NCBI GenBank assembly: GCA_946894095.1
Contig: OX335644.1
Coordinates: 10,273,595 to 10,337,594 of the forward strand
DNA from: Incurvaria masculella
Lineage: Eukaryota > Arthropoda > Insecta > Lepidoptera > Incurvariidae
Direction: 5' to 3'
Length of the DNA stretch: 64,000 nt
The stretch's first letter is position 1, and every line of letters begins with the position of its first letter. A program made the translations under genes and the position numbers. The notes beneath the pieces are model-generated. The model searched no databases. It saw only the letters and a list, made by a program, of their open reading frames with translations, and was not told where the DNA came from. Shown here in pieces: positions 1 through 64,000 of this stretch.

Positions 1-172
1 TTATTCCTAGTTGATTTTTAGGTATTTTTATGTGGAAAATATGTTAGGTATATTATGTTTTATTCTAGATAATAGTTTTAATTTTGTAATTAATAAAATA
101 AATGACGTTATCCAAGTGTAACACAGTGTACCTAAGGACGAATAAAGAATTGAATTGAATTGAAAAAAAATG
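1..172 (+). mobile_element. LINE 3' tail with (GAATT)n end
   Basis: Ends AAGGACGAATAAAGAATTG followed by repeated AATTG. The same tail occurs reversed at 17800-18145 (starting CAATTC repeats, CTTTATTCGTCCTTAGG). Typical 3' end of a LINE with microsatellite tail; no coding part is present in the window. Confidence 0.6.
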
Positions 173-345
173 ATTTGAATGGACGGTCAAAGTAGCAATG
201 AAAAATTCTGCGTGTTTTTCATCCAGTTCAATGCCTTGGATGACACTAGCAAGTATTTCTTACGGGCTGCGATGTTGGGCTGATAACACGACGGTGGGTT
301 CTGGGTATTAGCCATCCATTTCCAATTGTCAAGGAATAAACATGT
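173..345 (+). mobile_element. SINE-like family, partial copy
   Basis: Similar to copies at 62205-62400 and 43815-44250 (CCAGTTCA..., GGTGGGTTCTGGGTATTAGCC). Lies just upstream of gene A; promoter motifs of gene A could not be separated from repeat sequence. Confidence 0.45.
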
Positions 346-630
346 TGCAATATCGGCTAAGAAAGAAAGTGGTGAATTCCCCGGTATTCAAACATGTGGT
401 CTTAGTACAAAAGACGTAGTAACGTCTGCGGTAAAAGCCTGCACTTACGGCTATATCATGTGGTACGTCTAGATATTTTCTACGTCACGTAACGATAACC
501 AAATTACTTATCTTGAAATCGCAGCATTATCGGTTATTGTGACATCTCGCAGCATATTGGTAGCGCGAGCGCAGGTGAGAAGTTCAACAGACGCCTCCTG
601 CAGGATAAGAGAAATAAATACATTTCAAAT

Positions 631-3600
631 ATGGGTGATCCATCCAAACACGATTCCGAGAAGGACCCGGCGAAACAGCGTATGTATATTTATTTTTCGG
701 CTGTAATTTTCTTTGTGGCAGTTTCAAAATTGACTGCTGACAAAAAATTACTAATTATGGAAACCTGTTTATTTTGCATGTTTTTTTATTATTCTTCCAC
801 AAACAGCTGTAATTAGTTACAAAATAAATGTTTACTTTTGAAAAATACATATAAATTATTGAAATAGAAATTGTAAACAAAAGTACAGTCATATTTTTTC
901 GCTTTCAGTTACACAGCACATTTTCACAGCAGGCCGCTCGGCGCTTACCCCTTGATTGTCCTGTTTTTGGTTTTAGCGGGCGCGCGGAAGCGAGTTTTAA
1001 TTCCATAATTTCAGTAATAAATCCAATCGGAGTTTTCTTAAAATGAGTTACTTTATTGCGGAGTTTGAGATTTGGAGCCCAAGTTCGTAAAATGATAAAT
1101 AACTCGAAAATAAAATTAATGAGGGAACCGTCTTTTTACTATTTTGAAATGTTTTTATGTGCACCTTTTATTTGAGACCAACAATATCACAATCCATCAA
1201 ACATTTATAATGTTAAGTAAATATCACTTTTCGTAACAAGCAAGTACGTCGCTTTTTCTAAGGAATTTGATATGTATGCGTGTATAATATATTCCATCTA
1301 GGACTGGCCTGGCCTGGCAATAGCAGGTGGCTAAATTGGAAAACTTAATACTCGCGAATGGTATGTTATGCTGGTACTGGTCCAGCCTTGTAAATTCGTA
1401 AAGCAGTTCTTTTTACAGGTCTATTTAATTAATTATTGTATCCTTGCTCACGGTCGATTATACATACATATATTTATATTGAATGAATGAATGAATGAAT
1501 AAAATATTTATTGTGCAATAGAAAACAAATATAATATAAATATAATAATTATAAGAACAATTCGAAGCAACAACAAAATTGCACAAATACGGACTTATCA
1601 CTAGGAGTGATTTATTCCAGTCAACCTTTGGGGTGATGAGGAGAGACAATATTATAAGGCAAGGTTGTTTTTGTTCAATAAAACACAAAATATGACGGCT
1701 CTACAGCAAAAATGAGAGCGCGTTGCCTGGCAAGGAAGTGCACCCGGCCGTCCTCAAGTTTTTTTTATGCAACCTGACACGCATAGCTAATAACACAGAA
1801 CTACCGTTATGATATTATCAAATAAATCAAAACTTACAGACGTAGCTCTCAGTTAGTATATGTTTAATATTATGTTAATGAGTATTATGTGAAAAATTTC
1901 AGAAAAATATTCCTTAATTTGACTGAGGAAACAGGCACGAGCCACTTGATCCTTTTAAGCCGACCGGTCAAGTTAGTCCTTGCTAGGTTTTGCGACGATA
2001 GTAGGAATAGCGGCTCACTTTGGTGTAATGTAATGGTTGGCTATTGGGATCGCTATATCCTGCGAATAACCGGAAGAGTAAAGAAAGCTCCGCTTTGGCA
2101 CCACCAACCACAGCTCGGTTTAGCTGTGGTTGGCAATTGTTTTATCTTGCTTATTGTCTATTATGTTTTAGTGTTAGTCGCCTTTGAATGCATTTAGTTT
2201 TGGAATGTATTAAAGATATTGAAAAGACGACGTTTTTACTTTGGAAAAGAACCAGTTTTACTGGCCTATATTTCCTCTTAGGGTGTTATGGAATAATCGT
2301 CTATAATATGTAAATATCTTTTATACTCGATATTGTGGCTTAGTTGACAGCGACTAAGCTCACCGATATTGAAGACACCGGATCCATCGGTGAGCAGGAT
2401 TCATCTGTAAGTTGAATTTGAAGTTGAGTTCGCAATTGACTATTATTGCTTAAATTCGAGCAGATGTGGAGGGAAGCGGTTACGGTATACGCCACGTACA
2501 ATGCGTAGCGCTGTTTTTCGCCATGCTACTGGCGTTCGCCTTGAGAGTCAACATGAGCGTAGCCATTGTGTCCATGACAGACCCGAACGGCCAAGACGTG
2601 AGTATAAGGAATTCATATTACATATTTTTTCACACATAGTGAAGTATACTTACCTTCTTTGATATTAAAATTGTATGGTATTGTAAGATACATGAGACGG
2701 CATAAGCATAATTACTTGTGGAATGTAATGATTTTTCAATTATTCCAGACATTCGACTGGAGTATTCAGACACAGAGCGTGATTCTATCTTCATTCTTCT
2801 GGGGCTACATAATACTCCAGATACCAGCGGGAGTGATGTCAGCCAAGTTTGGGGGGAAGGTGCTCATATTGATTGCCATGAGTGTGAACACTCTCGCGAC
2901 ATTGGTGATACCTACTGGTGCATATTACGTAAGTGGTTTCATGTATTTGTTAGGATTAATATTGCCAACAAAATTTTATTAAAAAAAGAGTGAGATAAGG
3001 ATGTTTAGATGCCTTGTTCAGAGACGAAAGAATGACAAACCTTATGGAGCTGTCATGGGTTCATAAATTATGTGCCCGGCGGATCAAGGTAAACTGAAAA
3101 AAACTAAAAACTAAACGCATAGTTATATCACTCGTAAAAGCACTAATTCGAACAAAAGTATGAAGCATCAAGAGAAAGAAAGAAAGAAAGAACGACATTC
3201 TTTATTTTGTAAATTACAAAAAAAAATACACAGAACAATTAAATCTCAGTCAGTTAGTCAGTCAGTCAGCGTATTTGCTAACATCTTTAAAACATATAAA
3301 CTAATACATATACATACAATTATGCATGGATAATTGACATTTAAATGACAGATCTCACGGATGAACTAACGGATCAGCCATTTCTAAATAATATTCTATC
3401 TTGTTATTTTTTGAACGCATATATGTTTGGAGAGGTTTAGATAGAGGAATATTTAAACCTGGTAACTGGTAGTTGTATAGACTCTAGCATTACCAAGTGG
3501 ATGGATAACGAATCAATAGATGTTACGTCTGTAGAAGTGTCCTATGATAAAATTGTTAAGCATTCTATCATTGATTTCTGGCTATCCCTCCTCTCCTGGA

Positions 3601-6600
3601 GGCACAGCAGAACTTACGTTCAAAAAATGATTTAGATCTCTGCTGACGTTATTATCTACATCCCCGTAATAATGATTGCCAACTTGGTTGTCATAATTGC
3701 GAGTTTTTTTTATTGTGTAGATAGATGCATCCTATCCTTTTATCCTGTCTCATATCTCTTTGGAGATAAGTGAGAAGAAAAATAATGCTCTTACATGCAG
3801 CACTAACGAATAAACTGTAAGATACTTTAGTGTAACTGTCGAGGAACAGGTTCTGTGTTCACAAATGGTCACGAAAATGTATTTACTGCTGTTGTTATCA
3901 ATGGAAAATACCGGTAATATTAAGATTATCAAAATTGAACAAATGCAGCATCTCACATGTCAATGACAATCAAAACCTTTTGACATATTCGATGATTGAT
4001 GTCTCATGACCCTCGTACTGAAGATAAGAAAAAAAAATCACGCAAATGACTATATGATTTTTGAGATAACCGCATTGACGTAGAAATAGTACACCTCTTA
4101 TCTCGTATCACGTAATCGTAAAAGTAATAACTAGGTCAATGAAACAATACAACTTTTTATTTCCAAGTACTCTCTAATTTTATAAGCGGCTGTTCACAAA
4201 ACTCCATATCGAGATCCTCTTAACAAAACTTGTCCATTTTACTATTTCTTAATATTTTCATGTTATTTTCACTATGCAAACCAATAAAATGTGTATTTTT
4301 AGGGAGGATGGCAAGCGCTATGCGCGTGTCGAGTTCTTCAGGGTCTCACCCAAGGGTTCGTGTATCCTTCGGTGCATTATTTGTTAGGAAAATGGGTTCC
4401 ACTTGAAGAACAGGGACGCATGAGCGCACTTATATACGCAGGTTCGTATTTTGTTTTATTTGTATTATGTATATGTTTTAACTTTAATAAAATCACAATT
4501 AAAAAAATGGAGGAATTCCTTTCAATTCAATTCGTTTATTTAAACTTTTGTTAGTCAAACCACACTAAGTTACGTAAAATACTAATACATCCACGGATTC
4601 AATCAACTAAGTCAAGAAAAACCCGCAATGAAACTGCACTGATTTATATACCTTTTCCGTCCACAATAATGATTTGCACAAAAAGATCTAAATGCTGCTG
4701 CCAATGTTTTTGCAAGAACATTTTAAGACAAAGAACAAAAGAAACAGCAACCCTCAGTTTAAATGGTATGGAACCTGACATGGATGGCAAATTCCACACA
4801 ATTACCATCATGACATTATCCCAATACAACACATCTGCGAAGGAATTAGGTGCCATGCCAGGGCCTTTCCTTTATGAGCACGACTACAATGAACTGGATC
4901 GAAAACGCGGACAGTTTTTCATTGCTTTTTCGGCCATCTTTTTAACCAGTGCGATGGGAAAGGGATCAACAGTTTTTCATAGATTCATTAACGGAATGCA
5001 CTTATATACTCAGAAAAATAAAGAAAGTGGTGGATGAACGGAGCCAAGAAGGCAAGAGTCGCTCGATATGAGGTACGAGTACTATTAATAAATGTTGGTG
5101 TTTCAGGAGCCAACATGGGTACAGCCCTGCAGATGATAGTGTCAGGGTACATCGCCAGTGCTTGGGGCTGGCAGGCCATATTCTACGCGACTGCGTGCCT
5201 GTCGGCGCTATGGACAGTGGTGTACTGGTGGATCGGCTCCAATAATCCTCAAGAATCCAAAATGATATCCGCTGAAGAGCGCTCGTACATCCAAACTTCT
5301 TTGGGGCACGTCGGAGGGCATGTGGTCAGTATGTATGCCGTGTCGTCTTTTACTTGGAAATTTTAACAACAGGAGCCGAGGGAGAATTTGTCGAGGACCT
5401 CAGCTAGTGCGTGATGAACACCTAACACCACTGCACAGCTTCCGCCGGGGGCCGGAGCGAGCCGTGGCTCATTCCTACCGCGCCGCCCTTCTCCATTTTG
5501 TATTACATTCGAAAATTCGAGAGTACAACCGATATTCCTGTTATTTTTTTAATTTCCAGCGCCATCACGAAGTAATTAACTATTATGTCTGCTTCAGAGA
5601 CATCCTACCCCGTGGCGGTCAGTGTTCACGTCGCTGCCGTTCTTGGCGCTCATCGTTGTGCACTGCGGCCAGAACTGGGGCTATTACACTCTGCTCACGG
5701 AGATACCTTCGTACATGAAGCAAGTGATCGGAGTCGACATAAAAGCGGTGAGCTAATTTGTGTAGTATAAGGTCTGTTGAAGTAATTTTAGGAATCTGTG
5801 GAATAGACCAACAGTTTATTTGGTAAAATTACCTGTCGATCTTTACAAAGGACCAATTTACCATGTTTCAGACTGGCACACTTTCAGCCCTGCCATATAT
5901 AGGGCAGTACCTCATGAGTTTCCCGTTGGGCTACTTGGCTGACTTAGCCGTTCGCAGGGATTGGTTGAGCGTGACCGCGGTGAGAAAAATTTCCAATTGC
6001 ATTGGTGAGTTTGAAACTTATTTTTTTTTACTGGTTTATTTGAATTACAACTTAAAACAAGCTCAGATTTTCAAGGAACATTAATTTCGTCATCGTTTTA
6101 TTACAACCGCAATCGAATTAAATAATTGATCGTAAAAGGTAAATATCAAAACAGTTGTCTTAAAAAAAAACAGTTCAGAAAGCAAGAAAGTTTGTCCTGA
6201 AACATTACAATGTTCCTAACATTATTTTGCCATTATTGTCTTGCATCGTTAGATATAGAGCCTACTGGTACCGAATACTAACGACTTTGGCCAATATTAC
6301 TAATGTGTGCTAGCATAAAATAATTCTTCAGTAGATTATTAATATGTGCTAATCACTATCACTATCATCACTATAGTATAAAACAAAGTCGCTTTCTCTG
6401 TCCCTATATCCCAATATACCCATGAATGCTTAAATCTTTAAAACTACGCAAAGGATTTTGATGCGTTTTTTTTAATAGATAGAGTGATTAAAGAGGAAGG
6501 TTTACATGTATAACAACATCCATTAAATAGTGGAGAAATACTGTTATTTTTGAGGTTTCCAATGTGATGTAGTAATAAATTACATTTTTTCCGCTTACAT

Positions 6601-9600
6601 TGCAAACGCGGGCTGAATCCTACGAGATTTATCAAAATAATGTACTAAGTATTGTACACATTGAAAAAGTCTACAGAAAACTCCGCGATGGTATATGTCT
6701 ATCTCTTATGGATATACCACAATAACATTTTTTTGTCATTAACTTTTTACGACAAATAATAGCTAATTTTCGAAACGATTTTAACCAATACAGCATTAAT
6801 CCTTATCCAATTAAATACCTTAAATACATTGTTGATTTAATATAGATTTATACGGCCCTTTACATCATATGATTTAAATGAATATTTTCGAAGATATTAC
6901 AGATTTAAAAATTGCGGGACGTAGCGTTTGGGGCAGTACCGGCCGGCCAGGGCGGCGCCGGCGTGGCGGGAGCGTGCCTATAAATAGTGCGTCGGAGGCC
7001 GACTTTGCACTTTGAATTTAGCAGCGATCAGACGCGTTTATTATCGAAACTCTATAATATCTAATAATAATCTAATAATAATATCTAAGTTTTTTTCAAT
7101 TTCAAATATTTCAGTGTAGGAACTCTCCGTAAAAAGGGTTTATTTGTGCATCATTGTGTCAAAATAATATTTTTTTAAACGATATTTTGCCCGTGCAAAG
7201 CCGGGACGGGCTGCTAGTAGAAAATAAATGCTTCCGTAGGTTATTTGTCTGTGCTAGCATAAAATATATGCTTCAGTAGGCTATTAATGTGTGCTAGTAT
7301 ATGTTTTTTTCAGTAGATTATATTAATCTGCGGTAGTGTAAAATAAATACTTTAGTAGATTATTAATCTCTTCTAGTAATAAATAGTAGATTATGAAGTG
7401 TGTTAGTATAAAAAAATGCTTCGGTAGGTTATTAATCTGTGCTAGTGTGCAACTTCCAGGTTGTAAACGACAGTACGATCATTTTTTTCAACTACTTACG
7501 TAATATAGTATATTGAGTAATTTTTTCATGTTTTTTTTTTAATTTTTGAATACGTGAAAATGCCTTCAAAATATTTCCATTTTAAATGTATGATTTGAAT
7601 TTACTCTATCTACAAATTTACTATCTCGTAAATTCCTGATCTGTTTTAATAACGTTTTCACTATTTAAGATAACACTTCGAAAACTCCATAAGCTTAAAA
7701 AAGGACTGGACGCGGTCGTTTACTCACTGTATGCATGTGACGGAAAAACCTCCACAAATCTTGTCGATCGACAGCTCACTGGGGCCCCGCGGCGGCGCTG
7801 GTGGGGCTGTCGTACGCTCCGGCCGGGAACCTCGTCGTCGCGGTCGTCCTCATCACCATCACCGTGGCGCTCAACGCCGGCCAGTACACCGGATACATGG
7901 TCTGTGCTCTCTTCCTCAAGTGCATGCTCAACTCTTCTTGTGCTGTGTTCACAACGACTTCTCATATCATGCAGTCCATTTGAGAAATAGTGGAAATATA
8001 TGTGGAAATATTGTACGAAGTAAGCATAAATTGGTATCGCAAGTTATTAAGCAAGATTCTTTACCAATCGACCGGTATAGTTTTTGCATTCCCCCAAAAA
8101 TCCATAGGCTTCGTCAGGGTCCTCTTAGTTGAGAGTCTTCCATATGTCTTGTGTCACGCTTTATGCAAAAAAACCGTGTATCTTGTTGATTGTAGAAGTC
8201 AGCTTACCGTGGACTACTACTACTAATTGTGCGCTACTCGTGTACGTAGATGACATTATTATGGATATCTCAAATGTTGTAGCACAATTTAATTTAGGAA
8301 ATAAACATAAGATACTACAAACGATGTTACATTGAATGGCGGGCAAGTGGGTGGCATTGATGCAGGGCGGACTGTTGACGTTCAAGCGTCTAGGATAGTA
8401 GTAATGTGTCGCTATCTCCGTTGGGACATCACACCTAACAAAATAATGAATTTTAAAATTATTTAATTTTTTAACATAATCCTTCGAATATGTCGACCAT
8501 ACGACAGTAATCGCCGTTTCACACATATAACAGCAACATTGTTATAATGTACTTAACTCTGTACAGTTATTGTAATATCTTGTATTAGGTTACCTTTAGT
8601 TACCGTTGTTCTATTTGGTAAAAAAGTTTCGTTGATTGCAGCTGGTGCACATCGATATGGCACCGAACTTTGCCGGCCAACTGATGGGTATCACTAATTG
8701 CTTGGCCAACATCGTGTCTATAGTTGCACCGCTCGCTGTTGGACTAATTTTGGAAGATGAGGTACGTTAAAAGTTTTGATATATACATATATTTATATTT
8801 ATAATATGGATATTATAATTATTGTATTCAAAGTTACATTCACAAACAGATTTTAACGCTGGTAGATTGTGTCGGCAGTAAAGGCATAATCGTGTGTGCT
8901 GGTCAGGCTCCATGAATTGAGAGCCTACATTTTAAAATTGAAAAGCCCATTATTTACCTACAAAAATGTCGCGCAGCTACCCTCAGGAGAAACCTGTTTT
9001 TTACATCCAAACCTGTCACATCTTTTTTTTTATTTTCTTTTGAATTATATAGTAGCTAGTTTTCTATGTTTTCATAAATTAGACTTTCTCGTAAATGGCT
9101 GAGTTAAAATGAGTTTGTGTTTGCATACTTTTTAATTCAAAATGTTTCAACTTAAGCATTTAAAATTCCAATAAATAAAAAACTTAAAAACGTAATGGAC
9201 TCGTAATTTAAACGAAATATCTTTAGAAATGGAATAGGAAATAGCTTTCTTCTCTTTTTATATGGGCCGATGCCAAATACTTCGGTATTTACACTCCAAA
9301 AAAAATTCGGGCTTCTCGTGAAGTACATTCACCCTATTGCCGCCTTGAGGCGACTCATTAAAAATGATATCTTCACATTACGCCGGTATCGACTCTGCAA
9401 CCCGTCCTAGTCTTGCTTCAAATTTTCTATATTTTCTTGGAACATACAGTCCTATAAAAATTTGAAGAACAGCACTGGGTTATTTGATACAGTTGGTGAA
9501 CATCTCTGTCTATGTTGTCTTTAATCAAATATTGCTTAGGTGAACTAGCTATATTTGAGCAAGGCTACAATAAACTGGACTAAAGGCCTGAACAATGGTC

Positions 9601-10914
9601 ACAGGCGCTTTGGCGATCTTTTATACAATACGATTTCGCAGATGATCTAATAGTTCACTGGTACGAAACTCGATGTGGATGTCTCTAGAATCGATTAGGA
9701 GGCACTCAATAATTTGGTGTTTTTATAATTTTGAATAAACATTATTAATAATACTATAGTTGTTGTAAATTTTGTTCTTAAAATTTTAATTTAATATACC
9801 ATGGGCATTTTAAGAGAAAGGCTCGTAAAGCTAAAGTAAAAATGCTTACCATCGCATTATCTTCTTAATAACAATAATTTATACTATTTTAATAATACCG
9901 TTAGATGGCGCTATTTTTATAGCGCCATCTGCCGCTCCATAAATTTGAATGTATACATTTTCTAATAAAACAAAACCTGAACGAACGAACTAAACACGAA
10001 CCTGAAATTGTTAAATATAATTTTGCCGTAACATAGCTATTAGATTTAATGCCTCAAACCATTCTTTGTGTAAAGAAGAAATTTTGTAAAGACTGTGGAA
10101 CCTCCGTTGAATCGAATTTTGTGCATTCACCTTTTTCTTCTTCATATAACCCGACCTGGGTATTTATTTTATTTGGTACTCGCATGCGGGTGTCTGGTCG
10201 GTTGATCACAATTAAACATTCCTTGAGTAACATTCCGTCGCGTGTTTTCAGACGAGCGCTGCGCAGTGGCGGACTGTCTTCTTCGTGGCTTCGGGAATAT
10301 ATATTGTAGGTAATCTGTTCTTCGTGCTGTTCGGGACAAGCAAGAGACAAGCCTGGAACGAGCCAAAATCTAAACGGAATGATAATGGAGGTATAAACTT
10401 AGCTGTAAATACATCATAACGTGCTCCTAACATCTTATCTTATACATTAGATTAGATCAGTTCATTTGGTTCCGATAGTGACATCAGTATTTTAATTGTC
10501 ATAAAAGTTACTTCATGGGTCAGAAAATTTAAAACTATATGCCCCATTCCCTACTCATTAAGATGGAAGTGTTCGCATTTGCGTTCACATCGCATTGAAT
10601 GAAAGATGTGGACAAACGAACATTGATTTTAAAATAAAAAAGACATCAAGTATATAGATAAAAAAATTGTATATTTGATTGTTTTTAATTCCCTTGCATA
10701 CGCCGCTTTTATAATTTGGACTTTGAGCCAAGATTACAGTATATGTTCTTCATTCAAGCTCTATTTCCTCAATGGTTTTATCCAGTTTACCCAACAACCA
10801 CGAAAACGAGTTGTGCTTTACATATATGTAAATATGTTAAAAGTAAATTTTCTAATCTTTTTTTCTATTTCAGAGTCCGGCACTACTGAACCTACCAACG
10901 ATAAATCTAATTAG
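631..10914 (+). CDS. Gene A: SLC17-family MFS transporter (putative inorganic phosphate cotransporter / sialin-like), complete, 11 exons, 475 aa
   Basis: Exons: 631-679, 2464-2597, 2749-2928, 4303-4441, 5107-5324, 5598-5747, 5872-6004, 7775-7899, 8642-8761, 10252-10390, 10874-10914 (TAG). They join in frame to 1428 nt, every intron being GT..AG. Family hallmarks seen: RVNMSVAIVSMTD after TM1 (about aa 40-52), SVILSSFFWGYIILQIPAG at TM2, FGGK, and RVLQGLTQGFVYPSVH at TM4. Exon content suggests 12 helices: TM1 exon 2, TM2-3 exon 3, TM4 exon 4, TM5-6 exon 5, TM7 exon 6, TM8 exon 7, TM9-10 exon 8, TM11 exon 9, TM12 exon 10. The family moves organic anions or phosphate with Na+ or H+ across plasma or lysosomal membranes; the substrate here cannot be read from sequence. 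The length is normal for the family. The start is the first ATG of an open exon in the right phase. Exon 2 has a GAGCAG tandem acceptor. A poly(A) signal AATAAA lies at 10968-10973. Confidence 0.9.
1482..1690 (-). mobile_element. LINE 3' fragment with (ATTC)n tail in intron 1 of gene A
   Basis: Begins with GAATGAATGAATGAATGAAT then AAAATATTTATTGTGCAATAG, and contains a TTCCAGTCAACC motif common near the 3' ends of lepidopteran LINEs. The rest of intron 1 (680-2463) shows nothing recognisable. Confidence 0.5.
3165..3420 (-). mobile_element. LINE-like 3' tail with (GAAA)n in intron 3 of gene A
   Basis: A GAAAGAAAGAAAGAAAG run followed by CATTCTTTATTTTG and a (CAGT)n run. Likely the reversed 3' tail of a retroelement. 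The rest of the intron (2929-4302) is AT-rich without recognisable content. Confidence 0.35.
4515..4640 (-). mobile_element. LINE-like 3' tail with (TTCAA)n in intron 4 of gene A
   Basis: TTTCAATTCAATTCGTTTATT at the start, the same tail style as at 1-172 but a different body. Confidence 0.35.
4735..5045 (-). mobile_element. SINE-like family copy in intron 4 of gene A
   Basis: Shares CTACAATGAACTGGATCGAAA, CGGACAGTTTTTCATTGC and the GAAAGTGGTGGATGAACG end with copies at 39170-39512 and 53915-54150. Ends only about 60 bp before exon 5. Confidence 0.5.
6368..7217 (+). mobile_element. Non-autonomous Helitron inside a minisatellite in intron 7 of gene A
   Basis: The 5' end is TCACTATAGTATAAAAC preceded by A (6367). 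The 3' end is a GC-rich hairpin, GCCCGTGCAAAGCCGGGACGGGC, closely followed by CTAG (7214-7217) and then T. This is the A^T insertion and TC..CTRR terminal pattern of Helitrons. No Rep/helicase is encoded. Internally at about 6917-7045 it carries a GC-rich block followed by TATAAATA (6979-6986). Minisatellite units flank both ends. Confidence 0.75.
7218..7447 (+). repeat. Minisatellite, unit about 45 bp
   Basis: About five imperfect units of the type TGTGCTAGTATAAAATAAAT then GCTTCAGTAGGTTATTAATC. A partial unit lies at about 6303-6355 on the other side of the Helitron at 6368-7217, so the element interrupts the array. Confidence 0.6.
9545..9730 (-). mobile_element. Degenerate SINE-like copy in intron 9 of gene A
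   Basis: Weak match to the family (CTACAATAAACTGGACTAAA, CGCTTTGGCGATCTTTT). The rest of the 8762-10251 intron holds nothing recognised apart from the hairpin at 9903. Confidence 0.3.
9903..9930. repeat. Perfect 11-bp hairpin
   Basis: AGATGGCGCTA, loop TTTTTA, then TAGCGCCATCT, in intron 9 of gene A. Probably the core of a small inverted-repeat element; function unknown. Confidence 0.5.
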
Positions 10915-11865
10915 ACCTAATTTATGTGTACATATCTTTAATATATAAGGCCGCCTTGCAAATATAAAATAAAGGTCTACTAAATTAAAAGGAAATCTTT
11001 CTTAATTTATTTTTATTTGTATTGGTAGTTTAGTATTTTTTTTTAATTTTCCGTGCAATTCCTCGCTTGAAACAATACAATTAGCATATCAACTATAATT
11101 CGTTTCTAACCAACCAATATCCGACTCAGTGAGATTTCAATCTAACTGAGTTAGAAATTGGTATAAATGGATATTCCAGCATGGAGAATATTATTTTTTC
11201 GCCACCTTTTGGAAAGTTTCTTTTTATGGTTCTTAGCTACAGTTGGACCCGGTAGGCTGGTGCTGTTGTGGAGGTCCAGACATTTTTTTTTAACTAACCC
11301 TGCGAGTATCACGCTTGCGATGGTCTCTGAATACGTTTTATAGGACTCAGTTCAGTTCAGGATTGGCCCGAGCGAAGCCGGGAACATAAGCTAGTTATGA
11401 ATATTTCCTAATAATTTATACTGGAAAGGAATTAAACCAATCTTAGGTATAATGTAGTGACAATAAAGAAGGACGAATTAATGTGATTATATCGTAAAGT
11501 TAATATGGAACTAATATTCCCCAAAATAAAAGTTGCAGTGCGTCTTATTCCATTTTAATTAATCGTATGTACTTTAAATGAAATACTTAACCTCGTAGTT
11601 AACATAAAAGTGTTCTTACCTTATCGCAGTAAACATTAAACATAATTAAATGACGTTTGATTTTTCTCTTGCTCGTTCAGCGACCCCCATCTCTGTAATA
11701 AAGAAATATTTTTTTTAGAGAGGCCAGAATATAATTAAAATTTTTGTCATCTTAGCAGACGAAACTCGCTAATGTTTACTTTGAGGGTTTTTTTTCTTCA
11801 GCTTCTTATAAAATGTAAACTTTCAAATACAACAAAAACATTTTTTCAGGAAGATTTAAACATCA
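10915..11865. other. Convergent intergenic region between genes A and B
   Basis: Contains the poly(A) signal of gene A (10968-10973) and a Helitron-like 3' terminus ending 11394. I looked for a minus-strand terminal exon for gene B here and found no convincing one. Confidence 0.5.
11340..11394 (+). mobile_element. Helitron-like 3' terminus
   Basis: GGCCCGAGCGAAGCCGGG hairpin followed by ACATAAG and CTAG (11391-11394), then T. The 5' end was not located. Lies between the convergent genes A and B. Confidence 0.45.
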
Positions 11866-12734
11866 TCTATACTAATAATAAATCTGTAAGGGGTGTTCAT
11901 GGAATAGTATTGTTTTTCTTAGATACTTCGTTTGTAGACTTTATGTATGATCCTAAAACTAAATTGACGATTTTTAGAAATCAGTTCTGTATGTATGTAT
12001 GTATGTATGTTCCTCTCTTACACCGATTATCCGAATTAGATGAAACTTAGTACACGTACATTTAACTACCCGGGAATTAGGATAGGATAAATAAGATTTA
12101 TAATACTTATATAGATAAGGACTTCTTGGCATCACACTAAATCGCCAGAGGTGCGACCAATGGAATAAAAAAATTATTACTTGAGAGCCAATTACTCGAT
12201 TTAGATGCGGATTGTATCTACGTCTAGCCTGATTCTACTCAAAACTTATAACGCTTCATTACCAGAGGGGTGAGAAGTGAGTGTTAAATTCTTATAACTT
12301 GCGAACCACTTACCCGATGTATATGCGTATTTTATCAACGTAAAGTATCTCTGGGAGCAGTTAGGTCCGGGATGGGTTACCGTTTTCGATGTTGAGGCTG
12401 GCCGTGGGTTGTAGTCCACGAAAAACTTACCTACGTTACACGTTACTTACTTACTAGGCAAGCAATGTAGCAGTGCAAGTGCGGAAAGGTTCTGGCGGCA
12501 AATGCTTTTTTTTTAAATAGCCACTAAATGTCAACGAAGCTCTAAATGTGAATTATTGGATGTTTCTCATTAAATAATGTTATTTTGGCTCAAACGATGT
12601 TTATCAAATTTGGAAGATGGATACATTGTTCTGGACCAGTTTGACCCTATTTTGGACCAGCCATGTAGGCTAATTTTTATCCATGAAATAATTTAGCCGA
12701 CACTTAACCGAGAGGAGCCGGGTACCGCAGCTAG
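11866..12734 (+). mobile_element. Non-autonomous Helitron abutting the 3' end of gene B
   Basis: Starts TCTATACTAATAATAAA after A (11865) and ends with a GAGGAGCCGGG-type terminus and CTAG (12731-12734) followed by T. A short (ATGT)n run lies at about 11991-12010. There is no coding capacity. The end lies 26 bp from the stop codon of gene B (12761), so the 3' UTR of that minus-strand gene must run into this element. Confidence 0.7.
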
Positions 12735-12760
12735 TGAATAATATAAATTAAAGAATATTC

Positions 12761-15700
12761 TTAACCCTTATCTTCACCGTTCTTTAATGTCGGCTCATTC
12801 CAGGCTTGAGTCTTACAGGTGCCAAATATAACGAAGAACAGGTTGCCCAGTAAGTAGATTGCGGCAGATACGAAGAACACAGTCCTCCATTGCGCAGCGT
12901 TTGTCTACGGAAAGAAGCAGAAGAATTGCGTTTGAAGCATTATAATTTAAATGAAACGTATGTTTACTACATAAATGTGTGCACTGATATAAAAAAAGGT
13001 TCAAGTACGAATTCTAGTTGTTCGAATCGAATACAATTTACTGAAATAATTGCATTTATAGTGCAAATACGCGTACAGTCCGTTGGATTGTATTTCTATT
13101 ACTTCCAGTTCTTAGACTCTAAAATTTAATAATAATTACTAATGACATAACGAATGGTTAATATTCAGTAGGCTGACAACATATCACAGTATATTTTTTA
13201 CTATGCTAATATGGAAGACATTATAAATTGTTTATCTTTTAGCCGTTAGGAATCAAAGTATTCGGTTAAGGTACCTCATCATCTAGGATAAATCCGACAG
13301 CAAGTGGTGCAATCAGAGACACGACGTTGGCGATACAGTTGGTGATGCCCATCAGCTGGCCGACGAAGTTCGGGGCCATGTCAACGTGTACTAGCTGTGA
13401 AAAAAAAAATTAACACGTCATTTTCTTGACCATACACCTTTACAATCTACACTCGGAGGGAAGAGAACTATCAGTAAATGTCTTTGAAAGACCATAATTT
13501 ACAAACCAACCTGTTTTTCCCACTGTAGATTCATACCATATTTTAACGAGTAATAAATTGATAAAGATTCATAATTGGGTTTGTTGATAATAAACATTTT
13601 AAAGTTTTAATTTTTCTGTTCTTCTCAGAGGAGATTTTGTGATTTGGTGATATGTAAGAGAAGGAAGAAGATGGTGGTGATGACCATGTCTTTTGATGGC
13701 TCAGCAGGGTCAATAGTAGACTATGACTCTAAGGCCCAATTTTTAAATCCTCAGATAGTACTTATCGGACTGATAGTACATATTCAAGTTTGTCAAAAGA
13801 CGGATAGCTATTGCCGGAAAATTATATCTTTTATCACAATTATCTGACTAATTACTAATAAACATATGGATTTACTATATCAGATGGACAAGCAAATGCG
13901 CAAATAAATCGGTCGAATAGTTATCTGGCTGTTTTTCAGACTATTGAAAAATCAGCCCTAAAGAAGTAAAGACCCATCACGAAACCATGGTCACAAGGAA
14001 CATGAAAACATTATATTCATCACAGCTCCTAAGCCAGCTGATCAATGTGATAGTGCGTATGTTTGTGCCGTCCGAAATGAATCTCCTGTTAGCAGTAAGG
14101 TTCAGTGGGGTGTTAAAGTGAAGAAGTAATTCGTTCTCACAAGATATCCCGAGTACTGTCCAGCGTTGAGCGACACGGTGATGGTTATGAGGATGACGGC
14201 TGCGACAAGATTCCCGGCCGGCGCGTACGACAGCGCCACCAACGCCACCGCTGGCCCCCAGTGGGCTGAGAAACAACACCAATATTGGGACTACGATTAC
14301 ACGCACACAGGCCGTCATGAAATGTTATACGTGCAAACGTACAATCGAGTTAGTTCCCGGGAGGGCTGGGTTAGGTTAGGTTAGGTTAGGTTAGGTTAGG
14401 TTAGGTTAGGCATAGTTCGTAATCTGAGTGCAGTGTGCTGTCTCCGGATAATATTCATAAGGTTTGATTGTGCACACAGCCACAAATGCAATATTTTTTC
14501 TTAATGGTATCACTGAATTTCACATGGCAATGGGGGTAGAAAGAAATTAACTCAAATCTATTTTATGGAAAAAAACAATTCCAATCCTACCTACTGTTAC
14601 TATTCGAACCAACCTCGGTGCAGCAACATCAAACTCAACATAAAAGTGGTTATCGTTGCAATCAAGAAGAATTGTACAAGCATTCAATCATCAAGGATTA
14701 AGATAATAGCTGCAGTGCCATTAAGTGCTCAGTGCTCCAACATTCAAGCAAGGGTCGACCCTGGACCTGTGCACAAGGTTTGTCAAGGAAAACCAAATCA
14801 AGAAGCCGACAGGAGAACCAGCGTCTGGATTATTTGGAGGTACCCATTAAAAGAAAATGTATACAGACCACTCCCTATTCTAAACCTCCAAACGAAACAG
14901 CTCCATAGAAAATAAATCAATACACCACATTTCCGAGCAAATTAGGTGCAATGTTGGTAACTTGCCTTTATGTGCATGACTGTATTTATCTGGATGGAAA
15001 AACGGTTAATTTGACAGTGCTGCTATGACAATCTTTTCAACCAATGTACACGTACCTACTGATCCGGGAGACTTCACCTATGGAAAATGATTCCAAAAAT
15101 TACTCCATAAATTAACTTTTACAATTATAAAAGACGTTACCTATACTGTTCGAAACTTTCCTGACAGCAGTAACGCTCAACCACCTCTTGCGAACGGCCA
15201 TGTCAGCGACGTAGCTCATCGGGAAACTCATGACGTACATCCCTATGTAGGGCAGGGCAGACAACGTGCCCGTCTGCAAAACCACAAAAAAACCCTTTCA
15301 TAGGAGTACATATACTAAATTTTTTATAAGTAAAAAATCCAATAAATAGATATAAAAGACTTTCTTCGTTTCATTCAACGCAAAACGTTCAAGTCATTGT
15401 TATTTAAAATTGGTCCATAGTGTGACTTTATGAAATGGTAAAACAAACGATATGAATTTATGAAATTGAAAAAAGGGTAGATTTTAATTTATAAATGACA
15501 TAAAATTTTGAAAATACTATATTTTATGTTATAACCATTTGATTAACCATATAATAAAAATGAAAGCATCGTTATGAGAAATTAATATTTGCATTTGAAA
15601 TTAATTAACAAACAAAAAAAGCTTTAAAAATGTTTTGTTCTCTATAGTTGTACTTGTCTCGGGATACGTAGCACAAGTTCGGGATGTCACGTTATTTTCC

Positions 15701-18700
15701 GAAGAAAATAACGTTCATGTAAACATCAAATAATAACAAGATAATTCTACTCATATTTTAACAAGTCAATTAATGAACGCATCCTTCTATTAAATTATCT
15801 CGTCATAAAATGTAACAATCCGGAAATCAACTTTTCGAACGCATCCAAAACATGTCTGTCGTCATGGAAACGACACTTGGTGTCTCGCTCTGACTGTAAG
15901 GTCAGAGCGAGACAACAATTCCTGTCAATTGGCGAGGAGTTAACTGTCAAAGCGAATGAAAAACGCATTATTGCGACGTTTGCCCACCAGAGATGGCTTG
16001 AAAAGCAAATCACACATAGTCGCGGTAATCATTCACTTCGCGCTTTGCAGCGCTGAACCAAAAGCTAAAACACGCGATGCATTAAAAGTTCGCAAATCGA
16101 GGCGGTCAGGAAAGGATGCGGTATCAATAACAACAAATCAACTTGCGGTCGACAGGATGGCGGCCTTTCCTTATATACACCTAAATACCTTTTCTTTCTT
16201 TTTACATACTTTTTTACCTATCTTTGACCCATCTTTGTAATCAACTTTAACCTACGCCTCACTTCTTTTATCCGATGGATATAATGAACATCAAAACGCA
16301 TTCTACGAATGCGACGTTGAATGAACAACATTCCACATAGTACCCTAACATCAAGAGAAATATAGCACTTGATCTTTACACCAAAACTTCGTCCAAGAAA
16401 CCACATCACAGGCACATGCGAGCTTCTCTCGCTGCATCTTCACATCGGCAAGTTGACGGCCTCACCGGCTTCTTGGAGCTGAACCAACAAGAGTAGAAAT
16501 CCGGGGGGGGGAAACAGCACACCAACATTAATCAAAGCTAAGTACCACCGAGCATCCAGACCTTGTTAGTTTCCTAGATCTCTAATCACACTGTAAAACC
16601 ATGTCATATGTAAAACATTCTATTTTATATCAGCGAAGTAACCTCCAAATTGTCATCTGTGTGATGTAATTATCTAAGAGAATATAAACTTCTTATTGTA
16701 CCTACAACTGTGTTTGATTGATGGCATACATCTGAATATGACATAGGGGCACGAATCACGTTCACCTACCTACGACCCTGGAGCTCATTTCTACCTGTCT
16801 GCCAGTTACTTATCTGTTGGTTAACTATCTGTCAGTTAGTTAACTGACAGGTAACTAACTGTAACCCGTTAAACGGCGAGCAGACCAAAAAACAATGAGA
16901 CCCGCGACAGGGAATACAAAGTACGCAATCACGTGACTAATTTGTATGGCGACCGCGAAAAAAAACAAGACTGCCTCCCAAGCGCCGAGCCGGCGTACAA
17001 GCCAAGTAGCAATGCCAAGGGTTAGGTATTACAATGAATATAGTTACCGATTTAATATCGACTCCAATCACTTGCTTCATGTACGATGGTATTTCCGTGA
17101 GCAAAGTGAAGTAACCCCAGTTGTGTCCGCAGTGAACGACAACGAGCGCCCAGAATGGGAGCGAGGTCCAGATAGACCGCCATGGAGTTGGATATTTCTG
17201 GAAAACGCATGTAAAACATCAACTTGTTAGATTCGGTGATCTTGTACAGCTCGTGGTGTAGGGGCTAGAGGACTTGCCTTTCTTGCTTTCCTACATTTTT
17301 ACATGGGTTCCGAACTATGGAAAAGCTCGCATTCGTAACGAAATGCACTTATCCAACTCAGAAAGCGAAAGAAAATCGTGCATGAACGGGGCGGGGATTC
17401 GAACCCTGACATCTGGAATGGCAGGCAAGTCCATCCGCTCCTGAATCACGAGCCGCTCAAAATGTAACCTCTGAAAGTTAAGCTTCGTTAAGTGTCATTA
17501 TAATTTTTATCTTTTCGGATTTTCACAATAATTCGTTACAATCGTGTGCAATTAATTCGCTCTCCGTATACCGATGGTGATTAGTTGAGTGAATAATACG
17601 CCCACGCAAATCTCCTGGGCTGTTCAGACTTTAAAAGAAGGCATTCCAATTGACCGGAAACGTTTCAGCATGCATGGACTTCAATATGTTTTACCTACCG
17701 CATGCATGTGACAATTATCAAAAACGTTAAGCAGCGCGCGAATACAGCTCGCTGTCAGATTGCTTCTTCCGTTTGAACCGCGAGACGCGCCACATGTCTT
17801 CAATTCAATTCAATTCAATTCTTTATTCGTCCTTAGGTACACTTTGTTACACTTATACAACGTCATTTTCTTTTTTTATAAGGGTCTTAGCAAAACTGGG
17901 ACCTCATACGTATAAAATGTATGCTTAAATCTAGAATACAACATTACACAATGAACAAAATTTTCCACAATATCATATTTTAAAATCAATTATAAATAAT
18001 TCAGGTCAATACACAAATTCAATATCTAAAAAAAGCATCAAGTAGTCATATATTATGCAAACAAATTAAATAAAGGAAATAGCAAATGTCATATTATAGT
18101 CAAGAAATAAAAAATAAGTTAAATACAAAATCAATACTCAATCGGTGTGAACGTATTCTTCGAACATTATTATTTTGGACGTTTTTTGCCTCCTAGGAGT
18201 GTTATATGACCTCTCAATAACGAACTATTGGAACGATCTAGTGAACCTGTGCTAAAGACATTGGATTGCAGTGCGCGAACCACCACGCTGGTGTGTTCGC
18301 CCATATTCATCAGAAACCCAAGGCCTTGGTATGCTGAGAACTGATGCCATCAACCTGTGAGTGTTTTCCAACGATTTATTTTGGTTTGTTGTATTTTTGA
18401 GTGTGTCGAAGACTAGAAGTGGTTCTGTTTCATCCCGCCTTCCTATCTATTTGCATTGAAATAATTTACGCTACAACCGCATTTCTTAGAGTTTTTTCCA
18501 ATTTTTAATTTAGTAAAATCAATTAGTAATACAAACCACATGTCCACCGACGTGCCCTAAAGACATTTGGATGTACGCGCGCTCTTGAATGGAGATAATT
18601 TTGGATTCCTCAGGAGAATCTGAGCCGATCCACCAATATAGGAGAGTCCACGCCGTCGTCACGCATGCTGTCGTATAGAATATGGCCGGCCAGCCCCACG

Positions 18701-21700
18701 CGCTGGCTATATACCCCGACACTATCATCTGTAGGGCTGTTCCCACATTCGTTCCTGTAGGTACAAAAACTGAACTCTATAGAAAATTCATAGCACAAGC
18801 GAAATTATAAAAAAAAAAATTACTGATAACGTGAAGCATTATTTAAGTAACTTGTTTCAGTTGTTAAGAATAATCGGAATTTTGCCAAGAATTTACCATG
18901 AAACCGTAATGCAATAAAGTAACTAAAGTTGTTGGAGAAAAATATCTCATATTACGAGTAAATTTTTGCCAATTTAGTACTATGAAAACATATATATATA
19001 TAATCTGAATTTTGAATTTAATTTTTTTTTATTCAGTCTATACCAAATGATCTATCCTATAAGGATAGAGTATTTATGAAACTGACTGACCGCACTTTGG
19101 ACTTGGCGACAATGACTTACGGCGACAGTGGCCAAGTAAGGCTCACTCTAATCACGCGAAAGTTATAGATTTCTAAACATAGTGTTGCGCTTGTTTCGAG
19201 GCGCACTGTACATTGTCGATAATCTACTGTTAGAGTGAACATTTTAAAATACCTGCGTATACCAGAGCGCTCATTCTTGCTTTTTCTTGAAGTGGTACCC
19301 ATTTCCCGAGCAAGTAATGTATAGAAGGATAAAGGAAACCCTGTGAAAGGCCTTGGAGTGCCCGAAAGGCACATAACAGCTGCCACCCTCCCTGAAATGT
19401 GTAAAGGTACCCAAAATAGTGACCATTTAACAATTTTAAGATATTGCTACAAATTCAAGTATGCTTCCAGCTCTATTATTTTTAAATCTACATTAAATAA
19501 AACGTTTGCATGCGTTTGTTGTATTTGACAGTGGTTATAACACAAATCTTGGAATGTTTTTAATTTGAAACGATTTGCAACGTAAATTTTCTATCCTTCT
19601 AATCCAATTCGATAAAAAGAAAATATAAGTTTTCCAAGAACAAAATGTAATAAGTTGACCAAAATTTTTCGGAATGAATGAATAAGATACGGTAACATGA
19701 AACGCCTGTTCAAAATGTTCTCAAAAATAACATGCCTTGGATTTTGTATGTCTTATGAAATGTTTTTGGTTGTCTATTTGTCTTGGTCCATTCGTGTTTT
19801 TTCATGTTTATTGGTTATCATTGTTTTTATTATTATATAGATTAAAATTTATTTAATTTCTATTAATTATGAGATGATTGCTTCTTTAATCATTTTGTGT
19901 TAGTTAAAATTTTGAATATAAATTTATATTTTCAAAACTGTATGATAGTTGCTTAAAAAAAATTGAATGAAATTAATCTCTTTAGGCAGATACAATTATT
20001 AAGTATGAAATCGTAACCAAAACAATATCCTATATTGATTTATATTGGTAAATTTAATAAGCATAAATAATTGGCGGATAACTTACATAATGTGCACCTG
20101 CGGGTATTGCAAAGGTGATAATGGAATTCACACCCATAGCGAACAATATGAGCACCTTCCCTCCAAACTTGGCTGACATCACTCCCGCTGGTATCTGAAG
20201 TATTATGTAGCCCCAGAAGAACGAAGATAGAATCACGCTCTGTGTTTGGATGCTCCAATCGAATGTCTAGAAAACATGAAAGTATCAGTTACTTATAGAG
20301 AAATGAAAAGTGTCATTTCTAGAATAGGGATTTTAGCTGCTCGTTAGCATCAGAAAACCACTTCACCTAATCAATTGTTTATTTTTATCCAACATCAAGT
20401 ATCTGTGTCTGCCCCTTTTTGTTTTTATTTAATTTTTTTATTATGAAACACATAGTCTTACATGTACACAAAAACAATTTCAAAGTATTACAATGGTTAT
20501 CGCCGACCTATGGTTTCCAAAAATTGCTATATAATACGTTTACAAAATTTGAGTTGAAGTTTAATCTAACCTAAGGTTTTTATCTAAGTTTCTAAGGTTA
20601 ATTTAAAGTGCCGTTTTAGGGAAAGTGTCACAAATGTTAATATAATAAATATTAAAGAACCAGAAAACAAACAAAATAATAGCAAAAATTATATTTCGAT
20701 TATATGATTACAATCAGTAAAACAGTATATTCTTAACTTTAGTTATGAAAGTGCCTAATTTGTTACAAAATAAATCAATTTCTGAGAGTTCATTATTACA
20801 CGTCCTACAATAACGCCGAACAAATGTATTGTGAGCATAATAATTCTTGCATGTTGCAACAAAGAATAATTCTCTTAATCTAGAACGTCTGGGAGGGATT
20901 TTAAAGTAAATGTTGTCTAAGAGCATAGGGGAGACCATAATATTGTTTACAATTTTAAAAATGAAAGTAGAATTATTTATTAAAAGACTAGTATTTTTAA
21001 TCTATGGTAGAATCAAGAAATTGACTGAGACTAGACATAAACGGAAGATTGTGAAAAAGTGCAGAATTTTAGTAGTCAACAGAACTCGTCCAGTTCGAAA
21101 ATATATTGTTTCTATTTGTTCTGTAGCATCTCCAGTCTGTTTACTAGATACTATAAATAGGGTGCCACATAACACAAGAATATTCTAATATACTTCTTAC
21201 ATAAGAAAAGTAAGGAGTTTTATAAATACGATTCTTTTTGAAAGATTTTCCAACCCTTTTAATCTATTCTGGGTCGAACCACATGATAACGATAACTTAT
21301 ATGAAAGTTTTATTTTTGCTGTCGTTTGACTAGTTTATCTAAACCAAAAACTAAATAAAAATAACAAAACGTGAAGACATATTATATTCATTTACCGATT
21401 TCACATAAAAACAAGCATGTTATATGGAATAGTGGTTTTAAAAATATTTCTAATTAAAGTTTGTATGGTAGAAATATCTTAAAATATTATCCTTAAAATA
21501 CATATTTAAAAATAGCTGGATCATTCCTCCTTCGTGAAAATAAAATGGTTAGCACGCGCCTCAATAAGCATTTCCCTTATTCATATTATTGTATTGGCTT
21601 TAATTCGCTTAGCCTTAAAGTAATGATTAGGCTATATCGTAGCTAAGCATGTAAAGAGCCGGAGAAATTGCTTCCAAGGTTCTATCAACGCTTTCAGATT

Positions 21701-24543
21701 CCGTTTCATAATGAGCCGGGCATAAAATAATTGAACGAAGTACAGGAGAAGCAGTAACGAGAGGGCAACAGAATGACAGATTAACACGTAAAGAGTAACT
21801 AAAAGGTTACGCTTCACCATAGGAAAAAACCCTTGTTTGCTATTTTAAAATGAGTTAAAAAAAACCAAATACATATGCACATAACATAAAGTCATTAAGA
21901 GGATACTAGTTTCCATTGTGGGTAGTCATTTTAGCTGACAAAAGATGGGAAGGATCAAGAATAGAAGAAGGAAGTTTCTTTACACAATTACTTTAAGCAG
22001 TGTTCTACTAAGCAAAGTTTTTCTAAGGAACGCATTTATTGTTGTTTCTAATCAAGGATCTTTCGTCTTTCATTTATTATTGTTTCTAATCAAGGAAGTC
22101 TCGTAATTGAGTTTGTTAATTTTATTTTTTCTAGTGAGCCCAGTCAGCTCAGATAGCATCAGGACTTATTATTTGTTATCCAATAAGGAAAAAAAGGAGT
22201 TCTTGGAAATGTCTAACAGAGCAAATTACGCATGATATATGAAAGATAAAATCGTTATCGCCATTTTGTGATAAGTCAAATAAGCAGCGCTGTTATCAAA
22301 TCTTCTCACGCCTCTGACGGAATATTTGACAGGTCAAGGTATCAGCCAAAAATGTACGCATATTTCAACGCTTATAAGTCAGAAATTTAATTATTTGGGA
22401 GATATTTAATGTTATGGTCTCCACAACCTCGTCGAGTTTAAGGCATGAGTATTGAGACTACATTGGGAATTCGTTGACCTGACGTATGTCCTGAACTTCG
22501 GACGCCATAACGAGGATAAAGTTTCGCCTCAAAAATGGAGAGTCCTCAGCAGGGTCCGACAGTTTTTTACGCCAGATCAAATATTCCCATCTACAAGGCG
22601 CAGCTCAGGCTCGCAATGAGTATTGTTCGCTCCCATTGGATTCGATGTAGCGCCCCGGCCGCAACGTTCGTCTCGTCGACGACCCTGAGGTATCGCATAA
22701 TTTATAGACCGTCCAACTCCGAGGGTCTCTCGGTGTTCTATTGTCTGTACTATGGAGAATGGTCTTCGGAACTTCGTAACGCTATCCCTCATCCCTTTTC
22801 TACCACGTATTCACTGTCGCCAGTCCCAAAATAGTAACCAACAGATCCTCTAGTACATTAATCTAAAAGGTATGCGAGGATGCGAACCTGGCACAACCAT
22901 TATTAAGGGGTCCTTAAAAATGGTGTGAATTATTAAAAAACAAAAAACTTGCCTACGAAAAACTGAAAAGGACAAAACAAATTACTTTTTGATATGTTTG
23001 GGCAAAGTGCAATTTAAAATGCACAGTCGGATATTCGGTTCTGAAAATATGGCATTATCTGTCGATCATAATAATTATATACTTGAACAATCGCCAATCT
23101 GCTTTGATAATATTATGACCAAAAATAACACGAACGTTATTCTTAATAAAGCCTGTGCTGGAGTCAGCTACAGTTATATGCATGTATGCAAAGGCTATAT
23201 GCCCTACCAGAAACGATTGCAGAACATGGAGAAATTAACCTTTCACAGTAAGCAAATCTTATAACATTTCGATCAAAACCTCACTGACATATTTTTCATT
23301 CATAAATGAAAAATACCGTAAGTTCGAAAAAATAAATTAATGTAACGTGTGTGAGACTTCAAATAGACAAACGGATAAATTTGTGTATGTATACCATATC
23401 AGACTTACATCTCGTCCATCAGGGTCAGTCATTGCCACTATACCGACGCTCATGTTGACTCGCAGAGCGAAAGCCATGGTCATAGCGAAGAATAGTGCCA
23501 CGCACTGTACGTGCCGCACCCCCAGCCCGCCGCCGCCACTGCCGCCATCTGAAACTGCCAAGCGCATTGTAGTTCATGAAAAACATCTTATTCATTTCCG
23601 TATTTTTTTCTGAGTGTTTAATGAAATTATTACATCTTTTTTTTTCAAAATTAGCATATTGCAAAGCTAAACTCTATTAAATAAAATTCTACACAAAAAA
23701 TAAGTTATATAACAAGAAACATCAAAGTACGATTTCATCAACATGAATTATTTGAAAAACCAAAAATGGTCTTAAATGATGTCTAGGTTATAAGGTGACT
23801 AGTAGTGAACATGGTCGCGAATTTTATAGTTATGCCCTTGAATGCGTCCTCGCATGCAGCCCGGGGGTAACCGGCGTAAGATGTGAAAAAATATGTGAGG
23901 AATTCAATCAATTATGCACCGATCACAAATGTTTATGTCATATCTTCTGCGCTCTTACTGGGTTTCTACCCGGCGTCCACTTCTGATTGGTGAATTGATC
24001 GTATTTGTTTACTTATTTTCTCACAACTTTCATTGCTTAATATTTGTGTGCTCCTTTCCAAATTATTCCGCAGTTTTTTCTGCATGAATAGATAAATATT
24101 TGTTTGTTTAATGAGCCCTATATTGTGAAATCAAGATAATCCAATGTAAAAATTTGTAAACATACTAAATTTAATTCTGAGATTTCACAATGCTTTATAA
24201 TACGCATCAACACGCTAAGAATTATTTGTTAATTAATTATAATAATTATTTGTTCGTAGACATATCGTAGACAAATCGTACAGATTTGTCGCACAGACCG
24301 CAGATTGCGCACAGACCGAAACACTACGCGCCTTTTTTTATTTTCCATGCTTGGCTCTCGTTTTTACATTCACAAGTTAATCAATGTTACCGTGCATTGT
24401 ACCTAATGGCTAAAAAAATCATTAGATCACACTGATATCTACGTTAATGTGGTAACAAGACACAAATAAAAAATTAACTATGAATCAATTCAATTACTAG
24501 GCTTTGACGTTATCTCCGACTGCGGCAACGAAACATCAGCCAT
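12761..24543 (-). CDS. Gene B: SLC17-family MFS transporter paralogue, complete, 10 exons, 464 aa
   Basis: Exons in transcript order: 24498-24543, 23409-23548, 20087-20266, 19253-19391, 18537-18754, 17048-17197, 15141-15273, 14141-14265, 13275-13394, 12761-12904 (stop TAA 12761-12763). Sum 1395 nt, in frame. Exons 3-9 match gene A nucleotide for nucleotide in length and phase. Exon 1 is short (MADVSLPQSEITSKP plus 1 nt, donor GTAATT) and was chosen because its phase fits; it is the least certain part. Hallmarks: RVNMSVGIVAMTD, SVILSSFFWGYIILQIPAG, FRALQGLSQGFLYPSIH, PTPWRSIWTSLPFW, HWGPAVALVALSY. A glycine-rich patch precedes TM1. The last coding exon reads past the position where gene A has a donor (here G|GTTAAG) into a stop two codons later, so there is no equivalent of exon 11 unless GTTAAG is still spliced. 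A predicted 12-TM anion/phosphate carrier; substrate unknown. Confidence 0.87.
14371..14410 (+). repeat. Interstitial telomere-type repeat (TTAGG)8
   Basis: Eight perfect head-to-tail TTAGG units, the canonical insect telomeric pentamer, in the intron between exons 7 and 8 of gene B. No telomere-specific retrotransposon sequence is seen beside it. Confidence 0.9.
14930..15115 (-). mobile_element. SINE-like copy in gene B intron
   Basis: Shares the AAATTAGGTGCAATG, TGCATGACTGTATTTATCTGG and CAATCTTTTCAACC segments of the family. The preceding part of the intron (14411-14929) is unrecognised. Confidence 0.4.
15881..15914. repeat. Perfect 14-bp hairpin
   Basis: TGTCTCGCTCTGAC, loop TGTAAG, then GTCAGAGCGAGACA. 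In the intron between exons 6 and 7 of gene B (15274-17047), which otherwise shows no recognised element. Likely the centre of a small MITE. Confidence 0.5.
17250..17465 (-). mobile_element. SINE-like copy with tRNA-like B box
   Basis: Minus-strand tRNA-like end: GGTTCGAATCC (B box, exact) at 17395-17405, with an A-box-like GCTCGTGATTCAGGAG to its 5' side on the minus strand. The body (TGAGTTGGATAAGTGCATTTC on the minus strand) is shared with the other family copies. This is the best evidence that the family is tRNA-derived. Confidence 0.55.
17620..18492. mobile_element. Unclassified interspersed repeat, copy 1, interrupted by a LINE tail
   Basis: Matches 45186-45735 (AAGGCATTCCAATTGA at the left, CCGCATTTCTTAGAG at the right) but is split at about 17800-18145 by a reversed LINE 3' tail (CAATTCAATTCAATTC then TTTATTCGTCCTTAGG). 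In the intron between exons 5 and 6 of gene B. Confidence 0.6.
17800..18145 (-). mobile_element. LINE 3' fragment nested in the repeat
   Basis: Reverse of the tail seen at 1-172: TTTATTCGTCCTTAGGTACA, CACTTATACAACGTCATTT. About 340 bp, 5'-truncated. Confidence 0.6.
20690..21190 (-). pseudogene. Decayed LINE fragment: C-terminal part of a reverse-transcriptase ORF
   Basis: The minus-strand reading at 20714-20938 (MVSPMLLDNIYFKIPPRRSR, TFVRRYCRTCNNELSEIDLF) resembles the region after the RT domain in insect non-LTR elements. Upstream, broken reading in several frames continues the similarity. It lies in the long intron between exons 2 and 3 of gene B. Confidence 0.5.
22500..22835 (+). pseudogene. 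Decayed LINE fragment: reverse-transcriptase C-terminus
   Basis: The reading IPIYKAQLRLAM, CSAPAATFVS and SEGLSVFYCLYYGEWSSEL matches the post-RT segment common in lepidopteran Jockey-like elements, with substitutions and an altered upstream frame (RQFFTPDQ). It is in the intron between exons 2 and 3 of gene B, in the opposite direction to the gene. Confidence 0.6.
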
Positions 24544-24563
24544 GTTTGGTTGAACTCACTAGA

Positions 24564-24574
24564 TGAACTTCTCA
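24564..24574 (-). promoter_or_regulatory. Short element shared upstream of genes A and B
   Basis: TGAGAAGTTCA occurs 20 bp upstream of the gene B ATG and also 44 bp upstream of the gene A ATG (576-586). It may be a remnant of a shared 5' leader or promoter; it could be chance. Confidence 0.25.
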
Positions 24575-25437
24575 TCTTTGCTCACATAACTTGTATATAT
24601 TCGAATAGTTGTTTCATATTCTTATCTGCAAGCTCATAATCCCTCACTGATATATGTGGATAGGAGAGGATTGTGTGACCCAAGGGCGAACTGATCGTGT
24701 ATATATTTAACGAACCGCTTCGGCCCCCAATAATAACGCAACCGATTTCATCTGCACACTTATATTTATTTTTATCTAGTATTCTACTTTCACTTACCAA
24801 GAAATAAAGAGGGTTTTAGAAAATGGTAAGAAGTTTAGTACATTTTGACGTCCGTTACCAGTAATTTGAATATCCACTGACTAACTCATTGGTAAAAAAA
24901 CTAGATCACTTCTTACATTCACGAATGAACCCTCGTCTTTCTGTCCTATGACTTAATCCGGTTGATCACCGAAAGAAGAAAATTCCCACCTTTCTCTTCA
25001 CTATCGCGTTCTTGTAGCCGTCTTATAGACATACTTATGGACTATTTTTCTCCTTCGTCTTTAATTTGACACGGCTACCTCTATTCTTGTTTCAAGAAAT
25101 AATAATGCTAAACATTTCGCCATTTTGTGGACCGCCGTGCGTTCGCACGTGCATTTGCCCTACATCAATTATTTACTCGCGAGCGTCGACTGATGCGCTT
25201 GATTTGCTCGATTGCACTCAGCTTGAAGTTTGAATCTAAGTATATAAAAATGCATGAATGTATATGTATGCTTTGTTATAACTTGCTACCAGATAGCACT
25301 GCAACAAATTTGTATGCTGTTCAACTGATCGCCATGAAAATTTGTTTAAATGTGTATTTGAGCACGGTGATTATCACGCCCGCGAAGGGGTCTGATCACT
25401 TTTTAGCGAGTTTGGTTCGGGTGAGTGTTTAAAATAA

Positions 25438-25471
25438 AATTGACCCGATCGAAGCCGGGATCTTCAGCCAG
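25438..25471 (+). mobile_element. Helitron-like 3' terminus (degenerate)
   Basis: GACCCGATCGAAGCCGGGATC hairpin followed by CCAG and T, one base from the CTAG consensus. The 5' end is not clear. Lies upstream of gene B. Confidence 0.35.
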
Positions 25472-27271
25472 TATAATATATTTGATACAGCCCTTCTAAA
25501 CTAATCTGAATTCTGTGGATGGCAACGACGCATTGTGACGTTGCTATTTCCGCGTATCGCATCCTACAGAACTCGTATCAACCAGTAACAATACCTCGCC
25601 TCACCTTCAATATAGCAACAAATATTGTTTCGAGAATATTCTGATAAAAAAATACAAATGAAAATAACTGATTCATTATATAAATGTGAGCGCGTTTGCA
25701 GCGTGGGCAGCACGTTTAACCAAACTATTTCCAGCGCGAGGCTATACATATATACTGAACTTTTTACACAAAGATATTGTGAACGTATGTAGTAGTACCT
25801 ACCTCAAGTTGCAGTTTTCGATCAGTACGTCGAGCGTCATGACGACTGCGTGATTCGACGCGCACGTGTAGATGACAGCTCGTGGACAGATTGTATTAAA
25901 ATTACATTGACCGCTGCTGCATGCAATCGTACTAATATAAGAGGTCTCGAGATAAATTCCGAAATATCATGGAAATGAATAGAGTAACGCGTATCACTGA
26001 CAGTGCTCCGTCACTACATATGCGCTCCATACGCTCTTATTTCTATGTACTTCAATACATAATTTAAGTGCAGTAGATAGGTGTGAGTCTTGTACGAAGA
26101 ATACTAAACCCTGTCATTTTTGCATCACCTGTGGAAGAAGAAAGAAAAGGATGAAATAAATCAAACTATCATACCTACTTAGACTGATTTATGGCGTGTT
26201 TATGTTACCTATTTAAATGTTAAAATACATGTTAACAAACAAGCATTTGTACCTATTACCTACATAGCATAATATTTGGGAGAAATAACAACTTATTCAT
26301 TTTGTCAATTTAAATGCAAATTACAGGTTAGATTGAAATAAAAATTAGGCTACAATGACATTTTAATTGAAACATTGTAATCATATTTTGAAAAAAAAAA
26401 AAAAATGTCTAACCCTTTGAATGTTTGAAGCCATGTCCAGACCATTTTTTTTTTTATTTTCAAAAACGGATTACAATGTCTCAATGTATATTTCATTGAA
26501 TGAATTCAAATTCATTTAATAAAGGTAATGACGTATTCATTAAATCAATAATCAGACAAATATTTGGTCAAATTCCGAGATGTTTACAATGTTTTCGTCG
26601 GTTCAATATATTTGCATGTGTTTAAAAGAAACTGAATATCTTCGAATTTATTTTGAAATACTCGTGGGATTTCGAACATTTCAGGAGCTGCGACAACCAT
26701 GCCGCCGGGGTAGGTGCTTCTTCACATTTTATTTGAAGGACACCAGGTTGCACTTTAGCGACAATGGTCCCTATTTTAAATCATGTAAGGTGTTGTAGGA
26801 AGCTCGGCCCATCTTAACAGCGGGACACGCTGGGCAACTAACGGAATTCGCCTTTGTGGTGATAGTTTCATGGTTTCTCCAGGTGACCACTTGGCCAATG
26901 ATATTGCCCAAATAATCATTTTTAGTTCTGTAATTTAATAGCCGCTTGACGAATGCTGTTGTTTGCAACCTTCTTTTATTACTACATAAGTTGTTTGAAG
27001 CATAAAGGAAAATCAAAGACAATATATTTCAAATTTATACATTGTCTTCATACATTTTATGTCAAAATTGACAGTCGGAAGACGTGAGAATCTTCTCAAG
27101 ATCCAAGATCTGTCTTTGAATCTCAGTATGTTCTGCGCATTGGCCGTTGTGTTTATGACAGCAGTTGTGGATGATGTTGTGGATGATGTCGTGGATGAAT
27201 TGCTGACGTAGTGCATGATGATGCATGGCTTGCTGTGAAGATTGTCTTGCTTGCTGGGCAAGACTCTAAGA

Positions 27272-27510
27272 TCAGGGTTTCCTAATCTAGGGTCCGTGGA
27301 CCCCTTAGGGTTCCGTGGCATGAGCGCTGGGGTTCCACGATAGATATGATGGCAGTACATACTGCGCGTGATTTTGACACATTTGCTCATCCACTTGGCA
27401 CCAGCTCGTCATCGGCCACAGTTTAAATTCGATTAAGTTTGGAAGAGGTCCGTCATGTTTTTGAAATTTCGCTAGGGTTCCATGACGTGTTAAATGTTGA
27501 GAAACCCTGC
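27272..27510. mobile_element. hAT-like MITE
   Basis: Terminal inverted repeats CAGGGTTTCCTA and TGAGAAACCCTG. Flanks CTCTAAGA and CTCTAGGT suggest an 8-bp target duplication with two mismatches. The body has the GGTCCGTGGACC and GGTTCCATGACG motifs of this class. No transposase. Confidence 0.5.
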
Positions 27511-27579
27511 TCTAGGTATGGTTAAAGGTTTCACTGGAAAAGCGCTACTGGAAATAGAACAAAAACATCTCATTTAGTT

Positions 27580-28040
27580 CCATAATAACAAGATTACCTG
27601 ACGAAGTTTCTTGTCGGCTCTTCTTCGCCAGAAGTAATCAAACCGAGTGTGTAACATACATCTAATGGAGGAAATAAAGAAACTGAATAAAGAAACTGTA
27701 ATTAATAGTTTGTATTTTTGCCGTAACCGCCCACGCAGCCAGCAGTCGCCACCACTAACACTCACCTTTGCACACCGCCGCAGCCGCCAGTCACTTTCTT
27801 CTCCACAGCCAGGACTTCCAATATAGTTTTAGGATGAGTAGCAAATTGCAGGCTCACTCACCAACGTTTTAAATAGAAGTGACGAGTGGGTACTCTTCAA
27901 AAGGCGTGCAGCTAGACGTACTCGCCAAGTCTTGCGGGTATGCAAACATACCGGCGCACGTACGGGAAGCAAGTCTCGATATGCAATATGCTACGGCTGC
28001 TTAACCCGACAACATACCTTATGCAGCGAGCATAAGGTCC
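27580..28040 (+). repeat. Unclassified repeat, arm 1 of an inverted pair
   Basis: The reverse complement matches 32960-33440 over several hundred bases, including GTACTCTTCAAAAG, ATACCGGCGCACGTACGGGA and GTCGCCACCA. The frame YSSKGVQLDVLAKSCGYANI (more complete as YSSKDEQLDVLAKYFGYANI in arm 2) suggests part of a retroelement structural protein. A related piece (GTCGGCTCTTCTTCGCCAGA) occurs at about 51553. Confidence 0.55.
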
Positions 28041-28772
28041 AACACTGAATAATCATCACGATAATTCCGGCAATGTTCAGACAGCCCACGCAAACATAAA
28101 CAACTATAATGAACAGTTAGGTTAGATAAGGTTTCATAATCGGCCTTATATGGTTTATAAGAAAAACTAGTGGCTCTCTGAGCTGTAGACCTCGCGAGTC
28201 CGTCTTAGAATGGCTTAAAGTGGAATGAATGTTCACCGCGCTCCTTAAAACAAAATCCCATTATTTTTCATATATTTTTCTCGCCTTAGGTCTTGTCAAA
28301 AAAAAATTGTTTTGTGATATTTGAAAACATTTTTCGAAAAATGGCTCGACTAAAAAATTATATATGATTATCGAACCTGCTTACAAAACTACAATCGGTT
28401 GAAGAATGCGATCTGTAGAGGAGAACAGCCGGAAAGACATACGAGAGCTTGTTTACCCAAGCTGAAACGGAGAACGTTCGCGCTTCGCGGCAATTTCGAT
28501 TCACGAAACAGTTTTTAAAGTATCTAATTAATAAAATAAACTAGGGCACCCGAAAAAAATATCTTTATTTTGTTTGTATTTTTAACTTTTATTCTTAAAA
28601 GTGTACAAAAATAAATATCCTCAATAAATTATTCATTAAAATATTTGTCAAATTAAATATAATTTTCTTTTTCTGTCGTCCGCATGTTCGCAGCATCTGT
28701 AAATAAAATGGAATTAATATTTCAGTTGTAGGAAATGCATTTAGCTAGTTGTAATTGTAAATCTATATAAAA

Positions 28773-28805
28773 CCAGCTGTTGTTCCCGGCTCCGCTCGGG
28801 TCAGT
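28773..28805 (-). mobile_element. Helitron-like 3' terminus, minus orientation
   Basis: On the minus strand: GACCCGAGCGGAGCCGGGAAC hairpin, then CAGCTGG and T. The 5' end was not located. Confidence 0.35.
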
Positions 28806-29637
28806 GTGATTTTAGACGTTCACCCGAGTGTGACACGCGGTAAATGTGATCAGAAACCTTTGAAGGCGGGCGTATTTTTAACCGACTTAAAAAAAGGAGT
28901 AGGTTCTCAATTCGTCGGAATCTTTTTTTTTCTCTTTTTTTTGTTTTTTTAATGCACTCCGATAAATAGTTTAAAAACGCAGGACAAAAAATCCCCATGC
29001 TGACTTTGCTACCCCCATTCACACCTTGATATTAATATAATATATAAACACCTTCCAGAATTAAATCTCTAGGTTCAGGTTGTGTGTTGTCTGTCACGGT
29101 ACGATAGTAGAGAGAAATAACCCATTATTTGATGAAAAGTAGGGCTGCAGATAAATTATAGTTCTCAATTCATCCATTGATTACACTAATAGTGTAAGAT
29201 TAAATTAATCTACCAGAAAATCTAGTAATCATAAACAAAAATGTAATAAGTCAAACTAAACTCGAGTTATGTCCTTGGTCGTTTTCTTGTTGTTGAGAAC
29301 TATAAAACACAATTCAATACCGATAAACAACTATCTTCATAATTCATCAACTTATGTATCACGTGGAAACGTGTTTATTTGCTTTGCAATATTTATAGTT
29401 TCTTGAATTTTTTTTGATACATTTGTAGTGTGCAAATCAGTATTAGATGGTATGCTAATGGAAAAATAAAATATAAGACTATATTTATCAATTGCTATAA
29501 TTCTAAAATATTAAATTATAATCTAAACTGTGGGGTTAAGCAAGTCCTCGGGTGATATTATTGGTCATTATTATTACATTTAAAAACAAGTAACAAAATA
29601 CAATATACATAAAACTACTATTTGAATTTATTTAAAA

Positions 29638-32600
29638 TCACATTGTTGTTACCAATCCCGCAAATAAAGCAACTCTGGTAGTCTGATAGAGAGAAGGAGG
29701 GCCAGGAAACGGGAACTGAACGGAAGACGATGGCATTGCCAAGGAACTATTCAGTGACGATGACATTCTGTTTGACGATGGAAATCCTCTGGGTGATGAC
29801 ATGCTTTCTGATTGCAAACGAAGTGATTTTGGGATGGCAGTGACGGTCTTCGTGTTACCTTCAGTGCGAGTTGGTGGCTTGATGTCGGTACCCGTTGGTT
29901 TATCTGGGGATGATTCTGAAAACAATTTATTTTAATTTTATTATATGTTTTTGTAATTCACTATCATTGAGTTAATATATTATGAACTCAATGTTCACTA
30001 TACAACTTTGGTTGACTCTTCATTGCAGTGGTGGTGGGCTGTGCTGGCATGGTATTTTTTAAACAATATATAATAAATTATCATAAAATAAATATTTTAT
30101 ATTTATTATATATAAATATTTTTTTTAAATATTTTAAATATATCAACAATAACAATAGGATTATTAAGATTCTTCAGTTGTTGTTTTATTTGAATAATGA
30201 AATTAAAATATTAAGGTATATTTGATGACCTCGATTAGCCGATGCACACGAAAAATGTGTACTAATAATAACTTGGTTCATATCAATAACACTACAAAAA
30301 ATATCTAGACAAGACATGGTATTGACTTTACCTTGAACTATATAAACTATACGAATTCAGTTTAAGGTACCTATTTTAAAATTGTAAACGGTGATTTTTT
30401 TAATTGGCTCTGGATAATTTATTTTATGCATAATGCAAATGTAAATATATAGCTGTTAAGTTTCCATAAATAAATAAATAATTTTCAAAGTTAAATTTGA
30501 AAACTAGCTTTTGTGGTTTAATCATTGTAAAATATAAAGCGTTAAATCACGACTAGGTGTAGGATCTCCTCATGAGAAGGATTACAAATCAGGTGGATAT
30601 GAATCCAATTCTTGCTCAAACAGGTATTCCTTGGATACGAACCTAGTTGATTAGTGTCACGTTCGGCGGGGTCGTTCCATGCCTGCTTCTCGCAGGTACC
30701 AAATATGAGGAAGAACAGATTGCAAGCTATATAGATCCCCGAGGAGAGGAAGAATACTGTTCGCCATTCCGAAGCGTCCTCCTGCAAACGACACACATGG
30801 ATATTACTGACTCTCTCAGGGATATATTGCCAGTCATGGAGGTGAGGAAATTACCCTCCATATTGCCAGTATGGGTTGCCAGTTGCTTTGAAAATGGGGT
30901 TAATATTGAACATAGGTATTGCTATTTTTGATAATTTTTATTTCAGGCAAGCAAGAGCCCTCAACAAAAACCCAAAAGCCGCATGCGGGAACTAGTCTGA
31001 TCTTCTTAATTTCAAATTGGCTAAGCACTCCGGCCGGTGGGCAAGTTACATTTATCGAGTTCTGTGGAGTGTATATTTCAATGGTTTATTTCCGCTTATT
31101 CCGCCGGCGTACATTCGAGAGGTTAACCGCAACAGCGCTGCGCCCGCAACCACGGGGGGTGGCGGCTGCCGAGTGGTCCTACTCCGTACCGAGCTGCAAT
31201 ATTTTACGTGCACATTTTACCAATTGGTAGATCGGCGAATGATATTGCGGTAGCTGCAAAAGGTACAGATATGAGCTTCTCGTATCAATTTACAGGAAAC
31301 ACTTGATTTGTTATCCTACTGTAATATTTCAGAGCTGTCGGCGAAATTCGTTTTTAAAAAAGATCATGACGTTAGGATGACTTACTTCAATGGTACAAAC
31401 TGACCATTTAAAGAAACCAGTGATGTAGGAAAGGTAAGGATGTGACCTTTCGTACAATATGTTACCTGTTGCGGCACCAATAAACAGCAGCCCCTTATCT
31501 TTCTTTCTGCACACACGCATAAGGACAATGAGCCGCTGACTAGCGAGAAATTGGTGTCGCCGATACGTAGGACGTTTTGCTCCACTTACTGTTTCGAAGA
31601 GCATGTTTTTACGTAGTAATATTATATGTCAGTTACGAGTGTACGAAAATTAACAAGCCTGTTTTATGATTCCGACGAAGAGCGGCGGCACTATAGATAC
31701 GAATCGACTGGCGTTTTCAAATGTATGGAGAAATTGAAGAGCGCGCGCAGCGGGCGTTAAGGCGCTAGGACTAGCCAACTACTCGCGCCATACAAATGCA
31801 CTTTTTAACAAATGTAATAATATGTAGTGAAACGCTTCAGCAAATCCAAATAGAACTCCAGACTGATAATGGATTGTTAATATTTTTTTATTCCATCATT
31901 TATTTAAATAATAATAAAAATAAAAAAGTTGATTTTTCTCATTAGAAATCTGAAAGTAATTCGATTTCTAGATATAAGCAAAAACAGCATATATGCATAA
32001 ACAAAAAATTCCATTTGCTTTTAGATTTCTACATTTAGTCAAAAAAGTTCGGAAATGGACACCGTTTCCGCAATGTATTTTGGATAGAAAAAGGAAACAT
32101 ACATAAACGAAAATAATTCGATTCCTAGACAAGGAATCATATATTGTAAGGATGACACTTATAATCGTCAGACTTAGTTAGTTAACTTGGGGTGCCTCGT
32201 CTAACTTTGCGATTTGGCTAGTACCAGGCCCTTAAGCGAACTAACATTTGCGAGTCCGAGCTTGATTTGACAGCTTACTCAACGTTGCCGTAAATACGTC
32301 GACGTTGCCGTTTACGTCCACTCCGCGTTTTCATACAAATCGGAAGTCCGCGTTTGACTTTGACAGCTTGAAGAAGTAAAACCACAGAATATCTAGTAAA
32401 AACTTGTATGGAGTTTGGAGAAAACGCCAGTCGATCGGTTTGACATAAACGCCAATTTAGGTGAGAACTCAGACTGACCACTCTGCTTGGCGATACCGGT
32501 GGTGATGTCCTTATGACAAAACTCACCTCGTTGTTCAGTATGAGTCCGACGGCGAGCGGCGCCACTATAGACACCAGGTTGGCGATACCGTTGGTGATGC

Positions 32601-35600
32601 CCATGAGTGTACCAGCGAAGTTGGGGGCCATGTCGATGTGCACCAACTGTATAAGAACACGTATGCTGTTAGTGTATAACTAACATATCCTCTCTTTCAA
32701 ATATCTGAATTTACGAGTTCATACATTTATTTTAATGGTAACAGCTAAAAATATTGCTTACTACATACTATATTATATACACAAAATCGAAATTTGATGC
32801 AGAAACATGCTATATACATACACAGTGTTAACCCAAGTAGGCGACAATCCCGAAATGGGGTTATTTTGGGTCACATACTGATGCCGAAAAGTAGGTTTTT
32901 TTTTTGTTTTGACCTTTTCTTTTAAAATTTTCGATTTCTAATACTAGTATTGTTTTGTGTAGTTCTACTTTGTGTTGTCGGAAGTATAGAACAGTACTGG
33001 CGCCGGATGTATCACGATTATTAGTTAGCGTTGGACCCTTTGTCCGCTGCATAAGGTCTACTGTCGCAGCCGTAGCAGATTGCATATCGAGACTTGCCTC
33101 CCGTACGTGCGCCGGTATGTTTGCATACCCGAAATACTTGGCGAGTACGTCTAACTGCTCGTCTTTTGAAGAGTACCCACTCTTCACTTCTATTTAAAAC
33201 GTTGGTGAGTGAGCCTGCAAATTTGGTAATCTCCTTAAAACCTAGAGTGGAAGTCCTGGCTGTGGGGAGGAAGTGATTGGCAGCGGCGGCGGTGCGTAAA
33301 GCTGAGGTTTTGTGGTGGCGACTGCTGGCTGCGTGGACGGTGGTAAGCTCTCGGGATCGGTGTGTTGCGGCGACAATAAAAAACTATTAAATACAGTCCA
33401 CATAGACGGAACAAGTATGAAATCATAGTATTTCGTAAAAGGAATCGCACTGCATTAACAAAAAGTTCTAAAGTACAACGCTTTTAAAAATAAATGTGAA
33501 AATTTACATTCGGATCGACGCAATAAAATTGGCGGCGGCGCGCAGTCAGCTGCGAGACAGCAAACGCGTGACCTTGGCAGTGGCGCGAACACATGGCGTG
33601 CTTACACCATTCCAAAGGGAAATTGTCGCTAAGGTTAAAGTTTGGATTAAATCTGCAATTTTTTTTTAACTATTTTAGATTTAATTTTTAAACACCACAA
33701 ACTGATCAGTATACGAAATAGTTAAATAATCGGCATTAAAATAGAAATGTTGCGAAAAAAATTAACACCGTGTATATATTTTTTTAATAAAATTGATATT
33801 CGATGGAGATAATAAGAAGAACATAAATACAAGCCTTCTAGAAATTCCATACAAACTTCACCGTTGAATAAAAACCACAATATTTTAGGTTATTAATTTA
33901 TATTTTTTATTATAGATTATAAATTAATTAAAATTCCACTTACAGATTTTAACAGTTCATAAAATCATGTGATCGACGTGTTTAGAAGACGGCTTATTTT
34001 TTTTTAGAAAAAACACACGAATGAATCTATTAGCCGCGCAGTTAATGAAGCATTAACTAATTGTGAAAATTTGTAATATTTTCCCCTTTCAAGGATTTAT
34101 GTTATAAAATAAACCTTATTTACTCTTTTTTGAGAACGGTTCATAGTAATTTTTATTTTCTAGCACTGTAAATATACACATGTGTCTGCACTGAATATCC
34201 ATATTAATTTATATTGCGAGCTCTTATAACAATAAAAAGAAATGTTTTTAAAGCTTAATTTTGTACCAATCGTCAATGTCATTGTTGATCTCCGCAACAG
34301 CATTGCGTTCTGTATTTTATTGAAAGTGTATATCTACCCAATACTGATTTGACGACTAACTGTTTCGACTGTGTCAAATAAGCTATCTCAAATTTCGGAA
34401 TCCACCTAAAACTGTGTGGGTCCTCCCTTTATTTACTTACTAGGTGCTAGGGTTTATCCTGCCCGAATTGGGACCACCGCATTAAATAAAATTAATATGG
34501 TCGAAACGGCAATGAAAATTGTCCGGATTTTCTATTGAGTGAGGAAGGATGGGAGTGGACACCGCAATTTATCTGTACAACGGCAGCGTAGCCGCGTTTT
34601 AGTGATAATACATACACTAACAGCAGCTTCATAATGCCACTTGGAAGAAATAACGAGGAATGTGAAATAATAGTATTTTGCCGTTTCGTCGTTACACCAA
34701 AGCAAAGTTTGTGCTATGGATATGAAACTCATTAATTTTGGGCGAATATAGCTGACGTCATAAAGTATTTTTAAGTTTCATACCTGTGCTTTTTCTTGCT
34801 TATTAAAAAACGATTTGAATAGTTTTTAAGTAAGTAAGAAAATACAGTGCAATAAGAACATAATAAGTGGGACGCAAAAGCGGGCTTATCCCTCGAAGAT
34901 ATTTCTTCCGGCCGACCTTTGAGTGTTTGAAAAGTTCAATGGGGATATATATATTCGTAGGTAGTGGCGGTAGGTGAAGTACTTTGAGTGACACCTAGAG
35001 GCCTACGCAGCGTTAAATAGAACTGTGTAATGTAAGGAATGTTCTAACATAGCACCGAGTGCTTTGGTAATGGAATATGTTTAGCTTATATGAAAACCAT
35101 GAGTGTGTGTTAAAAAAATAAACAAAACACTTTTTAGGGCTCTTAAAGCTATCAGGGTGCATTGTGTATGTAATTTGCTCGACGTACCAGATATCCCGTG
35201 TAGTGTCCGGCGTTGAGAGCGACGGTGAGGGTGAGGAGCAGCACAGCTGCGGTGACGTCACCGGCCGGGGAATACGAGAGTCCCAGCAGGGCAACCGCCG
35301 GGCCCCAGTGACCTGCCGGACAACATTCAACGACGTTGCTTAAATTAATTAAAAAGAGTTGTGTGATCGATATGTTTGGAAGACGGTTTATTTTTTTAAG
35401 AAAAAAATACAGCAGGAATCTATTAGCCACGCAGGTATCCCTGTAGAAAAATATAAATATGATTATACTCGTAGGTCTGTGTAACGAGGTCATGGAAAAT
35501 TGTCCGTGTTTTTCATTTAGTTCACTGTAGTGGTGCTTGTATAATATATATTTGGTACCTACCAAACTCATTCTAATAAAATTTGATCCAAAGCATTCTA

Positions 35601-38600
35601 CAAAAGGTAACAGAGCGCTTATTTCATTGCTTAGATATGAAAATATTTTTCGACGTTAATCATTTAACAGATTTGGTTCGATTGAGGCCAATACAATTTG
35701 GTCATCAAAATCATCAGTTTAATTAGCATGGCATCAGTTGAATGGCTCGGTAGACTGCTCACCAGATAGTAATTGCTAGACTATAAATAGTTAGATAGAA
35801 AACATAGATGAAGTAATGATAGTACCAACGCCGCGCCGGGTAAAGGGCGAAAATAGAGTGACACTTTTGAAAATCTCTATAGTGTTGTAATCTGATGTAC
35901 TTAATCTAATTTATCTAGCTCTAATTAAAAAACATCCACGCACAAAAAACGTACACAAAAAATACCCTGATATATATATAGCCTCTCTCCTGCAACCACA
36001 AAATACATTACATAGGTTGACCTATAATATTTTACGTACATGCCTACAACCTCGTTGCCTACAATGGACAGTACAGTATACAAACTAAAATAAGTGTGCG
36101 TTCGCCATTATAATTTTCATTCATTATGATGTGGTATGCCAAATGAGGCCTACTACATATAATATAGTTCTTTTGTAGGCTACAATGTACCATCGTATTC
36201 ATTTAAATATAGTAAAATTGTTTAATATGTTTTTTTTACATAATTCCGTTTTCCCGGAGGGGTAGGCAGAGATGATAGAGAGCCATGCGGTACGATCACA
36301 GCACACCTATTTCCTTTCATCTACAAACATACATCTTGTCATACATGCTCTACGAATACGGGTGTTACGTACCAGATCTTTTCGAAGAATTACATCGATT
36401 TCTCGATGTTCTATATAGTTCTCCTAGGCCACCCGGGCACGAAACTTCGGCTCACTTCTGCTCTGTAAATTTGTTTTATTTTTTCGTCATCCGTTCGTTC
36501 CATATGTCTATACCATTATAACATTCCTTTCCTTTGTCTTTGGCATTTTCAGTAGCGTATAATTACCGACGGTGTTGGATAGTTTCCTTGCAGCCGTGAT
36601 GCTGAGTCAGCGCCGGCGGAGCGTCAGGTCGGAGAGGTAGCCCAGGGGGAAGCTCAGCAGGTACATCGCGAGGTAGGGAAGCGCCGTCATCACGCCGATC
36701 TGTGTCATATAATTACCGACGGTGTTGGACAGTTTCCTCGCGGCCGTGATGCTGAGCCAGCGCCGGCGGAGCGTCAGGTCGGAGAGGTAGCCCAGAGGGA
36801 AGCTCAGCAGGTACATCGCGAGGTAGGGAAGCGCCGTCATCACGCCGATCTGTGTCATATAATTAGCGACGGTGTTGGACAGTTTCCTGGCGGCCATGAT
36901 GCTGAGCCAGCGCCGGCGGAGCGTCAGGTCGGAGAGGTAGCCCAGGGGCAAGCTCAGCAGGTACATCGCGATGTAGGGAAGCGCTGTCATCACGCCGTTC
37001 TGTGTCATATAATTACCGACGGTGTTGGACAGTTTCCTCGCGGCCGTGATGCTGAGCCAGCGCCGGCGGAGCGTCAGGTCGGAGAGGTAGCCCAGAGGGA
37101 AGCTCAGCAGGTACATCGCGAGGTAGGGAAGCGCCGTCATCACGCTGTTCTGTGCCATATAATTACCGACGGTGTTGGACAGTTTCCTCGCGGCCGTGAT
37201 GCTGAGCCAGCGCCGGCGGAGGGTCAGGTCGGAGAGGTAGCCCAGGGGCAAGCTCAGCAGGTACATCGCGATGTAGGGAAGCGCTGTCATCACGCCGTTC
37301 TGTGTCATATAATTACCGACGGTGTTGGACAGTTTCCTCGCGGCCGTGATGCTGAGCCAGCGCCGGCGGAGCGTCAGGTCGGAGAGGTAGCCCAGAGGGA
37401 AGCTCAGCAGGTACATCGCGAGGTAGGGAAGCGCCGTCATCACACCGATCTGTGTCATATAATTACCGACGGTTTTGGACAGTTTCCTCGCGGCCGTGAT
37501 GCTGAGCCAGCGCCGGCGGAGCGTCAGGTCGGAGAGGTAGCCCAGAGGGAAGCTCAGCAGGTACATCGCGAGGTAGGGAAGCGCCGTCATCACGCTGTTC
37601 TGTGCCATATAATTACCGACGGTGTTGGACAGTTTCCTCGCGGCCGTGATGCTGAGCCAGCGCCGGCGGAGCGTCAGGTCGGAGAGGTAGCCCAGATGGA
37701 AGCTCAGCAGGTACATCGCGAGGTAGGGAAGCGCCGTCATCACGCCGATCTGTGTCATATAATTACCGACGGTGTTGGACAGTTTCCTCGCGGCCGTGAT
37801 GCTGAGCCAGCGCCGGCGGAGCGTCAGTTCGGAGAGGTAGCCCAGAGGGAAGCTCAGCAGGTACATCGCGAGGTAGGGAAGCGCCGTCATCACGCTGTTC
37901 TGTGCCATATAATTACCGACGGTGTTGGACAGTTTCCTCGCGGCCGTGATGCTGAGCCAGCGCCGGCGGAGGGTCAGGTCGGAGAGGTAGCCCAGGGGCA
38001 AGCTCAGCAGGTACATCGCGATGTAGGGAAGCGCTGTCATCACGCCGTTCTGTGTCATATAATTACCGACGGTGTTGGACAGTTTCCTCGCGGCCGTGAT
38101 GCTGAGCCAGCGCCGGCGGAGGGTCAGGTCGGAGAGGTAGCCCAAGGGGAAGCTCAGCAGATACATCGCGAGGTAGGGAAGCGCCGTCATCACGCCGTTC
38201 TGTGACATACAAATTCGGTATCATTATCTATCAACGAGTAACGATTCAATCATTATGAATGCGACGGAAAGCCTCGCTAACAGAAAAAAATATTCTATTG
38301 TCATCACATCATCACCATACTAGATACAAAATTGACAAATAGACAAATCTTACTTTTTCCGTTTCATTTTCATGATTCCTCTTGACGAATCAAGATTAGT
38401 TGATTCGACGTATTTTTAAAGGAATGAATCACTTTAATCTAGGAAGGTAATTATATTTGTGTGAATAAAGCACACATCTGTAAAACAATAAAATATTTTT
38501 TATATTTCCATTGAGAAATATATTTGTCATTTATACAACGATTATTGTAGTTTTGTCTTATTGTTGCAGATCAATATTTTTAATTTCCTATGTTAGATTA

Positions 38601-41600
38601 GGGAATCAACTTAACCTTTAATAATGTAATTATAAATTAAATATTTTCATGACATTATTATTTCACCATTCAACCTTTGATAAATACAGTTTAGGTGAGA
38701 ACAGCAATATATTTACAACAACGAATTGAACTCTCTAAAAAATATCTCAAAAAATATCACTTTGCTATCAGTATTATTATCCCAGTGATGTCTCATCTTA
38801 CAACTTTGCCTTTTTTATAGAATGAGAGCTAAGGGTGCTTTCAGAGACGTTGTAATCCAAAGAGACAAATGCAAATATAACTTTGACATTCTTATCTTAT
38901 GCATTGCTTCTGCAATTTAAGACATACAATTATCTACTAACAAAGACAAAAATTTTATTTTGTTCAAATATGTCTGGTATTTTTTAAATATGATTGATGG
39001 TCGATATTTTGAAAAACTTTAATTTTTATTTTCATCCAAGCTTGTTCACGGCCCGAGGGCTGTATACACGATAAGATTAAAGAGCAACCAAGAAATCCAG
39101 ATGTCATAATTCACGGTTCATACATTAATTAATCATTAACTAAAAAATATTCTTTAATACAACTGGGCATGGACGAGTACCACATGCAACGGCATTATAT
39201 TATCCCAACACATCGCATTTTTAAAGTAATTCGGTGCCATGCCACGACCGTCCGAGCAAGACTACATTGAACTGAATGCAAAACAGGGACCATTTTTTAT
39301 TGCCGCTGCAACCATCTTTTCATTTCATGTGATGGTACCAACCCGGGAGGGCTTAACCCTACCACCTAGTAGGGAAAGAGGACCTACCGTTTTTACGAAA
39401 AAAATGAAACAGCTCGCATTTGTAACGAAAACGCTAATCCAACTCAGAAAGAGAATGAAAGTGGTACATGAACGGGCCGGGATTTGAACCCATGACCTCT
39501 GGCATCTATTTTGGTAATTTTCTTTATATTTTCTTTAAAAAAAAATATAGATTCCATTGGACATGCATTAGGCCTATTCTTCTACAGTCACTTCCTGCCG
39601 TAATTCAATATATAAACCTGTATTGCAAACATTTACTGACTAGAATCATTAAACGTATTGCCCTCGTCATCGAAGCCGTATAACACAATAAAGCCAGCAG
39701 AATGTCCGGGACGTATTGTGTCCTACCTCCTCCAAGCGCCAGCGGCTGCGCGGAAACCGAATCCGATATAGTTTTGGTTCTGAGCAGCCGTTTGCGAGTG
39801 GAGGGAACCAGCCAACGTTCACCTCGATAATTCTACTACCCAGTAAAATCAATTTTTCTGAAATCATTCATAAAAGAAATTTTTATGATTCTTACTTTTT
39901 ACTAAACCAATTGATATAAGAACTACATCACGTGCTCTCATCTCCTTTCATAAAACATGCCGCCGTGTCGGCACGAGCACTCAGCAAAGTGAAAAATACT
40001 GAATAATATAAAAATAGAAGGCAATAATATCCACCTGACTTCAACGTACATAAGTATTTTATTTGTGTGACTTCACGGGTAGCGAACAACTCGTCTTCAG
40101 TGAACAATCAAATATGTCACAATATCTCCTTTATTGAGAAACCAAATTGATATAGCGAAAATAAAATAATTAATTTCTAAAAAATTGGAAGTTCCCACCC
40201 ATAGACTTAGTAAGAGTACCTCTAAATTTGAGTTAAAAATATTAAAACGAAGTACAGTAATTAATTGATTGAGCAGGACACACATTGTTACACATTTTAT
40301 ATCTTACAACATACAAAATAAAAAAATGTGTAACAGATCAAAGCATGAAATTATATTTTTTCAAAGCGCTCTCATTTTTATTTTAATGTTTCTCGAACGA
40401 ACTTCTCAACAATTGAGTTATGGAAAAATAAAGAGTTAAGGATAATTTTGAAAAAAAAAAGGATCGACGTGACCAAACCCTAATGATATGAATTTAACGG
40501 TTCTTTAAAAAACTGTGAGAGCAGGATCGAGGACGTATACGCGTCTCCGGGGAGACAGACACACAAACTTCTTCAAGAATCGTCGTCATGGCAGCTGGCA
40601 AATTTCATAGACGGTCAAAAAAACTAAACGGACCATCCCGTGCTCTGTGCTGACCACGGAGTAAGAAAGGGCGAGAATGGCGACAAACGTACCCACGTAT
40701 CATTTACTGATGGTGGTAAGTGTGCCCGAATCCGTGCAGTTGTTACGTGTCGTTGGAACTCGAGAACATCAGGAGTGAGCGAATGCGTAAGCAAACTGAC
40801 TGTCCGGCTCTACCATCAGTGTATGTATTTTCACTAAGAAGTGGCTACGCTGCCGCTCTTATATTAATAAAACGTGTTTTATTCAAATCGTGCAGCACAA
40901 AATAACATAGATGAAATTATAGCTGAACTATTACATAAATAGTTAATGTTTGTTTGTTTGTAGGGGGGTAATCTTTAAAACTAAGAAAGCGGTCTTCAAT
41001 ATTATTTCACCTGTGGGAAGCTTCATTATCTAGCATAGGATATATTATATTTTAATATTCTTTCTGCCTACAGAATAAATATCAAAAATATAGTATAAAT
41101 CGTTTTCTGTCGATTTTAATATTCATACGTTTTCTGTTTAGGTATATGAATGAGTATCTGTCACAACTCCCGTCTTTCCTTGCTAGATGGTGCTGACCGC
41201 TTTCGAGAAACGTCAAATAAATCCAGAACAAAAGACGTACGGCCTGTATCTCGACCCCGAGGACGAGCTTCATGTAGGAGGGCATCTCCGTGAGCAGCGT
41301 CCAGAAGCCCCAGTTCTGTCCGCAGTGCGCGACGATCAGCGACCAGAACGGCAGCGACGTGAAGATCGCGCCCCACGGCGTGGAATATTTCTGAAACAAT
41401 TACACGACGTGCAACATATCCACAAAGTCAATTTCTAAGCACGCAGCAAGCTATCCGTTTTCGAAGAAATATTTTTGAATTTTTATCTCTGGATGATTCA
41501 AATAATTTAGAGCCTAAAATATTTACCAAATTGTGGGGTTCCTTGCCCCAAGAACCTAAGGTCTCGACAGGAAAAGCAATACATTCTTAGATTAGCCTTA

Positions 41601-44600
41601 TTGTTGAGTACTTCAGGTGTTTTTTAGCGAGCCGCCCATTTGGACAGCCATCCGAGATGTGGCGGAAACATGTGAGGAAGCCAATGTATCCACAAATGTG
41701 GCGTTCCACATCATTGCCTTACCTTTCGACCATGGAATCTGACCTTATACCGTCATCTCTGTTAAGCCACATTAGTTCGAGTATAGAAGGAATGTTGATC
41801 GAGCTCAGGGCTCCTTTAATAATATTGTTGAGCTCAGAATGACGAGAGAACGTACCGGCACATTGACAACAACTAAGACCATGACACCATTTGGCATCGA
41901 CTTCGATTCCTCAAATACATGCGTGGGGTTGGCACCTAAGCGGTTGTTTTTTTTTTTTTACAAGAAACCCTCCGCACACTTTAGCCTCATTGACATAGAC
42001 AAGCGATGTCCGTCCCTCGCCAATGTGTGCTTGGGGGTGGCGGGTATGACGACGTAGGGTCCACCATAGCAGCGATACCATACCAAGCTAGCTGAAGATG
42101 GAGGACTAGCTCCAACTGATCGCGTATAGGACCCCGTGGCCATAAACTTGATCTAAAGTGATATCTTGGCTCACCTTTGCCCCACCGACATGGCCGAGCT
42201 TGGTCTGTATGTAAGCTCGCTTCTTCGCCGATATGTACTTGGAGGTGGCGGGTAAATCGGCGCCGAGCCATATGTACAGCACGCACCAGAGCAGCGAAGG
42301 TGTGCCGAGCGAGTAGAAGATGGAGGCCCAACCCTACCTACTTGCGCTCAGGAACCCGGTGGCCATCACCTTGATCTAAAGTGATCTCTTCGCTTACCTT
42401 AGCCCCACCGACATGGCCGAGAGAGGTCTGTATGTAAGCTCGCTCCTTCTCCGATATGTACTTGGAGGTGGCGGGTGAATCGGCGCCGAGCCATATGTAC
42501 AGCACACACCACAGCAGCGAAGCTGTGCCGAGCGAGTAGAAGATGGAGGGCCAACCCCACCTACTCGCGCTCAGGAACCCGGCGGCCATCAGTTCGATCG
42601 CCGTGCCGAGCTGCCCACCTGAGAAATCATTGATTGATTGAATGCATTTATTAAAAAACAATTAAGAACTTCGCAAATGCGGTGGTCAACTTAGGGTAGA
42701 TATAAGGTAATAGGTGATATTGTTTGTCTGTAAATGTTTCGTCAGTTGTTCCTAGAAAATCCAGACCTTGTAGACCCTTCTACTCCGAATGTTAGAAGGA
42801 GCTGCATAATGGTATTCCTCTGCCTTCATTATATCAATGTCAGATAATGCAATAGTGCGATGTCCACATTGTACCTACCTATCAGAACCCAGTTAAGGAT
42901 ATCCTTTATCTATGGGGTGGTAAAATATGACACGCACTTTCGGTCCAGCTATTTTTCCATTGTGTGAACCCTGGCCAGCCGGCATGGGTTTCGCAGCCCC
43001 CGAGAAAGTTCGAAAGTCCATCTTAGATGAGGTCATGGCTTACGCCGTAATACGGTGCGCTTCACAAAGTTTCCTACTTACTTTCTTTCCCTTATTGATA
43101 AAATATAGGAAGTTAAAGACCAGATTGATTGACTGGATAAATTAAGCATGAGAGCATTTCGCTGACGACGGAAACAGAGTAATGTTAGCTTTAAAAATGA
43201 TGCAGACGTGTTTGAATGTAAACATTCAATCAGGCAGCCTCAGTCCAGTGGAATGGACTGGAGTCAGTTCACGATATAGCATCGGCCGAGTTGCATCTTC
43301 TGTGACATGTGAATTAATCTGGAATAAATATCCGTAACGAGACGATTGTGTTTATAATTCTAATAGTAAGTACAAAATAAATAACGAGAGGTAAATGACG
43401 GAAATGCAACATTGTTTTCGTTACAATACCAACCCAGGATTCGGGCTGTTCATAAACGAATATGACACCTACCTCCATATATGATGGTAGTGAGGCGACT
43501 TTTCTCTTCGAGGGGGGCCCACTGGCCCAGCAGGCTGTGCACGCAGGGAAGCAATACCCCCTGGGTGAGACCCTGTAGGACTCGGCACGCGCACACCGCT
43601 TGCCAGCCTCCCTGCACTCAAGAACACGTTCATTCGTTTATTTTTCAGGCGTACACTTACTCTTGGATATATCACTATTTTTAAACAAACCACCAATGGC
43701 ATACAAATAGGAAATGTTTCTCCGACTTCATGAGCTAAGAGCATGTTGTACTTGTTTGGAAGGAGGAACATATTTTTTATGGAATTGGTCAAATATTGTT
43801 AACACTAGTATGGCCCTAGCTCAGGGGCGCAGAGAATTACTTTCCATGCCACGGATCATTTAATCTAAAGTTAGATCCCCGCTTCGTTCGTACACAACTT
43901 TCTTTTCCTTTTTTAGTTGGATAAGTTGGAATGTGCATTTCACCTCCAATTCGGTATCCATGTGAAAATATTGGTCCTCTTTCTCTACTAGGCAAGATTA
44001 CGCCGGCCCGGGTTGGCACCATCGCATGTGAAAATGTCGAAGCGGCATTGAAACTGTTTTCGAGTTTTGGATCCAATTCAAGGTAGCCGTGCTCATAAAG
44101 GGAAGGTTATGGCATGCACCTAATTTCTCCGAGAATGCGGTGTGTTGGCCTAATAACAGACGGTGGTTGTGGTCAGCGAGAATGGAAGGTCCTTTCATGT
44201 TCGCTGGGCGTGGTATTAGCTATCCATGTCCAGTTACATAAAAAAACACCTCCTATCATGATATTAGGCTAACATTCCGCATGGGTATAGCAGGCGCAAA
44301 TCTTTAATGCCGCTCTTTCGTTGTGTTCGCGCATGTGTATAGTCAAGATTAAATGTTCAATTTAATTTTGTTTAAGAAAATGGTATTCACGCACATGAAC
44401 ACGAGTGCTATTTGCAGAATTCACCGGAAAGCAAGGATACATCATTTAAGAAAAGAAAAAAATAATTAATTTAAAAATAGAGGAATACCCGCCATTGCCG
44501 AAAGGTTTGCATGCTTGTTAATTTTCAGCCTTATAATGTGCTTATAACGTACTTATTTTTACAGCTATCTTTCTTTGATAAATGTGTGCTTGCTGCAGGG

Positions 44601-47600
44601 TTGATTTTACAAATATAAATCATTTCACTTTAATTAACTTAAATGCGAATAATATAAGAAAATATATTGTTTTATAAATGAGAAATCCTCTTTGCATGGG
44701 ACTTTAGGGCTGATTTGTTTTGTTCATCAATTAAATCCTTTGATTAGTAATTAATACGAATTGTTTTGTAGTTCTCACTTGGACGAGTTATTTTTTATAT
44801 TAGAACTAAAAAAATATTACATACTAGGTTTACTTCACAAACTAACACTTCATAACTGTAGGTACCGAAAGTATTATAGAAAGCACAAAAACCACCACCT
44901 AACTAAATCTCTGAGCGTACAAGCGCTCGTTGCAGAGCGGGGATTGCGGGGTTAGTTACGGGGAAGGCGCGGGCGCAAACAAGCGGTTGCTAAGGTAACG
45001 AGGTGGCGTGGGGGTGAGCGCGTCATTTCTCCCGCCCCGCGCCCCGCACGCTCACCGAGCTGACCTAAAATTCGACTACTGCGCAGGTACATACAGCGGC
45101 ATTTAAGTTTTGCGCGTACTATACCAGACGTCAGGACCTTCGTTATAATGCACGGTGTTTGGGCCACTTAAAAATCTTTCTCACATTTTAAAAAAAGGCA
45201 TTCCAATTGAATGGAAACGCTTCAGCATGCATGGTCTTAAATATTTTTGACCCACCGGATGCATGTGACAGTTACCAAAAAGGTTAAGCAGCGCGCGAAT
45301 ACAGCTCGCTGCCAGTGTGCTTCTTGTTCCGTTTGAACCGCGAGACGCGCAACATGTTTTCGAGTGAACGCATTCTTCAAACATTATTGTTTTGGACGTT
45401 TTTTGCCTCCTAGGAGTGTTATATGACCTCTCAATAACGAACTATTGGAACGATCTAGTGAACCTGTGCTAAAGACATTGGATTGCAGTGCGCGAACCAC
45501 CACGCTGGTGTGTTCGCCCATATTCATGAGAACCCAAGGTGCTGAGCACACCAAGGTGCTGAGAACTGATGCCATCAACCTGTGAGTGTTTTCCAACGAT
45601 TTATTTTGGTTTGTTGTATTTTTGAGAGTGTCGAAGACTAGAAGTGGTTCTGTTTCATCCCGCCGTTCTATCTATTTGCATTATAATAATTTACGCAACA
45701 ACCGCATTTCTTAGAGTCCTCTGTGGCTTTACACCCCAAAATGGTCCTATCCCACCTGGATGAAATCTTAATCAACCTATGGATAGTAAAATTATTCGTA
45801 GTTTGCATGCTTCATTCCCGCTGTAACCTAGTTAGGTTATAAATTTTACTACCTATTTTTATTCGTCTGCTTGTACGTTTGATTGTACCATGTCGTTCAA
45901 TCTAAATTTCGTATCGATTAAACTGTGTAACCTAAACGGTTAAGAAAGATATAATTCATTAAATCCAGCAAAAACAATTTAACAAACCTAATATTTATTT
46001 TATACAGATATCGCTTCTGGAAACATTACTATTACGTTCATTTTCGCTTGCGCGCCGATCAGTGTTTCAGATTAATGTCGAGTTCACCTCGTACTCGAGT
46101 TGTGTCTACCTACATGTTGCATATTATTTGCTATATAATTTCACCGCCTATTATTGCATTTGCTATTATGATATTTTTGCCGCTCGCAATTAATCGTTAA
46201 CGGATCGGCATTTATTTTATTTAATTTCTTCTGCTATATTTATTTTTATAAATCCGCTATGGGTAAAGATAAGGAGAGGTTGCTCCTCCCAAGTCGAGAT
46301 TATTAGAAGCCCGCATTCAAAAATTTTTCAACTGCTTGCAAAATACATACGATGCATCCCGCAATATATCCTCACAGTAATTGCAGAACCGGTTTCTCAG
46401 TACTGCGTGTAATATTGAACAGCTGAGATCTGATTATTTAAAGTCAGTTGATGAATTTAAATTGGAAAAAATGCAATATGAATATGAAAAATGAATTTGA
46501 TCCGGATTATAATGCCTTTATTGCTTTCGAAGATGTTTATTCTGCTATTACAAGAACAGACGGCAGCTCGCCCGGACGGCGAGCGGCCGCGCCCCATCGT
46601 CGCGCGTTTCACGCGCCGCGCCGTCAAAGGCGAGGGGCTGCAGGCAGCGCGGGTGCGTCGCGGGCTCAGCTCCGCGGACATCGTCGCCGGAACGCCGAGG
46701 AAGGTTTTCGTGAACGAGAACCTGACCTATGGAAACCGACAGTTGTTTCGTGCCACCCGCGTCGCCGCCAAGGAACGCGGCTTCAAGTACGCCTGGACCA
46801 GAGACGGCCGGATCCTCGTGCGACGCAGTGAAGGCGCCCGGGTGCTCCGCATCCGCTCACAGGCCGACCTCGCACAGCTCGACGGCGCGCCAACCTCTCC
46901 GCCGCCCGCAGGACGCGACAGAGCGGCAGCTCCGGCCGCCGCCGCCTCCGCCGCCGCCGCCTCCGATGGAGATAAAGCTTGAAGGATCGATGCATGCAAC
47001 TAATATAAATCTAGTGTTGATACTATCCGGGTTTGCATACTTGATTTTTTATTTAAAAACTCTAACAAACTTTATTTTAATTACTTATAGTTACTTGTTC
47101 ATTACCATTTCTTTACATCATTACCACATACCAAACTACTTTTGCCGCATTTCACCTGACATCAGACTGTTGATTCAATGCATCAATAAGGAAACAATGT
47201 TTTTATTTTTATTGAAAGCACGGATGAAAGTGTTATATGTAAATCGTTACACTCAAGGTTACACTCATGGATGACATTGAGCCTGACTGTTTAAACGAAA
47301 TAGTAGACTGTATCGACTCGTGGACTGACACTTTAACTATTACTGACAATGGGCATCTTACCATCATTCATTTAAACATTCGTTCAATTAGGCGAAACTT
47401 CAAGGAATTGGCTATGACTTTACAGAACTCATTACCAACAATATCAATGATTATTTTGTCTGAAGTAAATATAAGACAAGATGAAGTTGATTTCTTTAAT
47501 ATTGATGGATTTCCCAATAAATACCACCATCTAAGGGCTTCAGGACGAGGTGGCGGGATCATTATTCTAACTAAGGAGGAGTTGCCGTGCGTGGCCTGTG

Positions 47601-50600
47601 TGCCGTGCGAATTCAGTGCATCTTGCGAGACGCTCGAGCTGAAATTTTCACGAAGGGGGAGCGGCGGTTGGGTGGGGAGAGCACCTGCGCGCGCGCTGGC
47701 AGCGGCGGAGGACACAGTCACAGTGCTGGCACTGTACCGTCCCCCCTCCAAGTCCCGTCCCGTTTTCCTGGCGGAACTCGAAGCCTATCTCGCGCGCTCT
47801 GAACGCAACAAGCGGCTTGTGATCGTGGGCGATATCAATATTGATTTAAAAGCGACAAATAAAAATGAAGCGAACATAGCAGATTATGAGGACCTTCTGT
47901 CGTCATTTGGATTTGATGCCTGCATTCAAGATTATACACGAGAAGAAATCGTAAACGGCAAACTTGTTAAATCGTGCTTGGATCATGTATTTGTGCGCTG
48001 TCCAAATTGTGAGTTGTCTTCAGTTATCGCTAGAGTAAAAATATCCGATCACTATATTATTGGTGTCTGTTTAATAGATAGGTCCGCCCCGATTCCAGAT
48101 AGTTTAGGATCGGACAGTCAAGTACGTATAACCAATTACAAACTTTTGCAGCGTAAACTACCAATGTACGACTGGAAGGCGTTGGCGCTGCAGTACGATG
48201 AGCCCGAGCAGCTTTGTCGAATGCTTGTAGGTGTATTCAAAAATATTCAGCTGTCATGCGAGAAAACAGTACCACCGAGGAGCGCTGGAGGGCGTGAAAC
48301 AAAGAAGTGGGTCACCCCAGTGCTTCTTGAGCTCATTGGGGAAAAGGACAGGCTGTTTAGGAGATGGAAAAGCTGCCCGCGCTGCAGCCGGCACAAGCTC
48401 GCTTATAATAGAATAAAAAATAGACTTGCTCGCGAGACGTGCGCTGCGCGCAATGTTTATTACCTTGACAAATTTTCACAGGCGCAGGGAAACTTAAAGG
48501 AAGTGTGGCGTATAATAAACGAAATATTAGGCAATAGTAAACGATCACTCGATGACAACATAGTTCGGTACATGAAAGGACCACCTACACACATTGCCAA
48601 TAGTTTTGCAAATACTTTTCAGAACGAAGTGACGAAGGTAATCCACACATGTGATATACAAACAATTACACCGAATAACATAATCACAAGAGAAAATCTT
48701 ATATTTCCTTCATGTACTCCTGCTATAATAAATAAAATAATATGTTCTCTGAAAAATAATAAGGCTGCAGGTGAGGATAATGTAAGGCCAGCTGATTTAA
48801 AAGTAATATCAGAGGATGTCAGCACTGTCATTAGCAAAATTATAAATAAGGCAATTGAGTGTGGGAAATATCCAAACATACTAAAGACTGCAATTATCAG
48901 ACCGATATATAAAAAAGGAAGTCACTCTGACTGTAGGAACTATCGCCCAGTCTCAATATTGTCAACCATAAATAAAGTTTTCGAAAAATACTTGGTCTCA
49001 CATTTAACTGGCTTCCTAAATACTTACAAAGTTATTTCTCCGTGTCAATACGGATTCCAGGCAAAGAAAAGCACTAGCGACCTTCTTTCAAAATTTTCAG
49101 ATCAGGTAAATACCGCCCTCAACGAACGCAAGCATGTAGTGATGGTCCTTATAGATTACAGCCGCGCATTCGATACCTTGAACCATGATAAGCTGGTACA
49201 AGCTCTTGAACGCAGCGGGGTGCGTGGGCGAGCCCTTGCACTGCTAGCCTCCTACCTCCACGACAGACCCTCGCGGGTGAAGATCAAGGGAGCGATCAGC
49301 GATGAGATCAAAATGGAGACCGGTGTTGCTCAGGGTAGCTGCTTGGGACCTATCGAATATCTCATCTACTGCAATGATATGGTCCAGGTGGTCAGAAAGT
49401 GCCTTATTTACCAGTTCGCAGACGATACCATCATCGTGTCAATTGACGAAGACCTGAGTGAAGCTGTCAAAAGGCTCGCGATAGACTTCGATAATGTAGT
49501 CAGATGGTCCCATGACAACGGACTGGGTCTGAATAGCCAGAAGACAAAAGTAATGCACATCCGATCCCCCTACCTGTCATTTGGGAGCGAGGTGGCAGTC
49601 GAGGTGAAGGCACACTCGAACGCCTGCTTACATGTAAGTGGCCCGTGTGCTGGCGCCGCCGCGGGCTGCAGGTTGCTCGAGGTGGTGGAACAACATAAAT
49701 ACCTAGGGCTTATAGTCGACAGCCACTTTTCATGGAAGATTCATGTAGACCATATCTGCACTAAGTTGAGACTTTGTCTTAAAAAGATTTACGCTCTCAA
49801 ATATAAGCTCCCACCCAAATTGCTTCTGGTCGCGTACAGATCATTAGTCGAACCGATAATTATGTATGGGGTAAGTGTGTGGGCTCTTACGTTCGACTCG
49901 TACTTGGATAGGGTTCATGGTCTCCAGTTTAGAATACTCAAAATTATGGCCCCATCCTCAGAACGGTCGAGAGCTAGGGAGTGCCATGAACACCTGTTCA
50001 AGTATTTCAAAGTGTTACCGGCCAAAGCAATGTGTGCCCAAAAAATTATATTGTGCAATTATGCTGATGAATCTCGTAAGATACCTATTTCACATGACTA
50101 CCCGACAAGACTCAAACTTGACCTTCAGCTCCAAATTCCGACCACTTTAAATTACTTCGGCAAAAGAACTCTCAATTATGTAGTTCCTAGATTATTTAAC
50201 TCTTTGAACCCAGGCTTGAAAAAAAAAGATTTGTCAATATCAAAATTAAAAATGGAAATAAAAGAATTGTTGATAAATGGATTGTAATATTTTAATGTAA
50301 CTGAAATTTTGTAATACTGATTAAGGGTGAATACATATATATATATTATTGTGTTCATGTATGTATGTGAACTTTTTGGTGTGTATAAAAAAAAAAAGTC
50401 TCAAATGCTAAAAGTTTTAAATGCTAGCACACGAAAACAGGTTGTCACGCGCAGACAAACCTTCGGGTTTCGCGCGTACAATATACTATATAAAATGTAA
50501 AATGTGTGTTCATGAAATAAACGCCACATTGTGGCACTGAAACTAAAAAAGAATTGAAAGGAGAAATCAGAGAAAACGTTAGAACTCAATTTGATTACTT

Positions 50601-53600
50601 TTGATGGTGAGCTGAAAAATTGGCCAACGTTTTTCGAATGCTATATCAAACAATACAAGTAATTTTACCTAATCGGGGTTCTTTCAAAGTCAGCATTAAC
50701 CAGCATTTCAGATACTCCGCCATACGCAGATAATTATATGCTCATTTATTCTACCTTGGTTGACAAATACCAAGATGGTTGCCATTAACCTGTGAGTGTT
50801 TTCCAACGATTTATTTTGGTTTGTTGTATTTTTGAGTGTGCCGAAGACTCGAAGTGGTTCTGTTTCACCCCGCCTTTCCATCTATTTGCATTAAAATAAT
50901 TTACGCTGCAGCCGCATTTCTTAGAGTCCTCTGTGGCTCATACACACGGTTACATTGAACTATATGGAAAACGCGGAAATGTCACTTATTGGAAATGTGA
51001 CCGCAGGATGTAATGTTTCTTCTGCACAGTAGTTTTCTTATTCTGCCTCCGGTTTATCTTGCCGGCGGCAGGCGACTGAGTAAAAATATTTCGCTGTTTA
51101 GAGTTGAACTATATGGATACAATATTTTATTTTACTAATGAAAACTGAAGTACCTACTTGTTGTGCTGAGTTATTGGGGTTGGGTGGGTGCTGGAAGGTC
51201 AAAGTGAATCTCACCTTGTAAATAATGAGGACAATACGATTGCAGGTATACGAATACGGTGTTAAGGGATAGGTCGCAGAAACATCACGTAGGATAAAGA
51301 AGAAATACATTTTATTGCATTAATCATTGGGCGTTCCCATGGTCACGTGACTTCAACAAAACGTATCGGGACAACGCAAACAATAATAATCGGGAATTCG
51401 ATTTGTGTTTAGTGAGCGTCAAACCAATGTAAATAACACAAACACCAATGTATATATTATGTTATTTGTGAGCAGTTGTAATCGACCAATCACTGTAAAC
51501 TAGTTTGTAAGTATGACTGAAAAAAAAAATGACAAACCTGGCGAACTTTCTAGTCGGCTCTTCTTCGCCAGAAGTAATCGAACCGACACGAAAATATGAA
51601 TACGAGCGTTTAATACACAACTAAAAGAAACTGAAACTCGATCGATGCTTATCGATGAAAATCGATAAGCAGACTGGGGACTTACTACTTTTGTCAAATA
51701 TTTACCTACCGTGATCATAAAACTAAGCATTTCCACCACAGAGCGGCGCGCGCCAGTGATGTCGGAGCTCTGTGCTCACTGGCCATGAAGCATTCATCGG
51801 ATTCCTGGCGCTTCTGCTCAGCAATTTATCGGTCGGAATTTCTACACGTCGCCTATCCCCACAATGCGAAATATCTGCTTTTATTCTATCTAAACGTTGA
51901 TATTAAACCCGTTGCTTATATTATGGACATTGTTTAAACATATTTCGCTTAGCAGGCCCTATTAGTATATAACTAAAATCAGTCTTTATTTCAGACAATC
52001 ACAATTCATGGCGCACGCTGCCGATACCAATTTTTAGTATCATCTTTACTTATTCCATGGTATTATGACAGGGTGATAAAAGTTATTATTTAGAAAAAAA
52101 TCAGTGTTGATTTGTAATACACGGCCCAATGCACGCCTTGTGAGTAAACGGGGAAATCCGGGATGTTTGACGATTTTAAATCAATTAATTGTGATTTGTA
52201 TTTGTTTTGGATTATTTTGTGATATTGTCATACAGCTTATGTTTTTTCAAAGTACTAACAAGGCTGAAATTATCCATTAATGTTGACCTTATTAAGTGCT
52301 CTTAAACTTTTCCTCTGCCATTACATGACGCAGCACTAACATTTGGCGGATATAAATTAATGTTTCATGACGTGTTTCGATAAAAGTTTGCAATATTTGT
52401 TCGCCTTTGACTATGGCGCGTTGTAACTGCGCCTCCGATTATTTCAGCCATGTTATTATAGTTAGGTTTGAATAGATTAAGTCGATAGAGGGTATTTTCA
52501 ACTTTGAATAGTGTTTTCATTATAAAATTAATAGAAAAAAAACTTTAGGGAAATATATTTAATGATTTCCCGAGAAACAAAACTGTGACAACTGAAAATA
52601 AAGTAAAGCGTTTATACAAATTATTTTCCACATAATGTTTTGAAAACTTACGTTTTACCGGTGTACAATGCCGTGCCTGGCCGACATGTTTCGCCTCCAA
52701 CGACGGAAGCATCGTCAGGGCCACTTACAAACCGACACATACAGACATATATCCTAATGAAACATGTCGGCTACGCACGCCATTGCACCCCCGAAAACCA
52801 TACGTTTTCAAAAGATTATGTGCAGCGACGGTGTAAATCAAGGAACACTTATTCTCCATAATTTTATGAATTGCATTGAGGTAGCAATTATATCTTCGCC
52901 ATTTTGACTGCCGATTAATTTTCATGAAAGTCACCCCTCTCATTGGAATATATAACTTATTCGTATATCGTTTCAATTGTTTTTTGTGTACAGCTCTAAG
53001 ATGTTTTACTGCAAAAGAGAGGCCCACTATAATATAATTACATCGTTCGGATCATGGAGGTGACTTCACCTCCATGGTTCGGATAGGTTGGCGGTATAAC
53101 ATTACAACAATATACTGTCGAGGTTAATCCATCTTGACACCAAACTACGCTCGCTACAACTGACGAAAACTGAAACCCAACACTAGTTTCGTAACTTCAT
53201 AAATTCGTCCGTCTTGCTACATATACATAGCATACCGTTACAACCCACAGTGACCCATTTGCACTGAGGCAAAGAATATATTGTCGCCAGATATTTAGTT
53301 GACCAATGTTTGTTTACATTGAACAGTCAGACATGAACTATCAAATAGAAATGTGGTGAAATAACCTTTAAACTTGGGGGCGGAGCTCTGGTGATTGTAA
53401 TGAAACTCCTTGATCTCTTGACTTATGTTTATGTAATTAATAAAGAAGCTAAAAATAATAAATTAAAGAAAAAATACTGGTGAAGAAAAAGAGTCCTTTT
53501 TGTTTCAAGGTGTCGCGAGCTTAGATGAAAAAGGTTTTCATCTAAGGTCGCGAGTGACAGACTACAATTAGCTCTTTATATGAAAAAGATCTTTTTAACA

Positions 53601-56600
53601 ATAATTATTAATCGCCAGGAATATCTGGCGACATTATTATACACTAACCGATTCTTTTAGCTAAGACTAGGGTTAGGCTATTGAATAATCCTGATATATA
53701 CTTTCTAAATCTAAGAAATCGATCATTTCAAAGTTTGAGCTATTTGGATTTGAGGCTCCTTCTATCTCAGCCGAAATAAAAATTTAAATTAATTATAACC
53801 TTGGTGCAGCACCTGCCCTCAGAGTAGCTCAATTCGCGTCGCTGATATTATTAAAAAAATACTACTGCGATATGTCGCGTGATGCATATGGTGTAAAATT
53901 TGATTAGTACTTTTCATCAAATGCCACCAACCCAGGCGGGCTTAACCCTACTACCAAGTGGTCCCAGAAAGGGACCTATAGTTTAACATGGATTCCGAAT
54001 CATGATACAGCTCACAATCGAGACGAAATGCACCTATACAACTCAGAAAGAGAAAGAAAGTGGTCTATGAACGGGACGGAGATTTTAACCTCAGACCTCT
54101 GGCATTCAAGGCAATTCGCTGCCACACTTGAGCAACGAGCAGCTAAAACTCTTAGTCTCCATTTGTTTCCAACAGGCGGTACGTGTCTTCATAGCTGTGT
54201 CGTAAAACGCAGTATCATGGAAAAATGCGAAAATATTGAGAAGTGGGCTGACGAAGTAACATGAGAGAGAAGCCATTATAGACCGAGCATGAACCTAGCA
54301 TAGCGCGCTGTGCTTACAAGAGAAACAAAGTATGGGATTGAGACGTCAACTCATGTATCACTACCGCTATTTAGAGAGAGATGAAATATATCTACCTGAT
54401 GAGACAACTTTTCGAATCGGTATAAGTACATAGGTGCTCATCAAATGTGAAATGCTTATTTCTGAAATCTTGATGATGTCTTTAGTTTTCGTTGATTGTT
54501 AAGTGAACAGGCGTAAAAACAAAAAAAAAAACTGGTAAATAAAGGTGACCCACTGATTCTTTGGTCTTGAAGCTACATGGAGATTTAGAGTTTTTTTTAA
54601 TAGAAAATAAATTTCTGTACATTTTGTATGAAACAATGTTGGTCTCATATCAGTTGACCCTGTGTGTCTTTGCATTCTAAGCCTATGGTAGCTATGACAT
54701 CATTTTTTGCAAAAAAAGATAAAGGGAACTCCACGTGCCAACGTACCAGGGCGGCGGAGACCGGCACGAGCAGCGTCACTAGTCCGTTGACGCCGATGCA
54801 GCCGAGGACGAGCCGCTTGCCGCCGAACCGTCGCGCCAGCTCACCGCCCGGGACTTGCAGCACCAGGTAGCCCCAGAAGAACGATGACAGAATCACGCTT
54901 CGGGTGCCGACGCCCCAGTCGTACCACTGCGCAGTTCAACGTATTACTCGAATTAATTTCAAAGTGGAGTGCCCCTATAGAAACGAGTTTCGGTTACTAC
55001 TCCTGTCCTGCCATTCTCAGTGGCTTTAACATATCAAGATAACGCATCCACGAGACATTTGTATGTATTTAATGGACACGTCATTACCATTACATTATTA
55101 ATTTAAAATAATAATGCAATATCTACATTGAAGATTGTATATCTGCATCAGATTTTGAAAATAATTAGAAACATGTTTGGTCAGTACTGAAGCAGGATTC
55201 GAACCTGCGACTTTAGGTGATATCAGGATAATTACCGTCAAAATGCCTTTGTGTAGAATTAATGAGCGAAATCAGCGCCATCTAGTAATAGCAAGGGGAA
55301 GCATTGTGTCGATCCGAATGTAATCGACATATTTTTGGAGTGATGTAATTGTCTGGATAGCTCAGTTGTAGAGCAGTTGAAATATAATGTGTGCTGCTAA
55401 GGTGCGACAGTGGATGTTTTACATCAAATGTTTTGTTTAATTTAAATCAATTTGTCTTGCGTGGTCCAAAATGATGACATTAACGAGAAGATTGCAAAAA
55501 ACACTTACAACATCGATGGAGTTGTTAGGGTCCGTCATGGAGACAATGCCGACGCTCATGTTGACCCGCATGCTGTACCCGAGCAACATCGCCAGGAACA
55601 GCAGCAAACTCTGCACATGCCGCACTCCGAGCGCTCCGCTACTCTCTGCAAAAATGTGTTAATAGTTAGCACAGCAATGGTCGGGATCCATCATGGAGAC
55701 AGTGACGACGCCCATGTGGACCCACATGCTGTAACTAAGCAACATTGCCAGGAAGCAGCAACCTCTGCACGTATAGTTCACCGAGCGCTCCGCTACTCTC
55801 TGCAAAAATGTGTTAATAGTTAGCACAGCAATGGTCGGGATCCATCATGGAGACAGTGACGACGCCCATGTGGACCCACATGCTGTAACTAAGCAACATT
55901 GCCAGGAAGCAGCAACCTCTGCACGTATTGTTCACCGAGCGCTCCGCTACTCTCTGCAAAAATGTGTTAATAGTTAGCACAGCAATGGTCGGGATCCATC
56001 ATGGAGACAGTGACGACGCCCATGTGGACCCGCATGCTGTAACTAAGCAACATTGGCAGGAAGCAGCAAGCTCTGCACGTATAGTTCACCGAGCGCTCCG
56101 CTACTCTCTACATATGAAATTATCATAGTTAACACAGCAAATGTCGGGATCCGTCACAGAGATAATGCCGATGCTCATAGTAAGCCGCATGCTGTACCCG
56201 AGCAATATCGCCAGTAATAGCAGCAAACTCATGTTGATCCGCACGCTGTTCCCAAAGAACCATACTCTGCACTTGCTGCACACGAAGTTGTTTACCTCTT
56301 TCCTTCTGAATTTTATGTGATTCAAGCTCAGGCAGGAATTGTTGGGATTGTCATAGTACAGTTACAAAAAAGGGGGTTACCGAAAAAGTTTTTCGGAAGT
56401 TTTTAATTTTAATTTTATAGATTTCGATGTGTTCTTTCCGAATGTTCACTTTGCCACCTCGTACCTCGGCCGCTAGCGTCGCCATATTGGAAAAATGGCG
56501 CTCAAAACAGTTTTTGACCATACATTATTTCTGACTCATTTATTTTTTCACGTTAAAACTTTTGATTCTACAAAAATGGTTACTACAAAATGTTTTTTAC

Positions 56601-59600
56601 TTTAATTGACTATTTTATTATTTTTTATATTACCTAAATAATATTATATTAATTATTTTGACGTACTTAACTATTTTCATCATAAAATGAGCCGTTTGGG
56701 CACCATTTTACAATATGGCGGAGCGAGCGGCATAGATACAAGGTGGCAAAGTGAAAATTCGAAAAAAGCACATTAAAATCCAAAAAACCACAAATTTTCA
56801 AAACTCCCGCAAGACTATCCAGGTAAAACTACCAAATGACCGGACTATCATGGTGAAAGTGGTACCTACGTAGGTATGTTAATTTGACTGTTATGAAATA
56901 ACACTTTAATTTAGGAATTAAAAGCTGTAAAACACACTTCATGCTTAAAGAATACTTTCATAAAATAAATAATAAACCACTTTATTCTTTACAAGGCTTA
57001 ATTCGAACCAGAAAACAAGCCTTTCGCGGGCAGCGTGTCTAATCCGCGACTGGCTTTACATTGTATAACTAATGTTTATATGTTAATTGATAAATCCGTA
57101 TATATGATAGATCCGTAAGTAATGTCCCTCATTAAAACAGTTTTTAACCCACTTATACGTCTTACCTGGACGGCGGAGATTGACAACAAGGACTCAATCG
57201 TGCTTGATATCATCAGACGCTTTAGCCAGTCTTAGGTAGACTATTACTATTACTAAATATATTACTATTATAAATAAAAATACAGCAATGACCGAATAAA
57301 ATTAAAGAAAAAAGGGTATAAAATGTACTATTTATGAGTATAGTGAAAAGCTAGAAACAAGCAAACATAACTTTCTTTGACTGTGAAATTCAAAGCCCTA
57401 AACTGTAGATCTCGCTATACGAAATTCGTAAATATTAAAATATTCATGAAATTGAACTTTCGTTGCCAATTAGTTCGCTAAATATTCGCACACCCAAGCA
57501 TGAACTGCAAACACCACATATAGCCAGTTAAGAGGTAGAATATTTTGGTAATGTCGCTAAAAACATTACGATGCATGACAATACGGAATAAGAAACTGCG
57601 ATGGTACTGCAGGGTACTCAAATTCACGCCAGAGTTAAAGTAGACCAGAAAAATCTTGATATGAAATGTAAATTATGTTTGCCACGAAATATAATTGTAG
57701 GCTATGAAGATTGATAAGATGTAATATTAAAAAAAACCTAATATGTAGTTTGCTTTATATTTTACATTACATGTTTCGAATATAGTACTGAGTAAAATAT
57801 ATTATTTTGGTTTTGGAGGGCAGATATGTCTAAGCTAAAAGATTGCGAATTAAAAATATGAATGCAAATAAAATAGTAATCTACAAATCATTGTTTTTCA
57901 AATTGATCTTTTGTTAAGAGGTAGAATTCGTTTAGTGGTAACGTCCGTGGTCTCTAATGTCATAGCCTATCGGATCGATATTAGTGCACTATTCAATATG
58001 GATGCATTTTACTTCATGGATTCCAAATTTTTGCTGGTTATGCCATGTTTCATTCAATGTAATTATACAAATCCGAATGACATGAACTCTGTCAATTAGT
58101 GAGGAATGGGTCTTTCACTTTTACATATGTTCCGAACCACGAAGTGACACGGACTTATGGAAAGCCAACTCAAATACCGCTACCGCGCGTTAGAGAGGGA
58201 TTGACATATGCACCCGATGAGACAACTTTTCGAATCGTTATCGGTGCATAGGAGCCGAGCTTATGCAATGCCAAATGGTTTTTTGTAAAATCTTTATGAT
58301 TTCTCCAAGAAGAAAGGAGTGAACGGCGAATAAAACCTGGACAAATACTATTTTTTTTCTGGTAAATAAGTGGTGACCCACTGATACTTTGTCGATCATA
58401 ATTTTTAGCTTTACCTCATTATTTCAAAGTAAAACTTGACACATAACTTCAGATAAATATTTTGAATTGCGATTTAGAAAAAAAAAATACTAAAGAAAAT
58501 TTTAGTACATTTTTGTATGAAACAATTTTGGTCTCGTCCGTCGTCATGACTCTGTAAGTATGGACTGGACTGGGTGCAACCGATTTCCGTGGTGCTAGCT
58601 TCTTTTAATTTTAAACTTGTGAAAGTTCTCTTCTAGCTGCTGTTGTTCAGGAGGTAAACTTACATCCGCCCCTCTGGGTTCGTGAATTTGTGTCGCTTCA
58701 TCCTTTTCTCAGTTTGTGTCAAGCAATGTATGCTACGGCAAGCACATTTATTGCACACCCGTTTTCTTCTAAAGGATAAGGCCACTTTTAATCAATTAAC
58801 ACAATTTGAAGTGAGATTTCAAATTGTTTTTGGATTTCTATGTCGCGTATTTAATAACCATGGAATATTAAATGGAAAATAACACTGCTTATTGGCATTT
58901 GGCATGACCAATAATAGATTTCAGAAACGTTTTTTTATTACATGGTGGTATGTAATAAAAAAAATTGTATCATGTTAAAAAAAAACTTCCATAATTGTGT
59001 CGCACACCATTATATTGGTTTTCCTCCAGCAGAGCTGAAGTAAAGATTACATGATGGGCATAGTGATACATGGCATTTTTCAAACGTTTTTATCTTCATC
59101 TTGTGATAAGTTTTGAAGTAGACCTATCATTTCAATCTTGTGGATTTATAGCATAACATATCGATTGTATCAACAGTATCCGGTTTTTTCCAGAGTGATC
59201 TAATGCATCAATACGATAATCCTAGGGTGACGTAAAACATTATGAACATTATACCAATCTTCGGCTTTCACTTAAATTCCATATTTTTAAATCTAAGTCC
59301 ATGAGGAGGTTTCGGGACCTACACGCAGTTTCAAAGTTATGGACTTTAAGGCACTAAAATAAAGCCAAAGTTGTTGTCGCCAAAACATTTTCAAAATTAC
59401 ATAGATGTGTACACAACGTCACATTTGGCGCGATTAAAGGCACATCTTACTTGCTTTTTTGATGTGAGATTAATATTGGCTCGTGTTTGAAAAGCCTGCA
59501 AACTATCAGTATAACTTGGGACGCAAAATATACAATTCTCACGACCACATTTATCTTTCAATTCCATATCTGGGGTTACATGAACTGACTGAACTAATTA

Positions 59601-62600
59601 ACTTGAACTTCTCTCTACAAAACCATTTCAACAATTTAGTGATAATCGTATTCTCTGCCAGATAATATTGTTTCGACAAAAAATAATAATTCAAAGCAAA
59701 GGAGATAGCAATGTTTATAAAGACGAGAAAATCATAACTTGTTTCTGGTGTCGAGTTAGATCGCACATAGTGGGCCACACAGTCAAACCATCACATCACC
59801 CCCGCGCGTGAACCTGCTGCTCCCGAAATTCGCCAAGTCAGTTCACGCAGTGTTAGTCGACACCAACGAGAGGTTTTTTCTCGTTGGTCTACACCACTGA
59901 AGAGAATGGAAGGATAATTGGCATGCGCTCGATATCGCGTCTCCTCCGCATGGTCAAAGTGACCATATAATTGCATGAGAATCCGGCGGCGCGTCGTATT
60001 CCACACAGTCAAAACCTTGCCACCGCGCGCGAATGTGCTCTAGAAATGCGTTCGCCAAGACAGTTCCCACCCACACATTATCCAGTACGTCTACGACTAT
60101 GTTTGCGTGTGGCGGCATGTACGAATAAGTTGGTTTGGTCGTTTTTGAAAATTGGAGATAGCGGGTCTAGGGTCTGGGGTTGGCGCGCTAGATGACATAT
60201 CTCCTCCCTTTTTATCTATGGTCAACACCAACCCTCCAAAACGTCTCTTACTATGTTTGCGTGTGAATTGTACATTGTTGGGTTGGTAGTTTTACAAAAT
60301 TTGATACAGTGGGTCTCGATGTAGGCGCGCTTGGTGGTACATCTCATTCCTTCTTGGACCTGAGATGGTACCATTATAAATGAAATAAACCGTATGGTAC
60401 ACTAAACAAAAATATTTTTCTTCCGAAATTCCGTGTTGATACAAGCATTTGCCATGGACAAACTACGGCTGCAAACGTTAAGCAAAATAATGCGCTACGC
60501 TACATATGTATAAATAAGCGCTTATGAAATTCATTGAAGTTGCAAAAGCAATCGTTCCGAAAACAGGAGGCCAATTCTTGCGTTATTTAGTGTACATGCG
60601 GAATACACAAACCTGAATGCTCAGTGATTCAGTAAATAATTTCCGACCCATTCCGGTGCATTTACGTGTATCACTTATGAAAATCTATTTTGTGTCGCAA
60701 CAATCGATTACCTGAATACCAAAGTAATATCAAAGTGAATAATTCCTCTTCTGAGTACTCCCCTTACTTAACCACTTAAAATTACCGCTTTAAAGCGATT
60801 GTTAAAGTGGTTTTCTGGACGCAAATATTCCAGGCACGGTATTTCAATGATTCAACTTCCGTCGAAACATTCACTTTAAAAAAGGCTATAAAATTCCTGA
60901 TTCCTGAGAACGGAATTCCAAGAATAAGCCTACCGATTGCCATGCTTCGCATTGCTGTGCAGCGGAGCGCTCGCGCCAGGTCACGCAACACCGACGCGCG
61001 ACGCGACGACGCGGGGACGTCCGCGATAAGCTACAGCAGCCATCAATGTCAGCGGTCAAGGTTAGCATCCGCCATCTCTGCCATCGCCACCTGTGGTAGT
61101 CACGGAACCTACCAAGGGGTGGTGACATCTCTGCGCACGACCACCAAGTCAGGCCATGACACTGTCTACAATTTCTTGGAGCGATTCGGCGTCTTTTTGA
61201 AGTGTCGTAGATTTGGTCTCGATTCTGCTTTAGACTTTAAATGTTTAGGATACCATAAACGTAAAGATTTGTTTAAATTTGTTCAAAATTCACTACCATA
61301 ATAAAAGTCTTACCAGTTTTATGTAGGTTTTCCTAGAATTCTAAAATAATCTTAGTGCAGTTAGAAATATTACATTCGAAAATATTGAAGTGAAATAAAT
61401 AAAATCCAGCGTTTTTAATTCAACTCCATGAAGGGAGTTCAAAAGTAAGGTCCAGGCCTGATGAAAATGGGGTTTACTAAGGATATAAAATATGTACACT
61501 AACTTTAATGTTAGGGATCCATATCCAGTGACGTTATCAAAATGAGCGAATATCAGCCGATCGGAAATCAACATAATACTAGGGCGTTACCATAGTAAGT
61601 AAACTCGCCAGTTGAATACAGTTTCTCCTGTGTATCACGTTACGGATTGGTAAGAAATATTGTTATTCCAGTGACAGTACGATGATTTTAATAATGTCGG
61701 ACAGCAGCTCATATACATAGAAGCGATAGGGAACCATCGACGCATGGTTGTCTACAACTCGGAAACACCTTCTTAGCTACATAGTATCAAGGATGACAAA
61801 CGCAAAGGCAAAATAACTACGATTTCAAAAATGGCAACAAAAATTGCTTCGTCGTTGTATTGCGTCCGCACTCAATGATGAAAGAAAGAAAGAAAATACA
61901 TTTATTCAACAATTTTATAAACTACATAATTGATGATATTCTGACATTTTTATTTTTAGGGTTTAGCCGAAAGAACTCACAAAAAGGGACCTATATAAGA
62001 TCCCTTTTGTGTCTGTCTGTTTCGGACATCAAACATTGGTTGAACGTTGCATTGGAAAACGATAAAAATTTGTTTGCAATGTCTCTAATGAAGCTCTTGC
62101 TTCACAAAAATTTATAAAAAAAAGAAAACGTAAAAATATACTGGTTGGTTTCTAATAAATCAGTTTTTACCAATTAGTGTTTTTTAAGAGATTACTTTAT
62201 TCATCACGTTACCATCACGGGTTGGTACAATCGCATTGAAAAAAATTTAGTTGCAGCATTAAAAGTTGTCCCTGTTTTCCACCCAGTTCATTATAGCGCT
62301 CGTAAAAGGAAGGTCCTGCATATTTCCTAACTCCTTCAGGAATGCGGTGGGTTGGGCTAACATCACGACCCCGGCTGTAAGTATTATTAGCCATCCATAT
62401 TTAGATACATAATTTTTTTTTTCAAAATCGGTCCACTATTGACGGCGAAATCGGTAAACGGACATACAAATACATAAACCCGAACCTAGAACCTCCTCCT
62501 TTTGTAAAGTCGGTAAAAAGAAAAATACATACATACACACAAAGGTTATATATACAAGGCTACGCTTCTTTCATTACTCGCTCGATCAAATTATTTTCAC

Positions 62601-62678
62601 GAAACCATTTTACTCACTTGTCTTAGGAACATCTTCTATTTGTTTATCAATCGACTGGATTCCGAGGTCGGCCACCAT
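29638..62678 (-). CDS. Gene C: SLC17-family MFS transporter paralogue with tandemly amplified exons, 11 exon positions, 560 aa with one exon-7 copy
   Basis: Exons in transcript order: 62618-62678, 55509-55645, 54747-54926, 43473-43611, 42398-42618, 41241-41390, 38067-38199 (copy 1 of 11), 35188-35312, 32527-32646, 30643-30781, 29638-29915 (TGA). Sum 1683 nt, in frame, all GT..AG. Intron phases equal gene A; exon 5 carries one extra codon. Hallmarks: RVNMSVGIVSMTD, SVILSSFFWGYLVLQVPGG, RVLQGLTQGVLLPCVH, HCGQNWGFWTLLTEMPSYM, HWGPAVALLGLSYSPAG. More diverged than A and B (TM2-3 has GELARRFGGKRLVLGCIG). The C-terminal exon adds about 92 residues rich in Ser, Pro and Thr, absent from A and B, probably cytosolic. 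Exons 2, 5 and 7 have extra local copies, annotated separately. A LINE lies antisense in intron 3. A possible AATAAA signal (minus strand) is at 29627-29632. Read-through of the exon-7 array would add 50 residues per copy. Confidence 0.85.
31671..31705 (-). pseudogene. Possible short fragment of gene C exon 9
   Basis: The plus-strand stretch starting tccgacgaagagcgg matches the end of exon 9 (tccgacggcgagcgg at about 32552) over some 30 bases with about four mismatches. It lies in intron 9, 0.85 kb downstream. The match is short and could be chance. Confidence 0.3.
32960..33440 (-). repeat. Unclassified repeat, arm 2 of an inverted pair
   Basis: Minus-strand reading YSSKDEQLDVLAKYFGYANI, then PAHVREASLDMQSATAATVD, probably a retroelement fragment. 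Inverted relative to 27580-28040; in the intron between exons 8 and 9 of gene C, so the pair brackets exons 9-11. Confidence 0.55.
34430..35545 (+). mobile_element. Two partial SINE-like copies
   Basis: 34430-34560 (CCGAATTGGGACCACCGCAT, GAAACGGCAATGAAAATTG) and 35460-35545 (GGAAAATTGTCCGTGTTTTT, CATTTAGTTCACTGTAG). They lie on either side of exon 8 of gene C. Confidence 0.4.
36567..36699 (-). pseudogene. Copy 11 of exon 7: nonsense-mutated terminal copy
   Basis: The copy furthest downstream in the transcript. The conserved RRRWLS reads RRR-stop: the Trp codon TGG is TGA (36607-36609). Further changes occur in the LSNTVG region. Its downstream donor GTAATTATACGC is the only one not followed by another copy, so it keeps the ancestral intron junction. 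Confidence 0.85.
36867..36999 (-). other. Copy 9 of exon 7 with destroyed splice donor
   Basis: The first base after the exon is C instead of G: on the plus strand aattagcgac at 36861-36870 where every other copy has aattaccgac. The GT donor therefore becomes CT and the read-through residue changes from Gly to Ala. The coding frame stays open. This copy cannot use its own donor but can still be part of a read-through exon. Confidence 0.85.
39170..39512 (-). mobile_element. SINE-like copy in intron 6 of gene C
   Basis: One of the most complete copies of the family: GTGCCATGCCACGACCG, CTACATTGAACTGAATGC, TGGTACCAACCCGGGAGGG, CTAATCCAACTCAGAAAGAG, and a reversed B-box-like GGGATTTGAACCC at the right end. 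Confidence 0.5.
41981..42368 (-). pseudogene. Two pseudo-copies of gene C exon 5
   Basis: Copy ii (about 42175-42368) lies 223 bp from the functional exon 5 (42398-42618). It lacks the first part of the exon and the acceptor, being joined directly to the 28 bp of intron that follow the functional donor. It has a TAG (42334-42336) in place of the Trp codon of SRWGW, and keeps a GTGAGC donor. Copy iii (about 41981-42147) is far more decayed but still aligns over the GWPSIF and HVGG ends. The repeat unit is the 3' part of the exon plus the start of the next intron. Confidence 0.8.
43815..44250 (+). mobile_element. SINE-like copy in intron 3 of gene C
   Basis: Plus orientation: GTTGGATAAGTTGGAATGTG, GGCCCGGGTTGGCACCATCG, CAAGGTAGCCGTGCTCATA, then GCGTGGTATTAGCTATCCAT. 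Begins about 200 bp upstream of exon 4. Confidence 0.5.
44925..45070. promoter_or_regulatory. GC-rich block with an X-box-like palindrome
   Basis: GTTGCTAAGGTAAC (44986-44999) fits the RFX X-box consensus GTTRCY-NN-RGYAAC. The surrounding 140 bp is strongly GC-rich in an AT-rich intron of gene C. It may be a regulatory element or part of an unrecognised mobile element. Confidence 0.3.
45186..45735. mobile_element. Unclassified interspersed repeat, copy 2 (uninterrupted)
   Basis: The best full copy of the family at 17620-18492. It contains a minus-strand reading VVVRALQSNVFSTGSLDRSN, then SSLLRGHITLLGGKK (45384-45596), whose function I do not recognise. Its right end, GTCCTCTGTGGCT, is shared with copy 3. 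Confidence 0.55.
46491..46984 (+). pseudogene. LINE ORF1, C-terminal FP25K-like domain retained, N-terminal part broken
   Basis: From about 46570 the frame reads RPRPIVARFTRRAVKGEGL, then ARVRRGLSSADI, VFVNENLTYGNRQLF and AWTRDGRILVRR, followed by an Ala/Pro-rich tail. This is the C-terminal domain typical of insect LINE ORF1 proteins, related to baculovirus FP protein. Upstream, a possible original start (MGKDKERLLLPSRDY) at 46259 runs into a stop after 15 codons. A coiled-coil-like stretch at about 46420-46484 is in another frame, so the N-terminal half has suffered deletions or frameshifts. ORF1 normally binds RNA; this copy is probably non-functional. Confidence 0.65.
47267..50287 (+). 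CDS. LINE ORF2: apurinic-type endonuclease plus reverse transcriptase, 1006 aa, intact
   Basis: The protein nicks target DNA and reverse-transcribes the element RNA at the nick. N-terminal exonuclease/endonuclease/phosphatase domain, about aa 25-270: HLNIRS near aa 35, GGGIIIL, LYRPP, GDIN at aa 188-191, SCLDHVF, and the catalytic SDH ending at aa 261-262. Reverse transcriptase, about aa 510-800: RPIYKKGSHSDCRNYRPVSI, YGFQAKKST, LIDYSRAFD at aa 628-636 (catalytic Asp 630), GVAQGSCLGP, and FADD at aa 717-720. A C-terminal region follows without RNase H. No internal stop or frameshift, so the enzyme may be functional. The start is the first ATG in frame, 282 bp after the ORF1 stop. Confidence 0.9.
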   Translation: MDDIEPDCLNEIVDCIDSWTDTLTITDNGHLTIIHLNIRSIRRNFKELAMTLQNSLPTISMIILSEVNIRQDEVDFFNIDGFPNKYHHLRASGRGGGIIILTKEELPCVACVPCEFSASCETLELKFSRRGSGGWVGRAPARALAAAEDTVTVLALYRPPSKSRPVFLAELEAYLARSERNKRLVIVGDINIDLKATNKNEANIADYEDLLSSFGFDACIQDYTREEIVNGKLVKSCLDHVFVRCPNCELSSVIARVKISDHYIIGVCLIDRSAPIPDSLGSDSQVRITNYKLLQRKLPMYDWKALALQYDEPEQLCRMLVGVFKNIQLSCEKTVPPRSAGGRETKKWVTPVLLELIGEKDRLFRRWKSCPRCSRHKLAYNRIKNRLARETCAARNVYYLDKFSQAQGNLKEVWRIINEILGNSKRSLDDNIVRYMKGPPTHIANSFANTFQNEVTKVIHTCDIQTITPNNIITRENLIFPSCTPAIINKIICSLKNNKAAGEDNVRPADLKVISEDVSTVISKIINKAIECGKYPNILKTAIIRPIYKKGSHSDCRNYRPVSILSTINKVFEKYLVSHLTGFLNTYKVISPCQYGFQAKKSTSDLLSKFSDQVNTALNERKHVVMVLIDYSRAFDTLNHDKLVQALERSGVRGRALALLASYLHDRPSRVKIKGAISDEIKMETGVAQGSCLGPIEYLIYCNDMVQVVRKCLIYQFADDTIIVSIDEDLSEAVKRLAIDFDNVVRWSHDNGLGLNSQKTKVMHIRSPYLSFGSEVAVEVKAHSNACLHVSGPCAGAAAGCRLLEVVEQHKYLGLIVDSHFSWKIHVDHICTKLRLCLKKIYALKYKLPPKLLLVAYRSLVEPIIMYGVSVWALTFDSYLDRVHGLQFRILKIMAPSSERSRARECHEHLFKYFKVLPAKAMCAQKIILCNYADESRKIPISHDYPTRLKLDLQLQIPTTLNYFGKRTLNYVVPRLFNSLNPGLKKKDLSISKLKMEIKELLINGL
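50405..50790 (+). mobile_element. BEL/Pao-type LTR retrotransposon remnant (LTR end and gag fragment)
   Basis: 50405-50555 matches the reverse complement of the window end (63868-64000), as expected for an LTR or leader. It is followed at about 50595-50780 by the broken reading ITFDGELKNWPTFFECYIKQ and PPYADNYMLIYSTLVDKYQD, which resembles the BEL/Pao gag segments F-DG--KNWP-F and AD-Y---W--L-DRY. Directly after the poly(A) of the LINE. Confidence 0.55.
50778..50938. mobile_element. Unclassified interspersed repeat, copy 3 (right end only)
   Basis: ACCTGTGAGTGTTTTCCAAC through GTCCTCTGTGGCT, matching copies at 18355-18492 and 45580-45735. Confidence 0.55.
52629..52822. mobile_element. Foldback element with about 64-bp inverted repeats
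   Basis: The left arm starts CACATAATGTTTTGAAAAC and includes GCCGTGCCTGGCCGACATG. The right arm is its inverse with a few mismatches and ends TTTCAAAAGATTATGTG. The centre contains CCAACGACGGAAGCATCGTC. No coding capacity. In intron 3 of gene C. Confidence 0.6.
53282..53633. mobile_element. MITE-like element with internal hairpin
   Basis: Ends GTCGCCAGATATT and AATATCTGGCGAC are exact inverse complements. An internal hairpin at 53513-53553 pairs TCGCGAGCTTAGATGAAAA with TTTTCATCTAAGGTCGCGA. No ORF. Confidence 0.45.
53915..54150 (-). mobile_element. SINE-like copy in intron 3 of gene C
   Basis: CCAACCCAGGCGGGCTTAACC, AACTCAGAAAGAGAAAG and TCTATGAACGGGACGGAG match the family; the tRNA-like end is degraded. 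Confidence 0.45.
54350..54652 (+). repeat. Dispersed direct repeat, copy 1
   Basis: Shares ATGAGACAACTTTTCGAATCG, GGTGACCCACTGAT and TGTATGAAACAATGTTGGTC with 58170-58545. Adjacent to exon 3 of gene C. Confidence 0.5.
55663..56300 (-). pseudogene. Tandem pseudo-copies of gene C exon 2 (four copies, 154-bp period)
   Basis: Upstream of the functional exon 2 (55509-55645), copies end at 55799, 55953 and 56107, exactly 154 bp apart, and a more diverged one spans about 56125-56300. They retain the acceptor region (TTTTTGCAG or a TAG variant before AGAGTAGC) and the TM1 coding sequence. The three inner copies are nearly identical to each other. Relative to exon 2 they carry a 2-nt deletion in the Leu-Leu-Phe stretch, causing a frameshift and an early stop, and the 3' GTAAGT donor is lost. 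The outermost copy still reads LLLLLAILLGYSMRLTMSIGI in one frame, so it may be the oldest. Boundaries of individual copies are accurate to a few bases. Confidence 0.82.
57905..58165 (+). mobile_element. tRNA-like SINE head in intron 1 of gene C
   Basis: AGAATTCGTTTAGTGGTAACG resembles an A box and CTATCGGATCGATATT a degenerate B box about 40 bp later. This spacing is right for a tRNA-derived SINE, but the sequence does not fold as a functional tRNA. Confidence 0.4.
58170..58545 (+). repeat. Dispersed direct repeat, copy 2
   Basis: Second copy of the repeat at 54350-54652, located in intron 1 of gene C, directly after a tRNA-like SINE head at about 57915. Confidence 0.5.
60780..61305. other. 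GC-richer stretch with overlapping open frames, unrecognised
   Basis: Open frames on both strands (164 codons on plus from 60807; 69-80 codons on minus). Composition differs from the flanking intron 1 of gene C. The peptides carry no motif I recognise, so coding is not supported. Possibly a retroelement or captured fragment. Confidence 0.25.
61868..62120 (-). mobile_element. LINE-like 3' tail with (GAAA)n
   Basis: GATGAAAGAAAGAAAGAAAAT followed by ACATTTATTCAACAATTTT, reversed retroelement tail style. Body not classified. Confidence 0.35.
62205..62400 (+). mobile_element. SINE-like copy near exon 1 of gene C
   Basis: CACGGGTTGGTACAATCGCAT, CACCCAGTTCATTATAGC, TTCAGGAATGCGGTGGGTTG and GTATTATTAGCCATCCATA match the family. 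Followed at about 62425-62530 by CTAGAACCTCCTCCTTTTG, TAAAGTCGGTAAAAAG, a reversed LINE tail type. Confidence 0.5.
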
Positions 62679-63867
62679 CGCTCCTTGTTTCTTGTCACAC
62701 CAATATCACTCGCAATCACTTGTGTCACTCGACGTGTCGATAATTCCACTGTTTAAATTTTCAACGTTTCTCGGAGTATATCAACCTTGTACAAGAGACT
62801 GACAGCTGAAGATAATAATGCTTAGTAGGATCTATCAGGTTTGTAACACGAGCTAAATCATTTGGTTATAGCATCATTGGAGCATTATAAAACCTCGTAG
62901 TTGTGTTAATATATTTACAGTAGCAGGGGAAAATGCCCATCGAAATATGAATTAAAGAGCATTTAAATTAACTTTAAAGTCATCGCCACAAAAAATCACT
63001 GACCACTAACAATCTTATTATTAATTAAATATATCGTATTGTTAGCGGCTGGCTAGCTAGCTAGCGATTGACTAGTTAACTGACTGCGCATTAAGTATTA
63101 ACTGAGGAAGCATGCAGTTTTCAGACTGGCGTCGGCTGTGCTGCAGAGCTAGTGGCATCATAGATTATGTAAGTTAATTATTGCATCCATTAACCTAATC
63201 TATGTTAGAATGAATCCATTGTTGCGTGCTTAGTATTGTTATTTATCAATTCACTATGTTAGTTGATTGGTTATTGTATACATTAAATTAGTATGTATTT
63301 AATTTAATTGACATTTATTGTACCAAATTTTATCCTCATCTCAACCTGAAACGTCAAGCTTGCGATTTATGTACGACCTTGAGGAATAACAAACCTAAAA
63401 TGAAACCGACTAAATAAGATACGTAAGCTATCCTATATTATGTTCTATAGCCTCTATCACGGATAGTTCTTATTCGTTCATATCCCTCTATTAGTTGTAC
63501 ACACACTCTTTGGATTAAACTTTTTTACATCCCTAAAGAGATTATTTTTATGGAACTGGAATTGGATGGCTACTGCCTTGATATTAATGCAACCACACAA
63601 GAGTATATTTCAAGGAATGTGATATGCATGTATGTATAATCGACCGTGAAGCAAGGGCACATTAATTGAAGAAAGAGCCCAGTAAAAAGAACTACTTTAC
63701 GAATATACTGCAAGGCAAAACATACCATTCGCGGGTATTGCGTCTACCAATTTTGCCACCGGATGTATACTCATAATTTGGCATTCTCCTTCAGTCCCTT
63801 ATTCTGTAATGAATGCCTCTTACTAGCACAGTTTTTAAGATTTTACCTACATAGATTTCCAGTTCCA
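62679..63867. other. 5' flank of gene C
   Basis: Presumed 5' UTR and promoter of gene C on the minus strand. A TCAGT initiator-like motif lies at about 62800. Otherwise AT-rich with no recognised element. Confidence 0.3.
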
Positions 63868-64000
63868 GTTTCAGTGCCACAATGTGGCGTTTATTTCATG
63901 AACACACATTTTACATTTTTTTATAGTATATTGTACGCGCGAAACCCAAAGGTTTGTCGGCGCGTGACAACCTATTTTCGTGTGCTAGCATTTAAAACTT
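63868..64000 (-). mobile_element. LTR-like fragment running off the window end
   Basis: Reverse complement of 50405-50555 (GCCACAATGTGGCGTTTATT, GTACGCGCGAAACCC, TTTTCGTGTGCTAGCATTTA). Probably the end of a BEL/Pao-type LTR. Confidence 0.5.

Follow-up and report, generated by a model that had tools for sequence, protein, structure and literature searches.

In the exon clusters of Dscam and of MRP (multidrug resistance-associated protein), the latter a membrane transporter, diverged exon copies are separated by full-length introns. In Drosophila, the Dscam clusters consist of 48, 33, and 12 exons and the MRP cluster of 8, all annotated as mutually exclusive (PMC6071210, excerpt). Coding VNTRs, such as LPA KIV-2 and those of the secreted mucins, represent another kind of intragenic amplification (PMC11201333 and PMC10983947, excerpts). 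Tandem exon duplications can also go unannotated; the excerpt of the paper that deals with such cases cites an earlier study in which about 10% of animal genes were found to contain exons duplicated in tandem (PMC9013439).

The locus described here, gene C, resembles Dscam and MRP in carrying several tandem copies of one internal exon, which we denote E6. Unlike the exons of those clusters, the E6 copies are 93-100% identical to each other, are separated by 17-nt spacers, and, in ten of eleven cases, look non-functional. As in the LPA KIV-2 and mucin VNTRs, going by the excerpts, coding units were amplified in tandem within a gene; however, the VNTR repeats belong to the coding sequence, whereas those of gene C are probably intronic after copy 1. 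The likeness to the unannotated duplications, as far as the excerpt of PMC9013439 describes them, is that the copies adjoin the parent exon and that some may be expressed; gene C differs in the number of copies (eleven), in their 17-nt spacing, and in that three further exons are affected. Tandem exon duplication itself is of a known kind, and the combination of eleven near-identical copies, 17-nt spacers, and three further echoed exons makes gene C an unusual variant. Within the open-licence PMC literature, we found neither tandem-exon transporter arrays in Lepidoptera nor near-identical duplicated exon arrays, and no precedent for an array in an SLC17 gene, in line with the preliminary description of this DNA, which knew of none. 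Of what was retrieved, a paper on structural variants in lysosomal storage disease was judged, by its listing, to be unrelated, and another concerned human splicing.

Three SLC17-type genes and the E6 array

The window, that is, the whole 64,000-nt stretch of Incurvaria masculella DNA that was analysed, contains three SLC17-type genes, each with nine recognisable coding exons (E1-E9):

2463 to about 10419, plus strand: gene A
23567-12761, minus strand: gene B
55643-30545, minus strand: gene C

The exon boundaries were derived from alignment of the paralogues together with GT-AG sites, and the 5' ends of genes A and C are incomplete. Apart from E6, gene C consists of the following exons:

55509-55643, minus strand: E1 (TM1 exon, intact copy), with the exon start 2 nt further upstream
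54747-54926, minus strand: E2
43473-43611, minus strand: E3
42398-42618, minus strand: E4 (intact copy)
41241-41390, minus strand: E5
35188-35312, minus strand: E7
32527-32646, minus strand: E8
30545-30781, minus strand: E9, up to the end of the open frame

All nine exons of gene C have GT-AG sites and an open frame, and, when spliced in silico with copy 1 of E6 alone, they form an open frame of 480 codons. The resulting product contains the MFS_1 domain (PF07690, 3e-44), aligns with sialin (PDB 8dwi, 1.2e-83) over most of its length, and also matches VGLUT2 (the structures matched are PDB 8dwi, 8u3d, and 8sbe). This domain, combined with the near full-length similarity to sialin and VGLUT, places gene C with copy 1 in the SLC17 group of MFS proteins, supporting the SLC17-type assignment made previously; we therefore predict that gene C encodes an SLC17-type transporter, a putative inorganic phosphate cotransporter. 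Among 7993 candidates scored, 856 proteins are homologous to the gene C product at E<=1e-20. The best 120 of these 856 are mostly lepidopteran, with a caddisfly and a beetle also represented, and show identity up to 67%, so that the list probably includes no near relative of the source species; proteins of Danaus plexippus and Ostrinia nubilalis are 66% identical to the gene C product over 92-93% of its length.

In the alignment with sialin, E6 extends from TM8 (NGVMTALPYLAMYLLSFPLGYLSDL) through the loop that follows and into TM9, of which it covers the first half; the TM numbers are those we assume from general knowledge of the MFS. Hence the identification of E6 as a TM8 exon in the preliminary description is supported, with half of TM9 to be added. 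The same description called it exon 7; among the nine coding exons that could be placed, E6 comes sixth, counting the TM1 exon as E1, and the earlier number fits if there is one further 5' exon. In the alignment, the sialin and VGLUT2 structures contain one TM8 segment, unlike the gene C array.

The E6 copies were identified by Tandem Repeats Finder as one array at 36558-38209 (period 150, 11.0 copies, 95% matches, 0% indels, score 3017). On the minus strand, the array unit pairs a 133-nt exon with a 17-nt spacer downstream of it, and the 11 exon starts are spaced exactly 150 bp apart; the previously claimed copy number and period are thereby confirmed, as is the claim that both neighbouring paralogues have a single copy, a 133-nt exon at 5872-6004 in gene A and at 15273-15141 in gene B. 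With eleven adjacent copies, AG at 11 of 11 acceptors, and GT at 10 of 11 donors, the array represents tandem exon duplication. Its components are:

38067-38199, minus strand: E6 copy 1, 133 nt, proposed working copy (best acceptor, best profile score)
36717-38049, minus strand: E6 copies 2-10 with 17-nt spacers, proposed intronic spares
37917-38049, minus strand: E6 copy 2
37767-37899, minus strand: E6 copy 3
37617-37749, minus strand: E6 copy 4
37467-37599, minus strand: E6 copy 5
37317-37449, minus strand: E6 copy 6
37167-37299, minus strand: E6 copy 7
37017-37149, minus strand: E6 copy 8
36867-36999, minus strand: E6 copy 9
36865-36866, minus strand: donor of copy 9, CT not GT
36717-36849, minus strand: E6 copy 10
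36567-36699, minus strand: E6 copy 11, with an in-frame TGA at 36609-36607 (W31)

The spacer after each of the first ten exons reads GTAATTATATG[A/G]CACAG, with CT replacing GT after copy 9; copy 11 is not trailed by a spacer, and the sequence continues into the intron. The spacer sequence corresponds to the 9 nt that open the E6-E7 intron and, with one mismatch, to roughly the last 10 nt of the E5-E6 intron, 2-3 nt being common to both, a make-up that would fit microhomology-mediated tandem duplication. The eleven exons comprise ten different sequences, one of which is shared by copies 2 and 7, and private variants are present in copies 1, 3, 4, 5, 6, 9, and 11. Besides copy 1, the exons fall into three types that are set apart by residues 1, 2, 10, and 17, namely, alpha (copies 2, 7, and 9), beta (3, 5, and 8), and gamma (4, 6, 10, and 11). 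These types are interleaved along the array, which suggests repeated unequal exchange, and the G-type spacer stands before all three beta copies and before no others.

Splice sites, reading frame, and substitutions

To score the splice sites, an acceptor position weight matrix was built from the 23 other introns of genes A, B, and C, in this window only. The acceptor of copy 1 scores +5.3 bits, which is within the range of the 23 other acceptors (0.1-16.3, median 6.0, leave-one-out), whereas the acceptors of copies 2-11 score from -4.5 to -1.6 bits. Among 1530 decoy AGs taken from the introns of genes B and C, with exons and arrays masked, 6% score at least as high as copy 1, compared with 44-67% for copies 2-11. 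The donors of copies 1-8, 10, and 11 are identical (TCG/GTAATT, 5.5 bits); that of copy 9 scores -0.4. Judging by these scores, usable splice sites are not present in every copy, as they should be in a mutually exclusive cluster: the acceptors of copies 2-11 are decoy-like, and the copy 9 donor is lost.

To our knowledge, animal introns do not get as short as 17 nt. Human introns of 43, 49, and 56 nt are treated as tiny in the excerpt of PMC4463651. The 17-nt spacers can hardly serve as introns, so that the copies would be joinable only with the spacers retained, and copy 1 is apparently the only copy with a real intron in front.

The reading frame is open across copies 1-10, as the preliminary description had stated, and ends in copy 11, where W31 is changed to TGA. 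Used alone, each of copies 1-10 yields an open 480-codon product in silico (disregarding the lost donor of copy 9), and with copy 11 alone the product stops after residue 305. As the unit length of 150 is divisible by three, every copy read through would add 50 residues. Forms with 1, 2, 3, and 10 copies contain 10, 11, 12, and 19 hydropathy windows, respectively, at a cut-off of 1.2, and 6, 6, 6, and 9 at a cut-off of 1.5; at 1.2, this crude measure detects only 10 spans for a single copy, where 12 would be expected, and thus says little on topology. The earlier claim of one extra membrane span per copy is borne out only weakly: one window is indeed gained with each copy at the lower cut-off, but the higher one shows no gain with two or three copies, and every unit also carries half of TM9.

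Compared with the array consensus, copy 1 has four differences, every one of them silent, and no missense change; the differences at sites 39 and 55 (T at both) are private, that at site 54 is common to copies 2, 7, 9, and 11, and that at site 78 to copies 2 and 7. Each of copies 2-11 contains at least one amino-acid change or stop. Copy 1 also ranks first by profile score, with 95.6 bits, the other copies scoring from 92.4 down to 85.1. Seven of the nine distinct nonsynonymous changes (N1I, G2S, F17L, P18H, D24E, W31stop, and N42K) are located at positions that are at least 88% identical across 121 homologous segments from 120 proteins (P 0.006; 14 of the 44 E6 positions are conserved at this level, and the 88% cut-off was set post hoc). 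The changes are mildest in copies 2 and 7, namely, L10I, present in 14 of the 121 homologous segments, and F17L, present in 4. Of the 19 changes in the whole array, 9 are nonsynonymous versus about 70% expected, a mild silent excess (P 0.016-0.034); if the six that occur solely in copies 1 and 11 are omitted, the fraction becomes 8 of 13 (P 0.26-0.35), at low power. The silent excess stems from the edge copies, and, at this low power, no constraint is detectable inside the array. Taken at face value, the overall ratio would be a sign of constraint; the 8 of 13 is unremarkable.

We searched for tandem TM8 segments in related proteins. Two adjacent TM8 segments were found in none of the best 120 of the 856 homologues; P0002 from Manduca sexta has two TM8 segments, but these belong to two successive transporter units. 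A protein search with a three-copy query (150 aa) returned both of 2 candidates, each with a single TM8. The ten-copy query (499 aa) returned 19 of 136 candidates, the best at 70 bits, among which no adjacent TM8 repeats were recognised; 16 of these 19 matches were checked for doubling and showed no adjacent TM8, with P0123-P0125 outside that check. In five of the ten-copy matches, the alignment spans 15-25% of the query, with 36-49% identity, and we take these partial alignments to be extensions of a single-copy match. As a separate observation, in P0058, an SLC17 prediction from Arctia plantaginis and one of the 120 listed homologues, the E7 segment is doubled in tandem (residues 330-412); this is possibly a second tandem exon duplication in the family, or could be a gene-model error.

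Proposed origin of the array and alternative explanations

We consider it fairly probable that the array arose by repeated local tandem exon duplication, with copy 1 as the one working copy and copies 2-11 as mostly silent, decaying spares. Under this scenario, a 150-bp segment made up of the TM8 exon and short intronic flanks (about 10 bp on the 5' side and about 9 bp on the 3' side) would have been duplicated at 2-3 bp of microhomology, and unequal exchange would then have amplified the segment to 11 copies. The spliceosome would normally join E5 to the copy 1 acceptor and the copy 1 donor to E7, the outcome being one ordinary 12-TM transporter. Copies 2-11 would sit in the E6-E7 intron and decay, mostly ignored because they lack a branch-point/pyrimidine-tract region of their own and because the 17-nt spacers are too short for introns. 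The splice sites used, the route of amplification, and the silence of the extra copies are all inferred from the DNA sequence.

Some features of the array speak against a single working copy. Copies 1-10 are each open when used alone in silico, with copies 2 and 7 only mildly changed; the array as a whole shows the mild silent excess, albeit one from its edge copies; and the copy 1 donor recurs unchanged at nine downstream copies (2-8, 10, and 11), which would allow the exon to lengthen in 150-nt steps. Such lengthening underlies the foremost alternative, itself unlikely in our view, in which the copy 1 acceptor is used together with a downstream donor, and the first n copies form one exon that adds 50 residues and an extra TM8 unit per copy. 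The same donor at copies 1-8, 10, and 11, the unit length divisible by three with a frame open through ten copies, and the window gained per copy at the lower hydropathy cut-off are all compatible with multi-copy inclusion. However, nothing is gained at the higher cut-off for two or three copies, the units end in half of TM9 so that the product would not be a clean helix insertion, the internal copies are changed at conserved sites, use of the copy 11 donor would yield a truncated protein, and no protein among the 2 and 136 candidates of the three- and ten-copy searches has recognisable adjacent TM8 repeats. Given the decoy-like internal acceptors, the changed conserved residues, the stop, and the dead donor, proteins with several TM8 segments, as envisaged in the preliminary description, are not supported as a likely outcome. 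We consider it improbable that the array is a living TM8 VNTR, in which nested identical donors would produce a series of transporters from one TM8 unit upwards, copy number would vary between individuals, and membrane topology would become a length polymorphism. We rate even lower the mutually exclusive choice of a single copy per transcript, as in the Dscam or MRP arrays, which had also been suggested for this locus. Copies 1-8 and 10, nine in all, retain AG and GT without a stop, the three types differ in residues 1, 2, 10, and 17, and the very short spacers would bar splicing of two copies together; yet the copy 1 acceptor alone scores like those of the other introns, with the internal ones at the level of decoy AGs, and 17-nt spacers, we reason, leave no room for selector or docking sequences. 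Moreover, three of the four type-defining residues (N1, G2, and F17) are at least 92% identical in the homologues, so that the changes look like decay rather than tuning.

The remaining explanations call the array or the gene itself into question. Assemblies are error-prone at tandem arrays, and the true genome might contain one or a few copies, or some other number; the identity of the copy 2 and copy 7 exons means that the exact number could be off. Nevertheless, we consider an artefact very unlikely: an assembler duplicating one copy repeatedly would not yield ten distinct exons, private variants in seven copies, and a G spacer linked to the beta copies, and the interleaving of the types, along with this spacer pattern, is evidence against simple assembly duplication. 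The least probable of the explanations is that gene C is a dying pseudogene, with the arrays as part of its decay. The extra copies or fragments at four of its exons, the stop in copy 11, and the weak acceptors of E2 (0.1 bits) and E7 (0.3 bits) would agree with such a fate, but all nine exons are open with GT-AG sites, and the product retains the above similarity to the Danaus plexippus and Ostrinia nubilalis proteins.

If the extra copies are silent, as the scenario with copy 1 as the working copy implies, the array would be a clear natural example of eleven-fold multiplication of an exon without breaking a working gene, which would stay unbroken because such short spacers could not be spliced out and a real intron is present only before copy 1. 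The array also provides a test of spliceosome choice among ten identical donors 150 nt apart (300 nt where copy 9 intervenes). Should any copy beyond the first be translated, the transporter encoded by gene C would vary in its number of membrane segments.

Other duplicated exons and repeats in the window

A blastn search of all 27 exons of genes A, B, and C against the window (E<=0.05) detected exon-derived extra copies or fragments for four of the nine exons of gene C (E1, E4, E6, and E8), compared with no extra copies in the introns of genes A and B for any of their 18 exons (P 0.007, post hoc). Besides those of E6, these are:

55684-56253, minus strand: four degenerate extra E1 copies upstream of the intact E1 (period 154), with blastn matches at 55684-55797, 55838-55951, 55992-56105, and 56147-56253 (two pieces)
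42013-42376, minus strand: extra E4 copy and two fragments, directly downstream of the intact E4 (period 223)
42175-42376, minus strand: the extra E4 copy, 92% identity, with an in-frame TAG and without the exon start
42062-42143 and 42013-42045, minus strand: the two E4 fragments (blastn)
31665-32510, minus strand: two short E8-like fragments (blastn), at 32487-32510 (24 nt) and 31665-31700 (36 nt)

The sole further match beyond the exons and their copies is that of E1 of gene B, 20 nt in a GC-rich simple repeat at 46936-46955. No recognisable donor was found in the extra E1 copies. For both E1 and E4, an intact exon lies beside dead copies, which is the model we propose for E6, and the duplicated copies and fragments at E1, E4, and E8 point to a mutational habit of the gene C locus. 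The divisibility of the E6 unit by three was also considered as a selected trait and dropped; the E1 and E4 units, of 154 and 223, are not multiples of three.

Several additional sequence features were observed in the window. Between the extra TM1-exon copies nearest the intact E1, there is a TGCTAAC sequence along with a TTTTTGCAG acceptor. On the plus strand, the E2-E3 intron of gene C contains a long open frame of 1014 codons (47243-50284), which encodes an endonuclease domain and a reverse transcriptase domain (RVT_1, 1.1e-30), and ahead of it lies a GC-rich frame at 46488-46979; the entire element, 46488-50284, antisense to gene C, resembles a non-LTR retrotransposon. An AT-rich tandem array (period 40, 6.2 copies) is located at 7212-7446, between E6 and E7 of gene A, and between E6 and E7 of gene B, GGTTA is repeated in 8.4 perfect copies at 14369-14410, which we take to be the insect telomere repeat TTAGG in another register.
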